Shown here: positions 1-64,000 of the stretch, in pieces
Position numbering within the stretch: the first letter of the stretch is position 1
Layout: each line of letters starts with the position of its first letter
Assembly: GCF_010470675.1 (NCBI RefSeq)
Contig: NZ_VOIQ01000002.1
Span: 248,001-312,000 of the forward strand
Direction: 5' to 3'
DNA length: 64,000 bases
Source: Desulfovibrio sp. JC010
GTDB taxonomy: Bacteria > Desulfobacterota > Desulfovibrionia > Desulfovibrionales > Desulfovibrionaceae
The notes under the pieces: generated by a model
What the model was told of the DNA's origin: nothing
Databases searched by the model: none
Seen by the model: only the letters and a program-made list of their open reading frames with translations
Made by a program: the position numbers and the translations under genes

Positions 1-930
1 GCGCAAGCCGTCAATGTGAAATTCCTTGAGCCAGTAGAGAGCGTTGGCGAGCAGAAAGTTGCAGACCTCATGACGGCCGAAATTGAATATGTAAGTTCCC
101 CAGTCGGGATGCTCACCCTTGCGGGCATCGGCATGCTCGTAGAGGGCGGTGCCGTCAAAGCGGCCCATCCCCCAATCGTCCTTGGGAAAATGTCCCGGAA
201 CCCAGTCAAGGATAACACCCAGTCCGGCCTGATGGCACTGATCAATGAAGTAACGCAGATCGTCAGGATTGCCGTGGCGGGAGGTGGGTGAATAGTAGTG
301 GGTGGTCTGGTAGCCCCATGACTCATCAAGGGGATGCTCGGCAATAGGCATCAACTCAATGTGGGTGAACCCCATGTCTTTGGCGTAGGGGATGAGTTCC
401 TCGGTCAGTTGGCGGTATGTCCGGTAATCCCAGCCTTCACGACGCCATGAGCCGAGATGCACTTCATAAACGGAAACAGGTTTATCCAGAGGAAGCCCTG
501 TTTTACGCCGCTCAGCCATCCAGCTTTCATCCTGCCATTCATAATTATTCAAGCCCCAGGTAACAGCAGCATGTCCGGGACGCATTTCAGTGCGGAAGGC
601 AAACGGATCAGTCTTGGTTACCTCGTGTCCGTCACTCTGGACCACGTGGTATTTATACATCTGGCCGGGCTTCACACCGGGGATGAATCCGGCCCAGATG
701 CCCGATACGCCCACAGGCATAAGCTTGTTGGCCCGGTTGTCCCAGCCGTTGAAATCGCCGGTGACGAAAATTTCACGGGCATTAGGGGCCCAGACCGCAA
801 AACGGTAGCCCTCCTGCCCTTCATTCAGGTCAAAATGGGCACCGAGTATGCGGTATAAATCCCAGTGTTCCCCTTTGCCGAAGAGGAAAAGATCAAACGG
901 AGCGATGTAAACTGGTAAAGTTTCTGACAT
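1..930 (-). CDS. glgB: 1,4-alpha-glucan branching enzyme, C-terminal part cut by window edge
   Basis: GlgB transfers alpha-1,4-linked glucan segments to O6 of another chain during cytoplasmic glycogen synthesis. The gene reads leftward from an ATG at 930 (SD-like AGAGGA about 10 nt upstream), and 310 residues are visible before the window ends. The N-terminal CBM48-like carbohydrate module is recognisable (YRFAVWAPNARE, VTGDFNGWD), followed by the start of the GH13 barrel (VYEVHLGSW). The last visible residues, NFLLANALYWLKEFHIDGLR, lead directly into the first catalytic region, so the nucleophile and acid lie outside. It is 86 bp downstream of glgA on the same strand, consistent with one glycogen operon. 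The identity is firm; completeness cannot be judged. Confidence 0.95.
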   Translation of the reverse strand, partial: MSETLPVYIAPFDLFLFGKGEHWDLYRILGAHFDLNEGQEGYRFAVWAPNAREIFVTGDFNGWDNRANKLMPVGVSGIWAGFIPGVKPGQMYKYHVVQSDGHEVTKTDPFAFRTEMRPGHAAVTWGLNNYEWQDESWMAERRKTGLPLDKPVSVYEVHLGSWRREGWDYRTYRQLTEELIPYAKDMGFTHIELMPIAEHPLDESWGYQTTHYYSPTSRHGNPDDLRYFIDQCHQAGLGVILDWVPGHFPKDDWGMGRFDGTALYEHADARKGEHPDWGTYIFNFGRHEVCNFLLANALYWLKEFHIDGLR

Positions 931-1016
931 CAGGGCTAAGTCCTCTGGATTGCTGGAATTTACATATATTCAACAGCTGGTAAAATTTTTTAAACTGCTC
1001 TAAATCGCGATCAATA

Positions 1017-2465
1017 TTAAATTCTGGAACCGAGCCCGCGATACAATTTGATGTACTCGGCAGCCGAACGATCCCATGTGAATTGCTTGCGCATGGCCCG
1101 CTTGACCATTTTTTTCCACTCACTGCGGTTATGCCATGCATGCACGGCCTGCATCACCGCCTCGTAAAACAACTCAGCATCCGGTTTTTCAAAAGTGAAT
1201 CCGGTAGCATCATCTGTCGGATAGGGGGTGATGGTATCCCGCAGTCCGCCCACGGCAGTTGCAACCGGGGGTGTACCGAAACGCAGGGCGTAAATCTGGG
1301 TCAGACCGCATGGTTCATAGCGTGAAGGCATGAGAAAAATATCCGCTCCGGCCTGAATTCCGTGGGCCAGATCTTCAGTATAACCGACCTGCACGCAGAA
1401 CTGCCCGGGGTATTCCTCCATGAATTCCTGCAAACGGGCTTCGTAACCGAGATCACCCTCACCGAGTACGATGACGCCTACATCTTTCTCCATCAGCCTC
1501 GGCAGGATGTCAATGAGCAGGTCGATACCCTTCTGGTCCCGCAGACGGCCGATAAAACCGAGCACGGGTTTATCATCCAGCTGATCAGACATATAAAAAT
1601 CACGCAGCATGCTCCGCTTGCAGACCTGTTTGCCGCTGATATCCTCAGCACTGTAGCAGCAGGGCAAGAATTTATCTTCGCAGGGGTCCCAGACCGAGTA
1701 ATCGGCACCATTGAGGATACCGTGCAGTTTATGGGTCTGGCTGCCCAGAAAACCTTCCAGACCGCAGCCGAACTCAGGACCCAGAATTTCCTCCGCATAA
1801 GAAGGGCTGACCGTGGTCACGGCATCGCTGTAGGCAATGCTGGCCTTGAGCATGTTCAGATCACCGTAAAACTCGGCCCCGTGTATGGACCACGCCTCAG
1901 CAGGCAGACCGGATTCGTGGAAAAGCCTCTCGGAAAAACGGCCCTGAAAAGCAAGGTTGTGGATGGTGGTTACGGTCCTGATATTTTTCCAGAAAGAATC
2001 TGTCTGCCGTTCAAAATAAAGATAAGGCGGCACCAGTGCGGACTGCCAGTCGTGGGAATGAATCACCGCCGGGGGTTTGGGCAGCATGCGCGCCCATTTG
2101 AGCACGGCCTTGCAGAAAAATATGAACCGCTCACAATTATCAAAATAGTCGCCGTAATGGGTATTATAGTAATGACGGCGGTCGAAATATTCACCGCGGG
2201 AGACAAAATAGACTGAAACACCTTCATATTCAGTCTGGTAAATCTCCGCTGTGGTGGAAGGCCACGGATAGCCCACATGCAGATCGGAATAAACCAGCCG
2301 CAGCTTCTGTCCGGTAAGGTTCATGCGCCCGTAAAAGGGGGTGATTACGGCTGTACGCGCGCCCTTGGCATGGATGGCCGGAGGCAATGCCCCCATGACA
2401 TCACCAAGTCCACCCGTTTTGGAGAAAGGATACATTTCCGAAGTAACATAAAGAACGTCGTGCAC
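1017..2465 (-). CDS. glgA: Glycogen synthase (ADP-glucose type, GT5)
   Basis: GlgA extends alpha-1,4-glucan from ADP-glucose in the cytoplasm. The 482-residue length is normal for bacterial GlgA. The N-terminus shows the nucleotide-sugar binding signature KTGGLGDV at residues 17-24, and the second Rossmann domain has the GT-B loop [11 protein letters not shown] and the [18 protein letters not shown] stretch with the conserved glutamate. The start is a GTG at 2465 preceded by GGGAG at normal spacing. The Nudix gene lies 30 bp upstream and glgB follows downstream, so the three may be cotranscribed. Confidence 0.96.
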
Positions 2466-2495
2466 TGGCAGGACTCCCTTTTTATTTATCGCTTG

Positions 2496-2975
2496 TTAAC
2501 CGTTATTCCCCACGGCGGCATGTTCATGCAGCCGGAGCAGTTTTGAAGAAAAATCACTGAGTATGTCCCTATGGTCAAAGACCAGATCAGGCAGGCTGTC
2601 CAATTTAAAAAATCGTGCGCCCCCGGCATCATCCCCGGCCTGCAATGCTCCTGCGTCACGGGCCACAGCACTGTAGGTCACGCTGATGGTATGCTGGCGG
2701 TCATCCCTGCAGGGCATGGAATAAACGCCCACCAGCCCGGTCAGAACCACATCAAGCCCGGTCTCCTCTTTGGCTTCGCGCACGGCGGCGTGCTCAAGCG
2801 TCTCCCCGTAATCCACAAACCCGCCGGGCAAAGCCCAGCCCAGCGGCGGGTTATTGCGCTCAATAAGTACAACTCCAAGGGCAGGATCATAAATGACTAC
2901 ATCTACAGTGGGCACAGGATTGCGGTACAGGGGAATTTCTTCTCCGCAATTGGGACAGGATTTTGAACCGAGCAT
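2496..2975 (-). CDS. Nudix hydrolase with N-terminal zinc-ribbon-like stretch
   Basis: A 159-residue Nudix pyrophosphohydrolase. The Nudix box is complete: [20 protein letters not shown] followed by ETGLD, containing the REAKEE metal-binding helix. An N-terminal [19 protein letters not shown] segment carries two cysteines typical of Nudix proteins with a short zinc ribbon, although the second Cys pair is missing. The substrate cannot be named; family members act on nucleoside diphosphate derivatives such as ADP-ribose or ADP-sugars. Its position 30 bp upstream of glgA raises ADP-glucose or ADP-ribose turnover as an idea, but that is inference only. Confidence 0.85.
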
Positions 2976-3136
2976 AAAAACAGCCTTTATCTACTAGAAT
3001 AATATATTAATTTACACAGCTGAAACAACTGACAATCAGTTTCTATAAATAACGCGAATGAAATTTCATTACAAGGGAATCCGAACCTTTTTCTTAAAGT
3101 CCACAACCTTGCCATAATCAAACCGGATTCAAAATG

Positions 3137-3205
3137 AAAAAGGCCCCGTTGGTAATTTCCAACGAGGCCCGTTTCAGCATTTTTATCAGCAAAAGTTTGA
3201 AGGTG
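3137..3205 (-). ncRNA. Candidate sigma-54-driven small RNA, copy A (69 nt)
   Basis: The RNA is predicted from about 12 nt after the -12 element to the terminator T-run. Its first 35-40 nt (from ACCTTCAAACTTTTGC through GATAAAAATGCTGAAACG) are identical in all three copies and predicted mostly unpaired. The 3' part is a Rho-independent terminator with arms GGCCTCGTTGG and CCAACGGGGCC (3159-3169 and 3142-3152), a 6-nt loop and five Ts. Relative to copies B and C the stem carries a C-G to T-A compensatory pair. An untranslated trans-acting regulator is the best reading; no target is known. Confidence 0.75.
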
Positions 3206-3215
3206 ATTTGTTTAT

Positions 3216-3231
3216 TGCATCAGGTGTGCCA
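3216..3231 (-). promoter_or_regulatory. Sigma-54 (-24/-12) promoter, sRNA unit A
   Basis: The minus strand reads TGGCACACCTGATGCA, matching the sigma-54 consensus TGGCAC-N5-TTGCW except for A instead of T at one position. The invariant GG and GC dinucleotides have the correct spacing. The predicted start is about 3205. The distance from the proximal palindrome is identical in all three units. Confidence 0.8.
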
Positions 3232-3321
3232 AAACTTCAAAACAGACACAAACAATACATAATACACTGATATATCAACAATTAAACCCTGCCGACATTT
3301 ACCCCGCACAGTACAAAAACA

Positions 3322-3389
3322 GTACAATAAATTTTACCAGCTATGCCGACAGCCTTCAAAACCGGGATCGGGGGTAAAATTTTTTTTAC
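3322..3389 (-). promoter_or_regulatory. Enhancer-like palindrome pair, sRNA unit A
   Basis: Two 16-bp imperfect palindromes lie at 3374-3389 (GTAAAAAAAATTTTAC on the minus strand) and 3322-3337 (GTAAAATTTATTGTAC). The general form is GTAAAA-N4-TTTTAC. Their centres are 52 bp apart, exactly as in units B and C. The position 100-170 bp upstream of a -24/-12 promoter is what is expected for binding sites of a sigma-54 activator; the activator itself is not identifiable here. Confidence 0.7.
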
Positions 3390-3594
3390 TGCTCTCGCGC
3401 TCACGAGTCAGCGCAATAGGATTAAAGAAATCTCACCCTATATTAAAACCAAGGCCACTCTACTCCCAAATGCAATTCGACACATCAGGCAAGGCTTGTA
3501 GCCATATTTATAATCAATAAATGTGGGTGACTTTTTGTTTTATTAGTATATGGGATCATTGATCAGTCGCGATTAGCGATGTAAATTACAAAAA

Positions 3595-4470
3595 CTAAAG
3601 CTTATCAAAAGCCTCAGCAGCATTAAAGCTGGAACGCACAAGCGGCGCACAGAACATATGCGGTACACCCAATTTTTTCCCGTACTGCGCGTACTCATCA
3701 AACACCGATGGTTCCACATACCGTTTTACCGCCGGGTGGTCCTTTGTGGGGCGCATGTACTGGCCGATGGTGATGATGTCGCAGTTTATGGCCGCGAGAT
3801 CGTCCATGACCTCATAGACCTGCTCGTCAGTTTCGCCGAGGCCGACCATGAGGCCGGATTTGGCGTGAATGTCGCTGAGCTGTTTGACTCGCTCGATGAG
3901 TTCGAGGCTTTGCTTGTAATCGGCCTGCGGGCGGATTTCCGGGTAGAGTGCGGGCGGGGTTTCCACATTGTGGTTGATCACGTCCGGCTTGACGGCGATG
4001 ACGGTTTTGAGTGCATCAAGGTTGCCCTTGAAGTCCGGGATGAGCACTTCAATTTTGCACTGGGGAAGTTCGGCGCGGATGCGTTCGATGCATTCCGCAA
4101 AATGGGCCGCTCCGCCGTCAGGCAGGTCATCACGGGTAACCGAAGTGATGACCGCGTACTGCAGTTCCAGACGTTTGACCGCTTCGGCCACGCGGCGCGG
4201 TTCGTCAGCATCAAGCGGCTCGATCAAGCCCGGACAGATGTTGCAGAAGGCACAGTTGCGGGTGCAATTGTTGCCCATGATCAGAAAGGTGGCCACCTTG
4301 CGCGAAAAACAGTCCCAGCAGTTGGGGCATTTGGCGGACTGGCAAACCGTGTTTAGGTTCAGGTCTTCCAGCATTTTGCCGGTTTCGTTGAAAGTCCTTC
4401 CGGTGGGCAGCTTAACCCGCAGCCACGGCGGTATCCGTAAATATTTTTCCGAATTCTTCTCTGAAGACAT
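3595..4470 (-). CDS. lipA: Lipoyl synthase
   Basis: LipA is a radical SAM enzyme that inserts two sulfurs into protein-bound octanoyl groups. The 291-residue protein has the auxiliary cluster cysteines at 43, 48 and 54 (CQSAKCPNCWDC, which has one extra Cys at 51), the radical SAM motif C69-x3-C73-x2-C76, and the C-terminal RSSFNA motif whose serine ligates the sacrificial cluster. The ATG start at 4470 has a GAGGA Shine-Dalgarno 8 nt upstream that lies inside lipB, so the 59-nt overlap with lipB appears genuine and suggests translational coupling. Together they form the endogenous lipoylation pathway. Confidence 0.97.
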   Translation of the reverse strand: MSSEKNSEKYLRIPPWLRVKLPTGRTFNETGKMLEDLNLNTVCQSAKCPNCWDCFSRKVATFLIMGNNCTRNCAFCNICPGLIEPLDADEPRRVAEAVKRLELQYAVITSVTRDDLPDGGAAHFAECIERIRAELPQCKIEVLIPDFKGNLDALKTVIAVKPDVINHNVETPPALYPEIRPQADYKQSLELIERVKQLSDIHAKSGLMVGLGETDEQVYEVMDDLAAINCDIITIGQYMRPTKDHPAVKRYVEPSVFDEYAQYGKKLGVPHMFCAPLVRSSFNAAEAFDKL

Positions 4471-5056
4471 TTTTTACTTCCTCGGTAGAAATTTCTGTAC
4501 CCGCCTCCCGTGAAAGGGAAGTGGGGTGTGCGCCGTGCAGCCCGCAGAGGGTGATGGCCTCGAAAAGTTTCATCTCACTGGAAACATTAAATGACAAGCC
4601 GTGGTAGGTGATCCATTTTTTGACCCCGATACCGATGGAGCAGAGCTTGCCGGGACCGACCCAGACTCCGGGCCTGCCTTCGCTCCTTGCCGCCTCCACG
4701 CCGAACCGGGCCGCTGTGCGTATCGCAGTCTCTTCCATATCATGAAAGAATTTCTTGATCCCGCCGCGCCGTTTTTCAATGCGCATGACCGGGTAAACCA
4801 CCAGCTGACCGGGATAATGGCAGGTAATATTGCCGCCGCGTGCGGTCTGGACCACCTCAACCCCCATCTGTTTGAGGGCCTCCTCACTGATGAGCAGGTT
4901 TTCCAGCCCGCCCTGCCGGCCCAACGTGACCACAGGAGGATGCTCCAAAAGATAGAGGGCATCGCATGCGTTACCCTCCATCACCTGACTCAATCTCTGT
5001 AATTGAATCTTTTCTGCTTCCTGATGGGGGATTAATCCTAAGTCTATAAAATCCAT
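4412..5056 (-). CDS. lipB: Octanoyl-[acyl-carrier-protein]-protein N-octanoyltransferase
   Basis: LipB moves octanoate from ACP to the lipoyl domains of 2-oxoacid dehydrogenases and the glycine cleavage H protein. The 214-residue protein shows the family motifs PPVVTLGRQG, ARGGNITCHYPGQLVVYPV, the LCSIGIGVKKWITYHG segment with the catalytic lysine, and ITLCGLHGAHPTSL with the acyl-thioester cysteine. It is upstream of lipA in the same transcript and overlaps it by 59 nt, so the LipB C-terminal residues share DNA with the LipA N-terminus. The start ATG at 5056 has no clear Shine-Dalgarno, so the exact start is less sure. Confidence 0.95.
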   Translation of the reverse strand: MDFIDLGLIPHQEAEKIQLQRLSQVMEGNACDALYLLEHPPVVTLGRQGGLENLLISEEALKQMGVEVVQTARGGNITCHYPGQLVVYPVMRIEKRRGGIKKFFHDMEETAIRTAARFGVEAARSEGRPGVWVGPGKLCSIGIGVKKWITYHGLSFNVSSEMKLFEAITLCGLHGAHPTSLSREAGTEISTEEVKNVFREEFGKIFTDTAVAAG

Positions 5057-5100
5057 AAGAGTCTTTTGATGTGCTTCGCACTTTTGATGAAAAGATTTTG

Positions 5101-5282
5101 CCTCAGGCGGCCCTTCGGGGACCAGAGAACCCTTTGGAAAGGGTTCTCTGGACTCTCCTAAACTTTTTATTAGGGCTTCGCCGCCTTGGACGCAGAATTG
5201 ATCAATCTATGACAAAATAAAAACTACTAAAACGTTTTGGGATTCTTAAACCCTTTTGGAAAAGGGTTTAAGCCGCCGGAGG
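5101..5282. repeat. Composite intergenic palindrome, two hairpin cores
   Basis: The left core at 5122-5151 is a perfect 14-bp inverted repeat (CCAGAGAACCCTTT / AAAGGGTTCTCTGG). The right core at 5245-5272 is CTTAAACCCTTTT / AAAAGGGTTTAAG. Outer boxes GCC(T)C..GGCGGC at 5101 and CCGCCGGAGGC at 5273-5283 face each other, and the inner box AGGGCTTCGCC occurs at 5172. The same modules recur throughout the window. The unit sits between the Rsm22-like gene (3' end) and lipB (5' end). Confidence 0.85.
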
Positions 5283-5288
5283 CATTTC

Positions 5289-6455
5289 TTACTTCTTCCG
5301 CTTATCGCTTTCTCTGATAGGCAGCGGTACGATCAAAGAACCGGATTTTTCGTCCCGTTTTTCCTCTTCAGGGATGGGCATACCGATAAGTCCGCCGGGA
5401 TACAAGGTTTTTGCCCCGCCTTGTGCGGAAAGCAGAATCTGCCCCTGCGCGGCACAGCCGTACTGTCCGAAACCGCCGCCATCAAGGCGAAAGGATTCAG
5501 ATACCGCACGGATGAGCATTTCGCCCTCGCGGGGAGTTTCCACTTCTTCCTTGCGCAGCCCCACGTAGAGGAAACTCAGGCTGACGTTGTCCTTTTCAAG
5601 ACGGCATTCGGCGGAAAGCTTCTGCAGCCATGCCGGGGCGTGGTCGGAATCGAAATTGAAATGGCACCATGCTTTACCCTGATCGCCGCTCATGGGACAT
5701 TCTTCGGTATGGGTACAGGGACCGAGAATGGGGAACCCAGCTTCAACGAATTCGTTACGGATAACGGACAGAACGCGGCCGGAACGGCGGATGCCCGGTT
5801 CGATGATCAGGATGCGTCCTTCCGGGGCCAGCTTGTGGACCATGGACAGGCAGAATTTTTCCGCCCATACCGGAAGCGGGATGCGTGTTCCGGAAGAAGC
5901 TTCGTTGACCATGTTGGCAGTGACCAGCAGATGCGCTTTTTCGCGCAGCTTGGAGGTGGAGCCGCCTTTGACGTTGACCATGCGCCACGGGGATTTTTCC
6001 CCGGCCATGGCTTCGAAGAGTTTGTTGCCTTCGCGCATGGGCTTGGGTGTGCGGTCCACGTTGATGAAGGTCAGCTTCTTTTCGCGCAGGTCCGGCCTTG
6101 CGATCCACAGGGCCTGCGCCACGGTAAGCGGTCCTGCTCCGAGGTCAACAACCACGCCGTTGTCGGGCAGTTTGATATCCAGCCCCTGAAACAGGCGTGC
6201 CAGACGGTACAGGTTCCAGGGCAGGAAATAACGCAGGTAGGCGTTAAGGCTGCGCGGATCGCCCATGTAGTCGTTGGACAGGTTGGAACGTTCCCCGGTC
6301 AGGTCGCGGGAAAGATCACGGATGGCGTATTTCAGTTCCTTGCTGAAGCGGCTCTTCAAGGGAACGGTTTTCTGTAAAATTTTTATGTAATTATCCAACT
6401 CCTTGGATACTTCCTTGGTCGGCAGGGGGAAAAGTGAACTTACTTTAATAGACAT
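5289..6455 (-). CDS. Rsm22-family (mitoribosomal small-subunit type) SAM methyltransferase
   Basis: A 388-residue protein with a SAM-binding core VVVDLGAGPLTVAQALWIA around residues 104-122 and an acidic motif INVDRTPKP after strand 2. The diagnostic Rsm22 cysteine-rich segment is present as GPCTHTEECPMSGDQGKAWC followed by HF. Rsm22 family members are linked to small ribosomal subunit assembly, but the bacterial members' substrate is not established. Its start overlaps the 3' end of the ASKHA/ferredoxin gene by 11 nt, so the two are probably co-translated; a functional tie to corrinoid or Fe-S chemistry is conceivable but unproven. Confidence 0.8.
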   Translation of the reverse strand: MSIKVSSLFPLPTKEVSKELDNYIKILQKTVPLKSRFSKELKYAIRDLSRDLTGERSNLSNDYMGDPRSLNAYLRYFLPWNLYRLARLFQGLDIKLPDNGVVVDLGAGPLTVAQALWIARPDLREKKLTFINVDRTPKPMREGNKLFEAMAGEKSPWRMVNVKGGSTSKLREKAHLLVTANMVNEASSGTRIPLPVWAEKFCLSMVHKLAPEGRILIIEPGIRRSGRVLSVIRNEFVEAGFPILGPCTHTEECPMSGDQGKAWCHFNFDSDHAPAWLQKLSAECRLEKDNVSLSFLYVGLRKEEVETPREGEMLIRAVSESFRLDGGGFGQYGCAAQGQILLSAQGGAKTLYPGGLIGMPIPEEEKRDEKSGSLIVPLPIRESDKRKK

Positions 6456-7971
6456 ATTTAAAAATCATCCTCTCAAGGTATTTCTGTCCGAAATCGCTGC
6501 TCCCGGCCAGTTCCAGAACTTTGGAACGGCCCGGCAGCCCGGCGGCGAAATCCCTTGCTTGTTGATTGTGCGTTAAAATTATTGATCCCGTGAGGGATGT
6601 ATTTCCTGCTGCGCGGGTGATGCTTGCGCTTCCCGCAGGAATAAATCCGGTTGCCACCAGATCATTTATATTTACATGCTGGCCCATGGCCCCGCCGAGG
6701 ATCAGTTCTTTGAGGTCGGCAGGCGATAGTCCCGCTGCGTCCAGCAGTGCGGACATGGCGAGATTGAAGGCCGCTTTTACTTTTAATATTTCTTCCACAT
6801 CCGAAGCCGGGAGGGTAAGTCCCTCATAACCCAGATCGAGGGCCGGAGTCCCGTTTATTTCGGTCATCTTGTCAGCCAATTTTGCCGCAAAGGGGGTGCC
6901 CCCGGCTGCGAACTGTCCTTCGCGGGTCAGCACACCGGATTTGAGCAATACGGAACAAAGCGAAAGGTAGCCCGTTCCAGTGATACCCGGTTTCTGCTGC
7001 TCAACCTTTTCCGCTCCAATCAGCGAAGGCGAGAGTCCCAGCGGAGTAAGGTTGAATGCGGAGACCGCGCCCGGTCCGGCAGTGCGTCCGTTGCTCATGC
7101 CGACTCCCTCAAGGGCCGGTCCCATGGGCACGGAGCAGACAATGTATTTATCTTCGGACAGGCAGAGCACGAATTCGCCGTTGGTTCCGAGGTCGGCGAA
7201 CAGATACGGGGGCTGCGCTTTGGGTTCGGAGAAATTCAGGGCCACAATTCCGGCTGTTATATCCGCACCAACAAACGGGGCCAGATGTGGCGGGATGTAC
7301 GCTTCAGGCAGTCCTGCGTCAAGACTTACTTTTTCCCCTCCTTTATGAGGCAGGGAATAGGGTGCGCGGCAAAGGCCCTGCACATCGTCCTGCGCGAGGA
7401 TGGAAGTCATGGACGGGTTGCCGGAAACAACCAGTTCTTTGATCGGCCCGGTTTCAGCAATTATAGTGCTCAGCCGTTCTGTTACAAGGCTGGAAAGGGT
7501 TTTACGCTGCCTGGGTTCTGCAGCAAAGGCCAGCCGGGACATGACCTCACTGCCCAGACCTATCTGGGGATTGAGTTCCTGCCCGGATTTGACAGTCTCG
7601 CCATCAAGGGTGAAGGCCCAGTGCAGCCCGGTGGTACCTAGGTCCACGGCAAGGGCCAGATTGTCCGGGAGCTCTGATGAAAATTTATCTGATACGCGCG
7701 GGACCACCCGTTCCGGCTTAGGCAGGAAAATTTCAGCAGCTTGGGCAGGGTGCAGACAGGAGAGCCGCCACCCGGACTCGATTTCTGCGGGGGAGAATTT
7801 TTGCAGTTCTTCTTTGCGTGGCTGTGGCGGTTCGGATTCAAAGCGCACCTTGCACAGCCCGCAACGGCCCATGCCGGAACACAGCGGCACTCCCTGAAAT
7901 GCTCCATTCAGGAAAAGGGCTTGGGCCATGTTCAGCCCGGCTGCTGGAGGGGTTTTAATTTTTTTACCCAT
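6445..7971 (-). CDS. ASKHA-domain corrinoid-activation-type protein with N-terminal [2Fe-2S] ferredoxin domain
   Basis: A 508-residue COG3894-type protein (DUF4445; RACE/RamA-like group). The N-terminal plant-type ferredoxin pattern C31-x5-C37-x2-C40-x31-C72 is complete. It is followed by an ASKHA ATPase-like fold with LALAVDLGTTGLHWAFTLDG (about residue 108 on), FADLGTNGEFVL, and a C-terminal LILGGAMGQHVNINDLVATG. Family members reduce inactive Co(II) corrinoid proteins in methyl-transfer systems using ATP. No methyltransferase/corrinoid pair is adjacent, so the client protein is unknown. It overlaps the downstream Rsm22-like gene by 11 nt. Confidence 0.85.
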   Translation of the reverse strand: MGKKIKTPPAAGLNMAQALFLNGAFQGVPLCSGMGRCGLCKVRFESEPPQPRKEELQKFSPAEIESGWRLSCLHPAQAAEIFLPKPERVVPRVSDKFSSELPDNLALAVDLGTTGLHWAFTLDGETVKSGQELNPQIGLGSEVMSRLAFAAEPRQRKTLSSLVTERLSTIIAETGPIKELVVSGNPSMTSILAQDDVQGLCRAPYSLPHKGGEKVSLDAGLPEAYIPPHLAPFVGADITAGIVALNFSEPKAQPPYLFADLGTNGEFVLCLSEDKYIVCSVPMGPALEGVGMSNGRTAGPGAVSAFNLTPLGLSPSLIGAEKVEQQKPGITGTGYLSLCSVLLKSGVLTREGQFAAGGTPFAAKLADKMTEINGTPALDLGYEGLTLPASDVEEILKVKAAFNLAMSALLDAAGLSPADLKELILGGAMGQHVNINDLVATGFIPAGSASITRAAGNTSLTGSIILTHNQQARDFAAGLPGRSKVLELAGSSDFGQKYLERMIFKYVY

Positions 7972-8008
7972 GTTCAGGTTTTTAACTGCTTCTTACAAAT
8001 AAAAGGTT

Positions 8009-8100
8009 TTGAAGAGTCCAGAGAAACTTTTGCAAAAGTTTCTCTGGCCGCCGGAGGCGAAATCTTCCCATAAAAGCGCGAAGCGCATCAAAACAAAAAA
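8009..8100. repeat. Intergenic palindrome, single core plus tail box
   Basis: The core at 8018-8047 is a perfect inverted repeat CCAGAGAAACTTTT / AAAAGTTTCTCTGG, preceded by GTTTTGAAGAGT and followed by CCGCCGGAGGC. A tail AAAAGCGCGAAGCGCATCAAA (8077-8097) recurs near 41867-41884 and, diverged, near 21466-21484. The unit sits between cbiK and the ASKHA gene. Confidence 0.8.
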
Positions 8101-8168
8101 TTAACCGCACCTACATAATGTATATGCGGTGCGGAGTACAATCAAGCAGCAAATTTTAAAGGCTGGAA

Positions 8169-8966
8169 TTATTTATCAAGTTCACTGATGGCTTTTTCCA
8201 GCTTATCCATCCATCGCTTTGCGAAAATATCGAATTCGCCCACTCCCTGTACCACCGGGATCGGTTCAATTCCCCGTGAGGCAACAACATTTTTCCATGA
8301 TTCTTCGTGTTCTCCGGCCATATCTTTTTTTACATGGTTCCCGGCCCCGAAGAGCAGGGGAAGCAGGTAGGCTTTTTTCAGTCCGGATTCTTTAATGCGG
8401 TCGCTGATTTTTTCAATGCCGTCTTCGGAGTTCAGTTTGCCGAGGTAGGCGTTTTTGTCCTTTGCTTCCAGCACTTCTTTGAACTTGTCGTAGATGGAAT
8501 TGCCGCTGTCGGAATATTTGGAGCCGTGGGCCACCAAGATGAGGGCTTCATTTTGCGGATCACGTTCTTCCAGCAGGTTTAGGATTATATCGGAAATTTC
8601 GTTTATCTCCTGATCATTGGTCAGCAGCGGTTCGCCCAGCACTGCTTTTTCAAATTCAATCTCACCTTTTTCCACCCGGTCGAGAAGTCGACTGATATTA
8701 GTGAATTCTGTGCCGGGGATAACATGCAGGGACTGTACAACCACATGGGTGACACCTTCGGCGGAGAGGTTCTCCAGATTTTGTTTCACGGAGGGCAGCT
8801 TCTGGCCCTGTTCACGGAGTTTTTTGAGTACATGCCCGGAAGTAAAAGCACTGTATACCGGGATGTCCGGGTGGGCCTCTTTAGCCATCTTCAAAATATT
8901 GCCCAGAGCCGAACTGGCGGCCCTGTTTTTTGATCCGTGTGCTGCGAAAAGGATGGCTTTTTTCAT
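8169..8966 (-). CDS. cbiK: Sirohydrochlorin cobaltochelatase, cytoplasmic type
   Basis: CbiK inserts Co2+ into sirohydrochlorin in the anaerobic (early-cobalt) cobalamin route and belongs to the class II chelatases. The 265-residue protein begins MKKAILFAAHGSKN, and the two chelatase halves each carry an AHGSK motif (residues 9-13 and about 145-149). The metal-binding loops VVQSLHVIPGTEF and LLFGAGNHVKKDM contain the expected histidines. There is no signal peptide, so it corresponds to the cytoplasmic form rather than the periplasmic heme-binding form known in Desulfovibrio vulgaris. No other cob/cbi gene is in the window. Confidence 0.93.
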   Translation of the reverse strand: MKKAILFAAHGSKNRAASSALGNILKMAKEAHPDIPVYSAFTSGHVLKKLREQGQKLPSVKQNLENLSAEGVTHVVVQSLHVIPGTEFTNISRLLDRVEKGEIEFEKAVLGEPLLTNDQEINEISDIILNLLEERDPQNEALILVAHGSKYSDSGNSIYDKFKEVLEAKDKNAYLGKLNSEDGIEKISDRIKESGLKKAYLLPLLFGAGNHVKKDMAGEHEESWKNVVASRGIEPIPVVQGVGEFDIFAKRWMDKLEKAISELDK

Positions 8967-9076
8967 CTACTGTTTTCCTGCGCTGATGGTTGTCTTTCTC
9001 GTGAACACGCATGCATAGCAGACAAAGGCGGTAGAGAAAAGGTTTATCCTGTTTGAGGAAATTTGCAGGTCGGGGC

Positions 9077-10852
9077 CTATGTTTCCCCTTCCAGCTGCGA
9101 AGCGATCAGTGTTTCGGTATCCACCACAAGGGCATCGTGCTCGCCCATCATGCCGAAGCCGAGGATGGGCAGTTTGTAGATGGAATTGACCGGCAGGGTG
9201 AATCCGGTGACCACCGCCTTTTGCTGGCGCAGTACCTCATCCACCATGATTGCGGCTACGGTATCGCCAAGCTTGACCAGAATCACTTTGGGGATGACAT
9301 CTTCCGCAGGGGCAGGAAGGTCGAAGACCTTGTACATGCGGATCAGGGGGCGAACCGTGCCACGTACGGATACGGTTTCCCGGCCGTCGGGCAGGTCGGT
9401 GAATTCTTTTTTTTCCGGCTCGTACACTTCAAGAACTTCCCGGCTGGGGAAGATGAAAGTTTCCGGTCCCACGGTAGTGACCAGCGCATCGACAATGCCT
9501 TCATTTACCGAGCGGCTTAAGGGGATGGCGATGGTGAAGGTGGAGCCCTGCCCCAGTTCACTGGTGATGGAGACTTTGCCGTCCAGTGTGTTCTGGATGG
9601 CGGTGACCACTGCGTCCATGCCTACCCCGCGTCCTGAAATGTCAGTCACGGAACTGGCTGTGGAAAAGCCGGACTGGAGAATGAATTCGTAAATTTCTTC
9701 CTTGGCGTATTTTTTTTCCGGATCGGCAAGCCCGCGTTCAAGGGCTTTGCTGAGCAGGATGTCGGCATCAAGCCCTTTGCCGTCATCGACGATTTCAATA
9801 TAGGCGAATTCGCCTTTGCGGAAAGCATTCAGTTGGACATTGCCGACCTCGTCCTTGCCGCACATCTGGCGGTCTTCCGTAGATTCAATGCCGTGGTCGA
9901 GGGCGTTACGCAGCAGGTGGACCAGCGGTTCATTCAGGCATTCCACAATGGTCTTATCAAGAGCCAGTTCATCCCCGGTAATGGTGAACTTGATGCGTTT
10001 GTCCAGCTTCTGGGAGGTGGATTTGACCAGCCTGTGCATGGGCATGAAAATCTGCTTCAGGGGCACCAGCCGGATTTCATCCACTTCCGACTGCAGGTTG
10101 CGGATGACTTTATCCAGCTCGGACAGGCTGGAGGAAATTTTGGAGATATTGTCCGTTTTAGTCTGGGCGATGACAGCATAGGTCACCATCAGCTTACCCA
10201 CCAGCTCAATAAGTGAATCCAGCTGCTGGGTGGAAACGCGGATGGAGGAGATAGCCTGCGCGTCTTTCTTTTTTGCCGGGCCGGGTTGGACTTTGCTGCT
10301 TTTTTCTTCGGTGGGGATTTCTTTTGCCGCTGCGGCCGATTCCGGCTTTGAGCCTTCTGCCGGCCCCGCTTCCTGCATCAGTGGTGCTTCTTCCGGTTCT
10401 GTGGAAGATGTTTCTGCGGAAGGTTTTGCTATTTCCCAGCCGTCATTTTCGTCCGGAGTTTCTCCGGTCATGGCCAGCATCTCGGCCATCATTTCCTGTT
10501 CGTATTTATCCGGTTCCGTCGCGAGGGTTTCAGTTTCCAGAATATCGCATGCAGGTTCCGTTTCTTCTCTTGAATCCACAGACGCGCCGCCTTTATCAAG
10601 CAGCCCGCCGATGCAGTAGAAGAATTTTTTCTGGGCTTCGGCAATATCCAGCAGAGAGGTTATCAGTTCCGGTGTGACGGGAGTAATGCCGTCAGTCAGC
10701 ATGTCCATGAGGGCGATGATCTGGGCCGACCTCATCTGGGCATTATCAAGGCCCATGGCTTTCAAAATATCATTAATATCACCGGAACCGTGTTCTAGTC
10801 CGATGATTGATTCTTGAAGCTGGCCTATGCAGCTGGAAATACTGTCCTTCAT
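9077..10852 (-). CDS. CheA-like histidine kinase lacking a canonical HPt (P1) domain
   Basis: A 591-residue kinase. After about 100 helical residues without an HxxKG phospho-acceptor motif come an acidic Pro/Glu-rich linker (to about 200), a P3 dimerisation helix (TQQLDSLIELVGKLM), and an HATPase with N-box HLLRNALDHGIE, G1 region EIVDDGKGLD and G2 region GRGVGMDAV. A CheW-like C-terminal domain ends in GEHDALVVDTETLIASQ. Normal CheA carries its substrate histidine in P1; here that job is probably done by the HPt-STAS protein encoded just upstream. The ATG at 10852 follows GAGG closely; an in-frame TTG nine bases upstream would overlap the stop of the previous gene. Confidence 0.88.
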   Translation of the reverse strand: MKDSISSCIGQLQESIIGLEHGSGDINDILKAMGLDNAQMRSAQIIALMDMLTDGITPVTPELITSLLDIAEAQKKFFYCIGGLLDKGGASVDSREETEPACDILETETLATEPDKYEQEMMAEMLAMTGETPDENDGWEIAKPSAETSSTEPEEAPLMQEAGPAEGSKPESAAAAKEIPTEEKSSKVQPGPAKKKDAQAISSIRVSTQQLDSLIELVGKLMVTYAVIAQTKTDNISKISSSLSELDKVIRNLQSEVDEIRLVPLKQIFMPMHRLVKSTSQKLDKRIKFTITGDELALDKTIVECLNEPLVHLLRNALDHGIESTEDRQMCGKDEVGNVQLNAFRKGEFAYIEIVDDGKGLDADILLSKALERGLADPEKKYAKEEIYEFILQSGFSTASSVTDISGRGVGMDAVVTAIQNTLDGKVSITSELGQGSTFTIAIPLSRSVNEGIVDALVTTVGPETFIFPSREVLEVYEPEKKEFTDLPDGRETVSVRGTVRPLIRMYKVFDLPAPAEDVIPKVILVKLGDTVAAIMVDEVLRQQKAVVTGFTLPVNSIYKLPILGFGMMGEHDALVVDTETLIASQLEGET

Positions 10853-10857
10853 TATCC

Positions 10858-11595
10858 TCAAACTCCGGTGTTGTTCAGGAAACTTTCCCTGCTTTCAAAA
10901 ACAGTGAGATAGCGCTGGAAGCCCCAGGAATAAAAAGTGCTCGTACAATGGCTGTTCATGCCGGTGATGCCTATTTCACAGGTCTCGGAAAATGAAGCAA
11001 TAAGCTCGAAAAGGGCGGACCCTACTGACATTGTTAATCCGAAATCAAGAAGGAGTCTGTCTTCCCCGTTTATGGACAGCAGGCTTTCTTCAACCATTTT
11101 AAGTTGTTCGGAGCTGTAAAGTCTGTTTACCTGCAGGTTGAAGATCAATCCTTCCGGGAGTTTTTCGATTTCAATGGGGTTTATGCCGGTTTCGTCTACT
11201 GCTCCGGTTTTTTGTCCCCCGCCGGAGAGCCTCGCTTCAATGTCATCTGTAAGGGACTGGTCATAGCTGCCCGATTCGCGCAGTTGCTCGATGAGCATGA
11301 AAATTGTGTTTACGGATTCAATGGCCAGAGCGATCTGCATTAAGTCCGCTTCAACTTCTCCGGCCTGCATTTTTTTCAGGAAATCTTCGACTTTGTGGGT
11401 GAAGGTGGAGGCCGGTTCAAACCCGGACATAAATCCAGTGACGCCCTTGATGGTGTGCAGAGGACGTGAAAGGATTTCGATCCCTTCCTCGATGCGTTGC
11501 TCATCAAGGAGATCAATGCCTTCCAGTACCTGCGGATAGTACTTGTCGTTCACTTCCGAGAAGAATTCTTCAACAAGGGAATCGTCTTCACTCAT
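10858..11595 (-). CDS. HPt-STAS fusion protein, probable phospho-acceptor of the adjacent kinase
   Basis: A 245-residue protein with an N-terminal HPt four-helix domain containing RPLHTIKGVTGF (His47 in the HxxKG motif) and a C-terminal STAS-like half from about residue 145 (GLIFNLQVNRLYSSEQLKMV, LLLDFGLTMSVGSALFELIA). A serine lies where anti-sigma antagonists are often phosphorylated, but I cannot confirm that alignment. It is between the receiver gene and the CheA-like gene with near-zero spacing. The most economical reading is that P1 has been moved to this protein and fused to a STAS module, linking kinase output to a partner-switching or localisation function. Confidence 0.8.
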   Translation of the reverse strand: MSEDDSLVEEFFSEVNDKYYPQVLEGIDLLDEQRIEEGIEILSRPLHTIKGVTGFMSGFEPASTFTHKVEDFLKKMQAGEVEADLMQIALAIESVNTIFMLIEQLRESGSYDQSLTDDIEARLSGGGQKTGAVDETGINPIEIEKLPEGLIFNLQVNRLYSSEQLKMVEESLLSINGEDRLLLDFGLTMSVGSALFELIASFSETCEIGITGMNSHCTSTFYSWGFQRYLTVFESRESFLNNTGV

Positions 11596-11619
11596 CGCAT
11601 GTGCTCCATCAGCAGCAGT

Positions 11620-12015
11620 TTATTTGTTCATCAGCCCGATTTTCTTAAGTTCTTCGTAAAGTTTTTCCCGTTCCACCGGTTTTACTATGAAGGCGGATGC
11701 CTCAACGTCATGAAAGGAACGGATTACAGTTTTGGGGTCATCAAGTGCGGTGGTCATGATCACCTTGCAGTGGTCGGACAGCCCTTTTTCCTTTTCAAAG
11801 GCCCTGATTTCTTCAAGGGCGGATAAACCGTCCTGTTCCGGCATCATGATATCCATGAGCAGCAGGGTATAAGGGTTGTTTTCCTCATATGCCAGTTTGA
11901 ATGCTTCAACCGCTTCTTTCCCGTTTACCGCTACATCAATCACGAATAGCGGGGCAAGAAAGGTCGAGAGCAGTTTTCGGCCAACAAATTCGTCCTCAGC
12001 AATCAGCGCGCGCAT
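11620..12015 (-). CDS. CheY-like single-domain response regulator
   Basis: A 131-residue receiver with no output domain. The acidic pair is Glu7-Asp8 (LIAEDEF), the phospho-acceptor Asp55 (LLLMDIMMPEQDG), the conserved Thr is in VIMTTALDD, and the Lys is in AFIVKPVE. The start ATG at 12015 is preferred over one four codons upstream because a GGAGG sits 6 nt before it. It is the first gene of a three-gene unit with the HPt-STAS and CheA-like genes, so it is the likely phosphate sink or output of that pathway. Confidence 0.9.
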   Translation of the reverse strand: MRALIAEDEFVGRKLLSTFLAPLFVIDVAVNGKEAVEAFKLAYEENNPYTLLLMDIMMPEQDGLSALEEIRAFEKEKGLSDHCKVIMTTALDDPKTVIRSFHDVEASAFIVKPVEREKLYEELKKIGLMNK

Positions 12016-12172
12016 TAATTCCTCCATGAGAATTTATATCAGCTGAAATGATTACATATCATTTTTTTTTAATCAATAAAATGTCAATGTTTATAATGTT
12101 GCATAAAGGGTAAATAGTCACTTGCGGAAGCCGTGCTTGCAAACTTGGCAAAGGTTGGGTACCCAGTACGCC

Positions 12173-12763
12173 ATGGAAAGACAGAGAACACCCCAAAGAG
12201 AGGCAAGAGTCAGGGAAGTGCTGGCAAAGCGCCAGAAGGATTTTACCCTTATTATTGATAATGTCTGGGATCCGCACAATGTTTCAGCCATTCTCAGGAG
12301 CTGCGATGCCTTCGGTATTTACGGTATCCATCTTTATTATACTGTTTCACAATGGCCGGAGCTGGCGAAAAAATCTTCCGCTTCCGGCAAGAAGTGGGTG
12401 GAACGCACCAGACATACCGATCCGGTTAAAATGGTCGGTGGATTACGCGATCAGGGCTATCAGGTCCTGAGAACAGGATTTTCCGAGACCGCAAAGCCGC
12501 TCATGGATTTCGACCTCAGCACTCCTTCTGCTGTAATTCTCAGCAATGAGCACAGCGGAACCGCTCCGGAACTGGCAGAACTGGTGCCCGATGAAGTCTA
12601 CATTCCCATGCAGGGCATGATTCAGAGCTTCAACGTATCCGTTGCCGCCGCACTGATTCTCTATCACGGATTCTCGCAGCGTTTTGCCAAGGGCATGTAC
12701 GACAATCCTTCTTTTTCACCAGAAGAGATGGAGAAGTTAACTGCAGAGTGGCTGGCCAGATAG
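12173..12763 (+). CDS. TrmH/SpoU-family RNA 2'-O-methyltransferase
   Basis: About 196 residues with the three SPOUT/SpoU motifs: NVSAILRSCDAFG (motif 1, RNA-binding Asn/Arg), VILSNEHSGTAPELAE (motif 2) and MIQSFNVSVAAALILYH (motif 3, knotted SAM pocket). The N-terminal TPQREARVREVLAKRQKDFTL is typical of TrmH (tRNA Gm18) rather than the larger RlmB. The start at 12173 gives the usual N-terminus; a TTG at 12122 is in frame and also possible. It is divergent from the chemosensory operon and convergent with the glycosyltransferase gene. Confidence 0.85.
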   Translation: MERQRTPQREARVREVLAKRQKDFTLIIDNVWDPHNVSAILRSCDAFGIYGIHLYYTVSQWPELAKKSSASGKKWVERTRHTDPVKMVGGLRDQGYQVLRTGFSETAKPLMDFDLSTPSAVILSNEHSGTAPELAELVPDEVYIPMQGMIQSFNVSVAAALILYHGFSQRFAKGMYDNPSFSPEEMEKLTAEWLAR

Positions 12764-12785
12764 CTTATAAAGCACCATCTGCTGC

Positions 12786-14450
12786 CTATAAACTCTCAGC
12801 AAGCTCTTTCCATTTACGTTCAACATCCTGCCAGAGCATGGCCAGATCTTTTCCGAAAAGATTGTTCAGGTCATGCTCGCTGTATTTGCTTTCCAGCTTG
12901 ATCTTATTGCCGAAAACCTGAGCCATGGAACGTACGTTGCCGGCCTTGGCAAGGCTTGAATGCTGGATATGGCCGATACGCAACTGTCCGGCATAGACGT
13001 GTTCGTATCCGCCCAGCGCGGCCCGCAGGTCCCGTTCAAGATCATCAAACTGGGTGGGATTGAAGCGCACATCAAAATCACCGCACTTGTGGATTGCCTC
13101 CATGTTCAGCATATGGCAGCAGCCGGAAACATGCATTGCCGGACGGGTATAGGAAAACTGCCCGTAATCAAAGCCGTTGCGGCAGCTGTCAAAAACCTTG
13201 ATGTGTTCGGTCAGTCCCTCAATCTGTGAGCTTCCGTTTCCGGGCGGGAAAAGATGGTAGTCTGCGGACTGCAATGAACGCGGGGTGCCTGTAGAAGTAA
13301 TCCTGCAGCCCACAGCACCGGGGTTGCCGTAGTGCTTTGCGGTTGCCAGCAGTTCTTCCAGCCAGTTTCTTTCCAGTTCCACATCATCGTCCAGAAAAAC
13401 AGCCCATTTGGATTTGCGCACTTCCGGTTCGGCCAGCAGCCAGTTGCGGGCCGCCGGGGCACCTACGTTAACCTGCAGGTGGATCGGTTTGTAGTGTCCA
13501 TTCTTAAATAGATAGCGTGACTCTTGCACAACCTGCCCGGTGCTGTCGTCAGAACCGTTGTTCAAGGCGTATATCCGGGCATTGCCGATATTTGATGCGG
13601 CCACGTTCTTGAGGGTGTTTTCAATCAGCTGTCCGTTGTTCCATGAGTAAAGCAGGATGGCTACTTCATCTGAATTTTCAAGGGCACTCCCTGTGTCAAT
13701 GGGATTCAGCAGTCCGTGAAGTTTCTGGCCCCAGTTCAGGTTCCAGATATTTTCTTTCCACAAAGCGGTCAGTATTTCCGTGCCTTCCCCGGTCCGCCCC
13801 GCGCGCAGCAGCAGTTCGGCGCGCATGTAGTCCATCCATAGAGACCAGATGTCATGATCAAGCTTTTCAAGTTCGCCCAGAGTTTCTCCAATGGAGCCGT
13901 ATAAAAAATTGTACTGCACCTTAAGGCGTTGTTCCAATTGGGAAAAGTCTTCATTCCAGTTGACCAGATCCAGTGCTGTTCGTGGCAGTTCCGGGTTACC
14001 CATGCGCAGCAGGGTGTCCCACGAGTGGGTCAGCCAGCTCAAACCGTCCGGGCCGCGCAGCAGGGGGAAGAGGTGGCGTACAATAAGAGCCTGATCCCCG
14101 GCTTGCAGCAGGCTGCTTAGGTCTTCAAGCGGAATGTCCGATACCGGGCTGGAAATCAGGTTCTGCAGCATGCGGATCAGTGTTTCCGGGCATGCGGAGT
14201 CATTGAGTCCCATACATTTTATAGCTGCTGTCCGGTCCAGAGGGTTCTGCTGCCAGGCCAGCAGGGCCAGCCCTGCGCTTATTTCTGAAAATTGCGGTGT
14301 TGCGGCTGAAAGCTGTTCAAAAATATTTATCAACCCGTTTTGGTGGGAGAATTCCTCAGTTCCCAGCACCCAGAGGGGAACGGAGTTTTTAACAGCGGTA
14401 AGGAAGGAGTATATTTTCTCTGTACTGAAATCATTTGTCGCGGCAGTCAT
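12786..14450 (-). CDS. Glycosyltransferase family 2-like protein with long helical N-terminal region
   Basis: A 554-residue protein. The first roughly 260 residues are helical with no recognisable domain. Then comes a GT-A fold: VAILLYSWNNGQLIENTLKN, ARIYALNNGSDDST, VGAPAARNWLL and the metal-binding WAVFLDDDVELERNWLEEL, followed by GAVGCRIT and a C-terminal DFDVRFNPTQFDDLERDLRA acceptor region. The start at 14450 has GGAG 7 nt upstream and is preferred over an upstream in-frame TTG. The acceptor and sugar are unknown. It could serve surface polysaccharide or protein glycosylation; no glycan cluster is nearby. Confidence 0.78.
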   Translation of the reverse strand: MTAATNDFSTEKIYSFLTAVKNSVPLWVLGTEEFSHQNGLINIFEQLSAATPQFSEISAGLALLAWQQNPLDRTAAIKCMGLNDSACPETLIRMLQNLISSPVSDIPLEDLSSLLQAGDQALIVRHLFPLLRGPDGLSWLTHSWDTLLRMGNPELPRTALDLVNWNEDFSQLEQRLKVQYNFLYGSIGETLGELEKLDHDIWSLWMDYMRAELLLRAGRTGEGTEILTALWKENIWNLNWGQKLHGLLNPIDTGSALENSDEVAILLYSWNNGQLIENTLKNVAASNIGNARIYALNNGSDDSTGQVVQESRYLFKNGHYKPIHLQVNVGAPAARNWLLAEPEVRKSKWAVFLDDDVELERNWLEELLATAKHYGNPGAVGCRITSTGTPRSLQSADYHLFPPGNGSSQIEGLTEHIKVFDSCRNGFDYGQFSYTRPAMHVSGCCHMLNMEAIHKCGDFDVRFNPTQFDDLERDLRAALGGYEHVYAGQLRIGHIQHSSLAKAGNVRSMAQVFGNKIKLESKYSEHDLNNLFGKDLAMLWQDVERKWKELAESL

Positions 14451-14646
14451 CTGTTGTCTCCATATGTTCAAATGCTGATTGCGTATTTATTAAGCCAAAC
14501 CAATGATAAAGTCATGCTGCTTCTGGGCGGGGTGCTGCAGTTATTTGTAATGACATTTCCGACATTTCAAAAGTTGCTGGACATAAGGCCCAAAACTGGT
14601 ATTACTAGTCGCTCCGTATGCTGTTATATGTTTTGGAGTTAAAGGA

Positions 14647-15255
14647 ATGAGTGAGCAGGAAGCTGTAAATATCATCAGGACCGGAGGAGTGCTGGTCTAT
14701 CCCACGGAAACCCTTTTTGCCGTTGGCGCGGACGCCATGGATGAAAAGGCGGCGAATCGTGTTGCGCGCATTAAAGGTCGTCCGGTCTCCAAGCCGTTAC
14801 CGTTGATTATCGGCAGTATTGAGCAGCTTGATCTGGTAACTGAAGCCATCTCCCCCGAGATTCTGAAACTTACCCGTGAATTCTGGCCCGGACCGCTTTC
14901 AATTCTGGTGAAAGCCCGTGAAGAACTGCCTTCCGCAGTGAAGGATTCCCGGGGTTATACCTCCGTGCGCTGGACCGAGCATCCCCTTGCCGCCAACCTG
15001 TGTCTCAATGCACGCACACCTCTCATCGCCACCAGTGCCAACATGAGTGGCAAACCGGGCACCGGCATTGCCGCAGAGCTTGATGAAGAGCTGACTATGA
15101 TGGTGGAGGGAGTCTTTGACGGACAGCCCGGCCCTAAAGGCGGAGAGCCTTCAACTGTGGTTGAGCCGTTCAAGGATAATCGTATTAAGATTTACCGCGA
15201 CGGAGTGGTTACACGAGAGCAGTTGGTAAGAGCGGGGTTTGTTATTGTAGATTAG
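14647..15255 (+). CDS. tsaC: L-threonylcarbamoyladenylate synthase (Sua5/YrdC family)
   Basis: The enzyme forms threonylcarbamoyl-AMP from threonine, bicarbonate and ATP for t6A37 in ANN-decoding tRNAs. The 202-residue protein has the family motifs GGVLVYPTETLFAVGADA (residues 13-30), IKGRPVSKPLPLIIGS, FWPGPLSILV and TSANMSGKPG. It is a single YrdC domain without the Sua5 C-terminal extension. RNA modification is also represented by mtaB (26658-27935), which acts on t6A, so both genes of that branch are in this window. A strong terminator follows 25 bp after the stop. Confidence 0.93.
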   Translation: MSEQEAVNIIRTGGVLVYPTETLFAVGADAMDEKAANRVARIKGRPVSKPLPLIIGSIEQLDLVTEAISPEILKLTREFWPGPLSILVKAREELPSAVKDSRGYTSVRWTEHPLAANLCLNARTPLIATSANMSGKPGTGIAAELDEELTMMVEGVFDGQPGPKGGEPSTVVEPFKDNRIKIYRDGVVTREQLVRAGFVIVD

Positions 15256-15280
15256 GCTTGTACCGGAAAAGATATATCAA

Positions 15281-15311
15281 GACCTGTCCTCAAACGAGGG
15301 CAGGTCTTTTT
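15281..15311 (+). terminator. Rho-independent terminator of tsaC
   Basis: Arms GACCTGTCCTC (15281-15291) and GAGGGCAGGTC (15296-15306) form an 11-bp stem with one G-T wobble and a 4-nt loop, followed by five Ts. It insulates sRNA unit B from tsaC. Confidence 0.92.
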
Positions 15312-15321
15312 CTTTGGAGCA

Positions 15322-15389
15322 GTAAAAAATATTTTACCCCGGATTACGGTTTTGGGTGCCTTTTTTTATATGGGTAAAATTTATTGTAC
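15322..15389 (+). promoter_or_regulatory. Enhancer-like palindrome pair, sRNA unit B
   Basis: Palindromes GTAAAAAATATTTTAC (15322-15337) and GTAAAATTTATTGTAC (15374-15389) have starts 52 bp apart. The distal site is followed by CCCCGGATT, as in unit C. The DNA between and after the sites is not conserved except at these positions, which argues for protein binding. Confidence 0.75.
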
Positions 15390-15479
15390 TATCTTGGAGC
15401 TGTGCGGGAGAAATGCTGTCTGGCTGTAAGAGTTGATATTTCAGTGTGTTACGATGTGTTTGTTTGTGTTTTAAAACTT

Positions 15480-15495
15480 TGGCACACCAGATGCA
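15480..15495 (+). promoter_or_regulatory. Sigma-54 (-24/-12) promoter, sRNA unit B
   Basis: TGGCACACCAGATGCA lies with GG at 15481-15482 and GC at 15493-15494, the required spacing. It starts 106 bp after the start of the proximal palindrome, the same as in units A and C. The predicted start is about 15506. Confidence 0.83.
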
Positions 15496-15505
15496 GTAAA
15501 CAAAT

Positions 15506-15574
15506 TACCTTCAAACTTTTGCTGATAAAAATGCTGAAACGGGCCTCGTCGGAAACTACCGACGGGGCCTTTTT
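15506..15574 (+). ncRNA. Candidate sigma-54-driven small RNA, copy B (69 nt)
   Basis: The same RNA body as copies A and C. The terminator arms are GGCCTCGTCGG (15542-15552) and CCGACGGGGCC (15559-15569) with loop AAACTA and five Ts. The hairpin ends 4 nt before the stop codon of the convergent secreted-protein gene, so it may also help end that transcript. A short reading frame starting at the internal ATG is unlikely to be translated: there is no Shine-Dalgarno, and differences between copies preserve the stem rather than the protein. Confidence 0.8.
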
Positions 15575-15578
15575 CATT

Positions 15579-15899
15579 TTATTCACATTTTTCTTCCATT
15601 GTTTTTTTCACTTGAAAGAGCGGCGCACCTGTCAGCAGCGGCACGGAGGGCTGGACTGCGAATTCACCTGAGAGCAGGTCGAAACGTTTACCGTCCTGTG
15701 TTTTGATTGCGTATGATTTCATTCCCGGATTCACATAGACAATATGTGTTGTAAGCCCCTGTGCATTAACCTGTGTCCCGGAGACTCTGAGACAGTTTTC
15801 AATTGATCTCGGCATGTCATTTGCCCAGTTGTCGGAGGCCATAGCCGGAGCTGCAAAAAGAAGTATGGCTGCAGTAAGGCTGATCACTAGTGTGCGCAT
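15579..15899 (-). CDS. Small secreted protein of unknown function
   Basis: A 106-residue protein with a clear Sec signal peptide (MRTLVISLTAAILLFAAPAMA, cleavage about 21/22) and a roughly 85-residue mature domain containing two cysteines (IENCLRV and the C-terminal EKCE), possibly a disulfide in the periplasm. The start at 15899 has AGAGGA 7 nt upstream; a longer reading frame upstream is not needed. I do not recognise the family. The gene is flanked on both sides by sRNA units B and C, and its 3' end abuts the terminator of copy B. Confidence 0.75.
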   Translation of the reverse strand: MRTLVISLTAAILLFAAPAMASDNWANDMPRSIENCLRVSGTQVNAQGLTTHIVYVNPGMKSYAIKTQDGKRFDLLSGEFAVQPSVPLLTGAPLFQVKKTMEEKCE

Positions 15900-16015
15900 T
15901 GTCATGTCCTCTGTTTGATAGTTGGTAATGGTCATCTTATTATGAATGTTATGTGTTTGATTATCACGCCACGAATGTCCCTGCAAATATGGGGATATGT
16001 GGCTCAGCAGGTTTG

Positions 16016-16083
16016 GTAAAAAATATTTTACCCCGGATTGTGGTTTTGAAGGGTGTTCTCTGTGTGGGTAAAATTTTTTGTAC
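16016..16083 (+). promoter_or_regulatory. Enhancer-like palindrome pair, sRNA unit C
   Basis: GTAAAAAATATTTTAC (16016-16031) is identical to the distal site of unit B. GTAAAATTTTTTGTAC (16068-16083) is the proximal site. The start-to-start distance is 52 bp, as in A and B. Confidence 0.75.
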
Positions 16084-16173
16084 GAATTCGGGATGATTTC
16101 GGTTTAGTTTGCGATGGCTATTTCATTCGTTATTACAGTGCCTTAGGTTGGATTATGAGTGTATTCTACGTTT

Positions 16174-16189
16174 TGGCACACCTGATGCA
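16174..16189 (+). promoter_or_regulatory. Sigma-54 (-24/-12) promoter, sRNA unit C
   Basis: TGGCACACCTGATGCA is identical to the promoter of unit A. It begins 106 bp after the start of the proximal palindrome. The predicted start is about 16200. Confidence 0.83.
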
Positions 16190-16199
16190 ATAAACAAAT

Positions 16200-16268
16200 C
16201 ACCTTCAAACTTTTGCTGATAAAAATGCTGAAACGGGCCCCGTCGGAAATTGCCGACGGGGCCTTTTT
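16200..16268 (+). ncRNA. Candidate sigma-54-driven small RNA, copy C (69 nt)
   Basis: The body is identical to copies A and B through GCTGAAACGGGCC. The terminator arms GGCCCCGTCGG (16236-16246) and CCGACGGGGCC (16253-16263) have a full C-G pair where A and B have a T-G wobble. Five Ts follow. It is about 690 bp downstream of copy B on the same strand, so B and C probably arose by tandem duplication around the secreted-protein gene, or were inserted independently. Confidence 0.8.
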
Positions 16269-16473
16269 CATTTTGTGCGAGGCAAACACCATTGCGTAAG
16301 TTTGATATGTTGGATGCTAAGATCTTACGAAGATTTAAGAGTCCCTCCGGGTAACAGGCTTGAGAGTTTGTTAGGGGCAGGAGTGGGCAACATAGTATTA
16401 GAATAAATAATCTATATGAGGAGCCTTTAACTCTTTTTTATAACAATGCTTTTTTATCTTTTTATAAAAAACC

Positions 16474-16509
16474 AAAAAAAACCTCCCCCGGACACCCGTC
16501 CGGGAGAGG
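16474..16509 (-). terminator. Rho-independent terminator of the DUF4198 gene
   Basis: On the minus strand, arms CCTCTCCCGGAC (16498-16509) and GTCCGGGGGAGG (16482-16493) are followed by eight Ts (16474-16481). Confidence 0.92.
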
Positions 16510-16545
16510 CAAATCAATCAAGCTACGTCCAATTAATTATACTAT

Positions 16546-17265
16546 CTATTTGGTAGTCCTGAAGGTCAGGGAGAATGCGTACCAGACGCGACGGGTATCA
16601 TCGAGGCGATTTTCATACTTACCGATGATGACCTGACGGCCAGCAGGACCAATCTTTACGTTGATAGGCTTGGAGTTTTTGAGGTTTACCAGCTCGGGAT
16701 GTTCAATGTTGCGGTCGGAGGTGGTGGAGATACGGGCACCTGCTGCGGGCATGGGCTTGCCTTCGTAGTACATCATGACCGGAAGGATATCCCCTTCCTT
16801 GAGTTTGGTGGGGTCTTTGAGAGGCACGATTTCCGCACGCTGTCCGATGGGTTTATCCATGCCGGGAGTCCAGCTGAGGATGGTTTTGGAAAGCTTGTAG
16901 GAACGGCCTTCATCGATAATTTTGCCGCAAACCTGTCTGGGAAGCTCAAAATTCTGCCAGCCGCCTTCTTCTGTGTGGTACCAGTACTTGTTATCGAACT
17001 CGACAGTGAGCATGGTGTAGACATCATCGAGCCATGCATAGGCTTCACCCTTGTTGTAAACAGGTTCAAGAGCTGTTTTCCAGCCATTTTCGTTAATCCC
17101 GGTGAGAGCCGTAATACGGCTGATGGGATATGGATCGGTAGCACCGGGATGACCATACATCAGATGGGCCTTGCGACCCTTTTTCTCCAGCCACATATCA
17201 TGGGCGGAAGCAACAGAAGTAAAGGCCAGAACAAAGGCCATCGCTAAAATAATTCTTTTCATCAT
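16546..17265 (-). CDS. Periplasmic DUF4198 (metal-uptake associated) protein
   Basis: A 239-residue exported protein: the signal peptide MKRIILAMAFVLAFTSVASA ends just before HDMWLEKKG, the usual DUF4198 N-terminus with a His that becomes N-terminal after cleavage. Other family-like stretches are GHPGATDPYPI and YEGKPMPAAGARIS. DUF4198 proteins accompany nickel, cobalt or iron uptake systems, but no transporter is adjacent here. The start is chosen at 17265 because AGGAG is 7 nt upstream; the codon before is TTG. A Fur-like palindrome 24 bp upstream suggests iron-dependent control. Confidence 0.8.
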   Translation of the reverse strand: MMKRIILAMAFVLAFTSVASAHDMWLEKKGRKAHLMYGHPGATDPYPISRITALTGINENGWKTALEPVYNKGEAYAWLDDVYTMLTVEFDNKYWYHTEEGGWQNFELPRQVCGKIIDEGRSYKLSKTILSWTPGMDKPIGQRAEIVPLKDPTKLKEGDILPVMMYYEGKPMPAAGARISTTSDRNIEHPELVNLKNSKPINVKIGPAGRQVIIGKYENRLDDTRRVWYAFSLTFRTTK

Positions 17266-17288
17266 CAATTTACTCCTAATATATTTTC

Positions 17289-17307
17289 GAGAACGATTTT
17301 CGTTCTC
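17289..17307 (-). promoter_or_regulatory. Fur-like operator in front of the DUF4198 gene
   Basis: GAGAACGATTTTCGTTCTC is an inverted repeat with 8-bp arms and a 3-bp centre. Read on the minus strand, the neighbourhood is a run of hexamers GAAAAT, GAGAAC, GAAAAT followed by the opposed GTTCTC, resembling the hexamer arrays bound by Fur-family regulators. Zur or another Fur paralogue is equally possible. Confidence 0.55.
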
Positions 17308-17547
17308 ATTTTCATCGAACGCATTTAATTACAAATCACTTCCCGGTTGTCAACACAAAACGGAGGGTAAATAGAAAACCCATAAACCCATAGACAGAAT
17401 TTAAGACCTGAGAAACTGTGCTGTTTTACCCCTTACATTCACTGGCACAACGCCGTTTCAGCATGCTATTCCCAGCAAAATGGCCCCTTGACCTTTAAGC
17501 TTTATTGTTGCAGAGCTTTGCCAGGGTCGGGTTTACGGAGAATTACA

Positions 17548-18060
17548 ATGCGCCTGAATATACCAATCATTTCACTACTTTTCTTACTGATATTAAGCCC
17601 CGCCTGTGTTTCCGCTGACAAATCCGCAGATAATAAACACATCATTGCCGGGTATATAGAAAACGTCTCCATCAAAGTCTGGGACCGCGATGCCCCGATC
17701 ATTATGGAAGCCAAAATGGATACCGGGGCCGACAGCTCTTCCCTGCATGCCACCGACATTGTGATCAATAAAAAGAGCAAAAAAGTATCATTCACCATCA
17801 CCGACCAGCACGGAAAAAACCAGCGCATAACCTGCCCCTATGCCCGGATCGTGCGCATCAAGAAACGCCCTTCCGGCTACCAGCGCAGACCTGTCATTCC
17901 GGTACAGCTTCAAATCGGTTCCAGAAAATTCGAAGCCTTTGTCAACCTGACCGACCGCAGCAATTTCTCGTACAAAATGCTCATTGGCCGCAAAGAACTG
18001 CGCCACGGCATCCTCATTGATTCTTCACGCCATCACCGCCTCAGCCTGCCTGCAAAATAG
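17548..18060 (+). CDS. Exported retropepsin-like (RimB / 'ATP-dependent zinc protease' family) protein
   Basis: A 170-residue protein with a signal peptide (MRLNIPIISLLFLLILSPACVSA) and a retropepsin-like aspartate protease core: EAKMDTGADSSSLHA contains the catalytic DTG, and the C-terminal VNLTDRSNFSYKMLIGRKEL matches the family end. Despite the old name (PF05618), family members resemble aspartic peptidases and are encoded with RimK-like ligases. The start at 17548 has GGAG 7 nt upstream. It heads a four-gene unit with an inactive transglutaminase-7TM protein, an ATP-grasp ligase and a lipoprotein, which suggests trimming of a glutamate-containing peptide made by that system. Confidence 0.82.
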   Translation: MRLNIPIISLLFLLILSPACVSADKSADNKHIIAGYIENVSIKVWDRDAPIIMEAKMDTGADSSSLHATDIVINKKSKKVSFTITDQHGKNQRITCPYARIVRIKKRPSGYQRRPVIPVQLQIGSRKFEAFVNLTDRSNFSYKMLIGRKELRHGILIDSSRHHRLSLPAK

Positions 18061-18078
18061 GCTGCCGGGAGTATTATT

Positions 18079-19644
18079 ATGAATTCTATACAGCTTAAAA
18101 TTATTGTCGCCCTGCTGCTTTGTCTGGGACTGGGCATATTCAGCTACAAAGCCTTTGTACTCGGCTTTCCTCTTACAGCCGAAGAACAGACTGAAATATG
18201 GAACGTGGAAGCCCACGTCTCCTTTGAGGCCGAAGGGAGCCCGGTCAAAGCAACCCTGCAGACCCTGAACCGCTTGCCCGGATACACTGTTACTGATGAA
18301 TATTTCATCGGGGATGATTACGGCCTGCTCCACGCTCTGCAATTGGCGGACGGCACCCTGCAGCAGGAAAAGAATGCTGAAAACATCATCGCCATCTGGT
18401 CCAGACGCACAGCCAAATCCAAACAGGACCTCTTCTATTCAGCACGCCTCAGACCTAAAAAAACACACAGAGAAGAAAGCTGGGTTCATCCCGTGGAAAT
18501 CCCCACGCTCAGTGATCCGCAATTCACTGAAGCGGAACAGGTAGCCGCCAACTCCCTGATTACCGAAGTGGGCAGCGAATCAGCAGATATAGAAACCTTC
18601 GTGCCCCAACTCATGAAAAGGCTTATGAAACCTAAAGCCCATCAGGACGCAGCCTACCTGCTCCGCGACAATGAAAACACACTGGGCACTGTAGATATGG
18701 CTGTACGTTTGCTTCATTTTTCCGGAATTCCGGCCCAGTCGGTACACGGCATCACCCTGATCACCTCAACAAATGCGGCAATCAAACACTGGCTGGAACT
18801 TTATCACAACGACAAGTGGCACATGTTCGATGTGACCAAAGGGACTTTCGGCACCCCGGTGAACTTCGTTACCTGGTGGCGCGGCAATGCCCCTCTGGCT
18901 ACTGTCAGCGGCGGCAAAAACCTGAATGTAACCCTTTCCGTGGTTCCGGCAACGGTCAGTGCCCTTGGTAATGTGGTGGACCGTCTTGCTGTCACCGCGC
19001 CGACCATACTGGAATTTTCCCTGTTCAACCTGCCGGTACAGGCACAGGCCACCTACCGGGTCATCCTGCTTATTCCCATCGGGGTGCTGCTGCTGGTTTT
19101 CCTGCGCAATGTCATCGGCATCACCACCTTCGGGACATTCATGCCCGTGCTCATCGCCCTTTCGTTCCGCGAGACACAATTACTCTGGGGACTCTGCCTC
19201 TTCTCCATCGTCATCATCCTCGGACTGGCTGTCCGCTTATACCTTGAACACCTCAAACTGCTGCTGGTTCCGCGACTGGCCTGTGTGCTCATCGTGGTTG
19301 TGCTGCTCATGGCCGGGATCAGTATCATCAGTTTCAAGCTGGGATTCCCGCGCGGTGTTTCGGTCAGCCTTTTCCCCATGGTCATCCTGAGTATGACCAT
19401 CGAACGGATATCGGTAATGTGGGATGAGCTGGGTGCCGGAAAGGCCATCCAGCAATGCATCGGCTCCATGGCCGTGGCCGTACTGGCTTATATCGCCATG
19501 AGCAACCTGTTCATCGAACACCTCATCTTCGTCTTCCCGGAACTCTTCCTCGTGCTGCTGGCCCTGACCCTGATGATCGGCCGCTACACCGGATTCAGGT
19601 TGATGGACCTGATCCGCTTCCGGGCATTCCTCAAGGAGGGCTGA
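18079..19644 (+). CDS. Inactive transglutaminase fused to a polytopic (7TM) membrane domain
   Basis: A 521-residue inner-membrane protein: an N-terminal TM (residues 8-27), a periplasmic part with a transglutaminase-like domain (VDMAVRLLHFSGIPAQSVHG, then IKHWLELYHNDKWHMFDVTKG), and a C-terminal domain of about seven TM helices from residue 330. At the expected catalytic Cys position there is no cysteine, and the His of HxWxE is replaced by Lys, so the fold is probably non-catalytic, as in the UUP1/7TM inactive transglutaminase families. It likely binds the product of the downstream ligase. It starts 18 bp after the protease-like gene. Confidence 0.85.
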   Translation: MNSIQLKIIVALLLCLGLGIFSYKAFVLGFPLTAEEQTEIWNVEAHVSFEAEGSPVKATLQTLNRLPGYTVTDEYFIGDDYGLLHALQLADGTLQQEKNAENIIAIWSRRTAKSKQDLFYSARLRPKKTHREESWVHPVEIPTLSDPQFTEAEQVAANSLITEVGSESADIETFVPQLMKRLMKPKAHQDAAYLLRDNENTLGTVDMAVRLLHFSGIPAQSVHGITLITSTNAAIKHWLELYHNDKWHMFDVTKGTFGTPVNFVTWWRGNAPLATVSGGKNLNVTLSVVPATVSALGNVVDRLAVTAPTILEFSLFNLPVQAQATYRVILLIPIGVLLLVFLRNVIGITTFGTFMPVLIALSFRETQLLWGLCLFSIVIILGLAVRLYLEHLKLLLVPRLACVLIVVVLLMAGISIISFKLGFPRGVSVSLFPMVILSMTIERISVMWDELGAGKAIQQCIGSMAVAVLAYIAMSNLFIEHLIFVFPELFLVLLALTLMIGRYTGFRLMDLIRFRAFLKEG

Positions 19645-19645
19645 G

Positions 19646-20584
19646 ATGGGCTGGTTCGCTAAACTGAAAGAATTCGGGGTCATGGGCCTCAATGCGCGCA
19701 ACGGGGCCTACGTGCTGCCCAACAATCCGCGCAAGCTCTACCCGCTGGTGGATGACAAGATCACCACCAAGGAATTAACCCAGTCCGCCGGACTGAACGT
19801 ACCGGAACTCTACGGCGTGTTTCAGGCCCAGCATGAGCTGAAAAAACTCCCGCAGCTGCTGCAAAAACACGATTCTTTTGTGGTCAAACCCGCACGCGGT
19901 GCCGGGGGCAACGGAATTCTGGTCATCACCGGGAAGCTGGGACCGCGCTTCCGCAAACCGGATGATTCACTGGTGGCGGAAGAAGCTATTTCCTTCCACA
20001 TTTCCAATATATTGAGCGGCATGTACAGTCTCGGCGGCATGCCGGACAAGGCCATGATTGAATATTGCGTTCAGTTCTCTCCGGTCTTCAAGAACATTGC
20101 ATATCAAGGCGTGCCGGACATCCGCATCATCGTCTACAAAGGTGTTCCGGTCATGGCCATGCTGCGCTTGCCCACCCGGGAATCCGACGGCAAAGCCAAC
20201 CTGCATCAGGGTGCCATGGGTTGCGGAATAGATATGCGCACAGGTATGACCACCAGCGCAGTCTGGAAGAACGACAACTGCACCCATCACCCGGACACCC
20301 TGCATCCCGTTGCCGGGGTAAGCATCCCGGACTGGCCGAAACTGCTCAAACAATCCGCACTGGGCTACAGCGTAACCGGGCTGGGTTACCTCGGCGTAGA
20401 TATTGTACTGGATAAAAATATGGGACCGCTGATCCTTGAACTCAACGCCCGTCCGGGGCTGGCCATTCAGGTAGCCAACAGATGCGGGTTGCAGCACAGG
20501 CTGGACGCAATCGATAAAATCCATCAGGACCTGCACACAGAAAACCAACGGATTCAATATGCCATGGATAATTTCGGATCATAA
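19646..20584 (+). CDS. RimK-like ATP-grasp alpha-L-glutamate ligase homologue
   Basis: A 312-residue ATP-grasp enzyme expected to ligate an amino acid (often glutamate) to a carboxylate acceptor. Visible motifs are MGLNARNGAYVLPNN at the N-terminus, VVKPARGAGGNGILVI (ATP-binding lysine and glycine loop), GVPDIRIIVYKGVPVMAMLRLP and, at the end, LGVDIVLDKNMGPLILELNA with the Mg-binding Asp/Glu/Asn residues, then RPGLAIQ. It begins 1 bp after the 7TM gene stop, indicating tight coupling. The conserved trio of retropepsin, inactive transglutaminase and ATP-grasp is known from comparative genomics of amidoligases; its product remains unclear. Confidence 0.86.
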   Translation: MGWFAKLKEFGVMGLNARNGAYVLPNNPRKLYPLVDDKITTKELTQSAGLNVPELYGVFQAQHELKKLPQLLQKHDSFVVKPARGAGGNGILVITGKLGPRFRKPDDSLVAEEAISFHISNILSGMYSLGGMPDKAMIEYCVQFSPVFKNIAYQGVPDIRIIVYKGVPVMAMLRLPTRESDGKANLHQGAMGCGIDMRTGMTTSAVWKNDNCTHHPDTLHPVAGVSIPDWPKLLKQSALGYSVTGLGYLGVDIVLDKNMGPLILELNARPGLAIQVANRCGLQHRLDAIDKIHQDLHTENQRIQYAMDNFGS

Positions 20585-21389
20585 AATCAAGCGGCTGTTT
20601 CCCGCACTCATCATAGCCCTGATATGTGTCCTGCCCGGCTGTAAAAAACAGCCGAAACTGGTCATACCGCCCGCGCCGCCCCTTCCGGAGGAAGTAGCCA
20701 AGGAAAAGGCTCCGCTGGGCAAAAAGGAAGTCCGCCTGCACATTAAGCTGACCCGCCAGCCGGACCAGCGCAAAGTGCGCAAGGTCCGCTCCCAGTCCAT
20801 GCCCGTGGGAACACGCATATCCTACCCTGCCGGAGCGGATATCCTGCGTTTCCTGCAATATGACGAGGAGATCATCACCCTGCCCAAAATACAGGCCGCG
20901 CGGGATTTCAAGATCATGCTCCTGACAAGGGACCAGAACCCGCCCCAGACCGTGAACGGCTACCCCGACGTCACTTACGAACTGATGGAATCTGCCCTGC
21001 CTGGCGGCGCAATCCTGCTCGATTCTTTTTACGGCACCCTCAAAAAGGACGGTACCCTTTCCAAAACCATGTTCCTGCCTACAAACAGGAAAGATGTGTT
21101 CAAAAAGATTCAGGCAGAAATAAGCCCGCGAAAACTCAAATTCAAAAAAGTGGTCAGAACCAGCGTCCTGCCGGGTTCCGAACACCATTATGTGATCAGA
21201 TTTGTGGGTAAAAAAGGAATGACTATTCTCTTTGAAATCCGCTATCTGGAAGGCGGCAGCCGCCCCAAAGTGGTCAGCCGCCAGACTTTGGAAATCCCGC
21301 TGGGAACCCCACTGATCGAAATCAACGGGCACAGTTTCCGGGTCCATACAGCGACGACGGAGTTTATTGATATTGAAAGGTTGAGCTAA
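20559..21389 (+). CDS. Lipoprotein of unknown function in the ATP-grasp operon
   Basis: A 276-residue protein with a lipoprotein signal (FPALIIALICVLPGC, lipidated Cys28) and a basic, Pro-rich linker (PPAPPLPEE) before a mature domain of about 230 residues with no recognised motif. Its start lies 26 nt inside the end of the ATP-grasp gene, pointing to translational coupling. Membrane anchoring of the fourth partner fits a periplasmic complex with the retropepsin-like and inactive transglutaminase proteins. The function is unknown. Confidence 0.72.
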   Translation: MPWIISDHKIKRLFPALIIALICVLPGCKKQPKLVIPPAPPLPEEVAKEKAPLGKKEVRLHIKLTRQPDQRKVRKVRSQSMPVGTRISYPAGADILRFLQYDEEIITLPKIQAARDFKIMLLTRDQNPPQTVNGYPDVTYELMESALPGGAILLDSFYGTLKKDGTLSKTMFLPTNRKDVFKKIQAEISPRKLKFKKVVRTSVLPGSEHHYVIRFVGKKGMTILFEIRYLEGGSRPKVVSRQTLEIPLGTPLIEINGHSFRVHTATTEFIDIERLS

Positions 21390-21404
21390 ATAAAAATTAG
21401 CCCC

Positions 21405-21485
21405 TACTAAGGATTCCAAAGGGGATTATCCCCTTTGGCCGCCGGAGGCGAAATCTGTTCGTCAAACAGCACGAAGTGCATCAAA
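21405..21485. repeat. Intergenic palindrome with short core and tail box
   Basis: The core CCAAAGGGG-ATTAT-CCCCTTTGG lies at 21416-21438, followed by CCGCCGGAGGCGAAATC and a diverged tail AGCACGAAGTGCATCAAATC (21465-21484). It lies between the convergent lipoprotein and recJ genes. Confidence 0.75.
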
Positions 21486-23222
21486 TCATTTCTTCCTTCT
21501 TCGCGTGTAATCACGAATAGTAAGCTCAATAGTAGGAATCCCGTTAAACTTGTCGATCTTGGGCGAGAAGGCGAAACGCATGGTTTTGCCGATTAGTTCT
21601 GAACCGAGCTCTTCGGCCATGCGCCATGCTTTGGCGGGCATTTTGCGGGTCTTTTCAGTATCGGTGACAGTGAGCTTCACGTGGGCCTTGCCCATGGGGC
21701 GACGTTCAAGAACTTCCACCGGAGGGGTGGTGAAGACCGGCTCCGGGTTACCCATGCCGAAAGGCTGCATGAGTTCCAGCTCCTTAAGCAGCACGTAATC
21801 AATATTTTCCAGCGGCAGTTCGCGGTCCACTTTGAGCGATGCCTTGAGCGGATCTGAACCGATCTTGTCAATTACCGCCTGATCAAAACGCTCCCGGAAC
21901 TCGGAAAGCAGGTCGGACTTGAAAGACATCCCCGCAGCCAGCTTGTGTCCTCCGAAATTGAGGAACAACTCGGACATGGTGGTCAACCCTTCGTGAATAT
22001 GAAATTCCTTGATGGAACGGGCTGAGCCTTTGACCACCCCGTCCTCTTCGCAGAGCATGACCGTGGGGCGGTAGAATCTTTCCACCACCCGCGAAGCCAC
22101 AATTCCGATGATGCCCGGATGCCAGTTTTTGGAATAAAGCACCAGCCCGGCCCGCTTGTCACGCTTGATGTGCTCTTCGGCCTGCGCGATGGCTTCATGT
22201 AAAATTCGTTCTTCCTCGGCCCGACGTTCGGAGTTCAGTTCGTCCAACACCTTGGCAATAGGCCTTGCGGTCTCCATGTCCTCAGCCATGAGCAGCTGCA
22301 ACGCCCGGCCCGGATCGCCCATGCGGCCTGAAGCATTGATGCGCGGAGCCAGCCCGAAACCGACCTGTCCGGCCCCGATGGCCGCAAACATATCGTATCC
22401 GCTGGCCACTTTGAGTGCAGCCAGTCCGGGACGCTTGGCTTCTTTGAGCAGCAGCAACCCGTTCTTGACCAGAATACGGTTCGGCCCTTGAAGTTCAACC
22501 ACATCAGCAATGGTTCCGAGAGCCACAAAATCAAGATAAGCACGCACATCCGCCGGATCACCGGGCAGCAGCCTGTTGACCTGCGCCATGAGCATGAACG
22601 CCACGCCCACCCCGGCAAGGGTGGCGCACTGGCAGTCTTCGAAAGTTTCACCGTTGTATTCTGTCAGACGGGGATTGCAGATGGCCGCAGCCGGAGGCAG
22701 TTCCTCACCGGGCAGGTGGTGGTCGGAAACAACAACGGTCATGCCCAGCTCGTTGGCAGCAGCGATTTCAGCATTGTTGGTGATGCCGCAATCCACGGTC
22801 AAAAGCAGGTCGATGCCCTGTTCATGCAATTTTTTGATGCCTTCCACATTGAGGCCGTACCCTTCCTCAAGACGGTTGGGCAGGTAATGTTCGCACTCAT
22901 AGCCGCGATCGGCGAGGAAGGTTTTGACCACAGCGGTGGAGGTCACCCCGTCCACATCGTAGTCGCCCCAGACAGCCATTTTTTTGCCTTGGGCAAGGCC
23001 GTCGGCAATGACCTGTGCGGAAAGCTCAAGACCGGGAATCTCAGTTGGTTTGCAGAGGTTGCGTAACCCCGGAGAAAGGAAAAGATTCATATCCTCGCGG
23101 CTCTGAAAACCGCGATGCCAGAGAATTTCCGCAAGAAGTTCGGTGATACCGAGTTCATCGGCAATAGCAGGGATGGAGGAAGGTAAATCTTCCTCGCTGC
23201 GCAGCTTCCAGATTTTGGGCAA
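21486..23222 (-). CDS. recJ: Single-stranded-DNA-specific 5'-3' exonuclease RecJ
   Basis: RecJ degrades 5' ssDNA ends in recombination and repair. The 578-residue protein has the DHH phosphoesterase motifs in order: VWGDYDVDGVTSTAVV (residues 83-98), LLLTVDCGITNNAE, VVVSDHHLPGEELPPA and NASGRMGDPGRAL, then the DHHA1 domain with FGGHKLAAGMSF, and an OB-like C-terminus. The start is a TTG at 23222 with GGAG upstream. It is the last gene of the yicC-remA-gmk-pyrF-TPR-recJ unit, 20 bp after the TPR gene. Confidence 0.96.
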   Translation of the reverse strand: MPKIWKLRSEEDLPSSIPAIADELGITELLAEILWHRGFQSREDMNLFLSPGLRNLCKPTEIPGLELSAQVIADGLAQGKKMAVWGDYDVDGVTSTAVVKTFLADRGYECEHYLPNRLEEGYGLNVEGIKKLHEQGIDLLLTVDCGITNNAEIAAANELGMTVVVSDHHLPGEELPPAAAICNPRLTEYNGETFEDCQCATLAGVGVAFMLMAQVNRLLPGDPADVRAYLDFVALGTIADVVELQGPNRILVKNGLLLLKEAKRPGLAALKVASGYDMFAAIGAGQVGFGLAPRINASGRMGDPGRALQLLMAEDMETARPIAKVLDELNSERRAEEERILHEAIAQAEEHIKRDKRAGLVLYSKNWHPGIIGIVASRVVERFYRPTVMLCEEDGVVKGSARSIKEFHIHEGLTTMSELFLNFGGHKLAAGMSFKSDLLSEFRERFDQAVIDKIGSDPLKASLKVDRELPLENIDYVLLKELELMQPFGMGNPEPVFTTPPVEVLERRPMGKAHVKLTVTDTEKTRKMPAKAWRMAEELGSELIGKTMRFAFSPKIDKFNGIPTIELTIRDYTRRRKK

Positions 23223-23242
23223 AATACTCTCCGTGGATTCGG

Positions 23243-24070
23243 CTAGAAATCAATATCAAGACCTGCGATGGGCCCGTCATCTTTCTGCTGCTTCTTCTCA
23301 AAAGCATCCAGATCAATATTAAGGTCATCTTCCTCTGCAGAAATATAGCCGTTGTTCTTGAGGTAAGACCAGAACATGATCCCTTCTTCCAGCTCAGGAT
23401 TAAGCTGCAGGGATTTTTTGATGTACTTGACGCAATTAGCAAATTCGCCCTTTTCATAATAAGCGCGGGCAATATTCAGGCAGAGGTTTTCATCATGTTT
23501 ACTGAGTTCTTCAGCCTTGTGGTAATACTCAAGGGCCTGATCAATCATGCCGTTGCGGCGCAGGTTTATACCGAAATCATTGAACAGGTGCTTGTGCTCC
23601 GGTTCATAAATGGCCCCGATACCAACCAGCCTGCGGAAAACATCCTCCGCGCGCCCGGTCTCACCACGTTCAAGGTAGGTCAGGCCGAGACCGAAGTTGG
23701 CCCGCACATTTTCTTCGTCCACATCAATGGCATGCCCGAATTCATATTCCGCGCTGTAGCTTTCGCCGCTGGCGCGATGCCCTTCCCCGCGCTGTATGGA
23801 ACCTTCCAGAGCTTCCATGCTGGGCCGGACAACTTCCACAAAATGTTCCGGTTCAGGGTGGTAATTATCCAGAAACTTGTCCCGCTCCACCATGAGCTTG
23901 GGACCGGAAGGAACATTATTGCTGTTCAGGGGCTGCACTTCCAAAGCACCGCTGTCCAGTTCCCGCACAAACCAATAGGTCTTCTGCACGGTCTGGCGGG
24001 TGGTGGTCCCGGTTCCCACTGTGGATTCAGTCTGGGAGGAAAAAACCCCGGTGATTCGGTTGGCAGCCAT
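23243..24070 (-). CDS. TPR protein with conserved N-terminal module (paralogue 1 of 3)
   Basis: A 275-residue cytoplasmic protein. Residues 1-85 form a module with GVFSSQTESTVGTGTTTRQT, TYWFVRELDSGALEVQPLNS, VPSGPKLMVERDKFLDNYHP. It is followed by TPR-like repeats (about residues 95-240: YEFGHAIDVDEENVRANFGL, GINLRRNGMIDQALEYYHKA, LNIARAYYEKGEFANCVKYI) and an acidic tail. The same N-terminal module heads the proteins at 52683-53456 and 53651-54385. No enzyme signature is seen. Its place between pyrF and recJ may be incidental. Confidence 0.75.
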   Translation of the reverse strand: MAANRITGVFSSQTESTVGTGTTTRQTVQKTYWFVRELDSGALEVQPLNSNNVPSGPKLMVERDKFLDNYHPEPEHFVEVVRPSMEALEGSIQRGEGHRASGESYSAEYEFGHAIDVDEENVRANFGLGLTYLERGETGRAEDVFRRLVGIGAIYEPEHKHLFNDFGINLRRNGMIDQALEYYHKAEELSKHDENLCLNIARAYYEKGEFANCVKYIKKSLQLNPELEEGIMFWSYLKNNGYISAEEDDLNIDLDAFEKKQQKDDGPIAGLDIDF

Positions 24071-24081
24071 ATAAACCCCTT

Positions 24082-24774
24082 TTATGAATTCATTTCAGCA
24101 ACAATCCTGCGTGCGGCATCTGCCGGATCATCCGCCCCGGTGATCGGCCTGCCGACCACGAGAAAGTTGGAACCGCGCTCAACAGCCTGCGCCGGGGTAA
24201 CCACCCTGCGCTGGTCATCGGAAACAGAAGCGGGCCGGATACCCGGAGTAAGAGCCAGAAAATCCTTACCGCATTTTTCCTTGATGGCTTGCACTTCCAG
24301 CCCGGAGCAGACCACGCCGTCCAGCCCGGCCTGAGATGACCCCAGAGCCAGATCAAGTACCGCAGCCCCCAGTCCGTCAGGCACCGGAAAGGGAATGTCA
24401 TCTTCGTCCATGCTGGTCAGGATGGTAATCGCCATAAGCAGCGGTCCTTCGCTGCCGTTTGCGCCCTCGGCACGCCCTTCACGGGCGGCGATGGCCATGC
24501 GTTCCCCGCCGAGAGCATGCAGACTGAGCATATCAGCCCCGGCGCGGGTGGCGGAACGGACCGCACCTTTCACTGTGTTGGGAATATCAAAAAATTTCAG
24601 GTCCACAAAAACCTTGAAACCCATTTCCTTGAACCGGGTAATAATCTCCGGTCCTTCAGCACAAAAAAGTTCAAGGCCGATTTTCACCCACGGAGCCACG
24701 CCACGGACTTTTTCAGCCATTTCAATGGCGGACTGCGCATCTTTAAAATCAAGGGCAACTACTAATTCAGACAT
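24082..24774 (-). CDS. pyrF: Orotidine 5'-phosphate decarboxylase
   Basis: PyrF converts OMP to UMP, the last step of de novo pyrimidine synthesis. At 230 residues it has LVVALDFKDAQSA, KIGLELFCAEGP, the catalytic FVDLKFFDIPNTVKGAV (Asp-x-Lys-x-x-Asp type site) and the phosphate-binding LVVGRPITGADDP near the C-terminus. The start at 24774 is preferred to an in-frame ATG five codons upstream that overlaps the end of gmk. It is 5 bp after gmk. Confidence 0.96.
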   Translation of the reverse strand: MSELVVALDFKDAQSAIEMAEKVRGVAPWVKIGLELFCAEGPEIITRFKEMGFKVFVDLKFFDIPNTVKGAVRSATRAGADMLSLHALGGERMAIAAREGRAEGANGSEGPLLMAITILTSMDEDDIPFPVPDGLGAAVLDLALGSSQAGLDGVVCSGLEVQAIKEKCGKDFLALTPGIRPASVSDDQRRVVTPAQAVERGSNFLVVGRPITGADDPADAARRIVAEMNS

Positions 24775-24779
24775 ATTAA

Positions 24780-25412
24780 TTATTCCCATGTACTTAAAAT
24801 ACTTTCAAGAAGTCCCGGATTGCTGCAGGGACGGTTTTTTCCGGCAAGATAGATGGCCTTAAGTTCCGCATAAGCCTTATCCAGATCGTCGTTCACGATC
24901 CAGTACTCGAATTTCGGTGCGGAAGCCATTTCCTTCATGGCATTGAGCATGCGGCGGTTGATGACCGGTTCGGTATCGGTGTTACGGCCTTCAAGGCGTT
25001 TACGCAGCTCCCCGTAAGACGGAGGCATCAGAAAGACGAACATCCCGTCAGGCATGGACTCCATAAGCTGCATGCAGCCCTGAAAATCAATGTCGAACAG
25101 GATATCCATGCCCTTGAAGAGCATTTTTTCCACCGGCTTTTTGGGGGTGCCGTAAAAATTACCATGGACCTCAGCCCATTCTGCGAATTCCCCGGCTTCC
25201 AGCTTTTCGTTGAACTCATCCACACTCAGGAAAAAATAATCCTTGCCGTCCTCTTCCCCTTCACGCGGTTCGCGGGTGGTGCAGGAGATTGAAAATCCGA
25301 TCTGCGGGAATTCGCCGCGCAGCTTTTTTACCAGAGTACTTTTCCCGGTACCGGACGGGGCGCAAAGAACCAGCACCTGCCCTTTTTTTTCCGGGATCAG
25401 AACATCACTCAT
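24780..25412 (-). CDS. gmk: Guanylate kinase
   Basis: Gmk phosphorylates GMP to GDP. The 210-residue protein (usual length about 205) shows the P-loop [18 protein letters not shown], the GMP-binding [22 protein letters not shown] and the lid region RRLEG-type sequence ([18 protein letters not shown]). The start at 25412 has GAGGAGGG just upstream and overlaps the remA stop by 8 nt; an in-frame ATG much farther upstream would add 39 residues inside remA and is rejected. The order yicC-remA-gmk is a conserved bacterial gene string. Confidence 0.96.
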
Positions 25413-25665
25413 TTTCACCCTCCTCGGAAGTATAGCGGTGTCCGATGGTTTCCGCCTGAATTGCCGAAAGAATAACATGGTTGGAATCGGTAACAATGAT
25501 GGAACGGGTTTTACGGCCCTGAGTGGCATCTACCAGCCGCCCTTCCTGTCTCGCATCCTCACGCAGTCTGCGCATGGGCGAGGAGGAAGGGTTGACGATG
25601 GTGATTACCCGACTCGAAACCACATAGTTACCGAATCCGATATTTAATAATGTCTGCTTCTGCAT
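25405..25665 (-). CDS. remA: RemA-like regulatory protein (DUF370)
   Basis: An 86-residue DUF370 protein. In Bacillus subtilis, RemA is a DNA-binding activator of matrix and osmoprotection genes that assembles into rings. Visible family stretches are [27 protein letters not shown] and [14 protein letters not shown] followed by [12 protein letters not shown]. The gene lies between yicC and gmk with an 8-nt overlap to gmk. Its targets in sulfate reducers are not known, so a matrix role is only an analogy. Confidence 0.9.
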
Positions 25666-25674
25666 CGTACCGGA

Positions 25675-26556
25675 TTACTCAATATTTTGAACCTGTTCGC
25701 GGCATTTTTCCAGCTCAGCCTTGAACTCGACCACAATTCTGCTCACTTCGGAATCCTGACACTTGTTACCGCAGGTGTTGATTTCACGGAAAGTTTCCTG
25801 CAGCAGAAAATCAAGACGCTTACCGGCGTCTTTGTTACCGCGCAGAACCTCAAAAATTCTTTCAAGATGGGCGTCAAGGCGGGTGATTTCCTCAGAAACA
25901 TCCAGCTTGTCGGTCAGGATGGAAACTTCCTGCACCATGCGGTCTTCAATATATTCCGCGCCCAGGTTTTCCATGTTGGTCTTGACTCTTTCGATCAGGG
26001 CTTCACGCTTGGTTTCAAGAATTTCAGGAATCTTGACCTTAACTTTCTCGGTGTAATCCTTGAGCAGGGTAAAACGTTCTTCAAGGTCACGCACGAGGTC
26101 ATCGCCCTCGTCTTTTCGGGATTCCTTCCAGTTAGCCAGAGCTTTTTCAAGACCCGCGCTGATGGATTTTGCCATTGCCGGATCAGGTTCGCTGGAAGCG
26201 TCACGCCACAGGCCGGAGATGTTGAAAAGTCTGTTGTAATCCGGGGTGAATTCCACGCCGTCTTCCGCTGCCATGCCCTTGAGCTGATCGATCATGGCCT
26301 TGGCCTGCAGCTGGTTCAGGCTGATGCCCAGCAGTTCGGTGCTGAAAACTTCCAGATTAAGGGAAAGGTCCACCCGGCCGCGGGAGCCGTATTTGCGGAC
26401 AATCTTTTCCCAGCGGGATTCATAGCCGCGCAGGGAGTTTGGCAGACGCCATTTCAGGTCCAGAAAACGGGAATTAACACTGCGGATTTCCCAAACATGG
26501 CTCCATTTGTCTTCAGTGGTCTCAGCGCGACCAAATCCGGTCATACTTACGGGCAT
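25675..26556 (-). CDS. yicC: YicC-family endoribonuclease
   Basis: A 293-residue YicC protein: MPVSMTGFGRAETTEDKWSH at the N-terminus, EIRSVNSRFLDLKWRLPNSL, and the DUF1732 C-terminus ending in KRLDFLLQETFREINTCGNK and VVEFKAELEKCREQVQNIE, all strong family signatures. YicC proteins are oligomeric RNases implicated in sRNA (RyhB) turnover in Escherichia coli. The start at 26556 is set by AAGGAG 8 nt upstream. It is the first gene of a six-gene minus-strand unit and is followed by remA after 9 bp. Confidence 0.95.
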   Translation of the reverse strand: MPVSMTGFGRAETTEDKWSHVWEIRSVNSRFLDLKWRLPNSLRGYESRWEKIVRKYGSRGRVDLSLNLEVFSTELLGISLNQLQAKAMIDQLKGMAAEDGVEFTPDYNRLFNISGLWRDASSEPDPAMAKSISAGLEKALANWKESRKDEGDDLVRDLEERFTLLKDYTEKVKVKIPEILETKREALIERVKTNMENLGAEYIEDRMVQEVSILTDKLDVSEEITRLDAHLERIFEVLRGNKDAGKRLDFLLQETFREINTCGNKCQDSEVSRIVVEFKAELEKCREQVQNIE

Positions 26557-26567
26557 TGAAATCTCCT

Positions 26568-26648
26568 TGCCTTCGGCGACCCTCCGGGGGCTTAAACCCT
26601 TTTGCAAAAGGGTTTAAGAATCCCAAAACCTTTTATTGGGCTTCGCCG
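26568..26648. repeat. Intergenic palindrome, CTTAAACCC core
   Basis: The core CTTAAACCCTTTT-GC-AAAAGGGTTTAAG lies at 26591-26618, preceded by GACCCTCCGGGGG and followed by AATCCCAAAACCTTTTATTGGGCTTCGCC-type flank. It lies between mtaB (3' end) and yicC (5' end). Confidence 0.8.
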
Positions 26649-26657
26649 AAATAAATA

Positions 26658-27935
26658 TTATTTTATTGTTACCTGCAGGCTGCCATCTTTGGCTGCTACG
26701 GGTTTTACTTCTACTAATTTGCGGGGCACTTCGCCTGCAAAATCCTCTTCCAGAATGCAGGTGGAATAGAATTCACAGATGCCCTTTGTTTTATTTTGGA
26801 AAAGGACTTTCAAGCTGTCCATTTCCGAAATTTTGTGCAGGAATTCCTGCTTCTTTTCTTCCACCAGTTCACGCAAAATCCGGCCCCGTTCCTTTTTGGT
26901 CGGCCCGTCCAGCTGCCCTTTCATGGAAGCTGCTGCGGTTCCCGGACGTATAGAGTACGGAAAAACGTGCGCATAAGATAGGGGCAGTTTGCGGCAAAAT
27001 TCAAGCGTATTTTTGAACTCTTCCTCGGTTTCTCCGGGAAAACCGGTCAAAATATCCGCTCCAAGGCCGAAAACAGGCCAGATCTCTTTAAGCTTATCCA
27101 GAAAGACCAGCACATCTTCAGGCTTGTAATGGCCCCGGCCCATACGTTTAAGCACCTGACGGTCACCGCTTTGCAGGGAAAGATGCAGTTGCGGACAGAT
27201 CAGTTTGGACTTGGAAAATATTTCCAACGCCCGTTCCTTAAGCTGGCCCGGTTCAAGGGAACTGATGCGCAGCCGCGCCCGCCCTGCCCATTCTACGCCG
27301 AATTCATCCTCAATGCGCTCCATGAGATCCCAGAAATCTATCTTCTCAGCAAACTCACGCCCGTAATGGCTTAAGTTGATGCCGCTGATGATCATTTCCC
27401 GGAATCCAGCCTCAAGCAGCCGCGCTATTTCACGTACAACATCATCGGCCACGCGGCTTACGCTCGGCCCTCTGGTGATGGGTACAATGCAGTAAGTACA
27501 GCGGTGGGAACAGCCGTCCTGCACTTTAACCACCGCCCTTGAGCGTTCGTAATCATCGATCTCAAAAGGCTGGAAAATTGTTGTGTCGTCGTTTTTTTCG
27601 GGCTGATCTTCAAGCTTGAGCAGCTCGAATTTGCGTTCCTGCGGAATAACATCGGCCACTCCGGGAAGTTCGGCCAGTTCTTTTGCAAAAACCTGTGCCG
27701 CGCATCCGGCAATGATAATTTTACCTTCGGGATTGCGGCGGTTAATGCCGCGCACGGTCTGGCGCAGATCGCGCAGGGCCGCGGCAGTCACAGCGCAGGA
27801 GTTGATAACAATCTCATGGGCCTCGGCGTCATTTTCGGCCTGTTCATAGCCCATACGCAGCCAGCGTTCACGCACGGATTCGCTTTCATACTGGTTGATC
27901 TTGCAACCTAAAGTGGTGATCCAAAATTTTTTCAT
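26658..27935 (-). CDS. mtaB: tRNA (N6-threonylcarbamoyladenosine37-C2)-methylthiotransferase
   Basis: MtaB converts t6A37 to ms2t6A37 in tRNA using two [4Fe-4S] clusters. The 425-residue protein has the N-terminal UPF0004 cysteines in TLGCKINQYESE, INSCAVTAAA and IIAGCAAQ, the radical SAM motif VQDGCSHRCTYCIVPITRG (C-x3-C-x2-C), and a C-terminal TRAM-like domain (MDSLKVLFQNKTKGICEFYS). The start at 27935 (MKKFWITTLGC) matches the family start; 34 extra in-frame residues upstream overlap the helicase end and are unlikely. Functionally it acts downstream of tsaC in this window. Confidence 0.93.
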   Translation of the reverse strand: MKKFWITTLGCKINQYESESVRERWLRMGYEQAENDAEAHEIVINSCAVTAAALRDLRQTVRGINRRNPEGKIIIAGCAAQVFAKELAELPGVADVIPQERKFELLKLEDQPEKNDDTTIFQPFEIDDYERSRAVVKVQDGCSHRCTYCIVPITRGPSVSRVADDVVREIARLLEAGFREMIISGINLSHYGREFAEKIDFWDLMERIEDEFGVEWAGRARLRISSLEPGQLKERALEIFSKSKLICPQLHLSLQSGDRQVLKRMGRGHYKPEDVLVFLDKLKEIWPVFGLGADILTGFPGETEEEFKNTLEFCRKLPLSYAHVFPYSIRPGTAAASMKGQLDGPTKKERGRILRELVEEKKQEFLHKISEMDSLKVLFQNKTKGICEFYSTCILEEDFAGEVPRKLVEVKPVAAKDGSLQVTIK

Positions 27936-27990
27936 TACAATGTCCGTATTATCCGCTCCTTTTACCATGGAGCCGAAGGATATAAAACTA

Positions 27991-29190
27991 TTACTTTTTT
28001 GACTGGGAGTTACGTTTTTTACGCCCCTTGTTTTCATCAGCGGGAATAAAATCCGGCTTGGGCGCGTTGTAGTTGAATTTATCCAGATAAAAAAGCTCCA
28101 GTCCGTAACCGAGAGCTTCCTCTATTTCCGCAAGGCGGGTCTTATCTTCATCAGCCACAAAGGTGTAAGCCGTCCCTTTGGCATCAGCTCGTCCGGTTCT
28201 CCCGGTGCGATGGACAAAAATCTCCACATTGTCCGGCATATCGTAATTAATGACGTGAGAAATATTTGAGCAGTCAATGCCCCGTGCCGCAAGGTCGGTG
28301 GCGACCAGCACTTTGAAATCCCCGAACTTAAAACCGCTCAGGGTCCGGTTGCGCTTGCTCTGGGAAAGATCTCCGTGCAGGTCCGCAGCGGACAAACCGG
28401 ACTTTACCAGCCGCTGGGCAAGCCTTCTGGCCCAACGCTTGGTACGTACGAAGACCAATACCCGCGAGAATTCTATTTCATTGAGCAGCACTTTCAAAAA
28501 ACTCTGCTTCAGATGCAAAGGAACCGGACAGCTGTAGTGAAACACCCCGTCCGCGCTGACCGTTACCGCTACCCTGATAACTTCGGGATCATGCAGTATA
28601 TTTTTGGAAAGCTTGTCGATTTCATCGGGCATGGTGGCAGAAAACATTAAATTCTGACGCTTGGCAGGCAGCTTCTCCAGAATATTTGCAACCTCATCCA
28701 TAAAACCCATATCAAGCATGCGGTCCGCTTCATCCAGAACCAGCGTATCCACCTGCGAAAGATCAAGATCACCGCGCTCCAGCAGGTCAAGCAATCTTCC
28801 GGGAGTGGCGTTGACCACGGTGACCTTCTTGACTTCCTTGGCCTGCTTGCCGATGCCTGCACCGCCGTAAACCGCAGCACTGCGGATTCCGGTCTGCCGT
28901 CCCAGCTCAATAAAACTTTCATGAGTCTGCAAAGCCAGCTCACGGGTGGGTGAAAGAACCAGCACCCGCACCGGACCGCGCTTCTCCGCTTCCCCGTCCA
29001 GCAACCGCTGCAACACAGGAAGTACAAAAGCGGCAGTCTTGCCGGTCCCGGTCTGGGCAAGGCCCATGACATCGCGCCCCGCCAGCACAGCAGGAACAGC
29101 CTTCAGCTGCACCGGGGTAGGTTCCTCGTACCCGACACTGCGAATGCCTGAAACAAGGCGCATGTCAAAATTAAATTGGTCGAAGCCCAA
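27991..29190 (-). CDS. DEAD-box ATP-dependent RNA helicase
   Basis: A 399-residue helicase with the motif set in order: Q motif (TPVQLKAVPAVLAG), I (AQTGTGKTAA), Ia (SPTRELALQ), GG (YGGAGIGKQ), Ib (NATPGRLLDLL), II (VLDEADRMLDMGF), III (FSATMPDEI), IV (RVLVFVRTKRWA), V (LVATDLAARGIDC) and VI (HRTGRTGRADA). The C-terminus is short and basic (GRKKRNSQSKK), as in RhlE-type helicases. The start is a TTG at 29190 with GGGAG about 8 nt upstream. It is likely involved in RNA folding or ribosome assembly; the exact subfamily is not certain. Confidence 0.93.
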   Translation of the reverse strand: MGFDQFNFDMRLVSGIRSVGYEEPTPVQLKAVPAVLAGRDVMGLAQTGTGKTAAFVLPVLQRLLDGEAEKRGPVRVLVLSPTRELALQTHESFIELGRQTGIRSAAVYGGAGIGKQAKEVKKVTVVNATPGRLLDLLERGDLDLSQVDTLVLDEADRMLDMGFMDEVANILEKLPAKRQNLMFSATMPDEIDKLSKNILHDPEVIRVAVTVSADGVFHYSCPVPLHLKQSFLKVLLNEIEFSRVLVFVRTKRWARRLAQRLVKSGLSAADLHGDLSQSKRNRTLSGFKFGDFKVLVATDLAARGIDCSNISHVINYDMPDNVEIFVHRTGRTGRADAKGTAYTFVADEDKTRLAEIEEALGYGLELFYLDKFNYNAPKPDFIPADENKGRKKRNSQSKK

Positions 29191-29204
29191 AACAAAACTC
29201 CCTT

Positions 29205-29432
29205 TTTGCCTTCGGCGACCCTGCCGGGGGCCTTAAACCCTTTTCCAAAAGGGTTTGTTCCACTGTCGCTATCTCTAAGACTCGCGGAAGACCGCTCGCC
29301 TAAGAGCTAGTGCAAGAATCCCAAAACGTTTTAATAAGCTATATGCGAAGCAAACTAAAAAGTTTTGAGGGGATGGGGTCTGGGGAAGGGGAACTTTTCC
29401 CAAAAGTTCCCCTTCCCCAGCCGCCGGAGGCA
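29205..29432. repeat. Composite palindrome with an interrupted left core
   Basis: The left core AAACCCTTTTCCAAAAGGGTTT (29235-29256) loses its outer AAG arm because about 56 bp (29257-29312) separate GGGTTT from the expected AAGAATCCCAAAACG, which resumes at 29313. The right core is a 19-bp inverted repeat CTGGGGAAGGGGAAC(TTTT) at 29380-29398 and 29402-29420, followed by CCGCCGGAGGC. It lies upstream of the helicase gene. Confidence 0.8.
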
Positions 29433-29440
29433 TCATAAAT

Positions 29441-29469
29441 AAAAAAAGCGCGCCCCTTGCGAGGCGCGC
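29441..29469 (-). terminator. Rho-independent terminator of the methyltransferase gene
   Basis: On the minus strand, GCGCGCC (29463-29469) pairs with GGCGCGC (29448-29454), followed by seven Ts (29441-29447). Confidence 0.9.
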
Positions 29470-29509
29470 GGATCATTATATATTTATGATGTCGTGTAAA
29501 GCGTTGAAT

Positions 29510-30499
29510 CTACCACCTGCGCGGCAGCCTGCGCTGCGCCCATTCTGAAAGATAGGGCAGCAGTTCTTCGCCGAGTTCATGCAGGGGCACGATATTCCCT
29601 TCGATTATGATGCCTTGCGGAAACAGATTCATGTCGTGATATTCTTTGGGTCCCTGAAATGCAGTATTCTTAGCCAGCAATACGGATACATTCATATCCT
29701 TGCAAAAGGCGATAAGTCCTTCGGGGAAAAAGGCCGCGTCCTTGATATTCTTGCCGAGGGTGCGGAACAGGGTCTTGCAGATGGACACAAAATGTTCGCG
29801 GCGCAAAGGCTGGTGCATAGCGGCTACGGTCTCGTTGGAGACAAAGGTGACAACCTTGCTGGCCAGCGGTGCGTAGTTCTTGGCATCACGGGCATCACCG
29901 AGAATAATTTCAGCGATTCCCAGTTCCTTAAAAATCTTATAGCTCTGCAGGCCGACCATCTTGTCGTACTCAATGCCGTAAAGGGTGATATTCTTGAAAC
30001 CGTTGCGTCGGGCATGGATGTGCTGGGCCAGAAGCAGGATTCCAGTTCCGGTACCGATGTCCAGACCTACGTATTCGTCCTGCTCAAGAAGCTTGGGAGC
30101 GATATTCTGAGTCACGATGGAGCGGATGATGTGGCTGGTCTTGGTAACGTCCGCGAGCATGCGCAGGGAAAAAGACCACTGGCGCAGGTAATTCATCAGC
30201 TCGATATCATCATCAGGCTCATTGAGACTGCGATGGCGGCTGAACATTTCACACAACCTGCTTACATCTTCAAGAGGTACGGATTTATCAAAACCGCCCT
30301 TGTGCACATAACAATAGAAAAATTTGAGCACCATTCCCATGATCATGGAATCGGAAATCCTGACCGAAGGATCGCTCATGCGGTCCACATCCGCGAGCAG
30401 CGGACTGTCAGAATATAGTGACGGATCTATGACCATCTCCTCCGGACCCACGAATGCATGGTGAATACTACCCATCTCAACTGTGCTTTGTTCCTGCAT
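29510..30499 (-). CDS. SAM-dependent methyltransferase, substrate unknown
   Basis: A 329-residue protein. The N-terminal roughly 140 residues are helical and unrecognised. Then comes a Rossmann SAM domain: YVGLDIGTGTGILLLAQHIH (motif I), ITLYGIEYDKMVGLQSY (acidic motif II), AEIILGDARDAKNYAPLASK, and a VSNETVAAMHQPLRREHF segment reminiscent of class I protein methyltransferases such as the PRMT-like E-loop, although a match to PRMT is not demonstrable by eye. The start at 30499 has AAGGAG 7-8 nt upstream and is preferred to one eight codons upstream. It is a single gene with its own terminator. Confidence 0.72.
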   Translation of the reverse strand: MQEQSTVEMGSIHHAFVGPEEMVIDPSLYSDSPLLADVDRMSDPSVRISDSMIMGMVLKFFYCYVHKGGFDKSVPLEDVSRLCEMFSRHRSLNEPDDDIELMNYLRQWSFSLRMLADVTKTSHIIRSIVTQNIAPKLLEQDEYVGLDIGTGTGILLLAQHIHARRNGFKNITLYGIEYDKMVGLQSYKIFKELGIAEIILGDARDAKNYAPLASKVVTFVSNETVAAMHQPLRREHFVSICKTLFRTLGKNIKDAAFFPEGLIAFCKDMNVSVLLAKNTAFQGPKEYHDMNLFPQGIIIEGNIVPLHELGEELLPYLSEWAQRRLPRRW

Positions 30500-30677
30500 C
30501 TCAACACTCCTTGCGAACATCATATATTAAAATCATGAAGGCATGCTTTACCTACTGCCCGGAGGAAATGCACAGACCGTTCCCAAATGTTAAGAAGTGC
30601 AAAAAACACGTATCAAAAAAGTCTAGAAAAACAGCTAATAGATCATTTTTATTTAATAAAAAAATATTTCCATAAAC

Positions 30678-30712
30678 AAAAAAAGGACTGCTTTCAAATT
30701 TGAAAACAGTCC
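30678..30712 (-). terminator. Rho-independent terminator of the RNase H-like gene
   Basis: The minus strand has GGACTG (30712-30707), an inner TTTCAAATTTGAAA palindrome and CAGTCC (30690-30685), followed by seven Ts (30684-30678). Confidence 0.85.
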
Positions 30713-30746
30713 TAAGAGGCAAAAAATTCCATCAATAGGAGCGAAG

Positions 30747-30815
30747 CTTACTAAAAGTTTTAGGAGAGTCCAGAGAACCCTTTTTCAAAAGGGTTCTTTG
30801 GCCGCCGGAGGCATC
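30747..30815. repeat. Intergenic palindrome, CCAGAGAACCC core
   Basis: The core CCAGAGAACCCTTTTTCAAAAGGGTTCTTTGG (30770-30801, written in two arms of about 15) is preceded by AAAAGTTTTAGGAGAGT and followed by CCGCCGGAGGC. It lies just beyond the stop of the RNase H-like gene. Confidence 0.8.
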
Positions 30816-31673
30816 TTAAAATCTTCTAAAAGATCCTTCGCCGGAATATTTGGCCCTGATGCCGTCAACAACTTCACGGTGAGCCTTGAAAGGATTCAGC
30901 GGTTCAATCTTCTCGGCAATAGGTTCAAGTCCGTGCTGGGGAAATCTTTCTATGTGCAGGTTGTAACCTTTGATCATGAGATTTTCCAGATTCACGCTGT
31001 CGAGCACGTTGTAGGCCAATAGGGTTTCAAGAGCGCGCTCATCGCCGTTCATTTCATATTCATTCCAGAGCAGAACCGCGAAATAGCCGTCCAATCCTTC
31101 AGCGTCACCGCGATCCATGCCGAAATAGCGTTCAATCCCTTTCAGTCCCCCGGTAATGCCCAGCGAACGGAACACAAACCGTAGATCAATATGGGCGGCC
31201 TCAACCTTGATACCGAAATATTTTTCAATAAACGGCACATCAAAGCATTTACCGTTAAAGCTCACAATCAGCGGATAGCGGGCGATTTCCTCTTCAAAAT
31301 CGTAGAGGTTCTTGCCCTGTACGTAGGTTTTAATATCCTCACCGTTCCAAAGGGCGATGGTGGTGATATCGCAACTGTGGGCATCGGTCCCGGTGGTTTC
31401 AATATCTATATAGGCCACGTTGTCGCGGAAATGGGAATACAGCCGCCACTGATCGGAAGCCGGAAGACGATCCGCAAACCAGATGGCGTCGCTCTCTTGG
31501 AGTTTCTGCTTTGATTCCCCGCACCCTTTTTCCAGATCATTCATCTTAGCATCGGAAAGAGTGGTGGAAGCTCCGTTTAGAATATCATCCCAGTCATTTA
31601 CTCCAGCCTGCCAGATTTTGGCTTCCGTAGTGCTTCCTATTCCCTTGAGATGGCAAAATGTTCTTTCGAGCAT
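30816..31673 (-). CDS. RNase H-like (YprB-type, DEDD) exonuclease-domain protein
   Basis: A 285-residue protein. The N-terminal helical segment (residues 1-80; GIGSTTEAKIWQAGVNDWDD) resembles a helix-hairpin-helix-type region. The RNase H-like domain follows with VAYIDIETTGTDAHSCDITT (DxE motif), YPLIVSFNGKCFDVPFIEKY (second acidic site) and LLAYNVLDSVNLENLM (third). This is the YprB/'ribonuclease H-like' family. It is probably a 3'-5' nuclease, but the substrate is unknown. A single transcription unit with its own terminator. Confidence 0.82.
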   Translation of the reverse strand: MLERTFCHLKGIGSTTEAKIWQAGVNDWDDILNGASTTLSDAKMNDLEKGCGESKQKLQESDAIWFADRLPASDQWRLYSHFRDNVAYIDIETTGTDAHSCDITTIALWNGEDIKTYVQGKNLYDFEEEIARYPLIVSFNGKCFDVPFIEKYFGIKVEAAHIDLRFVFRSLGITGGLKGIERYFGMDRGDAEGLDGYFAVLLWNEYEMNGDERALETLLAYNVLDSVNLENLMIKGYNLHIERFPQHGLEPIAEKIEPLNPFKAHREVVDGIRAKYSGEGSFRRF

Positions 31674-31907
31674 TTAATAACAGCCCTGTTTTTTCAATTG
31701 GTTGATAACAAAAGCGGCCCCATGGCCCCGCGCATGGTACGAGTTCTACGCAAACCCAATAACCCTACGCAAGGGAGAGGATTATCCGTAAAGACTCCCA
31801 TAGTCCAGCATTTAGGTAACATTGACAATAAACAGCCACTGACCATACATATATGTATGGTATAAAAAGTTTCACAGTAAATAATAGTCGCTATGGGAAT
31901 TTTGACA

Positions 31908-32852
31908 ATGGAAAATTTCGACTTTCAATCCATAATTAAACAGATTCAGACGCAACTTATCGGCCCGGTTGAAAAATTTCTCACCGGCCTGCCGCAGGAA
32001 TCCCTGTACCTGATCCTCGCGGCCGCGGGACTCATAGCCCTGCTGGCTGCTGTTTTCGGATACCTGCTGCTGCGCCCGAAACCAAAGAAAAACAACAAGC
32101 AGCAAGGCCCCACGGATTTCGTTCATTTTTTCCAGAAGAGCGGAACCATCATGGATATTGCAGCAGCTGTAGAGCATAACGATGTGCTGGGCCGGGCGGT
32201 ACTCACAGCAGTCAAACCGGACCGTATCCGCCTTGAAATCATTGAGGAAAATGGCATAGCCCGCCTCTCATCCCCGGCGGAACTCATCCTGATGTTCCCC
32301 CCGGAAAAGAGCATGGCCGGAAAAGTAAATTCCTTCCGGGCCAGAATAAGCTCCCTTGAATGCGACGATGAAGGCTGCGGACGCATGACCCTGACCCCGC
32401 CCACCAAATTCAAACTGGTCAAACGCCGCAAACACAAACGCAAACGGGTTGTGGACCAGCAGTTCATCCGGGTCAAACTCTGGCTGGGCAGAGCAGATTC
32501 CAGCGACACATCTTTTGCAGACCGCATACCGGACCTAGCTGTCAATTCATACGATCCCCGCTCCTCCGGACACGAGGAGAATCAGGTCATCAACATTTCC
32601 AACGGCGGCATCGGGGTGGGTGCCTCCCCCATGCTGGTGGAATCAAAATTCAACATTGACGACGACGTGCTGATCAGCATCTTCATGTTCAACTTCCGGC
32701 AAAAAGTCTTCAAGCCCTACTGGTATGCCGGGAAAATACGCTCCATGGAAAACATGGACGGCCAGACCTGCCGGGTGGGAGTGGAATTCACTGTCAGCGG
32801 CAAGATGCGCGATGAGAATGAACAGCATATTGACTGGACACACATCAAATAA
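31908..32852 (+). CDS. Membrane-anchored PilZ (c-di-GMP binding) protein
   Basis: A 314-residue protein with one N-terminal TM (about residues 31-53), a basic juxtamembrane stretch (RPKPKKNNK), a YcgR-like beta domain, and a PilZ domain with the arginine motif KRRKHKRKR (about 172-180) and NISNGGIGVG (about 228), corresponding to RxxxR and (D/N)xSxxG. It probably transmits c-di-GMP levels to an envelope or motility target. The start is placed at 31908 because GGGA lies 10 nt upstream; a start five codons earlier cannot be excluded. It is divergent from the RNase H-like gene. Confidence 0.8.
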   Translation: MENFDFQSIIKQIQTQLIGPVEKFLTGLPQESLYLILAAAGLIALLAAVFGYLLLRPKPKKNNKQQGPTDFVHFFQKSGTIMDIAAAVEHNDVLGRAVLTAVKPDRIRLEIIEENGIARLSSPAELILMFPPEKSMAGKVNSFRARISSLECDDEGCGRMTLTPPTKFKLVKRRKHKRKRVVDQQFIRVKLWLGRADSSDTSFADRIPDLAVNSYDPRSSGHEENQVINISNGGIGVGASPMLVESKFNIDDDVLISIFMFNFRQKVFKPYWYAGKIRSMENMDGQTCRVGVEFTVSGKMRDENEQHIDWTHIK

Positions 32853-32871
32853 AACAGACTAAAAAGAACAC

Positions 32872-32903
32872 AAAAATACCCCGCTGATTTCAAATCAGCG
32901 GGG
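32872..32903 (-). terminator. Terminator between PilZ gene and the convergent small-protein gene
   Basis: A 12-bp palindrome CCCCGCTGATTT / AAATCAGCGGGG (32879-32903) is followed on the minus strand by TA and five Ts, so it best serves the minus-strand unit. It may act on both strands. Confidence 0.8.
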
Positions 32904-32955
32904 GATAATTGTACCGTTGTTACGCAGAAGGATAGTCTATGTATCGTCCTGCGGT

Positions 32956-33309
32956 TTAACCAACCTTGTTGATGTAACGATTGGCGATCAAGGGGGTGCC
33001 GCGAGCGACATTGCCGTACCCCTTGAAGCGGGTGCTTTCCTTCTTAACCCGCCCTATGTCCTGCGCGAGGGATGCGCGGAGCCTTTTGGCTTCCGCAGTA
33101 AGCTGTCCCTGCAGGCTTTTAAGCTTGTTAAGCTTTTCCAGAATCTGGTCCAGACTCACGCTCTCTTTGGTTTCAAGGGCCTGAGTGGTGAGTACACCTC
33201 TCCTTTCTGCGGCGTCAAAGGCATCGTCCACCTCTCCTGCCACAAGAAATCTCAGCTCCTCGTGTCCGATTTCAAGAGCCTGATCCAGAAGTTCCAAGGT
33301 TTCAGCCAT
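32956..33309 (-). CDS. Small helical protein, possibly FlgN/FliT-like chaperone
   Basis: A 117-residue, almost wholly helical protein (ETLELLDQALEIGHEELRFL, AERRGVLTTQALETKESVSL, LEKLNKLKSLQGQLTAEAKR). It has a short basic C-terminus. FlgN and FliT flagellar chaperones share this size and coiled-coil pattern, and GT9 proteins near flagellin genes occur in Desulfovibrio, but no flagellar gene is in the window and I cannot confirm homology. The start at 33309 has GAGG upstream and lies 5 bp after the stop of the preceding gene. Confidence 0.6.
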   Translation of the reverse strand: MAETLELLDQALEIGHEELRFLVAGEVDDAFDAAERRGVLTTQALETKESVSLDQILEKLNKLKSLQGQLTAEAKRLRASLAQDIGRVKKESTRFKGYGNVARGTPLIANRYINKVG

Positions 33310-33314
33310 AGCAA

Positions 33315-33920
33315 TTACCTCTTGGCTACCTCCCTGAGATCCTCGCGAATACCGGAGATAACATTCTTCCATTTTTCAACGGAAGGCAGGAATTCATATT
33401 CAAGCAAATCAGCCAGCAGAATCCAGTCCTCGTTTTCAAGGACTTCGGTCATTTCAGTGAAAAGACCGGAAAAATCTTCCACAACGCTTTCGAATTCTTC
33501 GTTGTGTTTAAGGGAAAACTGATCGCGCAGGCTACCGACCATACCGAGGAAATCCCTGACAACATCAAGAAGGTCCTGATAAAGTTCAAGTGCTTCGGCG
33601 TCATCGGCCTGTCTGAAAAGTTCCGCTACCTGCTTGCCGCCACCGGCCATGATGTGCACGACTTTGTAAAGCTCAAGGGTGATTGCGGAAGCCATTTCAA
33701 CAGCAGATGCGCTGATGACTTCAAGGCTGTCGATCTCGGAAGTTTCGATATCTTCCGACTGGTTGGGGTAAATTTCACTGAAAGGTTCATCGTTGACCTT
33801 AACGTCGGTTACGATGCGGTCGTTAAGGAGGCCGTCCTCCAGCATCCTGTCAAAAACCTGTTCGAGATTTTCAAAGCTTCTGATATCGAGATCAGTTTTG
33901 GTTCCATCGATAACGATCAT
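33315..33920 (-). CDS. Hypothetical acidic helical protein
   Basis: A 201-residue protein rich in Glu/Asp. It starts MIVIDGTKTDLDIRSFENLE, followed by a motif-poor helical body (VDLLDVVRDFLGMVGSLRDQ-like segments). The Shine-Dalgarno AGGAGGAG upstream of 33920 is strong, suggesting high expression. I do not recognise the family. It lies between a GT9 glycosyltransferase and the FlgN-like small protein in one probable operon, so a role in assembling or glycosylating a surface structure is possible but unproven. Confidence 0.6.
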   Translation of the reverse strand: MIVIDGTKTDLDIRSFENLEQVFDRMLEDGLLNDRIVTDVKVNDEPFSEIYPNQSEDIETSEIDSLEVISASAVEMASAITLELYKVVHIMAGGGKQVAELFRQADDAEALELYQDLLDVVRDFLGMVGSLRDQFSLKHNEEFESVVEDFSGLFTEMTEVLENEDWILLADLLEYEFLPSVEKWKNVISGIREDLREVAKR

Positions 33921-34002
33921 AGTGACTCTCCTCCTGAATTAGGTACGTAATTTTTTCCGGTTGGTCCGGTACGCCCTACTTCATTCAAGAGTCATGCCAT
34001 CA

Positions 34003-35547
34003 CTATTCAACAGAAGCCGACATGGCAGTGACCAGTGCTGCGTAATGGGCCAGCTGGTCCACCAGCCCGGCCATGCTTTCGTGCGCTCTGGACTCAACCA
34101 TCCACATGGAGGAAAGCACAGAGAGCTCCGAACAAGAGGAAAGAATATCCTGTATTCTTTGAAGGTTAGCTAAAAATTTAACTTTCATACTCTCAATGGG
34201 ATTTTCCTGAAGTAGAACGGCCTGCTTATTGAGCAGAAACAACATTTCCCGGCAATCACCAAGTGCTCCGAGCAATCTTTCCCGCAACGCAGCGGAGAGT
34301 TCTATCTTCTGTGCAGCAGTGGAAAAATTTTCTCCGTCAAGAAAACGACGGTAGAGTTCCCGTTGCAGCACAATCCATTTGTGGCGGTCGCTCTGCTCAT
34401 GCCCTGAAAGGGAGGTCAGGGAAATAAACCCCAGTTCATCGCGTCCGGTCTGGTAGGCGCGCACTCCCCTGTTTTCCAGATGCGGCCACTCGCTGCTGTC
34501 AATAAAAGAGGAGACAGCATCAAAAACAACTTCCGGCCCTACTTCCCGGCGGCAGGCATTATCAAAAACGCACTTCTGTCCGAATGGGCAGGGATGGCAA
34601 TCAAGGTCCGGCTCAAAACAGCACAGGTTCGCGGCGGCCGGGCCCGTATCCCACGGCTGGGCCGTAGCCATAAAGATGGCCGCCAGCGGAGTTCCCGATC
34701 CGGCAGCAAGATGCATGGTTCCGGTGTCGTTGGTCACCAGCAAATCCAGACGGCGCAGCACTGCAGCCAATTCCGCCAGAGAAGTACCGCCCATGAGATT
34801 GACCGCCGGAAATTTTGCCCCGTCCAGAATCCGCTTGCCGAGCGGTTTCTCGCTTTCCGAACCCAGCAGTACCGGAACCCTGCGTTTTTCCTTCCATAAT
34901 TTTAAACCCAGTTCCCGGAAGTATTCAACAGGCCAGCGTCTGCGGTCTTCGCTTGCTCCAGGCTGGAACCCCACGAAACCTTTAGCTCCGGGAGCCGGAT
35001 TTTCCAGCAGTTTCAGGGCCGCAACCTTCATTTCAGGCGTTGACTCAGCCAGCTCATAAGCTGCGGGGCGATCAATCCCGGCCACCTTGCTGAAAAGATC
35101 AACCACATTGAACGGGCTGGAGCCGCGGTTGGATGAAGCCATCTGCAGGAATCCGGCCCAGCGGGAGGTATCAGCATTGAACCCGTGATCGTCCATGGCA
35201 AAACCGCGAACCTGACGGTCCCTGCCCAGCCGAAGGGTGATCAGCCGCGCCGGAACGGACGGAGTCAGATTGATGATCAGCGCGGGGTCGAAGGAACTCT
35301 CGATTTCAGTGCAGTATGATTCAAAAATATTGATCGCCTCACGCCAGTCCCGGTCAAGCCCGGCCAGCAGCGATGCTCCGGGCAAAGGAAATGTACGCGA
35401 AACATTGCGCAGCAGCTTTGTTGTACCGGCAAAATTTTTCAGACACATGACACCCACTTCGTAGCCCTGATCAGCAAGGGAAGTGATTACCGGCTGGGTC
35501 TGCAAAAGGTCCCCGAAACGGGTAAGATTTATAACTAGTGCTTTCAT
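34003..35547 (-). CDS. Glycosyltransferase family 9 (heptosyltransferase-like) with helical C-terminal extension
   Basis: A 514-residue protein. Residues 1-350 are GT9-like: MKALVINLTRFGDLLQTQPV, PGASEDRRRWPVEYFRELGLK, LLVTNDTGTMHLAAGSGTPL, and CCFEPDLDCHPCPFGQKCVF, the Cys-rich stretch seen in GT9 enzymes. The remaining 160 residues are helical and resemble no LPS heptosyltransferase, which usually ends near 350. The fused C-terminus and the two downstream helical genes may act together. The nucleotide-heptose specificity cannot be judged. Confidence 0.82.
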   Translation of the reverse strand: MKALVINLTRFGDLLQTQPVITSLADQGYEVGVMCLKNFAGTTKLLRNVSRTFPLPGASLLAGLDRDWREAINIFESYCTEIESSFDPALIINLTPSVPARLITLRLGRDRQVRGFAMDDHGFNADTSRWAGFLQMASSNRGSSPFNVVDLFSKVAGIDRPAAYELAESTPEMKVAALKLLENPAPGAKGFVGFQPGASEDRRRWPVEYFRELGLKLWKEKRRVPVLLGSESEKPLGKRILDGAKFPAVNLMGGTSLAELAAVLRRLDLLVTNDTGTMHLAAGSGTPLAAIFMATAQPWDTGPAAANLCCFEPDLDCHPCPFGQKCVFDNACRREVGPEVVFDAVSSFIDSSEWPHLENRGVRAYQTGRDELGFISLTSLSGHEQSDRHKWIVLQRELYRRFLDGENFSTAAQKIELSAALRERLLGALGDCREMLFLLNKQAVLLQENPIESMKVKFLANLQRIQDILSSCSELSVLSSMWMVESRAHESMAGLVDQLAHYAALVTAMSASVE

Positions 35548-35554
35548 TATAAGA

Positions 35555-35660
35555 ATGCCTCCGGCGGCCCTTCGGGGAGCCTCCCGGCGGGCCCTGCCGG
35601 GGGCCTTAAACCCTTTAAAAAGGGTTTAAGAATCCCAAACTTTTTCAATAGAGCTTCGCC
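35555..35660. repeat. Intergenic palindrome with extra GC-rich boxes
   Basis: The core CTTAAACCCTTT-AA-AAAGGGTTTAAG lies at 35606-35631, preceded by GCCTCCGGCGGCCCTTCGGG and CCCGGCGGGCCCTGCCGGGG, and followed by AATCCCAAACTTTTTCAATA and GAGCTTCGCC. Confidence 0.8.
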
Positions 35661-35727
35661 GCTTTGTTTGGTAAATTTGTATTTTTTTAAGTATATACCG
35701 TAACTCTGAAGACAATGCTACTCACAG

Positions 35728-35776
35728 CAAACGGTAATCTCTGCGGGTAAACGGTTTGATGTTTCCGCCAAACGGT
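35728..35776 (+). promoter_or_regulatory. Three phased AAACGGT direct repeats upstream of acs
   Basis: CAAACGGT (35728-35735), TAAACGGT (35748-35755) and CAAACGGT (35769-35776) recur at 20 and 21 bp, two helical turns, with an inverted copy CCGTTTA at 35806-35812. The pattern suggests binding of a regulator on one DNA face. No named site is recognised and no clear promoter is assigned; the acs start is 147 bp downstream. Confidence 0.45.
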
Positions 35777-35922
35777 TTTTGCTCCCGTTGAGTGATTTTA
35801 TTGCGCCGTTTATCGAAAAGCATGTGCATGCGGGATTAAAAATGTATATAACTACAAGCATCCGGTAAAAATTTTCTGCTGACACAATGCACTAAAAAAA
35901 AACACCCTCAGGAGGCCACCTT

Positions 35923-37908
35923 ATGACTGAAGAACAAAAAATTGAAAGTCTCTCCAAAGAAAGCAGGCTCTTTAATCCTCCTGCCGATTTCCCCGGCGCA
36001 TGCGTGAAAAGCCTTGAAGAGTACAAAGCCATCTATGACCGTTCCATCAACGACATGGAAGGATTCTGGGCTGAACGCGCTGATGAACTGCTCACCTGGG
36101 ACAAGAAGTGGGACAACGTTCTTGACTACGATTTCGACAAGCCGGAAATTAAATGGTTCGAAGGCGGCAAACTCAACGCCTCCGCCAACTGCCTTGACCG
36201 CCACATTGAAAACGGCCGCCGCAACAAGGCCGCGCTCATCTGGCAGGGCGAGGAAGATCATGAAGTAAAAGTCTACACCTACGACATGCTTCACCGCGAA
36301 GTATGCCGCTTTGCCAACGTACTAAAAAAACTGGGCGTGCAGAAAGGCGACCGCGTTTCTATCTACCTGCCCATGATCCCGGAACTGGCCATCGCCATGC
36401 TGGCCTGTACCCGCATCGGCGCACCCCACTCCATCATTTTTGCGGGTTTTAGTTCCAACAGCCTGCGTGACCGCATCAATGACTGCGGTGCAAAAGTCCA
36501 CATCACCGGGGACGGAGTACTGCGCGGCGGACGTAAAATCCCGCTCAAGCCCAACTCCGATGAAGCACTCAAGGAGTGCCCCTCTGTTGAGCAGTGCATT
36601 GTTGTGCCCCGCGCCAACAATGAGATTGAAATGGTCGAAGGGCGTGACCGTCTCTGGGCCGAGCTCATGGAAGACCCGGAAATTACCGACAACTGCCCCT
36701 ACGAGCTGATGGATTCCGAAGATCCGCTCTTCATCCTCTACACCTCCGGCAGTACCGGCAAACCCAAAGGCGTTTTCCACACCACCGGCGGTTACATGAC
36801 CTACGCCGCCCATACCTGCCAGTGGGTATTCGACCTTAAAGATGACGATGTACACTGGTGCACCGCCGACATCGGCTGGGTAACCGGACACTCCTACATT
36901 GTCTATGGACCGCTGGCCCTCGGTGCCACCAGCATTATGTTCGAATCCGTACCCACTTATCCGGACCCGGCAAGGTTCTGGCAAGTCTGCGAAAAATTCC
37001 GCGTTAATATTTTCTACACCGCGCCCACCGCCATCCGCGCACTCATGAAGGAAGGCGATCAGTGGACCAAGAAATACGATCTCTCCAGCCTGCGCATTCT
37101 CGGCACAGTCGGGGAACCCATCAACCCCGAAGCATGGATGTGGTACCACGAAAACATCGGTGCCGAAAAACTGCCCATCGTTGATACCTGGTGGCAGACG
37201 GAAACAGGCGGACACGTCCTTTCTCCCCTGCCCTACGCCACCCCGCTCAAGCCCGGCTCGGCAACCCTCCCGCTGCCCGGCATTGATGCGGCAATTGTGG
37301 ACCGCCACGGCGAAGAAGTCGGTCCCAACGAAGGCGGTTTCCTGGTTATCCGTAAACCGTGGCCCGGCATGCTGCGCGGGGTCTGGGGCAATCAGGAAAG
37401 ATTCAAGCAGCAGTACTTTGAAGGCTTCCCCGGAACCTACGAATCCGGTGACGGAGCACGCAGGGATGAAGACGGCTATTTCTGGATCATGGGCCGCGTG
37501 GATGACGTAATCAACGTTTCCGGCCACAGGCTCGGAACCGCTGAAATCGAATCCGCACTGGTATCCCACCCTGCAACCTCCGAAGCTGCTGTTGTCGGCA
37601 TGCCGCATGAGGTAAAAGGCCAGTCCATCTACGCATACGTAACCCTCAAAGCGGAATACGATGAAGATGACGACCTGATCAAAGAACTGCGCATGCATGT
37701 GCGCAAGGAGATCGGACCTCTGGCGGCACCGGAAGTGATCCAGTTCGCTCCCTCCCTGCCCAAGACCCGCTCCGGCAAGATCATGCGCCGAATCCTGCGC
37801 AAGATTGTAGAAGGCGATACTTCGAACCTCGGCGACACTTCGACACTGGCTGATCCTTCAGTAGTGACCGATCTCATCGAAGGTTATGAAGAAATAATGA
37901 ATCCATAA
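35923..37908 (+). CDS. acs: Acetyl-coenzyme A synthetase (AMP-forming)
   Basis: Acs activates acetate with ATP and CoA through acetyl-AMP. The 661-residue length is typical. Motifs: [20 protein letters not shown] (P-loop-like A3), [26 protein letters not shown] (A5), and the C-terminal domain [19 protein letters not shown] (A8) and [16 protein letters not shown], whose lysine is the usual acetylation site. An AGGAGG lies 7 nt before the ATG. In an acetate-excreting incomplete oxidiser it would scavenge acetate for biosynthesis. It is a single gene with a long upstream region. Confidence 0.97.
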
Positions 37909-37932
37909 GTATGGCAAAAGGTTGCCCGGAAG

Positions 37933-37961
37933 TTGCCCGGTTCTGCATAAGGACCGGGCAA
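37933..37961 (+). terminator. Weak hairpin after acs
   Basis: Arms TTGCCCGGT (37933-37941) and ACCGGGCAA (37953-37961) form a stem but no T-run follows; it may be an RNA-end or processing structure rather than an intrinsic terminator. Confidence 0.45.
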
Positions 37962-37988
37962 TAGTTCAGCAGCTTCAAGCGTACGAAA

Positions 37989-38113
37989 CAGGCTGCTTAG
38001 AAAGTGCCAGATGCTAGGCGCAAGAAAAACACTGGAACGAAGCGTATCCAGACATACGTGAGTTTCAGTGTTTTTCGCAGCAACGACGCAGATGGCGCTT
38101 TATCGACAGCCTG
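37989..38113. repeat. Large imperfect palindrome with nested arms
   Basis: Outer arms CAGGCTG (37989-37995) and CAGCCTG (38107-38113) enclose GTGCCAGATG ... CAGATGGCGC and an inner pair GAAAAACACTGGAAC / GTTTCAGTGTTTTTC around CGTA-TCCAGACA-TACG. This type of roughly 110-bp GCGCCATCTGC element resembles widespread deltaproteobacterial intergenic repeats. It occurs once here and is unlike the composite family. Confidence 0.7.
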
Positions 38114-38277
38114 ACCGGATGAGACCGGGATATGCGAAAAATGCTTCTAATCTATTTTGGAAGGTGGCTATGGAAGCATCGTGTATTCCGGTCTATTTTT
38201 TTGTCTCCCGCCCTTGCAAATCCACTCCATACTGTTACCATGGGAAATAATAATCCCACCACACACAGGAGTGAGCA

Positions 38278-39126
38278 ATGCGGCGCGAAATACAGCAGAT
38301 ATTTTACGGCGAACCTGTACATGAGGGAGCCGGGGTAAAACTGCACCGGGCCTTCGGTTACTTTGAAGCCTCCCTTTTCGATCCTTTCCTCATGCTGGAC
38401 GACTTCCGTTCCGACAATCCCGAAGACTATCTCAAAGGCTTTCCGTGGCATCCGCACCGGGGCATTGAAACAATCACCTATCTTTTAAAAGGGGACGTGG
38501 AACACGGAGACAGTCTCGGCAATAAAGCTGTGACCAAAGCGGGAAGTGTGCAGTGGATGACTGCCGGAAGCGGCATTATCCATCAGGAAATGCCCAAGGG
38601 AGATGGGAACGGCTCCATGCACGGTTTCCAGCTCTGGGCCAATCTCAGCTCTGAAAACAAAATGGTCGACCCTGAATACAGGGAAATCGAATCATACGAA
38701 ATTCCCGTGGTAAAACGCGAAGACGGCAGCAGCATCAAAATCATTGCCGGGGAAGTGGACGGAGTAAAAGGTCCGGCTGAAGGCATCGGTATCGACCCCG
38801 AATATCTGGATGTTACAATTCCCGCAGGGTTTGAATTCACACACCCCACCAAACGCGGATACACGGCCTTCATTTATATCACATCCGGGGAAGGCACCGT
38901 AAACGACCAGCCAGTGGAAAACCGCTCACTGGTCCTTTTTGAAGATGGTGACCAGCTGATCATAAATGCAGACGACACTCCGCTCAGTTTCCTACTGCTG
39001 ACCGGGAAACCAATCAATGAAATGATATACTGGCGCGGCCCTATCGTCATGCACACCGCCGAAGAACTGGAAAAAGCTTTTCAGGAATATGAAGAAGGCA
39101 CTTTCATCAAGCACCCGCAGCCGTAA
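38278..39126 (+). CDS. Pirin family protein (bicupin)
   Basis: A 282-residue two-cupin protein. The N-terminal cupin shows the metal site HPHRGIETITYLLKGDVEHG with three histidines and a later GIIHQEMP; the C-terminal cupin (LDVTIPAGFEFTHPTKRGYT) is less conserved. Pirins bind Fe and act as quercetin dioxygenases or redox-sensing cofactors; a clear role in anaerobes is missing. The start has AGGAG 7 nt upstream. It is an apparent single gene between acs and the OFA antiporter. Confidence 0.92.
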   Translation: MRREIQQIFYGEPVHEGAGVKLHRAFGYFEASLFDPFLMLDDFRSDNPEDYLKGFPWHPHRGIETITYLLKGDVEHGDSLGNKAVTKAGSVQWMTAGSGIIHQEMPKGDGNGSMHGFQLWANLSSENKMVDPEYREIESYEIPVVKREDGSSIKIIAGEVDGVKGPAEGIGIDPEYLDVTIPAGFEFTHPTKRGYTAFIYITSGEGTVNDQPVENRSLVLFEDGDQLIINADDTPLSFLLLTGKPINEMIYWRGPIVMHTAEELEKAFQEYEEGTFIKHPQP

Positions 39127-39319
39127 ACGGACAAATTTAATGGGCAGACGGCAGATCAGCCGGACGGGATACGGAAATCGCCGATTTATTCCCGTTCACC
39201 GAAAATAGAATGCAGCAAAACCCCAGCCATGCTTTTATAACTGCACGGATAAGGAAAACAGCAGAAAAACCCGGATTCGATAACACAGCGAAAAGATCAA
39301 CTTCAACATCGGGGGCAGA

Positions 39320-40597
39320 ATGAGTGAAACAAAAGTGATGAACAGATGGTTTGCCGTAGTGGGCGCAATCCTCATGCAGCTGGCACTGGGTGCGATCTAT
39401 GCATGGTCGGTATTCACCCCCTCGCTGATTGAGGCCGGATGGAGCAAATTCCAGACTCAGGTGGTTTTTTCCATCGGGCTGGTCAGCTTTGCGATTTCCA
39501 TGGTCTGGGCCGGAAAAAAACTCGCAAAGTGGGGCCCCACGAAACTATCATTTTTGAGCGCGCTGGTACTGGGCGCGGGCTATGCCTTTGCGGGACTCAT
39601 CGGCGGAACCAGTTTTACGGCCCTGTGCATATTCATCGGACTCATCGGCGGGGCCGGGATCGGTCTCGGTTACGTGGTGCCCATCGCAGTAGGCATGCGC
39701 TGGTTTCCGGATAAAAAAGGATTCATCACCGGTCTGGCCGTTGCCGGATTCGGATTTGGAGCCATGGCCTGGGTCAAACTGGCCGGGGCATGGGGCAACC
39801 TCATCGGCACCATCGGCCTTTCCTCCACTTTCTCACTCTACGGCCTGATATTCTGTTTGATGATTGCCGCAGGCGGTATCTGGATGCGCTTTCCCCCGGA
39901 AGGCTGGGTTCCAGAAGGCTATCACCCTGAAACAAACCCGGCAGCAGCCAACGATGCTGAGGAAGAAAATTTCAGCACCACTGAAATGCTCAAAACACCG
40001 CAATTCTATCTCATCTTTGCCACATTCACCTTCAGTGCCGCAGCCGGACTCATGTCCATCGGACTGATGAAACTTTATCCCATGGAAGCATTGCAGGCAT
40101 CCGGGCATACCATTGCGGAAGCCAGCGCCATAGCCGGAACTGCCATGGCTGTATTTTTCAGCCTCGCCAACGGACTGGGCCGCATCATCTGGGGTACCAT
40201 GAGTGACAAGCTGGGGCGCAAGCGTTCCATCCTGCTTATGACCGCCATTCAGGGCGCGACCCTGCTCGCCTTCACCGGAATGGCCGGAAACGCATTCCTG
40301 CTCTACGTGGGCGCGACCATCATCGGCTTCAACTTCGGCGGCAACTTCGCCCTCTTCCCCACTATCACTGCCGACACCTTCGGCACCAAAAGCGTGGGCC
40401 AGAACTACCCGTACATCTTCCTCGCCTACGGAGCAGGCGGCATCGGCGGTCCCATGCTCGGCGGAGTGCTGGGCGACATGGGCAACTTCCCGCTGGCTTT
40501 CACCATCTGCGGAGTCTGCTGCTTCATCGGCGCGGCGGCAATATTCATGGTCAAAAAGCCGCACCGCAATTTAAACGCCAGCCCTGAAACAACATGA
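39320..40597 (+). CDS. MFS transporter, oxalate/formate antiporter (OFA) family
   Basis: A 425-residue, 12-TM major facilitator. The N-terminal signature RWFAVVGAILMQLALGAIYA, the WSVFTPSL stretch and the C-terminal NFGGNFALFPTITADTFG are typical OFA family sequences. Family members exchange or import small carboxylates such as oxalate, formate, pyruvate or lactate; the ligand cannot be assigned here. A sulfate reducer would use it for carboxylate uptake or exchange, which is inference. A strong terminator follows. Confidence 0.9.
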   Translation: MSETKVMNRWFAVVGAILMQLALGAIYAWSVFTPSLIEAGWSKFQTQVVFSIGLVSFAISMVWAGKKLAKWGPTKLSFLSALVLGAGYAFAGLIGGTSFTALCIFIGLIGGAGIGLGYVVPIAVGMRWFPDKKGFITGLAVAGFGFGAMAWVKLAGAWGNLIGTIGLSSTFSLYGLIFCLMIAAGGIWMRFPPEGWVPEGYHPETNPAAANDAEEENFSTTEMLKTPQFYLIFATFTFSAAAGLMSIGLMKLYPMEALQASGHTIAEASAIAGTAMAVFFSLANGLGRIIWGTMSDKLGRKRSILLMTAIQGATLLAFTGMAGNAFLLYVGATIIGFNFGGNFALFPTITADTFGTKSVGQNYPYIFLAYGAGGIGGPMLGGVLGDMGNFPLAFTICGVCCFIGAAAIFMVKKPHRNLNASPETT

Positions 40598-40675
40598 TTT
40601 CATCAGATCACTGAGAACTTCTCATATCTGTAGAAACTCCTAGCGGAAGTTTGCTCATTTAACTTCCGTACCCCC

Positions 40676-40720
40676 AAAACTCCCCGTCCGGCGCATGGTG
40701 TGCCGATGCGGGGAGTTTTT
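40676..40720 (+). terminator. Rho-independent terminator after the OFA transporter
   Basis: Arms AAAACTCCCCG (40676-40686) and CGGGGAGTTTT (40709-40719) have an inner CGGC/GCCG pair and a run of five Ts. Confidence 0.92.
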
Positions 40721-40800
40721 GCGGCTTTTCAAAATATCCCCTATTGAATTCCCCCACTGATCCGCATACCATTTCCCTCAACAAAAACAGGAGCCACCCC

Positions 40801-41076
40801 ATGTCCCAACACCGCTGCCACTGGGCAAACCACGAACTCGAAACAACCTACCACGACACCGAATGGGGCGTACCCCTGCATGATGACCGCCGTCACTTTG
40901 AATTCCTCACCCTTGAAGGCGCGCAGGCCGGACTCTCATGGCTGACCGTGCTTAAAAAACGCGGATTCAATTTCGTGGGACCGACCATCTGCTATGCATA
41001 CATGCAGGCCACCGGAATGGTTAACGATCATCTAATCAGCTGTTTTCGCCACAAAGAACTGCTCAAACTTAAATAG
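40801..41076 (+). pseudogene. tag: DNA-3-methyladenine glycosylase I with in-frame internal deletion
   Basis: The 91-residue product aligns to both ends of Tag (usual length about 187). It starts CHWANHELETTYHDTEWGVP, continues through the active-site LEGAQAGLSWLTVLKKR, then jumps to GFNFVGPTICYAYMQATGMV and NDHLISC. The zinc ligands (N-terminal Cys and His, C-terminal NDHxxxC) and the catalytic Glu remain, but roughly 95 central residues with most of the helical base-binding core are missing. The junction falls in a LKKR sequence found at both ends of the missing part in Tag, fitting recombination between short repeats. The start has AGGAG. It is probably inactive. Confidence 0.82.
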
Positions 41077-41294
41077 ATTTAAGCACCCCTTGAAAACATC
41101 ATTTCTATTTACATTCACATTCCCCTCAAGCCTTGACACACCGCACTTCTGGCACTAATTCTTACGAGTTGCCGGGAAAGGCAACCAGTGAACCGGAACC
41201 GGATTTTATAAAACCCGTCCGGTCTTTTTTTTCCAATGCAATTTAAACAGGCCGACCGCGCCGGACTTCGCGCAGCCTGACAAGGAGAATTCTA
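41077..41294. other. Leader region of the LSm-like gene
   Basis: The region contains TTGACA at 41133-41138, 17 bp before a weak -10-like TAATTC, then two successive RNA hairpins ending in eight Ts (41168-41232) and a 62-nt leader to the next start codon. Confidence 0.55.
41168..41232 (+). ncRNA. Attenuator-like or small RNA structure upstream of the LSm-like gene
   Basis: Hairpin 1 is GTTGCC-GGGAAA-GGCAAC (41168-41185). Hairpin 2 pairs ACCGG (41192-41196) with CCGGT (41219-41223) and GGATTT with AAACCC (41201-41206 / 41211-41216), and is followed directly by TTTTTTTT (41225-41232), a complete intrinsic terminator 62 nt before the next start codon. It could be a short independent RNA or a premature terminator controlling the downstream gene. 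No known riboswitch consensus is recognised. Confidence 0.6.
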
Positions 41295-41645
41295 ATGGCT
41301 TACGATGTAAAGCTTTTCAAACTGATCAACGGCGACATGGTTATCGGTAAGTGGGACGAAGCAAACAACAAAATCACTGATCCCGCAGTGCTCCAGACCG
41401 TTCCCGCACAGCAGGGCGTACAGATGATGATCCTGCCCTTCGGCTACCCCTTTGATAACGAAATCGAAGGCGAAATCGACGGCCGCCACATCATTTACGA
41501 GTACAAGAACTGTCCCGAAGATGTTTCCACCAAGTACCTCGAAGCTTCCAGCAACCTGACCCTCTCCTCCGGAGGCCTCGGCGGCATGGGATCAGGAATG
41601 GGCGGCGGTAACGTTTCCGATATTTCTGAACTTTTGAAGAAATAG
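41295..41645 (+). CDS. Small conserved protein, possible LSm-like fold
   Basis: A 116-residue protein with a well-placed AAGGAG. The first 75 residues (KLFKLINGDMVIGKWDEANN, VLQTVPAQQGVQMMILPFGYPF) have the strand-Gly-Asp pattern seen in Sm/LSm-like barrels, followed by a Gly/Ser-rich tail (SSGGLGGMGSGMGGG) ending in DISELLKK. The low-complexity tail and the strong start suggest an abundant cytoplasmic protein. The LSm idea is by eye only; it could bind RNA or be a structural protein. Confidence 0.65.
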   Translation: MAYDVKLFKLINGDMVIGKWDEANNKITDPAVLQTVPAQQGVQMMILPFGYPFDNEIEGEIDGRHIIYEYKNCPEDVSTKYLEASSNLTLSSGGLGGMGSGMGGGNVSDISELLKK

Positions 41646-41651
41646 TTTTTA

Positions 41652-41850
41652 ATGCCTCCGGCGGCTGGGGAAGGGGAACTTTTGGAAAAGTTCCCCTTCC
41701 CCAGACCCCATCCCCTCAAAACTTTTTAGTATGCTTCGCAATTAGCGCACTAAGACGCTCTTCGAATATAAAAACGGCGAAGCCCTAATAAAAGTTTTTG
41801 AAGAGTCCAGAGAAACTTTTTCCAAAAAGTTTCTTTGGCCGCCGGAGGCA
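41652..41850. repeat. Composite intergenic palindrome, two cores
   Basis: The left core is a roughly 19-bp inverted repeat CTGGGGAAGGGGAACTTTT / AAAAGTTCCCCTTCCCCAG (41665-41704), preceded by GCCTCCGGCGG. The right core CCAGAGAAACTTTTT / AAAAAGTTTCTTTGG (41807-41838) is followed by CCGCCGGAGGC. An inner box CGGCGAAGCCCTAATAAAAG (41775-41794) faces the earlier half. A tail AGCGCGTAGCGCATCAAATC follows at 41867. Confidence 0.85.
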
Positions 41851-41899
41851 AAGTTTTTTCATAAAAAGCGCGTAGCGCATCAAATCTCAGGGTGTACTT

Positions 41900-44413
41900 T
41901 TGAAAAAGCTGCTTCCTCTCTTGCCTCGTCCTACCCGTTATCTTGGGTCTGAATGGGGTTCGGTCCACAAGGACCCTGCTAAGGTCAAGGCTCATATTGC
42001 CATTGGTTTCCCGGATCTTTATGAGATCGGCATGTCCTATCTCGGCCAGAAGATTCTGTATGAGATCGTCAACAAGCGTGCAGAATTCTACGCAGAACGG
42101 GCTTATACCCCCTGTCTGGAAACCGCAGAAATCATGCGTGAGCACGGCGAATTGCTGGCCACCCTTGAAAGCGACACCCCGCTAAAAGATGTGGATATTT
42201 TCTCGGTCAGCCTGACCCATGAGCTTTGCTACACCAATGTGCTCTTCATGCTCGACCTTGCCGGAATTCCACTTAGAGCGGTAGACCGCGACGATTCCTG
42301 CCCGCTGGTCATCGGCGGTGGCGGAGCCTGCTTCAACGCCGAACCTGTGGCGGATTTCTTTGACGTTATCATGCTCGGTGACGGCGAAGAATCCATCATC
42401 AAAGTCATGGAAGTTATTGCCCAGTGCAAGGAAGCAGGTCTGGGACGTAAAGCACGTCTTGAAAAGCTGGCCGAGCTGCCCGGAATTTATATTCCTGAAT
42501 TTTTCGATCCTGAGAATCCCGGCGACTTCTTTGTGGAAAAAGCGGTGGTGGAAGATTTCGAACCCATCCCTTTTCCCAAGGAACAGATTCTGCCTTACGG
42601 TCAGGTCATCCATGACCGATTGACCATGGAGATCGCCCGTGGCTGCACCCGCGGCTGCCGCTTCTGTCAGGCCGGGATCATCTACCGCCCGGTACGCGAA
42701 CGCACCCCGGAAACCCTGACCAAGACATTGATGGAAGGGCTGGAAGAAACCGGATATGAAGAGACGTCCTTTCTCTCGCTGAGCACCGGGGACTACTCCG
42801 CGCTGGATACTCTTTTCGCCAAATCATTCGATAACTGTGCTGCCGAGCAGATCTCCATTTCACTGCCGTCCCTGCGTGTCGGTTCCCTTTCCGAGCCGAT
42901 CATGGAACGTATCGCCACCATCCGCCGCACCGGAGCCACACTTGCGCCCGAAGCCGGAAGCCAGCGCATGCGTGATGTGATCAACAAGGGCATCACCGAA
43001 GAGGCCCTGCTGGACCACGCGCTCATGCTTTATGAAAACGGCTGGCAGAACATCAAGCTCTACTTCATGATAGGTCTGCCTACCGAGACCTTTGAAGATC
43101 TCGATGCCATCGTGGACCTGTGCGTAAAAGTCCGCGATGTAGCCGGCAGACATATCAAGAAGCTGAACATCACCGCTGCGGTTTCGCCCTTTGTGCCCAA
43201 GCCGCACACGCCTTTCCAGTGGGAACGCCAGATTTCACTGGAAGAAATCGGCGAACGTCTGGACTACATGCGTGAACGGTTTGATAAACAGAAACGCATC
43301 AGGATGAAATCCCATATCCCGAAGATGACCTTCCTTGAAGGTATTTTCTCACGCGGTGACCGCAGGCTCGGCCCAGTAGTTGAAAGGGTTTATAAAAAAG
43401 GTGCCCTTTTCTCCAGCTGGAAGGACCACTTCAAACTTGAGCCTTTCCTTGAGGCCATGGAAGAGGAAGGACTTGATCCTGAAGAATTCACCGGAGCACG
43501 TGAGCACGACGCACGTCTGCCGTGGGACCACCTCTCCGCCGGAGTCAGCAAAAAATTCCTGCTCACCGAACTTGAACGCAGCCTGTCCGAAAAAATCACC
43601 GGGGACTGCCGTTACGAAGAGTGCCGCAATTGCGGGGTCTGTAACTTTGACGGCCGTAAATCCCTGCTCAAAAAACAGGCCGAAACCATGGACCTGCGTC
43701 CCAAGATGGTCTTTGAAACCCGCGATCAGGCCGGGGATGTTCCGCCTTTCGTACAGGAAGAAAAACCGGACCTCGGCATCAAGGGCAGCCATTTCCGCCT
43801 CTGGTATACCAAGACCGGGACTTCGGCCTACCTTTCACAGCTGGACCTGCAGCCCGTAATTGAACGGGCCATGCGCCGCGCCGAACTTCCGCTGACCTTC
43901 TCGCAGGGTTTCCACCCCATGCCGCGCATGTCCTTCGGGCGCGCCCTGCCTGTGGGTGTGGAAAGTATGAAAGAATGGATGAACATCATGCTGCGCACTG
44001 AAATCAGCGCGCAGGATCTGGTGGATCGCCTCAACAAACAGATGCCCATGGGCATGAAGATTGTAGGTGCTGATCCGCTGACCCTGTCCAAAAAGCAGAA
44101 GCATCCTGAAGTGGAAGATTTCACCCTGATCTTCACCTGTTACGACGAAGACGCCAAAGACAAAATGGACCGTCTGCGGGAATACGCCACATCGGATGAA
44201 TATATCGTCTCCCACACCACCAAGAAAAAGGTGAAGGAGAAAAACATCCGCCCCATGCTGGTCAAATTCGATGAGCTGAATGAGCGGACCCTGAAGCTGA
44301 CTTTTGATTGGACCACACTATATATGAGTCCGGTCAAGATGATCGCCGCCATCTGCCCCGGCACAACACTGCTGGACTATGATCTGACCAAGACCGATCA
44401 GCGGTTTGAGTAA
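41900..44413 (+). CDS. Radical SAM protein (TIGR03960-type) fused to TIGR03936/DUF2344 domain
   Basis: An 837-residue protein. The N-terminal roughly 220 residues resemble a B12-binding-like region (HIAIGFPDLYEIGMSYLGQ, LVIGGGGACFNAEPVADFFD). The radical SAM motif is EIARGCTRGCRFCQAG (Cys249, 253, 256). A second cysteine cluster, CRYEECRNCGVC, lies near residue 570. The C-terminal 210 residues (RLWYTKTGTSAYLSQLDLQP, GFHPMPRMSFGRALPVGVE) match the DUF2344 radical-SAM-linked domain. Many deltaproteobacteria have the two parts as one chain; the chemistry is unknown. It begins with TTG at 41900. Confidence 0.85.
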   Translation: MKKLLPLLPRPTRYLGSEWGSVHKDPAKVKAHIAIGFPDLYEIGMSYLGQKILYEIVNKRAEFYAERAYTPCLETAEIMREHGELLATLESDTPLKDVDIFSVSLTHELCYTNVLFMLDLAGIPLRAVDRDDSCPLVIGGGGACFNAEPVADFFDVIMLGDGEESIIKVMEVIAQCKEAGLGRKARLEKLAELPGIYIPEFFDPENPGDFFVEKAVVEDFEPIPFPKEQILPYGQVIHDRLTMEIARGCTRGCRFCQAGIIYRPVRERTPETLTKTLMEGLEETGYEETSFLSLSTGDYSALDTLFAKSFDNCAAEQISISLPSLRVGSLSEPIMERIATIRRTGATLAPEAGSQRMRDVINKGITEEALLDHALMLYENGWQNIKLYFMIGLPTETFEDLDAIVDLCVKVRDVAGRHIKKLNITAAVSPFVPKPHTPFQWERQISLEEIGERLDYMRERFDKQKRIRMKSHIPKMTFLEGIFSRGDRRLGPVVERVYKKGALFSSWKDHFKLEPFLEAMEEEGLDPEEFTGAREHDARLPWDHLSAGVSKKFLLTELERSLSEKITGDCRYEECRNCGVCNFDGRKSLLKKQAETMDLRPKMVFETRDQAGDVPPFVQEEKPDLGIKGSHFRLWYTKTGTSAYLSQLDLQPVIERAMRRAELPLTFSQGFHPMPRMSFGRALPVGVESMKEWMNIMLRTEISAQDLVDRLNKQMPMGMKIVGADPLTLSKKQKHPEVEDFTLIFTCYDEDAKDKMDRLREYATSDEYIVSHTTKKKVKEKNIRPMLVKFDELNERTLKLTFDWTTLYMSPVKMIAAICPGTTLLDYDLTKTDQRFE

Positions 44414-44441
44414 AACAAGTCCTCGTCACATACTAAAATCA

Positions 44442-44484
44442 ATACCCCCGCAATTTCTATTCAGACTTTGCGGGGGTATTTTCT
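44442..44484 (+). terminator. Rho-independent terminator after the radical SAM fusion gene
   Basis: Arms ATACCCCCGCAA (44442-44453) and TTGCGGGGGTAT (44468-44479) are followed by TTTCTTTT. Confidence 0.9.
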
Positions 44485-44682
44485 TTTCATAGCAGCTTGA
44501 CCAGCCTGCGTTTTGTTCAAATACAACATAATCTCAACCAGATGGATGAATTTACATCCCTCGAAATTAAACGTTGCAGTTTGACTACATACAGCCTTTC
44601 GGATAATTATCAGTTGAATTACTGACAGGTTCTCTTTTTGAAACAACCCTGAATCCGAACCCTCGACAAGGACGAATGCCAG

Positions 44683-45978
44683 ATGAAAAAATCCGTAACT
44701 GAAAGCCTTGAAGAGGGCCGCAGATTGTGCACAGAAGGAGACAGGGACAGTGCATTGCGCGTTCTTGGCCATGCACTGCAAAAGGAACCGCTTAACAAAG
44801 AATTGATCGGGGCCATCATCGAAGCGGAATCCCCATTGACAGATCCGGATCATATCGTTCGACCTGACCAAAACGTAGATATCGACACCTATGCCCGACT
44901 CAAAATAGCCCAGAAGAAAATAGCGGACCTCGCTAGATTCGTCGAACTGAAATATCTGTATATTGATGTTTCCAACTACTGCAATTACAAATGCCACCAC
45001 TGTAGAACCTGGGTACCGGATGCGGGAAAATTCCATATTCCCCTTGAGGATATCGAAGCGGTACTTATCAAGGTCGGGCAGGGACTGGAAAGCATCGAAC
45101 GCATCACGGGCCGTTCCATCGACAAAAGCGAGATCATGGTCCAACCTCAGGGATACGGCGAACCGCTCATGTACCCTCATTTCGAGCAGACCTTGAAGCT
45201 GATCAATGATTACGGATTTGCGGTCAAATTAAATACCAACGGTTCACTCCTGTCAGGACGTCGCGCAGATCTGCTGGCCGAGGCCAACATCAAGGATATC
45301 AACGTCAGCATAGATGCGTCGTCTCCCGAGATGTATGCTAAATTCCGCAAAGGCGGCGACCTGCGCGTGGTCACGGAAAACCTCGAAGCCTTCATAGCGC
45401 GCTTCAAAGGCAAGGCTCAAAGACCGACCTTTGCGGTTTCCTTCTGCAACGCACCTCTCAATTCGCCGGAGCTACACGATTTCTGCCGCCAGTGGGCTCA
45501 CAAGGTTGACCGAGTATTTATCCAACGATTTCGGGACTACACTAAAGACAAGGACACTTCACGCGACGATGAAATCGAACAGATCGGCATGGAACGCCAT
45601 TTCTGCAACCGCCTGCCCGGTTATCTTACCATCAAGAGTAACGGTGATGCCATAAGCTGTGTATGCGGCACTCTGAACGTCGGCAATATTTTCACCCAGT
45701 CCTTTGAGGATGTGTTCCTGTCCGGTAAACGGTTGCAGACTTTCCATTGTCAGGAAACCGGTAAATACGACGACATCGACGCCTGCCGCGACTGCCGCAA
45801 ATGGTACGAACAGAGCTACAAGAGCAACACCGGCCTGCTGGATATAGACGGAACAGACTATCTGGTCGTCAAGTCATTCTCATCCACGACCATTCTTAAC
45901 CAGCACGGACATTCCATAAACAAGGATTTTGACCGTATTTCCATGGACGATCCGGATTTTGCACCGCCACCGCTGTAA
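44683..45978 (+). CDS. Radical SAM/SPASM protein with TPR-like N-terminus
   Basis: A 431-residue protein. Residues 1-55 look like one TPR unit (GRRLCTEGDRDSALRVLGHAL). The radical SAM motif is VSNYCNYKCHHCRTW (Cys100, 104, 107), then LMYPHFEQTLKLINDYGFAV and KLNTNGSLLSG. The SPASM region begins with CNRLPGYLTIKSNGDAISCV and carries further cysteines through DACRDCRKWYEQ. SPASM enzymes often modify peptides or carbohydrates. No obvious precursor peptide lies within 300 bp, so this is an orphan. A 269-bp leader contains no other gene. Confidence 0.85.
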   Translation: MKKSVTESLEEGRRLCTEGDRDSALRVLGHALQKEPLNKELIGAIIEAESPLTDPDHIVRPDQNVDIDTYARLKIAQKKIADLARFVELKYLYIDVSNYCNYKCHHCRTWVPDAGKFHIPLEDIEAVLIKVGQGLESIERITGRSIDKSEIMVQPQGYGEPLMYPHFEQTLKLINDYGFAVKLNTNGSLLSGRRADLLAEANIKDINVSIDASSPEMYAKFRKGGDLRVVTENLEAFIARFKGKAQRPTFAVSFCNAPLNSPELHDFCRQWAHKVDRVFIQRFRDYTKDKDTSRDDEIEQIGMERHFCNRLPGYLTIKSNGDAISCVCGTLNVGNIFTQSFEDVFLSGKRLQTFHCQETGKYDDIDACRDCRKWYEQSYKSNTGLLDIDGTDYLVVKSFSSTTILNQHGHSINKDFDRISMDDPDFAPPPL

Positions 45979-46007
45979 ACAGGATCATTCCCGGCTGCGA
46001 AGTTTTA

Positions 46008-46451
46008 TTACCATGTCCAGAACGGCGGCCCGTCCTTGGTTATATCCATGTTGATTACCTTGTAGGCGTCGCGGGTCTCTTCACCCGCCCTTTTTATATT
46101 AATGATGACCGGTGCATTCCCCAGTCCTACGGTGGTGAATTCAAACCGCCAACGGCCGAAATCCCCCATCAGGCCGGAATCAGATTTCAAAATCTTGAAC
46201 TTATCCAGAGTGACCAGTTCCGGGTCGAATGAAACACCGTCAAACTGATACCCGCCAGAGCCGGGGTTTCGCATTTCGAAAGCCAGCTTTTCTCCGGGCA
46301 TCAATCCAAGGCTGATTTCATGCTTTCCATCCATGTCATATTCGGCAATTGAATCCCCGAAAGGGTTCAAGGATGCGCAACCGTTAAGAATAAAAACAAG
46401 TAAAATCAGGATCAACAGCCAATTTTTCGAATTATATTTTTTTATTTTCAT
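46008..46451 (-). CDS. Lipoprotein with chagasin-like (I42) pattern
   Basis: A 147-residue protein with a lipoprotein signal (LLILILLVFILNGC, lipidated Cys24). The mature part has NPGSGGYQFDGVSFDPEL and GRWRFEFTTVGLGNAPVIIN followed by IKRAGEETRD, matching the loop pattern of chagasin-type cysteine protease inhibitors (NPTTGYxW, GxxxxxFxxxxxGxxxIxxxxxR). It may inhibit peptidases in the envelope or simply share the Ig-like fold. It is convergent with the SPASM gene and divergent from dppA. Confidence 0.65.
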   Translation of the reverse strand: MKIKKYNSKNWLLILILLVFILNGCASLNPFGDSIAEYDMDGKHEISLGLMPGEKLAFEMRNPGSGGYQFDGVSFDPELVTLDKFKILKSDSGLMGDFGRWRFEFTTVGLGNAPVIINIKRAGEETRDAYKVINMDITKDGPPFWTW

Positions 46452-46595
46452 GAATTCTGCATTTTTATGTGCCTATTTTGACACCAGCGTTAATAAATTA
46501 TTTTTTGCGAAACATTTCAGCACGTTAAAAATTTGAGAAAAATCTGATTCAAGTGTAATAATATTAACCGCATACGGCAAGGGGAAGCCGTAGGC

Positions 46596-46617
46596 TATAA
46601 CTGTTTTAACGGTTATA
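46596..46617. promoter_or_regulatory. Palindromic site with -10-like TATAAT upstream of dppA
   Basis: TATAAC-N10-GTTATA forms an inverted repeat and overlaps TATAAT at 46614-46619; about 25 bp upstream lies ACGGCAAGGGGAAGCCGT (46574-46591), another hairpin. It is a possible operator/promoter; no specific regulator is recognised. Confidence 0.35.
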
Positions 46618-46713
46618 ATACTCATTTCGACGTGCGCCTATTTCAGGGGTGTTCCTGAAAAATGGTGCTTGGTGCTTTTATCACAGTTTTTACCCTTTCT
46701 AAGGAGTGTGAGG

Positions 46714-48327
46714 ATGAAACGTTCATTACTGTTTCTTGCGCTTGTTGCTATTCTGAGCCTCGGCCTTGCCGGGTGCAGCGCGGAAAAAAAAGAAGAGGCC
46801 CCTGCCAAAAAGGAAACCACTGAAGCAGCTCCCGCTGCCGCAGCAGGTAAAACCCTGAAACTGGCCATGGATGCCGACCCTGTCTCCCTTGACCCTCATG
46901 TACAGCTTTCCGGTGGTATGCTCCAGTACTCCCACATGGTTTTCGATCCTCTCGTACGCTGGGCCAAAGACGGTTCCTTCGAGCCTCGTCTTGCTGAAAA
47001 ATGGGAACGTATTGATGACAAAACCATGCGTTTTCACCTGCGCAAGGGCGTAAAATTTCATTCCGGCAACCCTTTTACCGCTGAAGACGTTGTCTGGACC
47101 ATCGAACGCCTCAAAAAGAGTATAGACTACAAAGGTCTGTTCGAACCTTTCGCTCCCGCTAAAGTTGTCGATACCAACACCGTGGACATCATCACCAAAG
47201 AGCCTTACGGTCTGCTGCTGAACATGGCTACCTACATTTTCCCCATGGACAGCAAGTTCTACACCGGCAAAGACGAATCCGGCCAGCCCAAAGACGCCAT
47301 CGTCAAGACCGGCCCCTCTTTCGCCAATGTTAACGAATCCGGTACCGGTAAATACATGGTTGCCGAACGTGAACAGGGCGTACGCGTAGTCTTCAAAGCT
47401 TTCCCCGAATACTGGGACAAAGCAGGTAACGTGGATACCATCATCCTGACCCCCATTAAAAACGACGCTACCCGTGTGGCAGCCCTGCTCTCCGGCGATG
47501 TTGATTTCATCATGCCCGTTCCCCCGCAGGATCTGAAGCGCGTAGATTCCACCGAAGGTCTGCAGCTGGTAACCATGTCCGGTTCCCGCATCATCACCTT
47601 CCAGCTGAACCAGAAACGCCAGAAGCCTTTCCAGAACCCCAAGGTTCGTCAGGCTATCGTATACGCTACCGATAACACCGGTATTGTTAATAAAGTCATG
47701 AAAGGTTTCGCCACTGTTGCAGCACAGCAGGGTCCCGAAGGCTTCGCAGGCTACAATGCTGAGCTCAAGCCCCGCTTCGACCTTGAAAAGGCCAAACAGC
47801 TCATGAAAGAAGCCGGTTACGAAAACGGTTTTGAGTGCACCATGATCGCACCCAACAACCGTTACGTTAATGATGAAAAGATCGCGGAAGCATTTGTTTC
47901 CATGCTCGGTAAAATCGGCATCAAGGTCAGCCTGAAGACCATGCCTAAAGCCCAGTACTGGGATCAGTTCGACGCTCAGGTTGCCGACATCCAGATGATC
48001 GGCTGGCACCCTGACACCGAAGACTCCGCCAACTACACTGAGTTCCTGCTCATGTGCCCCAACAAGGAAACCGGTTACGGCCAGTACAACAGCGGCAACT
48101 ACTGCAACCAGGAAGTTGATTCCCTCGTAATCGGCTCCCAGACTGAAACCGACCTTGCCAAGCGCAACGCAATGCTCCAGAAAGTAGAAAAAATCCTCTA
48201 CGACGAAGCAGCATTCGTACCCCTGCACTGGCAGAACCTGTCCTGGGCTTCCAAGGACGGTATGAACACTGAAGAGATCTGCAACGTTCAGAACTTCCCC
48301 TACTTCGGCGACCTCGTCATCAAGTAG
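46714..48327 (+). CDS. dppA: Peptide/nickel-type ABC transporter substrate-binding lipoprotein
   Basis: A 537-residue SBP_bac_5 lipoprotein: signal MKRSLLFLALVAILSLGLAGC, an Ala/Glu/Lys linker, then AMDADPVSLDPHVQLSGG and GVKFHSGNPFTAEDVVWTIE, with the usual fold to the C-terminus. The start at 46714 is set by AAGGAG 7 nt upstream; an upstream extension is not needed. It is first in the dppABCDF order. The ligand could be a dipeptide, oligopeptide or nickel chelate; that cannot be read from sequence alone. Confidence 0.92.
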   Translation: MKRSLLFLALVAILSLGLAGCSAEKKEEAPAKKETTEAAPAAAAGKTLKLAMDADPVSLDPHVQLSGGMLQYSHMVFDPLVRWAKDGSFEPRLAEKWERIDDKTMRFHLRKGVKFHSGNPFTAEDVVWTIERLKKSIDYKGLFEPFAPAKVVDTNTVDIITKEPYGLLLNMATYIFPMDSKFYTGKDESGQPKDAIVKTGPSFANVNESGTGKYMVAEREQGVRVVFKAFPEYWDKAGNVDTIILTPIKNDATRVAALLSGDVDFIMPVPPQDLKRVDSTEGLQLVTMSGSRIITFQLNQKRQKPFQNPKVRQAIVYATDNTGIVNKVMKGFATVAAQQGPEGFAGYNAELKPRFDLEKAKQLMKEAGYENGFECTMIAPNNRYVNDEKIAEAFVSMLGKIGIKVSLKTMPKAQYWDQFDAQVADIQMIGWHPDTEDSANYTEFLLMCPNKETGYGQYNSGNYCNQEVDSLVIGSQTETDLAKRNAMLQKVEKILYDEAAFVPLHWQNLSWASKDGMNTEEICNVQNFPYFGDLVIK

Positions 48328-48354
48328 TGGAGATCACAGCATAAAGCTACAATC

Positions 48355-48383
48355 AAAGGGAACTCCGATTCGGGGTTCCCTTT
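48355..48383 (+). terminator. Hairpin after dppA, partial terminator or mRNA end
   Basis: A 13-bp stem with three Ts; probably stabilises the dppA transcript or allows partial read-through. Confidence 0.5.
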
Positions 48384-48398
48384 GATGTGTTTAAAGAC

Positions 48399-48641
48399 AT
48401 GCCTTCGGCGACGCTACCGCGGGTCCCTCCGGGGGCTTAAACCCTTTTCCAAAAGGGTTTAAGAATCCCAAAACGTTTTAATAAGGCTTCGCCGTCTTTG
48501 AATTCAAAGATAGTCTGAGCGCGCCACATGCGAAGCATAACTAAAACGTCTTTGAAAGAGAGGGGATGGGGTCTGGGGAAGGGGAGAGAAAACTTTGGGC
48601 GTTAGCAAAGTTTTCTCTCCCCTTCCCCAGCCGCCGGAGGC
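48399..48641. repeat. Composite intergenic palindrome, two cores, inside the dpp cluster
   Basis: The left core CTTAAACCCTTTT-CC-AAAAGGGTTTAAG (48436-48463) is preceded by GGTCCCTCCGGGGG and followed by AATCCCAAAACGTTTTAATA and AGGCTTCGCCG. The right core is the longest of the family: CTGGGGAAGGGGAGAGAAAA / TTTTCTCTCCCCTTCCCCAG plus CTTTG/CAAAG, 48573-48630, followed by CCGCCGGAGGC. Confidence 0.85.
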
Positions 48642-48674
48642 ACACAACATTGTCCGTCTGGAGTAATTTAAAAA

Positions 48675-49649
48675 ATGTTTGCTTTTATAGTCCGCAGGAT
48701 CGCGCAGGCGATCATAGTCATGCTGATCATCAGCTTCATCGGCTTTGCCATCAAGCAGAGCTTCGGTGACCCGGTGCGCGAGATCACGGGTGTTTCCGTA
48801 TCCGCTGCTGAAAGGGAAAAAATCAGGGACGAACTCGGCCTGAACGATCCGTTCATGGTCCAGTTCGGCAGATTCATGCAGGGAGCGGTCCAGGGGGATA
48901 TCGGTCGCTCTTTCTTTTACAAAAAGTCAGCTCTAGAGGTTATCCTGAGCAAGGCTCCTGCCACCCTTGAACTGGTCATCTGTTCCGCCTTGATCATTGT
49001 AATTTTTTCCATTCCGCTGGGTATTTATTCGGCCATCAGGCCAAAAAACCTGTTCTCGCGATTCGTCATGGGCGGGTCTATTGTCGGGGTATCCATCCCG
49101 GTATTTTTGACTGCGATCCTAATGATTTACGTATTTTCAGTAGAACTGCACTGGCTGCCGTCCTACGGACGCGGCGAGACAGTAAACATCGGCGGCTGGC
49201 GCACCGGATTTTTGACCGCCGATGGCTGGCTGCATTTGATCATGCCTTCCATCGCTCTTTCTTCCATTATGCTTCCGCTTTTTATCCGTCTCATCCGTTC
49301 CGAGATGATGGAAGTGCTTGAAAACGACTACATTAAATATGCATGGGCCAAAGGCCTTATGCCCAAGCGGGTCTGGATCGTCCATGCCTTCAAAAACACC
49401 CTGCTCCCGGTCATCACCGTGGGCGGCGTACAGCTAGGGACCATGATTGCCTTTACCATCCTCACTGAGACCGTATTCCAGTGGCAGGGCATGGGCTTCA
49501 TGTTTATTGAGGCTGTGGAACGCGGCGATGCTCCGCTTATGGTTGCCTACCTCATGGTGGTCGGGCTGATTTTCGTAGTTGTAAACACCGTGGTTGACGT
49601 CATTTACGGACTGGTCAACCCGCAGGTCAGAATAGCGGGGCAGAAATAA
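48675..49649 (+). CDS. dppB: ABC transporter permease, DppB type
   Basis: A 324-residue inner-membrane permease with about six TM helices. The N-terminal MFAFIVRRIAQAIIVMLIIS and FGDPVREITG, the EAA-type loop YIKYAWAKGLMPKRVWIVHA and the C-terminal DVIYGLVNPQVRI are DppB/OppB signatures. The stop TAA and the start of dppC overlap by 1 nt (TAATG), so the two permeases are translationally coupled. The Shine-Dalgarno of dppB itself is weak. Confidence 0.92.
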   Translation: MFAFIVRRIAQAIIVMLIISFIGFAIKQSFGDPVREITGVSVSAAEREKIRDELGLNDPFMVQFGRFMQGAVQGDIGRSFFYKKSALEVILSKAPATLELVICSALIIVIFSIPLGIYSAIRPKNLFSRFVMGGSIVGVSIPVFLTAILMIYVFSVELHWLPSYGRGETVNIGGWRTGFLTADGWLHLIMPSIALSSIMLPLFIRLIRSEMMEVLENDYIKYAWAKGLMPKRVWIVHAFKNTLLPVITVGGVQLGTMIAFTILTETVFQWQGMGFMFIEAVERGDAPLMVAYLMVVGLIFVVVNTVVDVIYGLVNPQVRIAGQK

Positions 49650-50575
49650 TGAAAACCAGATCACGCTGGCAGAGATTCAAGGAATCATATTTTCTGCACG
49701 ACTTCCTGCACGACAAAGTGGCCATGACCAGCTTCTGTATTCTGGTCGTGCTCCTGTTCATGGGTTTTGCGGCACCGCTGATCGCGCCTTTTAATCCATA
49801 CAGTGCCCACAGCATCGACATCATGAACGCGGAAATTCCGCCTTCATGGCTGCCCGGCGGGGATTCAAGCTTCCTGCTCGGCACTGACGCACAGGGCCGC
49901 GACCTTTATTCCACCATGCTCTACGGCATGCGCGTATCACTGATCATCGGCATCGGTGCTGTCTGCCTGCAGGCGTTCCTCGGCATCATGGTCGGGCTGG
50001 TGGCCGGATTCATGGGCAAAAGGGTGGAATCCATCCTCATGCGCGTGGCCGACGTACAGCTTTCCTTTTCCACCTACATGGTTGCGATTTTCATCTCAGC
50101 CATCTTTCAGGCCATGTTCGGGGTCGCCAAGTATGAGGAAATCGCAGTTCCACTGCTGATTCTGGTCATCGGTTTTGCTGAATGGCCGCAGTACGCGCGT
50201 ACCGTGCGTGCATCCGTACTGGCGGAAAAAAAGAAAGAATACGTGGAAGCGGCCAAAGTTATCGGCCTTTCCCAGAAAAGGATCATGTGGCGGCATGTAC
50301 TGCCCAACACCCTCTCCCCGGTCTTTGTTATCTCCACCATTCAGGTGGCCAACGCCATCATGAGTGAGGCAGCTCTTTCCTTCGTCGGACTGGGTATGCC
50401 TGTGACCCAGCCTTCGCTGGGCTCGCTGATCAACGTGGGCTTCGAATACATCTTCAGCGGGTCGTGGTGGATCACCATGTTCCCCGGTATCGTGCTCGTG
50501 GTACTCATTCTAGTCATCAACCTGCTCGGTGACTGGCTGCGCGACTTCCTCAACCCGAAACTGTATAAGGGGTAA
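49649..50575 (+). CDS. dppC: ABC transporter permease, DppC type
   Basis: A 308-residue permease. LGTDAQGRDLYSTMLYGMRV is the family N-terminal signature and YVEAAKVIGLSQKRIMWRHV is the EAA coupling loop, followed by LPNTLSPVFVIST and LSFVGLGMPVTQPSLGSLIN. It ends LGDWLRDFLNPKLYKG. It starts inside the dppB stop and is followed by dppD after 2 bp. Confidence 0.93.
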   Translation: MKTRSRWQRFKESYFLHDFLHDKVAMTSFCILVVLLFMGFAAPLIAPFNPYSAHSIDIMNAEIPPSWLPGGDSSFLLGTDAQGRDLYSTMLYGMRVSLIIGIGAVCLQAFLGIMVGLVAGFMGKRVESILMRVADVQLSFSTYMVAIFISAIFQAMFGVAKYEEIAVPLLILVIGFAEWPQYARTVRASVLAEKKKEYVEAAKVIGLSQKRIMWRHVLPNTLSPVFVISTIQVANAIMSEAALSFVGLGMPVTQPSLGSLINVGFEYIFSGSWWITMFPGIVLVVLILVINLLGDWLRDFLNPKLYKG

Positions 50576-50577
50576 CA

Positions 50578-51546
50578 ATGCAACCGCTTCTTGATGTTAA
50601 GAATTTAAGTGTCGAGTTCGCATTGCGCCAAGGTCCCCTTGAGGCAGTGAAGAACGTGAGTTTCTCCCTTGATAAGGGGGAAAGGCTCGGTCTGGTGGGT
50701 GAATCCGGGGCCGGTAAATCCGTGACCGGTTTTTCCGTCATCAACCTCATCTCCAAGCCCGGATATATATCGGGCGGGTCGATCATGTTTGAAGGACAGG
50801 ATCTCGCGAAAATGCCTTTTGATAAGATGCGCGGCATTCGCGGCAACCGCATCTCCATGATCTTTCAGGACCCCATGATGACCCTGAACCCGGTACTGAC
50901 TGTGGGCACCCAGATGGTGGAAACAGTGCTGGCCCATATGGACGTCACCCGTAAGGAAGCGGAAGAAATTGCGCTGGAAAAACTGCGCAAGGTCTACATC
51001 CCTTCCCCGCGCAAACGTCTGGCCCAGTACCCGCACGAATTCTCCGGCGGCATGCGCCAGCGCATCGTCATCGCCATTTCGCTTTTGACCGATCCGGCAC
51101 TGATCATCGCCGATGAACCGACCACCGCACTGGACGTAACCATTCAGGCCGAGATCATGGACCTGCTGCTGGAACTCTGTGAAACCGACAATATGGGCCT
51201 GATCCTGATCACCCATGACCTCGCCGTTGTCTCGGAAGTAACCCAGCGTATCGCGGTCATGTACGCAGGCGGAATCGTGGAAACAGGTTCCACCCGTCAG
51301 GTCACCGAAAATCCGGGCCATCCCTACACACAGGGACTCATTGCCGCTCTTCCGCAATCCGGCGGAGCAGGCAACCGGTTGACCCAGATTCCCGGTGCCA
51401 TGCCCTCGCTCATGAATATGCCCGCAGGCTGTCCCTTCAATCCCAGATGTGCGCACTGTACGGACATCTGTAAGCAGGAACTGCCCACACTGAAAGAAAA
51501 TAAATCCGGTATTCTGGTGGCCTGCCACCATGCCGACAAAGTATAG
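50578..51546 (+). CDS. dppD: ABC transporter ATPase, DppD type
   Basis: A 322-residue ATPase: Walker A LVGESGAGKSVTG, Q-loop MIFQDPMMTLNP, signature EFSGGMRQRIVIAISLLTDP, Walker B LIIADEPTTALDVTIQ, H-loop LITHDLAVVSEVT, and the oligopeptide-type C-terminal cysteines in GCPFNPRCAHCTDICKQELP that often bind an Fe-S cluster in DppD/OppD. It forms the heteromeric motor with DppF, which follows after 9 bp. Confidence 0.95.
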   Translation: MQPLLDVKNLSVEFALRQGPLEAVKNVSFSLDKGERLGLVGESGAGKSVTGFSVINLISKPGYISGGSIMFEGQDLAKMPFDKMRGIRGNRISMIFQDPMMTLNPVLTVGTQMVETVLAHMDVTRKEAEEIALEKLRKVYIPSPRKRLAQYPHEFSGGMRQRIVIAISLLTDPALIIADEPTTALDVTIQAEIMDLLLELCETDNMGLILITHDLAVVSEVTQRIAVMYAGGIVETGSTRQVTENPGHPYTQGLIAALPQSGGAGNRLTQIPGAMPSLMNMPAGCPFNPRCAHCTDICKQELPTLKENKSGILVACHHADKV

Positions 51547-51555
51547 AGATTCGTC

Positions 51556-52569
51556 ATGAGTACCGATTCCCTCGTAAAAATAAAAAATCTGGTCAAGCAC
51601 TTCGACATTTCCGGCGGACTGCTCGACCAGTTGCAAATGGAAGACGGACGCATCACACGCAAGCACACCATCGTCAAAGCGGTCAACAACGTCAGCTTTG
51701 AAATTAAGAAAGGTGAAACCTTAAGCGTGGTCGGCGAATCCGGTTGCGGTAAATCCACCCTTGCAAGAACCGTTATGGGCCTTTATCCGCCCAATTCCGG
51801 TGAAGTGCACTACGGCGGAGAACGCATCGACCACCTGCCCCACGCGCAGATGCTGCCCTACCGCACAAAAATGCAGATGGTTTTTCAGGACCCGTATGCC
51901 TCGCTGAACCCGCGCATGACCGTGCGCCAGATCATTGAAGAGCCCATCTACTTCCACAACAAAGGTATCTCAAGGGGTGACGCCAAGGACAAGCTCCATG
52001 AAGTCATGCGCAGTGTGGGTATGGACCCGGAATGGGCCGGCAACTACCCCCATGAATTCTCCGGCGGCCAGCGTCAGCGTATCTCCATTGCCCGTGCTCT
52101 GGCCGTGGAACCGGAATTCATCGTGGCCGATGAACCCATTGCCGCGCTGGATGTTTCCATTCAGGCCCAGATTCTGAACCTGCTCATGGATGCGCAGGAA
52201 GATCGCAATCTGACCTACCTGTTCATCAGTCACGATCTGTCCGTTGTGGAACACATCTCCACCCGTGTGGCGGTAATGTATCTGGGCAGCCTCTGTGAAC
52301 TGGGAACAGCCAAGGAGATTTTTGCAAGTCCGCAGCATCCGTACACAAGGGCACTGCTCTCGGCCATTCCGACCCTTGGCGGAGAAAAGAAAAAACACAT
52401 CCACCTTTCCGGTGACGTGCCCACGCCCATCAATCTGCCTCCGGGATGCGTATTCCATGGCCGTTGCCAGTTTGCCAATGACCGCTGCCGGGAAGAAATT
52501 CCCCGCGCCCGCAATCTGGAAAACGGCACCCTCTGTGCCTGCCACGCCGTGGAAGAGGGCAGGCTGTAG
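51556..52569 (+). CDS. dppF: ABC transporter ATPase, DppF type
   Basis: A 337-residue ATPase. Walker A VVGESGCGKSTLA, Q-loop MVFQDPYASLNPRMTV, signature EFSGGQRQRISIARALAVEP, Walker B FIVADEPIAALDVSIQ, and the C-terminal LPPGCVFHGRCQFANDRC and CACHAVEEG. It closes the cluster; the hairpin at 52609-52641 lies after it. Confidence 0.95.
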   Translation: MSTDSLVKIKNLVKHFDISGGLLDQLQMEDGRITRKHTIVKAVNNVSFEIKKGETLSVVGESGCGKSTLARTVMGLYPPNSGEVHYGGERIDHLPHAQMLPYRTKMQMVFQDPYASLNPRMTVRQIIEEPIYFHNKGISRGDAKDKLHEVMRSVGMDPEWAGNYPHEFSGGQRQRISIARALAVEPEFIVADEPIAALDVSIQAQILNLLMDAQEDRNLTYLFISHDLSVVEHISTRVAVMYLGSLCELGTAKEIFASPQHPYTRALLSAIPTLGGEKKKHIHLSGDVPTPINLPPGCVFHGRCQFANDRCREEIPRARNLENGTLCACHAVEEGRL

Positions 52570-52608
52570 TTAAAAGACAAAAAGAATCCTTTCCTGTCGA
52601 CAAAAACA

Positions 52609-52641
52609 GCAAGGCCCGTTTATAATTTAAGCGGGCCTTGC
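52609..52641 (+). terminator. Hairpin after dppF
   Basis: Arms GCAAGGCCCG (52609-52618) and CGGGCCTTGC (52632-52641); the following sequence is GTTATAATTATAG, so the T-run is weak. Confidence 0.6.
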
Positions 52642-52682
52642 GTTATAATTATAGATAATGAAAAAATGCATTTGGGGTAATG

Positions 52683-53456
52683 ATGGGCAATTCACATGAA
52701 ATTCTGGGGGTTTATTCCCAAAACATTAAATCGCATATCGGGACCGGAACAACTGCAAAGAGGACCGTAAACACAACCTACCACTATGTCACCCGCGTCG
52801 GGATTCATTACCACACCCAGCCTTTGAACGAACAGGACGTTCCTTCCGGCATGGTCAATATTGTTGCTGAAAAAGATTTCATTAAACAGTACTCCCCTGA
52901 AGTATACTACTACCAGCGCAAAACCCTGCCCGCCCTGAAAACCCTGCACGCCAAAATTGAAAAAGGTGAAGAGGCTTTTGAAGAGGGCAAACTGGATGAA
53001 GCGGAACACGCTTTTGCAGAAGCCCTGCTGCTGGACCCGGATAATCCCAAGGCCAATCTGGGCATGGGTACTGTCCAGTGCTCAAAAGAAAATTTCGAAA
53101 AACTAGCTGAAGTCATTAAAGTCCTGCTGAATCTGGATACTGTGTTTCTGGAGGAGCAGCGCCATGAATTCAATATCTTCGGTATCGCTCTGCGCAAAAA
53201 CAAACGCTACAAAGAAGCCATCAGCTTCTACAGCAAGGCCCTTGAAATCCATCAGGATGATGAAAACCTGCATTTCAACATCGCCCGTGCATATTTTGAA
53301 ACAAACAATAAAGAAGATGCCCTGATCCATATAGAAAAAGCACTCGAAATAAACCCTGAACAGGAAGCGACAATTCTTTTCAAGAAATACCTGCTCAAAA
53401 AGAAGAAAAAGAAGAAAGCAAAACCGAAACCTGCCGTCCCTGAACATGAAAAATAA
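52683..53456 (+). CDS. TPR protein with conserved N-terminal module (paralogue 2 of 3)
   Basis: A 257-residue cytoplasmic protein. The N-terminal module reads ILGVYSQNIKSHIGTGTTAK, TYHYVTRVGIHYHTQPLNEQ, VPSGMVNIVAEKDFIKQYSP. TPR units cover about residues 90-235 (HAFAEALLLDPDNPKANLGM, FNIFGIALRKNKRYKEAISF, LHFNIARAYFETNNKEDALI) and the tail is Lys-rich (KKKKKKKAKPKP). The start at 52683 rather than the ATG at 52680 is chosen because the paralogue also starts MGxxSxxLG. It is probably a scaffold; no enzymatic motif is visible. Confidence 0.75.
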   Translation: MGNSHEILGVYSQNIKSHIGTGTTAKRTVNTTYHYVTRVGIHYHTQPLNEQDVPSGMVNIVAEKDFIKQYSPEVYYYQRKTLPALKTLHAKIEKGEEAFEEGKLDEAEHAFAEALLLDPDNPKANLGMGTVQCSKENFEKLAEVIKVLLNLDTVFLEEQRHEFNIFGIALRKNKRYKEAISFYSKALEIHQDDENLHFNIARAYFETNNKEDALIHIEKALEINPEQEATILFKKYLLKKKKKKKAKPKPAVPEHEK

Positions 53457-53543
53457 CAGAACTAACATTCCATAAAAACATACAAAACACGCATCAACGG
53501 CTGAATCCAGCCTGATATTGAGAATTCTAATCGACTTTTTTGA

Positions 53544-53575
53544 AAAGCCTGCTTATAACCAGCAGGCTTTTAATT
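53544..53575 (+). terminator. Rho-independent terminator after TPR paralogue 2
   Basis: Arms AAAGCCTGCT (53544-53553) and AGCAGGCTTT (53561-53570), followed by TTAATTTT. Confidence 0.8.
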
Positions 53576-53650
53576 TTACAAAATACTAAAATACATTATA
53601 AATAATACACTCAGCTTACTTGAGATAAATGAATTTTCAGAGAGGGGTCG

Positions 53651-54385
53651 ATGGGAGACATTTCGCAAGTACTTGGTGTTTTTTCTAAAAACATCAAAGA
53701 CTACACCGGGGCAGGAGCGACCATGCAGCGTTCCGAAAGCAAGACATACTATTATGTCACCCGTTCCGGCGTGGACAAGTACCAAGTCCAGCCCCTGAAT
53801 GAACAGAATATCCCCTCCGGCATGGTGATTGTCCTCAACAAAAAAGAATTCATCACCCAGTATGCCCCGGAACTGAAATACTACGAGAAGAAAACCCTCC
53901 CGGCTTTGAAATCCCTGAAAGCCAAAATAGACAAAGGCGAAAAACAATTCATTGACGGCAATCTCGATGAAGCCGAACAATCCTTTGCCAAAGCTCTTTT
54001 TCTGGACCCGGAACACCCCAAGGCCAATCTGGGGATGGGCTCGGTTCAATGCAGCAAACAAAATTTCACTAAATTATCCGGCATCGTAGACAGGCTTCTG
54101 AATAACGATGCCGTGTTCATGGAAAGCCAGCGTCAGGAATTTAACCTTTTCGCCATAACCCTTCGTAAACAAACGCTATTTGACGAAGCCATCACTTTTT
54201 ACAACAAAGCTATTGAAATCAATCCCAACGATGAAAACCTGCATTTCAATACCGCCAGAGCCTATTTTGACGCCGGAGACAACGATATGGCACTGGAACA
54301 CCTTGATAAAGCACTTGAAATTGCCCCCACACTTGAAGTAGCCTCTATGTTCAAGAAATACATCGTTAAGCGGAAAGGTAAATGA
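53651..54385 (+). CDS. TPR protein with conserved N-terminal module (paralogue 3 of 3)
   Basis: A 244-residue close paralogue of the previous gene: VLGVFSKNIKDYTGAGATMQ, TYYYVTRSGVDKYQVQPLNE, IPSGMVIVLNKKEFITQYAP, then TPR units (SFAKALFLDPEHPKANLGMG, FNLFAITLRKQTLFDEAITF, LHFNTARAYFDAGDNDMALE). Its stop overlaps the start of the PilZ gene by 4 nt (ATGA), so the two are translationally coupled. This suggests that the TPR protein and the c-di-GMP effector work together. A terminator separates it from the previous paralogue. Confidence 0.78.
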   Translation: MGDISQVLGVFSKNIKDYTGAGATMQRSESKTYYYVTRSGVDKYQVQPLNEQNIPSGMVIVLNKKEFITQYAPELKYYEKKTLPALKSLKAKIDKGEKQFIDGNLDEAEQSFAKALFLDPEHPKANLGMGSVQCSKQNFTKLSGIVDRLLNNDAVFMESQRQEFNLFAITLRKQTLFDEAITFYNKAIEINPNDENLHFNTARAYFDAGDNDMALEHLDKALEIAPTLEVASMFKKYIVKRKGK

Positions 54386-55035
54386 TCTCCCAGAAGGAAA
54401 AACTCAAGGCCGCCTGTACACCCGGCCTGAAAATCACCATTGAACTCGGCGGACTCAATGACAAAGCCCCGACTATTGTAGTCGGCGGGGATTTCACCAA
54501 ATCCCTCATTGTCAAAGAGCCCATGGTTCACCATGCGGATAAGCAGCTATGGGGTGACTATATGTACCCGGGCAACGAAGCCACTGTCCGTTATATTTTT
54601 GAAGGAATTGCTTCCGGCTACAAAACCAAAGTAGTCAGGATGATAACCACCCCGGACAGACTTCTGTTTCTGGAATATCCCAAACGGATTGAGTCCTACA
54701 ATCTGCGCAGGCACAAACGGGTATCCTGTTTCATGGAAGCCAAGATTAAACTCGGAGAAGAAAAAACCGTAGCCGTATTGGAAGACCTGAGTACCAGCGG
54801 TTGCTGCATAAGCTATATTCAGGATAAAAAAACTCCTGACCCGGAAATAGGCGACGACATGAAAGTCTACTGCCCCTACTTTACGGAAAACGGAGAGACC
54901 TTCATTCCCTGCAAAGTACAACGCTGCACCAAGGATTCACGCAAAACCGTACTGGGTATGACTTTTGAAAAACCATCCCCGGAAATCCTCATAAAAATAC
55001 AGGATTACGTGGCTACAATCCTCTACCACTCCTGA
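54382..55035 (+). CDS. YcgR-like PilZ domain protein
   Basis: A 217-residue soluble protein. The N-terminal half resembles the YcgR/DUF5634-like beta barrel (KITIELGGLNDKAPTIVVGG). The PilZ domain has the c-di-GMP binding arginines in NLRRHKRVSC (about residues 106-115) and the second motif DLSTSGCCI (about 135-143). YcgR-type proteins slow or direct motility in response to c-di-GMP. It is coupled to TPR paralogue 3, giving a candidate c-di-GMP effector pair. Confidence 0.83.
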   Translation: MISQKEKLKAACTPGLKITIELGGLNDKAPTIVVGGDFTKSLIVKEPMVHHADKQLWGDYMYPGNEATVRYIFEGIASGYKTKVVRMITTPDRLLFLEYPKRIESYNLRRHKRVSCFMEAKIKLGEEKTVAVLEDLSTSGCCISYIQDKKTPDPEIGDDMKVYCPYFTENGETFIPCKVQRCTKDSRKTVLGMTFEKPSPEILIKIQDYVATILYHS

Positions 55036-55050
55036 CAAAAATTTCAAAAA

Positions 55051-55090
55051 GGAAGCCCGGCTGAACAACTCAACCGGGCTTCCTTTTTTT
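55051..55090. terminator. Bidirectional Rho-independent terminator between PilZ and bioB
   Basis: Arms GGAAGCCCGG (55051-55060) and CCGGGCTTCC (55074-55083) have seven Ts on the plus side and five As before the stem, so both converging transcripts can end here. Confidence 0.9.
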
Positions 55091-56073
55091 TATTTCTTGC
55101 TTCGGACCGTAAGCCCCAGATCTTCAAGCATGGTCAGGTCGTGATCTATGCCCTGCCCGGATACAGTCAGGAAATCCCCGACCATAAGCCCGTTGCACCC
55201 GGCATGAAAAATAAAAGACTGCAATGAACGCAGTGCCGCCCGTCCGGCAGCCATGCGCACTTCCGCATGGGGATTGACCAGCCGGAACATGGCGATGGTC
55301 AGCAGGATTTCAAGGGGCTGCAAAGGATCAACATCCTCCAGCGGGGTTCCCGGAATAGGAATCAGGAAATTAAGCGGAATGGAATCCACTTCCAGCTCCG
55401 CAAGGGCCAATGCCAACTCCACCCGTTGCTGATGGCTTTCGCCAAGCCCCAGCAACCCGCCGCAGCAGACCTCAAGCCCGGCCTTTTTGGCATCACGCAC
55501 GGTTCGCACCCGCTCCGCATAGCTGTGGGTGGTACAGATATTGGGAAAGTAACTTTCCGCAGCTTCTAGATTATGATGATAGCGGAGCACACCCGATTCG
55601 CGCAGCTTCTTCAAGGACTCAAAATCAAGACAGCCCAGCGATGCGCAGTGATTAAAACTCTTACCGCGCATACCGTCCACAGCCTCGCAGATATGCTCAA
55701 GGGACTTGCCCTTAAGTGCCCTACCGCTGGTCACATAACTGAAGAATTCAAGGGGCGACTGCCCGGCCTTTTCAGCACAATCCCGGATCTCCTCCACCGG
55801 CATTAACGGATAGGCCGGAGCCGGGGTGCCCGTAAAATGGCTGGACTGGGCACAGAAAGTACAGTCCTCGGAACAATTCCCGCTGCGCACATTGGCGATG
55901 GAACAAAGGCTGACCTCACGTCCGAACCTGCGCATGGTCATGGTATGTGCGGCATGCATAATTTCAGCAAGTTCGCCATGGGAAGCACCGAGCAGCGAAA
56001 CCGCAGTATGCTCGTCAATGGGACCGCCGCCGTGAACCGCAGTCCACAAGGCCTGTTTCTCTTTTCTATCCAA
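55090..56073 (-). CDS. bioB: Biotin synthase
   Basis: BioB inserts sulfur into dethiobiotin. The 327-residue protein has the radical SAM motif SGNCSEDCTFCAQSSHF (C-x3-C-x2-C), the [2Fe-2S] ligand region and LGLGESHQQRVELALALAEL, VDSIPLNFLIPIPGTPLED and AGCNGLMVGDFLTVSGQG. The start is taken as the TTG at 56073, which has GGGG 7 nt upstream at the end of bioA; an in-frame GTG farther upstream, inside bioA, is possible. It is last of the bioD-bioA-bioB set. Confidence 0.93.
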   Translation of the reverse strand: MDRKEKQALWTAVHGGGPIDEHTAVSLLGASHGELAEIMHAAHTMTMRRFGREVSLCSIANVRSGNCSEDCTFCAQSSHFTGTPAPAYPLMPVEEIRDCAEKAGQSPLEFFSYVTSGRALKGKSLEHICEAVDGMRGKSFNHCASLGCLDFESLKKLRESGVLRYHHNLEAAESYFPNICTTHSYAERVRTVRDAKKAGLEVCCGGLLGLGESHQQRVELALALAELEVDSIPLNFLIPIPGTPLEDVDPLQPLEILLTIAMFRLVNPHAEVRMAAGRAALRSLQSFIFHAGCNGLMVGDFLTVSGQGIDHDLTMLEDLGLTVRSKK

Positions 56074-56077
56074 AACA

Positions 56078-57349
56078 TTACCCCTGCAGGCCGACCACTT
56101 CACAAATGGCGGAAGTCAGGGCCTCAAGCTCAAGGTTCGAAATAACATAGGGCGGCATCACATAAACAAGCTTTCCAAAAGGCCGCACCCAGACACCGCG
56201 TTTAACAAATTCCCGCTGGATGGAATCCATATCCACAGGCTTCTTCAACTCAACCACACCGATAGCTCCAAGGCAGCGCACATCAGCCACCGCATTGGAT
56301 TTTGCGCATGGAGCCAGCCCGGAACAGAGCAGCTCGGTGATTTCCGCCACCCGCTCTTTCCAGTTACTCTCCAGCAGCAGATCAATAGAAGCACTAGCCA
56401 CCGCGCAGGCCAGCGGGTTGCCCATAAAGGTCGGACCGTGCATAAACACCCCGCCCTTGGAAGAAATTCCCTCAGCCACTTCCTTTGTTGCAAGGGTGGC
56501 GGCCAGTGTCATCATGCCCCCGGTAATAGACTTGCCCATACACATGATATCCGGGCTGATCCCGGCCATTTCACTGGCAAACATGGCCCCGGCGCGTCCG
56601 AATCCGGTGGCGATTTCATCGCAGATGAGCAGAACATTGTGCTTATCACAAGCCTCACGGACCCGTTTCAGATATTCCGGGGAATAAAAACGCATGCCCC
56701 CGGCCCCCTGCACCACAGGCTCCAGAATTACCGCCGCCAGCTCATGGGCATGTGTTTCGATCTTACCCTTAAAATCAGCAAAATCTTCATCAGTGCAGCC
56801 GTCAGCATATCCGCACAGCGGAGTATCGGCAAAAACATGTTCCGGCAGCACCGAGCTAAACATGGAATGCATACCGTTTACCGGATCGCAGACCGACATG
56901 CAGCCGATGGTGTCACCGTGGTAACCGTTGCGGATGGTCATCAGCCTGTTTTTCTCCGGCCTGCCCGCGGCATACCAGTACTGGATAGCCATCTTGATGG
57001 CCACTTCCACGGAAACCGAACCGGAATCAGCCAGAAAGACCTGTTGCAGCGGTTCCGGGGAAATCTCAACCAACTTGCGGGCCAGTTCCACCGCAGGTTC
57101 GTGGGTCAGCCCGCCGAACATCACATGGGGCATGGTCTCGGCCTGATCACGCAGAGCTTTAATCAGCACCGGATTGTTATATCCGTGGATAGCGCACCAC
57201 CACGAAGCCATGCCGTCAATCAGCTCGGTACCGTCCTCAAGAACGATCTTAACGCCCTCGGTACGCTTTACCGGATAAACTGTTAGCGGATGAGTAGCAG
57301 ATGTGTACGGATGCCAAAGATGGTTTTTGTCGAATTCAAGAATGGACAT
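56078..57349 (-). CDS. bioA: Adenosylmethionine-8-amino-7-oxononanoate aminotransferase
   Basis: BioA is the PLP enzyme that makes 7,8-diaminopelargonate using SAM as amino donor. The 423-residue protein shows HLWHPYTSATHP, IDGMASWWCAIHGYNNP, LICDEIATGFGRAGAMFASE (Asp that holds PLP) and DIMCMGKSITGGMMTLAATL with the Schiff-base lysine. It precedes bioB by 4 bp, and bioD is upstream beyond a composite palindrome. Confidence 0.96.
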   Translation of the reverse strand: MSILEFDKNHLWHPYTSATHPLTVYPVKRTEGVKIVLEDGTELIDGMASWWCAIHGYNNPVLIKALRDQAETMPHVMFGGLTHEPAVELARKLVEISPEPLQQVFLADSGSVSVEVAIKMAIQYWYAAGRPEKNRLMTIRNGYHGDTIGCMSVCDPVNGMHSMFSSVLPEHVFADTPLCGYADGCTDEDFADFKGKIETHAHELAAVILEPVVQGAGGMRFYSPEYLKRVREACDKHNVLLICDEIATGFGRAGAMFASEMAGISPDIMCMGKSITGGMMTLAATLATKEVAEGISSKGGVFMHGPTFMGNPLACAVASASIDLLLESNWKERVAEITELLCSGLAPCAKSNAVADVRCLGAIGVVELKKPVDMDSIQREFVKRGVWVRPFGKLVYVMPPYVISNLELEALTSAICEVVGLQG

Positions 57350-57352
57350 AAT

Positions 57353-57560
57353 TAGCCTCCGGCGGCCCTGCCGGGGGCCTTAAACCCTTTTTGTAAAAAG
57401 GGTTTAAGAATCCCAAAAACTTTTATTAGGGCTTCGCCATTTTGATTATGAAAATGCAATTAATTGGAAAAAGAACAAACAAAACTATTAAAAGTTTTAG
57501 GAGAGTCCAGAGAACCCTTTTCTAAAAGGGTTCTTTGGCCCCCGGAGGGCCGCCGGAGGC
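57353..57560. repeat. Composite intergenic palindrome, two cores, between bioD and bioA
   Basis: The left core CTTAAACCCTTTTTG / TAAAAAGGGTTTAAG (57379-57408) is preceded by GCCTCCGGCGGCCCTGCCGG and followed by AATCCCAAAAACTTTTATTA and GGGCTTCGCC. The right core CCAGAGAACCCTTTT-CT-AAAAGGGTTCTTTGG (57507-57538) is preceded by AAAAGTTTTAGGAGAGT and followed by two GC boxes, the last CCGCCGGAGGC. The full composite shows mirrored outer boxes. Confidence 0.87.
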
Positions 57561-57562
57561 AG

Positions 57563-58255
57563 CTAAGAATTAAGTGCTTCGTCTATGAGTTCCCAACATT
57601 TGGGATCATTGTAATCCCAATTTTCGATATATGGAATGGAAGCGATTACTTTTACTTCGGAGATTTTTTCGATGAAACGGATATTCTCTTCGGCCATGCC
57701 GTATTCTTCGGGAGCGGGCCTGTTGGGCGCGGTCATGACCAGCCCGGAAATATCCAGCCCGGACTGCTGCAAAGCTGCAATGGAAAGCAGTGCTTCGTTA
57801 ATGCAGCCGAGCTTGTTCTCGATGACCAGAATAACCGGGTAGCCCAGCTCTTTCATGAGGTTCAGCATGGATGCTTCCTCAGAAAGGGGAACCATTATGC
57901 CCCCGGCACCTTCCACCAGCAGAAAATCATCCCCTTCCAATTCACGGACCTTGGCGGCGATCTGGACGGGATCAAGCTCCACCCCGGCCAGTTTTGCGGC
58001 CAGATGCGGGGAAGTGGGCGGCTCGAAAATATACGGACACTGACGATCCATATCCCAGACCGCCCCGGCAGCGCGGTAAACATCGCCATCCGGGGAATCA
58101 AGGGTCCCGTCAGGCAGGACAACTGCCCCGGACTGCACAGGCTTGACCGGAAGTATGGACCTTCCTGATTTCATGAAGAAACGGGCAAGCCCTGCGGTAA
58201 CCACAGTCTTGCCCACATCAGTACCTGTTCCGGTAATGAAAAATCCCGCAGACAA
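57563..58255 (-). CDS. bioD: Dethiobiotin synthetase
   Basis: BioD carboxylates diaminopelargonate to form the ureido ring. The 230-residue protein has the P-loop FFITGTGTDVGKTVVTAGLA, VKPVQSGAV with the CO2-binding lysine, and LLVEGAGGIMVPLSEE. The start is a TTG at 58255, 1 nt after the stop of the 118-aa gene, with GGGGTGG upstream. It is separated from bioA only by a palindromic repeat. No bioF, bioC or bioH is in the window. Confidence 0.94.
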   Translation of the reverse strand: MSAGFFITGTGTDVGKTVVTAGLARFFMKSGRSILPVKPVQSGAVVLPDGTLDSPDGDVYRAAGAVWDMDRQCPYIFEPPTSPHLAAKLAGVELDPVQIAAKVRELEGDDFLLVEGAGGIMVPLSEEASMLNLMKELGYPVILVIENKLGCINEALLSIAALQQSGLDISGLVMTAPNRPAPEEYGMAEENIRFIEKISEVKVIASIPYIENWDYNDPKCWELIDEALNS

Positions 58256-58256
58256 T

Positions 58257-58613
58257 TTATTCCACCCCGCCGGATTCGATTACTTCCAGCGGATCGTTCT
58301 CGCTCTCAGGCGCAAAGAAAAGTTCTTTGTCATAAGGTCCGAAATGGCCTTCATCACCTACGAGGGTGAAAAATTCGATACGCGGATAGCGGCGGCAGCG
58401 TTCTTCCTTAACTTTATTAGCGACGTAGTAATTAAATTTATCCATGGAATGGGTGGACTGACCCAGATCGATTACCCGGTCTGCGAATTCGCACCATGCA
58501 TGGGCAACCCACTTATCGTCCTTGAAAATCCAACCGTGAACAACTTCGACTTCGGAATTCTCGCTGGCAGGTTCAAGGCAGTATTCATATGCTGAAGGTT
58601 GATTTCTACTCAT
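58257..58613 (-). CDS. Small protein of unknown function coupled to bioD
   Basis: A 118-residue protein (MSRNQPSAYEYCLEPASENS, HGWIFKDDKWVAHAWCEFAD, RVIDLGQSTHSMDKFNYYVA, RIEFFTLVGDEGHFGPYDKE). The HAWCEFADRVIDL pattern resembles the His/Asp segment of papain- or transglutaminase-like folds, but the cysteine order does not clearly fit, so no function is assigned. It overlaps the end of the hydantoinase gene by 8 nt and ends 1 nt before bioD, so it is embedded in a coupled unit. Confidence 0.7.
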   Translation of the reverse strand: MSRNQPSAYEYCLEPASENSEVEVVHGWIFKDDKWVAHAWCEFADRVIDLGQSTHSMDKFNYYVANKVKEERCRRYPRIEFFTLVGDEGHFGPYDKELFFAPESENDPLEVIESGGVE

Positions 58614-60267
58614 CAGTGTCGTCCCCTTTGGTTTTATCAAGAGCCATTTTAATTGCGCCCAGCGCGTTCCCCACTTCGTGATGGTCCGGGAAAACAGCTT
58701 CGGTGTGCAGCTTCTCGGCCACCTCGGGCAACAACTTCTGCGCAGCGGCACCGATACCCACGATGGGCAGGTTCAGGGAAGCGTCAAAGCTGACCAGCGG
58801 ACTTGAGGCGCGCCCGGAAATAAACCCGGCCATGTTACCGCCGATTTCCTTGCGCACAATGTGTTCAAGCATGGCGTTTTCGATCTTGGTCCTTGTTTCG
58901 GAAAGAACCATGCCCGCAAAGCCCGGACCGTCCAGATCAAATTCCTTGCCCAGAATAGCTGCTGCGGCTTCGGAAACAGTCTTATCACCGATTGCAAGAT
59001 GTCCTTGGACGTGCAGTGCATCGGTAGGGGTAAAGCCTACTTCTTCCACCAGCTGTTCACGCACGAGTTTTCGGACTTTATCGCCGAGCCCGATTTCGCC
59101 GAGCCCGGTTCCGGCCATGATCTGGCCGAAGGTGGAGGGGCCGTTTGCAAAAAGATATTTCAAGACTTCATCATCGGAAGTTTCGTCCGCAGAAGGCCCG
59201 GTCTTCAGCAGATGTGACTCATGCCCCTTGCCGATCCATCTATCCGGTGCGGGAATATCTCCGGCCATGCACAGGGGCACAACCCGGCCCGGACCGACTT
59301 CAAAATTGCCGGACCTGTTGATGCGTGCGAAACTGTCGCCGCCCACGCCCACGGTGAACATTTCCACCGCCTCAACATGGGTTTCCCAGTCGCCGATGAT
59401 GGAACCGGATTCCTGAATGGTAGGCTGCGAATTACGGATCAGGGTCACATCGGTGGTGGTACCGCCCACGTCAACGATGAGCGCGTCCTTTTCCGGGGAA
59501 TAGATGGAGCCGTAGTAAGCGGTGGATGCCGGGCCGCTGGCAAAAGTATCCGCCGCGCGCTGCACCGCATCTTCCATTGACATGGGAGTGGCATTACCGC
59601 GCACAACCACAACGGATGACCCCAGTCCGCGTTCGTCAAGGGTCTTGCCGACCCCGGACAGAAATTCTTCCATCACCGGCATAAGCCGGGCATTGAGCAC
59701 CGCAGTGGCCGCACGTTCGGCCTGCCCTGCACGGGTACTGATGGTATGGGAGCAGAAAACGGGCTGGGGATCGGTCAGGGAAATAGCTTTTTCAGCAATG
59801 AGTTCGTGGGCGGGGTTCTTGATACTCATAGCCGAGCAGACAGCGTAAGCATCCACATGTCCGGCCATGTCCTGAATGCCATCCACAAGAGACTCAACAT
59901 CCAGCGGATCTTCTTCCATACCGGTTATCTTATGCCCGCCCTTCACGTAACGCAGGGTCACAACCGGAAGCTTCAGAACTTTGGTGGTGCCGATCATGAA
60001 CAGCCCGACCCGCGCGCCTTTGTTCTCCACAACGGCATTGGTAGCCAAAGTGGTGGAAACGGAAACAAGTTTGACCTCATCGGGGCTGATCCCGCTTGCC
60101 TTCATGGCTTTATCAAGGGAAGAAGCCAGACCGAGGCTCAGGTCGTGATGGGTGGTGGGAGATTTGGCCGTAGCCACCACGCTGGAATCAGCGCACTTTA
60201 CAACAACAGTATCAGTGTATGTTCCGCCGGTATCAATACCGATGGCATAACCGCTCTCAAAGCTCAT
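58606..60267 (-). CDS. Hydantoinase/oxoprolinase family ATPase (HyuA-like)
   Basis: A 553-residue ASKHA-fold protein: AIGIDTGGTYTDTVVVKCAD at the N-terminus, SVSTTLATNAVVENKGARVG and ALIVDVGGTTTDVTLIRNSQ in the middle, MFTVGVGGDSFARI later. These are HyuA/N-methylhydantoinase A features. Only the A subunit is here; a B subunit is not adjacent, and its usual partner is missing. Function in this organism (amide or hydantoin ring opening, or something else) is unknown. It is immediately upstream of the 118-aa gene and bioD. Confidence 0.87.
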   Translation of the reverse strand: MSFESGYAIGIDTGGTYTDTVVVKCADSSVVATAKSPTTHHDLSLGLASSLDKAMKASGISPDEVKLVSVSTTLATNAVVENKGARVGLFMIGTTKVLKLPVVTLRYVKGGHKITGMEEDPLDVESLVDGIQDMAGHVDAYAVCSAMSIKNPAHELIAEKAISLTDPQPVFCSHTISTRAGQAERAATAVLNARLMPVMEEFLSGVGKTLDERGLGSSVVVVRGNATPMSMEDAVQRAADTFASGPASTAYYGSIYSPEKDALIVDVGGTTTDVTLIRNSQPTIQESGSIIGDWETHVEAVEMFTVGVGGDSFARINRSGNFEVGPGRVVPLCMAGDIPAPDRWIGKGHESHLLKTGPSADETSDDEVLKYLFANGPSTFGQIMAGTGLGEIGLGDKVRKLVREQLVEEVGFTPTDALHVQGHLAIGDKTVSEAAAAILGKEFDLDGPGFAGMVLSETRTKIENAMLEHIVRKEIGGNMAGFISGRASSPLVSFDASLNLPIVGIGAAAQKLLPEVAEKLHTEAVFPDHHEVGNALGAIKMALDKTKGDDTDE

Positions 60268-60385
60268 TGCACATATATCCTTCGCCCGCAGGAGGCATTA
60301 TTGTTCTTGGACAGGCTGCTCCATCGCAAATCCTGACCAGTACAAATAATGCCGCTTTTGCCGATTGGCAAGGGCTGGAGGACAT

Positions 60386-61198
60386 TTAAGAGACGATGAC
60401 TCCCGCATAGGCTACAACACGTTCGTAATCCCCGGTGGCTTTGCCGGAATTGGTATAATCAACAAGTCTGCCGGAAGTGGCTCCGAGGGCTTTGGCTGCA
60501 AACATCCCCATGGTCATGGGCAGGACCCCGCACATGCTGATCTGGTTGGATGAAACAATGGAATAAAGGTCGGAAGGATCCATGCGGATGATGGCTTCAA
60601 GGGCCATGGAATCGAGCTTCTTGGCCTGATCAGCGGAAATAAAATGACTCATATCCGAACTGACGACCATGGAAATGGGCTCCGGCTGATCCTGCATGAT
60701 TTTCGCAATGGCTTCCCCGGCCTTGCGCAGATTTGTGGGCGAGGCTTCGGAAACACAGACCGGGACAATTTTAGTGTCCGGATTGAGGTAGTGCAGAAAA
60801 GGCACGACCACTTCAAGGGAATGTTCCCGCGAATGGGCCTTTTCATTGGAGCTGAACCCGGCCCCGCTCTCGATCAGCTTTGCGGCCAGTTCTTCGTCCA
60901 CATCCAGCCTACCGCCGGGAAATTCCCAGCTGCCCGTATCCCAGACCGAAAGGGGCGAGCCAAGCCCGGTATGGTTTGGCCCGAGCAGAAATACCGTGGA
61001 TGCCAGCTTGCTCTGCCCGAGGGTCTTGCCGCACGGCTCACCGGAAAACACATACCCGGCATGGGGAACCATGACCAGACGGTCCACAGGGCGGTCTTTA
61101 TCTGCTTCCGGGGTACCGGTATACATTTCAAGCTCCCTGCGAAGCTGGTCAGGACTGTCCGGATAAAAACGTCCGGCTACTACGGGCTGTCTGTTCAT
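60386..61198 (-). CDS. amrB: AmmeMemoRadiSam system protein B (MEMO1 family)
   Basis: A 270-residue MEMO1-fold protein, related to extradiol dioxygenase LigB. MNRQPVVAGRFYPDSPDQLR is the family N-terminus. The conserved active-site-like residues are in MVPHAGYVFSGEPCGKTLG, LLGPNHTGLGSPLSVW, SREHSLEVVVPFL and VVSSDMSHFISADQA. It is the B member of the AmmeMemoRadiSam set; the A (AMMECR1) and radical SAM members are not in the window. It lies 18 bp after the long TPR gene. Confidence 0.93.
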   Translation of the reverse strand: MNRQPVVAGRFYPDSPDQLRRELEMYTGTPEADKDRPVDRLVMVPHAGYVFSGEPCGKTLGQSKLASTVFLLGPNHTGLGSPLSVWDTGSWEFPGGRLDVDEELAAKLIESGAGFSSNEKAHSREHSLEVVVPFLHYLNPDTKIVPVCVSEASPTNLRKAGEAIAKIMQDQPEPISMVVSSDMSHFISADQAKKLDSMALEAIIRMDPSDLYSIVSSNQISMCGVLPMTMGMFAAKALGATSGRLVDYTNSGKATGDYERVVAYAGVIVS

Positions 61199-61216
61199 GA
61201 TTACCTGCCTTAAAAA

Positions 61217-64000
61217 TTATTGAAATACCGGATCCGGCTGAAATTTGGAGGCATCCTGCTCAATCTTATGGGTTGCCAGTGCGGATGTTGCCAGACGTCC
61301 GTAAAGATCGCCCGGTTTCTTCTCGGCCACTTCTTCCATCAGCTTTTTCCATTCAGCTGTGGCCCCGGCCTTTTCATAAAGCTGGGCCAACCGGAAACGG
61401 GATGAAGCCCACTCAGGATCTTCAAGAGGGATATATTTGTCATATTCCGCAGCCCACTTGAGTGCTTCCCGGTATCGACCGGAACTTTCCGCCGCAAAAA
61501 TAGTCATCAGGATGCAGTCCTTGATCTTCTCCCGGTCCCCTCCGGTCCCTAGAAGCATGGACAGGGCTTCCTGCGCGTAGACAAAGACTTTCTTCAAATC
61601 CTTTTTCTTCATGGACGATTTGGCCATGTAATACATGGCATAAGCGCGTGAAGATTCAGGCAGCAGCAGATTGGAAGCCAGCCCGGCCCAAAGCGGGGTG
61701 CTGCGCTCGGTCTCGCCGAGATTTTCATAGGCCATGGCCTGCGCGTATTCTATATGAACCTTCTGTTTGGGATCAAGTTTCCAGCCGCCCTTGGCGAGAT
61801 CCACCAGTTCGGTAACCTTGCTCCATGCCTGCTCATCCACATAAATACCGAGAGCCATATCAAGGGCCATGGCCGAGTATTTGGGAATCTCCTCGCCCTG
61901 CAGATAGCGGTCGATCAGCTCCAGAGCTTTCTGCGGCTGACCTTTTTTCCAGAAACTGAGGGCCACGCCGAGACGGGTTTCGTCATTTACGTCTTTGCCG
62001 TCATTATTCTGCTTGGCGTATTTATTCCAGTAGCTGACTACCCGTCCGTAATTTTCATCCTTGACCAGTTCCGGCACGGCCTTGTCAAAAACCCTTGTAC
62101 CCAGTTCGCTGGCCCGGTCACGCAGACCGCTGCGCGGATACTTGTCCAGAAAATCATTCACCGCACCGAGGCAGTCACCATACTTTTTATTCCAGTAGTA
62201 CCACATGCCAAGCTTGAGCTGGGCCAGCGGTGCCAGCGGACTTTCAGGAAATTTCTCAATAATATGGGTATAAATCTTCTGGGGCCGCAGGTTGTAGGGG
62301 CGGTCAAAAACCTTATCCATCTGGCTCATGCTGGGATCATCATAAATCCCTTCCTCGGCCAGACGCATCATGGCGACCAGTCCGCCTTCCCTGTCCGGGA
62401 ACTCCTTGGCCGCTTTTTCGTAAATTTCCTTGGCCGCAGACTTATCCCCGGTCTTCAGGTAAATATCACCGATGCGGGCCAGCACGATATCCGCTTCCGG
62501 GGCTTCCGGGGAAAGGTTGTAGTAGGCCCAGTAGTTTTCCCGCGCATCATCAATTTTGCCCAGCCTGTTCTGGGTGTTGGCCGACATGAGCAGGAAATGC
62601 AGGTCTTCGATATAAAAACGGGGCCAGCGTTTATCGATATAGTCGATAATCTGGAAAGCCTGTTCATCATAACCGAGGGCATCCAGAGCCTTGGCCAGAC
62701 CGAGCGCGGCATCACGAACAATCTTGCTGTCCGGATACATCTGCACCAGATACTGGAACTGGTCCGCAGCCTTCTCGTAATCCTTCATACCGAGATAATA
62801 TTCACCCCAGTAGTAGCTGATGTAGGGAATATTGGGGTCGTTGGGATACTGGGATTTGAGCAGGTTAAAATAAGCCTTGGCCTCAGGCATGTTGCCCACC
62901 TTGAGGTTCAGCAACCCCAGATTAAGCAGGGCCATGGGCACATTGGGCGACTTGGTGTCGGCGTTCATGGCCTCCATCCAGGCACTTGCTATCTCCCCGT
63001 AATTATCAGCCAATGCTTCACGGTGCATTTCAGTAAGAGCTTCGGCCTTGCCGTAAAGAGCGCGCAACCGCATCTCCTGCGGCAAACCCTGCATCAAAGA
63101 GACTTCAGTAAACCCGGCCATTGCGGCCTCAATTTCACCTTCATCCAAGGCTCCTTCGGCAGCAAGCAGAACCCCTTTGGCAACCTTCATCCGATCCTCA
63201 GGACTGAGTTCTTTTTCACCTTCAGCCCCTTCTTCACCCTCGATGCCAGCCTCATCTTCGGAAAGCTGATCAGCATCCTCCACCGGATAGGCATCGGAAT
63301 CACTGGCGTCCTGCTCGCCTTCAACAGCCTCATCGCGCACATCAGCGTCTAAATCAGTTTCAGGAGCAACCTCACCACTCACTTCACCCTGCCCTTCATC
63401 TTCAAGGGCAGGATAATCGGTAGCTTCAAAAGAATCACCATCCTGCGACGGAGGGGAGACCTGACCGGACGCACCGGAAACGCTACCGGAAGCCTGCCCT
63501 TCCTGAGACGGGGGGGGAGCAATACTGCCGGAAACACTGCCTGAGGCACTACCACCGGATTGCTGCGGAGGCTCAACCGCACCGGACGCGGACTCGCCTT
63601 CGGGAAATTCTTCTTCGTAAGCCGCTTCCTCCACGCCGGAAGCTTCATCTACAGACTCATCTGCGGGGGGCGGAGCTATCGCACCTCCTGCCGCACCGCC
63701 ACCGGAGGGCGGCTCAATTTCACCACCGACCTGCCCGCCTGTCTGACCTCCAATCAGGCCTCCGGCACTTCCACCGTCATTGCCGTTAACAGGTACACGG
63801 CGGGCACTGCCTCCGGCGCGAGCCGGCGGCAGGGAAGTATCCACAGGCTTGGCCTGTCCCGGACCGACGTTAGCTACCGGAGCACGGTAGGTATAAGGCA
63901 CGGAATAAAAAGGACGTTTCGTGGGTTGAACCGGAACCTGCTGCACCGGTTCCTGTGCTTCCTGTGCCTGCAGGAGTTCCTGCTTAAGCTGCGGGGACTC
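61217..64000 (-). CDS. Long TPR-rich protein with Gly/Pro/Ser-rich N-terminal region, 5' end outside the window
   Basis: The reading frame is open to the window edge and gives 927 visible residues. The first roughly 220 visible residues are low complexity: GGLIGGQTGGQVGGEIEPP, repeated SGSVSGSIAPPPSQ and acidic DADVRDEAVEGEQDASD stretches. From about residue 270 onwards are many TPR/SEL1-like units (PKEMRLRALYGKAEALTEM-like, YFNLLKSQYPNDPNIPYISY, QFQYLVQMYPDSKIVRDAAL). It may be an envelope or secretion scaffold. Signal peptide and true start are not visible. amrB follows 18 bp later on the same strand. Confidence 0.8.
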   Translation of the reverse strand, partial: ESPQLKQELLQAQEAQEPVQQVPVQPTKRPFYSVPYTYRAPVANVGPGQAKPVDTSLPPARAGGSARRVPVNGNDGGSAGGLIGGQTGGQVGGEIEPPSGGGAAGGAIAPPPADESVDEASGVEEAAYEEEFPEGESASGAVEPPQQSGGSASGSVSGSIAPPPSQEGQASGSVSGASGQVSPPSQDGDSFEATDYPALEDEGQGEVSGEVAPETDLDADVRDEAVEGEQDASDSDAYPVEDADQLSEDEAGIEGEEGAEGEKELSPEDRMKVAKGVLLAAEGALDEGEIEAAMAGFTEVSLMQGLPQEMRLRALYGKAEALTEMHREALADNYGEIASAWMEAMNADTKSPNVPMALLNLGLLNLKVGNMPEAKAYFNLLKSQYPNDPNIPYISYYWGEYYLGMKDYEKAADQFQYLVQMYPDSKIVRDAALGLAKALDALGYDEQAFQIIDYIDKRWPRFYIEDLHFLLMSANTQNRLGKIDDARENYWAYYNLSPEAPEADIVLARIGDIYLKTGDKSAAKEIYEKAAKEFPDREGGLVAMMRLAEEGIYDDPSMSQMDKVFDRPYNLRPQKIYTHIIEKFPESPLAPLAQLKLGMWYYWNKKYGDCLGAVNDFLDKYPRSGLRDRASELGTRVFDKAVPELVKDENYGRVVSYWNKYAKQNNDGKDVNDETRLGVALSFWKKGQPQKALELIDRYLQGEEIPKYSAMALDMALGIYVDEQAWSKVTELVDLAKGGWKLDPKQKVHIEYAQAMAYENLGETERSTPLWAGLASNLLLPESSRAYAMYYMAKSSMKKKDLKKVFVYAQEALSMLLGTGGDREKIKDCILMTIFAAESSGRYREALKWAAEYDKYIPLEDPEWASSRFRLAQLYEKAGATAEWKKLMEEVAEKKPGDLYGRLATSALATHKIEQDASKFQPDPVFQ

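Follow-up and report, generated by a model that had tools for sequence, protein, structure and literature searches.

The Qrr RNAs of Vibrio, controlled by LuxO and sigma-54, are redundant short RNAs transcribed from sigma-54 promoters under an NtrC-type response regulator and ending in a terminator hairpin, and NrsZ of Pseudomonas is a sigma-54-dependent sRNA with an NtrC-type regulator. The LhrC RNAs of Listeria carry a CU-rich pairing motif, are not known to depend on sigma-54 and are represented by a model in Rfam. They are described as multi-copy RNAs controlled by a two-component system (PMC4132741). For Desulfovibrio vulgaris, the available text of the published reports gives four sigma-54 ncRNAs with activator sites, including Dv_sRNA2 (PMC4641369, PMC3333781; Kazakov 2015), assigns these ncRNAs to the activators DVU0653, DVU0679, DVU1419 and DVU2359, and reports ncRNA regulators as biased to free-living species (PMC4641369, PMC3333781).

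The RNA units analyzed here resemble Qrr and LhrC in logic, not in sequence. With Qrr they share redundant short RNAs, a sigma-54 promoter, a candidate NtrC-type response regulator and a terminator hairpin, but they come from a different phylum, have no sequence or Rfam match to it, and carry a CU-rich seed at the extreme 5' end together with a phased pair of putative enhancer sites (UASs; consensus gGTAcAAAATTTTgTACc). With LhrC they have in common the multi-copy design, a two-component system as the candidate control and the CU-rich motif, whereas the sequences do not match and the phylum again differs. The likeness to NrsZ lies in the predicted sigma-54 dependence and a candidate NtrC-type regulator; the differences are the absence of an Rfam match and the lack of support for nitrogen control in the present family. 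The D. vulgaris ncRNAs belong to the same order and also have sigma-54 promoters with activator sites, but, compared by published description only, other activators are named for them, and, unlike the free-living bias described there, members of the present family also reach significant scores in genomes as small as about 1.4 Mb.

The window, a 64,000-nt stretch of DNA from Desulfovibrio sp. JC010, holds three units, at 3137-3390 on the minus strand (U1) and at 15321-15574 (U2) and 16015-16268 (U3) on the plus strand, within one base of where a sequence-only reading had placed them. Each consists, as that reading had it, of two UASs, a sigma-54 -24/-12 promoter and a short RNA with a terminator hairpin. 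In U1 the distal UAS (3373-3390; motif score 21.2, and 20.6 on the other strand) lies 52 bp from the proximal UAS (3321-3338; 20.4, and 20.7 on the other strand), and these are followed by the promoter (3216-3231) and by the predicted RNA (3137-3204), with its 5' CU-rich tract and terminator hairpin (fold z -4.6). The corresponding features of U2 are at 15321-15338 (distal UAS, 21.8), 15373-15390 (proximal UAS, 20.4), 15480-15495 (promoter) and 15507-15574 (RNA), the last assigned from body match, fold and locus comparison. Those of U3 are at 16015-16032 (22.7), 16067-16084 (20.4), 16174-16189 and 16201-16268, the RNA being assigned from body match and fold. The RNAs are counted from an invariant A, 13 nt past the last C of the promoter, a start placed by promoter spacing; the length is then 68 nt here, compared with the 69 nt given earlier. 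Three mismatch-free copies of the 32-nt RNA body TTCAAACTTTTGCTGATAAAAATGCTGAAACG are present in the window, and none arose in 100 shuffles. The promoter TGGCACACCNGATGCA likewise matches exactly three times; with up to 3 mismatches allowed there were 5 matches against 2.2 expected, so that only the three exact ones are meaningful. BLAST against the organism's own genome returned three copies, all inside the window, and two further rows corresponding to the terminator hairpin in antisense, with no copies beyond the three units.

The -24/-12 signature TGGCAC-N6-TGC is exact in all three units and ungapped across 74 sequences. Of the two palindromes claimed for each unit, the first (GTAAAAAATATTTTAC or a close variant) is indeed near perfect, but the second (GTAAAATTTATTGTAC or similar) is imperfect; one motif fits both, 52 bp apart. 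This motif was trained on 78 units, counted after a minus-strand match at L092 had been dropped as chance, and among them the UAS spacing was 52 in 30, 50-53 in 50 and 40-41 in 17. It was then applied to held-out matches, 40 chosen among the strongest and not at random, which became 39 on exclusion of L271, whose upstream DNA was too short. A UAS scoring at least 12 was present in 38 of the 39 (shuffle mean 0.45, maximum 2) and a helically phased pair in 31 (shuffle mean 0.01, maximum 1). In 1.86 Mb of DNA, a large share of which came from the surroundings of the RNA, 119 sigma-54 matches had a UAS pair; 117 of them carried the RNA 5' motif and the other two adjoin family members. The UAS motif alone is not rare, with 14 sites at a score of at least 13 in the window, 8 of them outside the units, and in the own genome the UAS pattern by itself was not enriched (27 matches versus 102 reversed). 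Outside the three units, a loose promoter-like match lies close to two of the UAS-pattern sites, L147 and L149.

The RNA begins with a near-invariant A(C/U)CUUC-pyrimidine tract that is predicted to be mostly unpaired. Over 118 units the mean unpaired probability of nt 1-14 was 0.83, calculated with the RNA start at a fixed distance that is a few bases off in some units, and nt 2-14 are 95% pyrimidine. Some members, e.g., L239-L241 and L092-L098, contain CCUCC stretches. Fold prediction places a strong terminator at the end of all three window copies. Within the genus, 6 of the 12 hairpin pairs have changed on both sides, and the covariation is 0.404 versus 0.271 for shuffled alignments, while a second measure admitting further pair types was not above shuffles. 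A small ORF as the function of the element was rejected, as the RNA body has single-base indels within the genus. An ORF of at least 80 aa, in any frame or strand, overlaps 60 of the 118 units; this count was left unused because it is uninformative in G+C-rich DNA.

The family extends well beyond the three window copies: a pattern search found 2-3 copies in each of 17/17 genus genomes, and presence in the order is wide. The promoter plus 5'-end pattern (at most 2 mismatches) hit 67 of the order's 348 genomes, a few matches being probably due to chance, against 2/348 for the reversed pattern; 60 stretches from part of these 67 genomes were fetched. A model of promoter and RNA 5' end (R2) found 137/348 genomes at E<=1e-6 and 255/348 at E<=0.01, where the matches between the two thresholds were taken mostly by score, so that some could be ordinary sigma-54 promoters. 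For G323 and G270 the RNA is known by score alone, and in one search 1 of 15 positives, G165, matched through the hairpin region only. Carrier genomes range from over 4 Mb to about 1.4 Mb and have one to several copies. A genome-contig scan gave 4 stretches, three of them titled Salidesulfovibrio or Desulfovibrio; known carriers were absent from its list, so the scan was partial, and a Methylotenera stretch with, by eye, neither UAS nor terminator was taken as a chance match. The suggestion of a multi-copy family in Desulfovibrionaceae thus stands, but not its confinement to that one family, because two further families of Desulfovibrionales, f4 and f6, are also carriers. No Rfam family matched the units at the gathering score, and the 13 Rfam matches up to E 1 in 15290-16300 included no Qrr and no LhrC. 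Overall, a sigma-54/enhancer-driven, multi-copy sRNA family is supported by the promoter, the phased UAS pair, the conserved RNA 5' end or seed, compensatory changes in the hairpin, copy number, distribution and the absence of an Rfam match, all of them read from sequence. It recurs in many sulfate reducers of the order Desulfovibrionales and has apparently gone uncatalogued so far.

We consider it likely that each unit is its own gene for a stand-alone regulatory RNA of about 68 nt, fired by sigma-54 and an activator and seeded at its 5' end. A sigma-54 activator would occupy both helically phased UASs and loop to the sigma-54 polymerase at -24/-12, so that the promoter would fire only in the signal-on state of the activator, and the 2-3 copies would raise the RNA dose. 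The single-stranded CU-rich 5' end would be the pairing seed for target mRNAs, and the hairpin would both stop transcription and protect the RNA. The special promoter and its usual pair of control sites suggest that the RNAs are on-demand regulators of other genes.

The surroundings of the units bear on two different readings. The element might serve an operon that follows it, such as nudix-glgA, as its 5' leader or attenuator, and U1 does lie about 160 bp before a NUDIX hydrolase gene (2496-2975, minus strand; Pfam PF00293), which is the downstream neighbour in relatives; likewise, among the 29 of 100 loci with sua5 within 1 kb upstream in the direction of the RNA, 23 have nudix downstream on the same strand. 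But a sua5 match is missing altogether from 69 of the 100 loci, and 68 of those lack a nudix match as well, tandem copies have another copy as the next element downstream, and a strong terminator closes each window copy, all of which makes a leader very unlikely. Carriage of the units by a mobile element would fit their multiple copies and, in some genera, the copies at further sites, yet the location beside sua5 (in the window 14647-15255, plus strand, Sua5/YciO/YrdC, Pfam PF01300, the conserved upstream neighbour, with U2 on its 3' side) is common to three families, and one scan of viral contigs gave zero exact-pattern matches; we regard this reading as scarcely credible. As to the mode of action, a decoy that titrates a protein through the pyrimidine tract or the hairpin, with no mRNA pairing, would suit several copies of a short invariant tract. 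It would also suit the outcome of the exact target search, which gave no mRNA target: in 17 genus genomes there were 91 seed-complement matches, of which 38 are the RNA genes themselves, leaving 53 versus 97 reversed, within a search for exact complements that does not reach bulged or G-U pairings. However, each RNA has a single tract, no repeated protein motif was seen in it, and by eye the hairpin loop varies between genera, so titration appears rather unlikely. Generic anti-Shine-Dalgarno inhibition of many messages would agree with the CU-rich seed and the CCUCC-containing members, but in genus and order DNA the seed-complement hexamers before ATG are unenriched or mildly enriched (GAAGGT 0.76 and 0.99; GAAGGA 1.08 and 1.33, the latter a mild enrichment in order DNA; against 2.1 for AAGGAG), which leaves such action unsupported and, in our judgment, quite improbable. 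Base pairing in trans with mRNAs through the seed is probably how the RNA acts.

For the activator we lean slightly towards L157, an NtrC-type response regulator with receiver, sigma-54 activation domain and Fis-type HTH, a GSFTGA motif, and an ORF with histidine-kinase motifs directly 5' of its gene. Of 9 RNA-positive genomes examined for activators, 8 had this type; in the order as a whole it was present in 328/348 genomes, and it was absent (at E<=1e-130) from 8/137 RNA-positive and 12/211 other genomes; being near-universal, its presence is no proof of a link to the RNA. Two other widely shared types, L156 and L160, were set aside, as they went undetected in 2/9 and 4/9 RNA-positive genomes; the four in which no L160 type turned up are G323, G297, G303 (whose one broken activator fell outside the comparison) and G270. 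The comparison covered 8 of 19 activator matches in G035 and 8 of 15 in G253, and L176 of G000 was left out. A motif search of the first 60 loci for an activator gene beside the RNA found one in 2/60, neither adjacent. That a different protein serves, whether the DVU0151-like activator of G297, an L160-type activator or a lineage-dependent replacement, is a substantial possibility, if somewhat short of an even chance. G297 (a 98% complete draft in 70 contigs) has the RNA, no L157-type activator was found in it, and its single full-score activator is DVU0151-like. Moreover, no UAS pair, only weak single sites, was seen near L157 and eight gene copies of its group, whereas L196, the L160-type locus of G050, has a single UAS scoring 15.9. 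Against this, the G297 protein has no close relative among the compared activators of G000 and G050, the draft is fragmented, and its near relative G323 carries L157. Autoregulation of an activator through the UAS was rejected, since activator loci of G000, G304, G050, G035 and G253 had no paired sites, and single ones were seen at L183, L196 and L206. In its GSFTGA motif and order-wide presence, L157 agrees, at the level of sequence, with what has been published on DVU3220 from D. vulgaris. In the part of that source available, DVU3220 is reported to bind the ammonium-transporter operon, its single reported target, and has no known motif (PMC4641369). The ammonium-transporter promoters of our set lack a UAS pair, despite that reported binding, and a nitrogen link through amtB was dropped, with no UAS at 10/11 ammonium-transporter loci and a weak site (11.2) at the other.

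With promoter, enhancer pair and seed defined, expression, activator and targets become directly testable. The RNA family is also a candidate output of a near-universal response regulator, for which, if it is DVU3220, a single target operon has been reported. We raise tentatively, as somewhat less than an even prospect, that L157 (DVU3220-like), among the best-conserved sigma-54 response regulators of the order, works chiefly by producing this RNA, in which case an order-wide two-component signal would have a short 5'-seeded RNA as its main output. Post-transcriptional control in sulfate reducers has apparently been little studied, and the sRNA described here passes the strict threshold in 137 of the order's 348 genomes.

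The sequence-only reading had placed three sRNA units in the window, and direct reading of the sequence together with alignment bore this out: U1 (3137-3390, minus strand), U2 (15321-15574, plus strand) and U3 (16015-16268, plus strand). Each has two upstream activator sites (UAS, enhancer sites) with 52 bp spacing and a sigma-54 promoter, as had been proposed, and the RNA bodies share the claimed invariant first part, being identical over 32 nt in all three units, an identity that did not occur in 100 shuffles of the window. The proposed RNA with terminator also holds in that a hairpin is followed by U residues, but the body measures 68 nt from its inferred start rather than 69 nt. Its predicted fold consists of a weakly paired 5' part, a 12-bp hairpin and the U residues, with z-scores of -4.3 to -5.0 for the three bodies. 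BLAST against the organism's own genome returned these three copies, all else being antisense matches of the hairpin. Between U2 and U3 lies a 135-aa ORF (15579-15986) with no Pfam match; among 100 loci, a partial relative was seen near the RNA at one only (L076).

BLAST with a window copy detected relatives in 14 of the 17 genomes of the genus and in 15 of the 199 genomes of the family, one of these 15 being matched through the hairpin region only. A pattern made of the promoter and the RNA 5' end was present in all 17 genus genomes, with 2-3 copies apiece, and in 67 of the 348 genomes searched in the order Desulfovibrionales, compared to 2/348 for the reversed-pattern control. Sixty stretches around pattern matches and the window's three units yielded 78 units, whose 74 distinct 49-base sequences align without gaps and have A(C/U/A)CUUC and a run of pyrimidines at a constant distance after the promoter. 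A sequence model built on these 49 columns matched 255/348 genomes at E<=0.01 and, at the strict E<=1e-6, 137/348 genomes in 22 of 59 genera and three families (f1, f4 and f6); in both counts the genomes that went into the model are bound to match, and few of the weakest matches were read. The multi-copy sRNA family proposed for Desulfovibrionaceae is thus indeed wide, but it is not limited to one taxonomic family.

The UAS motif was learned on the first 78 units only, and 40 strong matches outside the model formed a held-out set, 39 of them with enough upstream DNA. UAS scores of >=12 were found in 38/39 (shuffles: mean 0.45, maximum 2) and a phased UAS pair in 31/39 (shuffles: mean 0.01, maximum 1). 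Spacings in the first 78 units cluster at 40-41 bp (17 units) and 50-53 bp (50 units), approximately four and five helical turns, as would be expected if activator oligomers sit along one face of the DNA. Within 1.86 Mb of DNA, 119 of 707 sigma-54-like matches had a UAS pair, and the RNA 5' motif was present at 117 of these 119, which is no genome-wide rate because much of this DNA was chosen around the RNA. In the organism's own genome the distal site, allowing up to 2 mismatches, occurs at 27 places versus 102 for the reversed pattern; those near a good sigma-54 promoter belong only to the three units, with two others having loose matches. A single UAS is therefore unspecific, and it is the UAS pair with the promoter that is specific.

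Among the 17 distinct genus sequences, 96.6% of hairpin cells are paired, both sides changed in 6 of 12 pairs, and no shuffle attained the covariation score of 0.404 (shuffles: 0.271); by one measure, further pair types, the genus hairpin was not above shuffles. In the genus alignment, variation in the first 19 bases is low apart from the bases at the centre of the tract. Across 118 units, the predicted probability of being unpaired at nt 1-14 has a mean of 0.83 and a 5th percentile of 0.46, and pyrimidines make up 95% of nt 2-14. Conserved, open 5' ends such as these commonly act as seeds of base-pairing sRNAs. The alignments indicate that the element is under selection as RNA. Members in g40 and in f4/f6 (L239-L241, L092-L098) have a CCUCC stretch that is absent from the window's copies and that resembles the 16S anti-Shine-Dalgarno core.

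The gene sua5 (14647-15255, plus strand), upstream of U2, has counterparts within 1 kb upstream of the RNA on the same strand at 29 of 100 loci, in f1, f4 and f6. At 23 of these 29, all but one of them in f1 (22 loci), the RNA is followed on the same strand by a NUDIX hydrolase gene (nudix; 2496-2975, minus strand, adjoining U1 in the window). Given the sua5 position common to the three families, one sRNA locus is probably ancestral, and the remaining copies are tandem duplicates or sited elsewhere. Intervals between copies within loci are 284-746 bp in 13 of 17 cases. In the window this array is split, with U1 by nudix-glgA and U2 and U3 by sua5. U1 and U2 are inverted copies 12 kb apart (3137-15574), and inverting the DNA between them would give the glgA-nudix-RNA-sua5 order of relatives, which makes the two copies possible sites of a past recombination. 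One block of the window (9077-12027) encodes a CheA-like kinase with a CheW domain, an Hpt-like protein that narrowly misses the cut-off of Pfam, and a stand-alone receiver; the kinase is also found near sua5 in the genus and at some g5 and g20 loci.

Conservation of the UAS across families leads one to expect that all carriers share its activator. Among nine RNA-positive genomes (comparison only partial for G035 and G253), the L157 type, an NtrC-type response regulator and our favoured candidate, was present in 8/9, and two other activator types, L156 and L160, in 7/9 and 5/9, respectively. L157 has receiver, sigma-54 activation and Fis-HTH domains, and by eye an ORF with histidine-kinase motifs lies immediately upstream. 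One of two strong activator matches in G323 (one contig, 1.4 Mb) is L157-type. Against L157, the RNA is present in the G297 draft and no L157-type protein was found there. L157 occurs in 328/348 genomes, and its near-equal absence from RNA-positive (8/137) and other (12/211) genomes means that its presence carries no signal. A further point against it is that no paired UAS was found near L157 or the eight genus copies that were read. Of the 77 g40 genomes in which an L157-type regulator occurs, 19 carry a more diverged version (best E above 1e-197); strict RNA matches occur in 0/19 of these versus 37/58 of the others. This pattern is suggestive, albeit confounded by descent, and could reflect shared descent or relaxed selection. 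For DVU3220, the accessible portions of two reports (PMC4641369, PMC3333781) describe a GSFTGA motif, order-wide conservation and a binding motif then not known; L157 agrees with this printed description in the first two. The number of sigma-54 activators retained in very small Desulfovibrio-like genomes ranges from one to a few. An activator of ~865 aa is common to L282 (G297), L285 (G323) and L291 (G303), and the G297 copy has GAFTEA instead of GAFTGA and, by eye, no Fis-type HTH.

Exact complements of two conserved seed halves numbered 53 outside the RNA genes of the 17 genus genomes, versus 97 for the reversed pattern. Blocking of ribosome-binding sites at large was rejected because, in these genomes, the complement of the seed does not qualify as a ribosome-binding hexamer. 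Targets that are specific but imperfectly paired are our best guess. In two genus genomes (G007:C1:4218512 and G010:C9:130239), CAAAAGGATGAAGG, which is exactly complementary to the seed, occurs 561 nt upstream of the L157 orthologue, at the place expected for the kinase ORF; it is possibly a feedback target, or a chance match.

An Rfam search, one of the checks proposed by the sequence-only reading, returned nothing in the window at gathering scores; at E up to 1, positions 15290-16300 gave 13 matches, all far below gathering scores, and at 13 loci with family members the only matches were to two tRNAs and a cobalamin riboswitch. Redundant sRNAs driven by sigma-54 are a known kind (Qrr). In D. 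vulgaris, four sigma-54 ncRNAs are assigned to other activators in the available part of one report (PMC4641369); the present sRNA might overlap with one of them. Dv_sRNA2 is a printed ncRNA of the same order, according to the accessible text of PMC3333781. A survey of O. alaskensis ncRNAs from 2024 (PMC11124144), in the portion available, mentions none like the present sRNA. Among the matches listed, a literature search, with most subscription papers outside its reach, gave no paper on this family. We regard the sRNA family as a probably new example of a known sort, that of sigma-54-driven redundant sRNAs.
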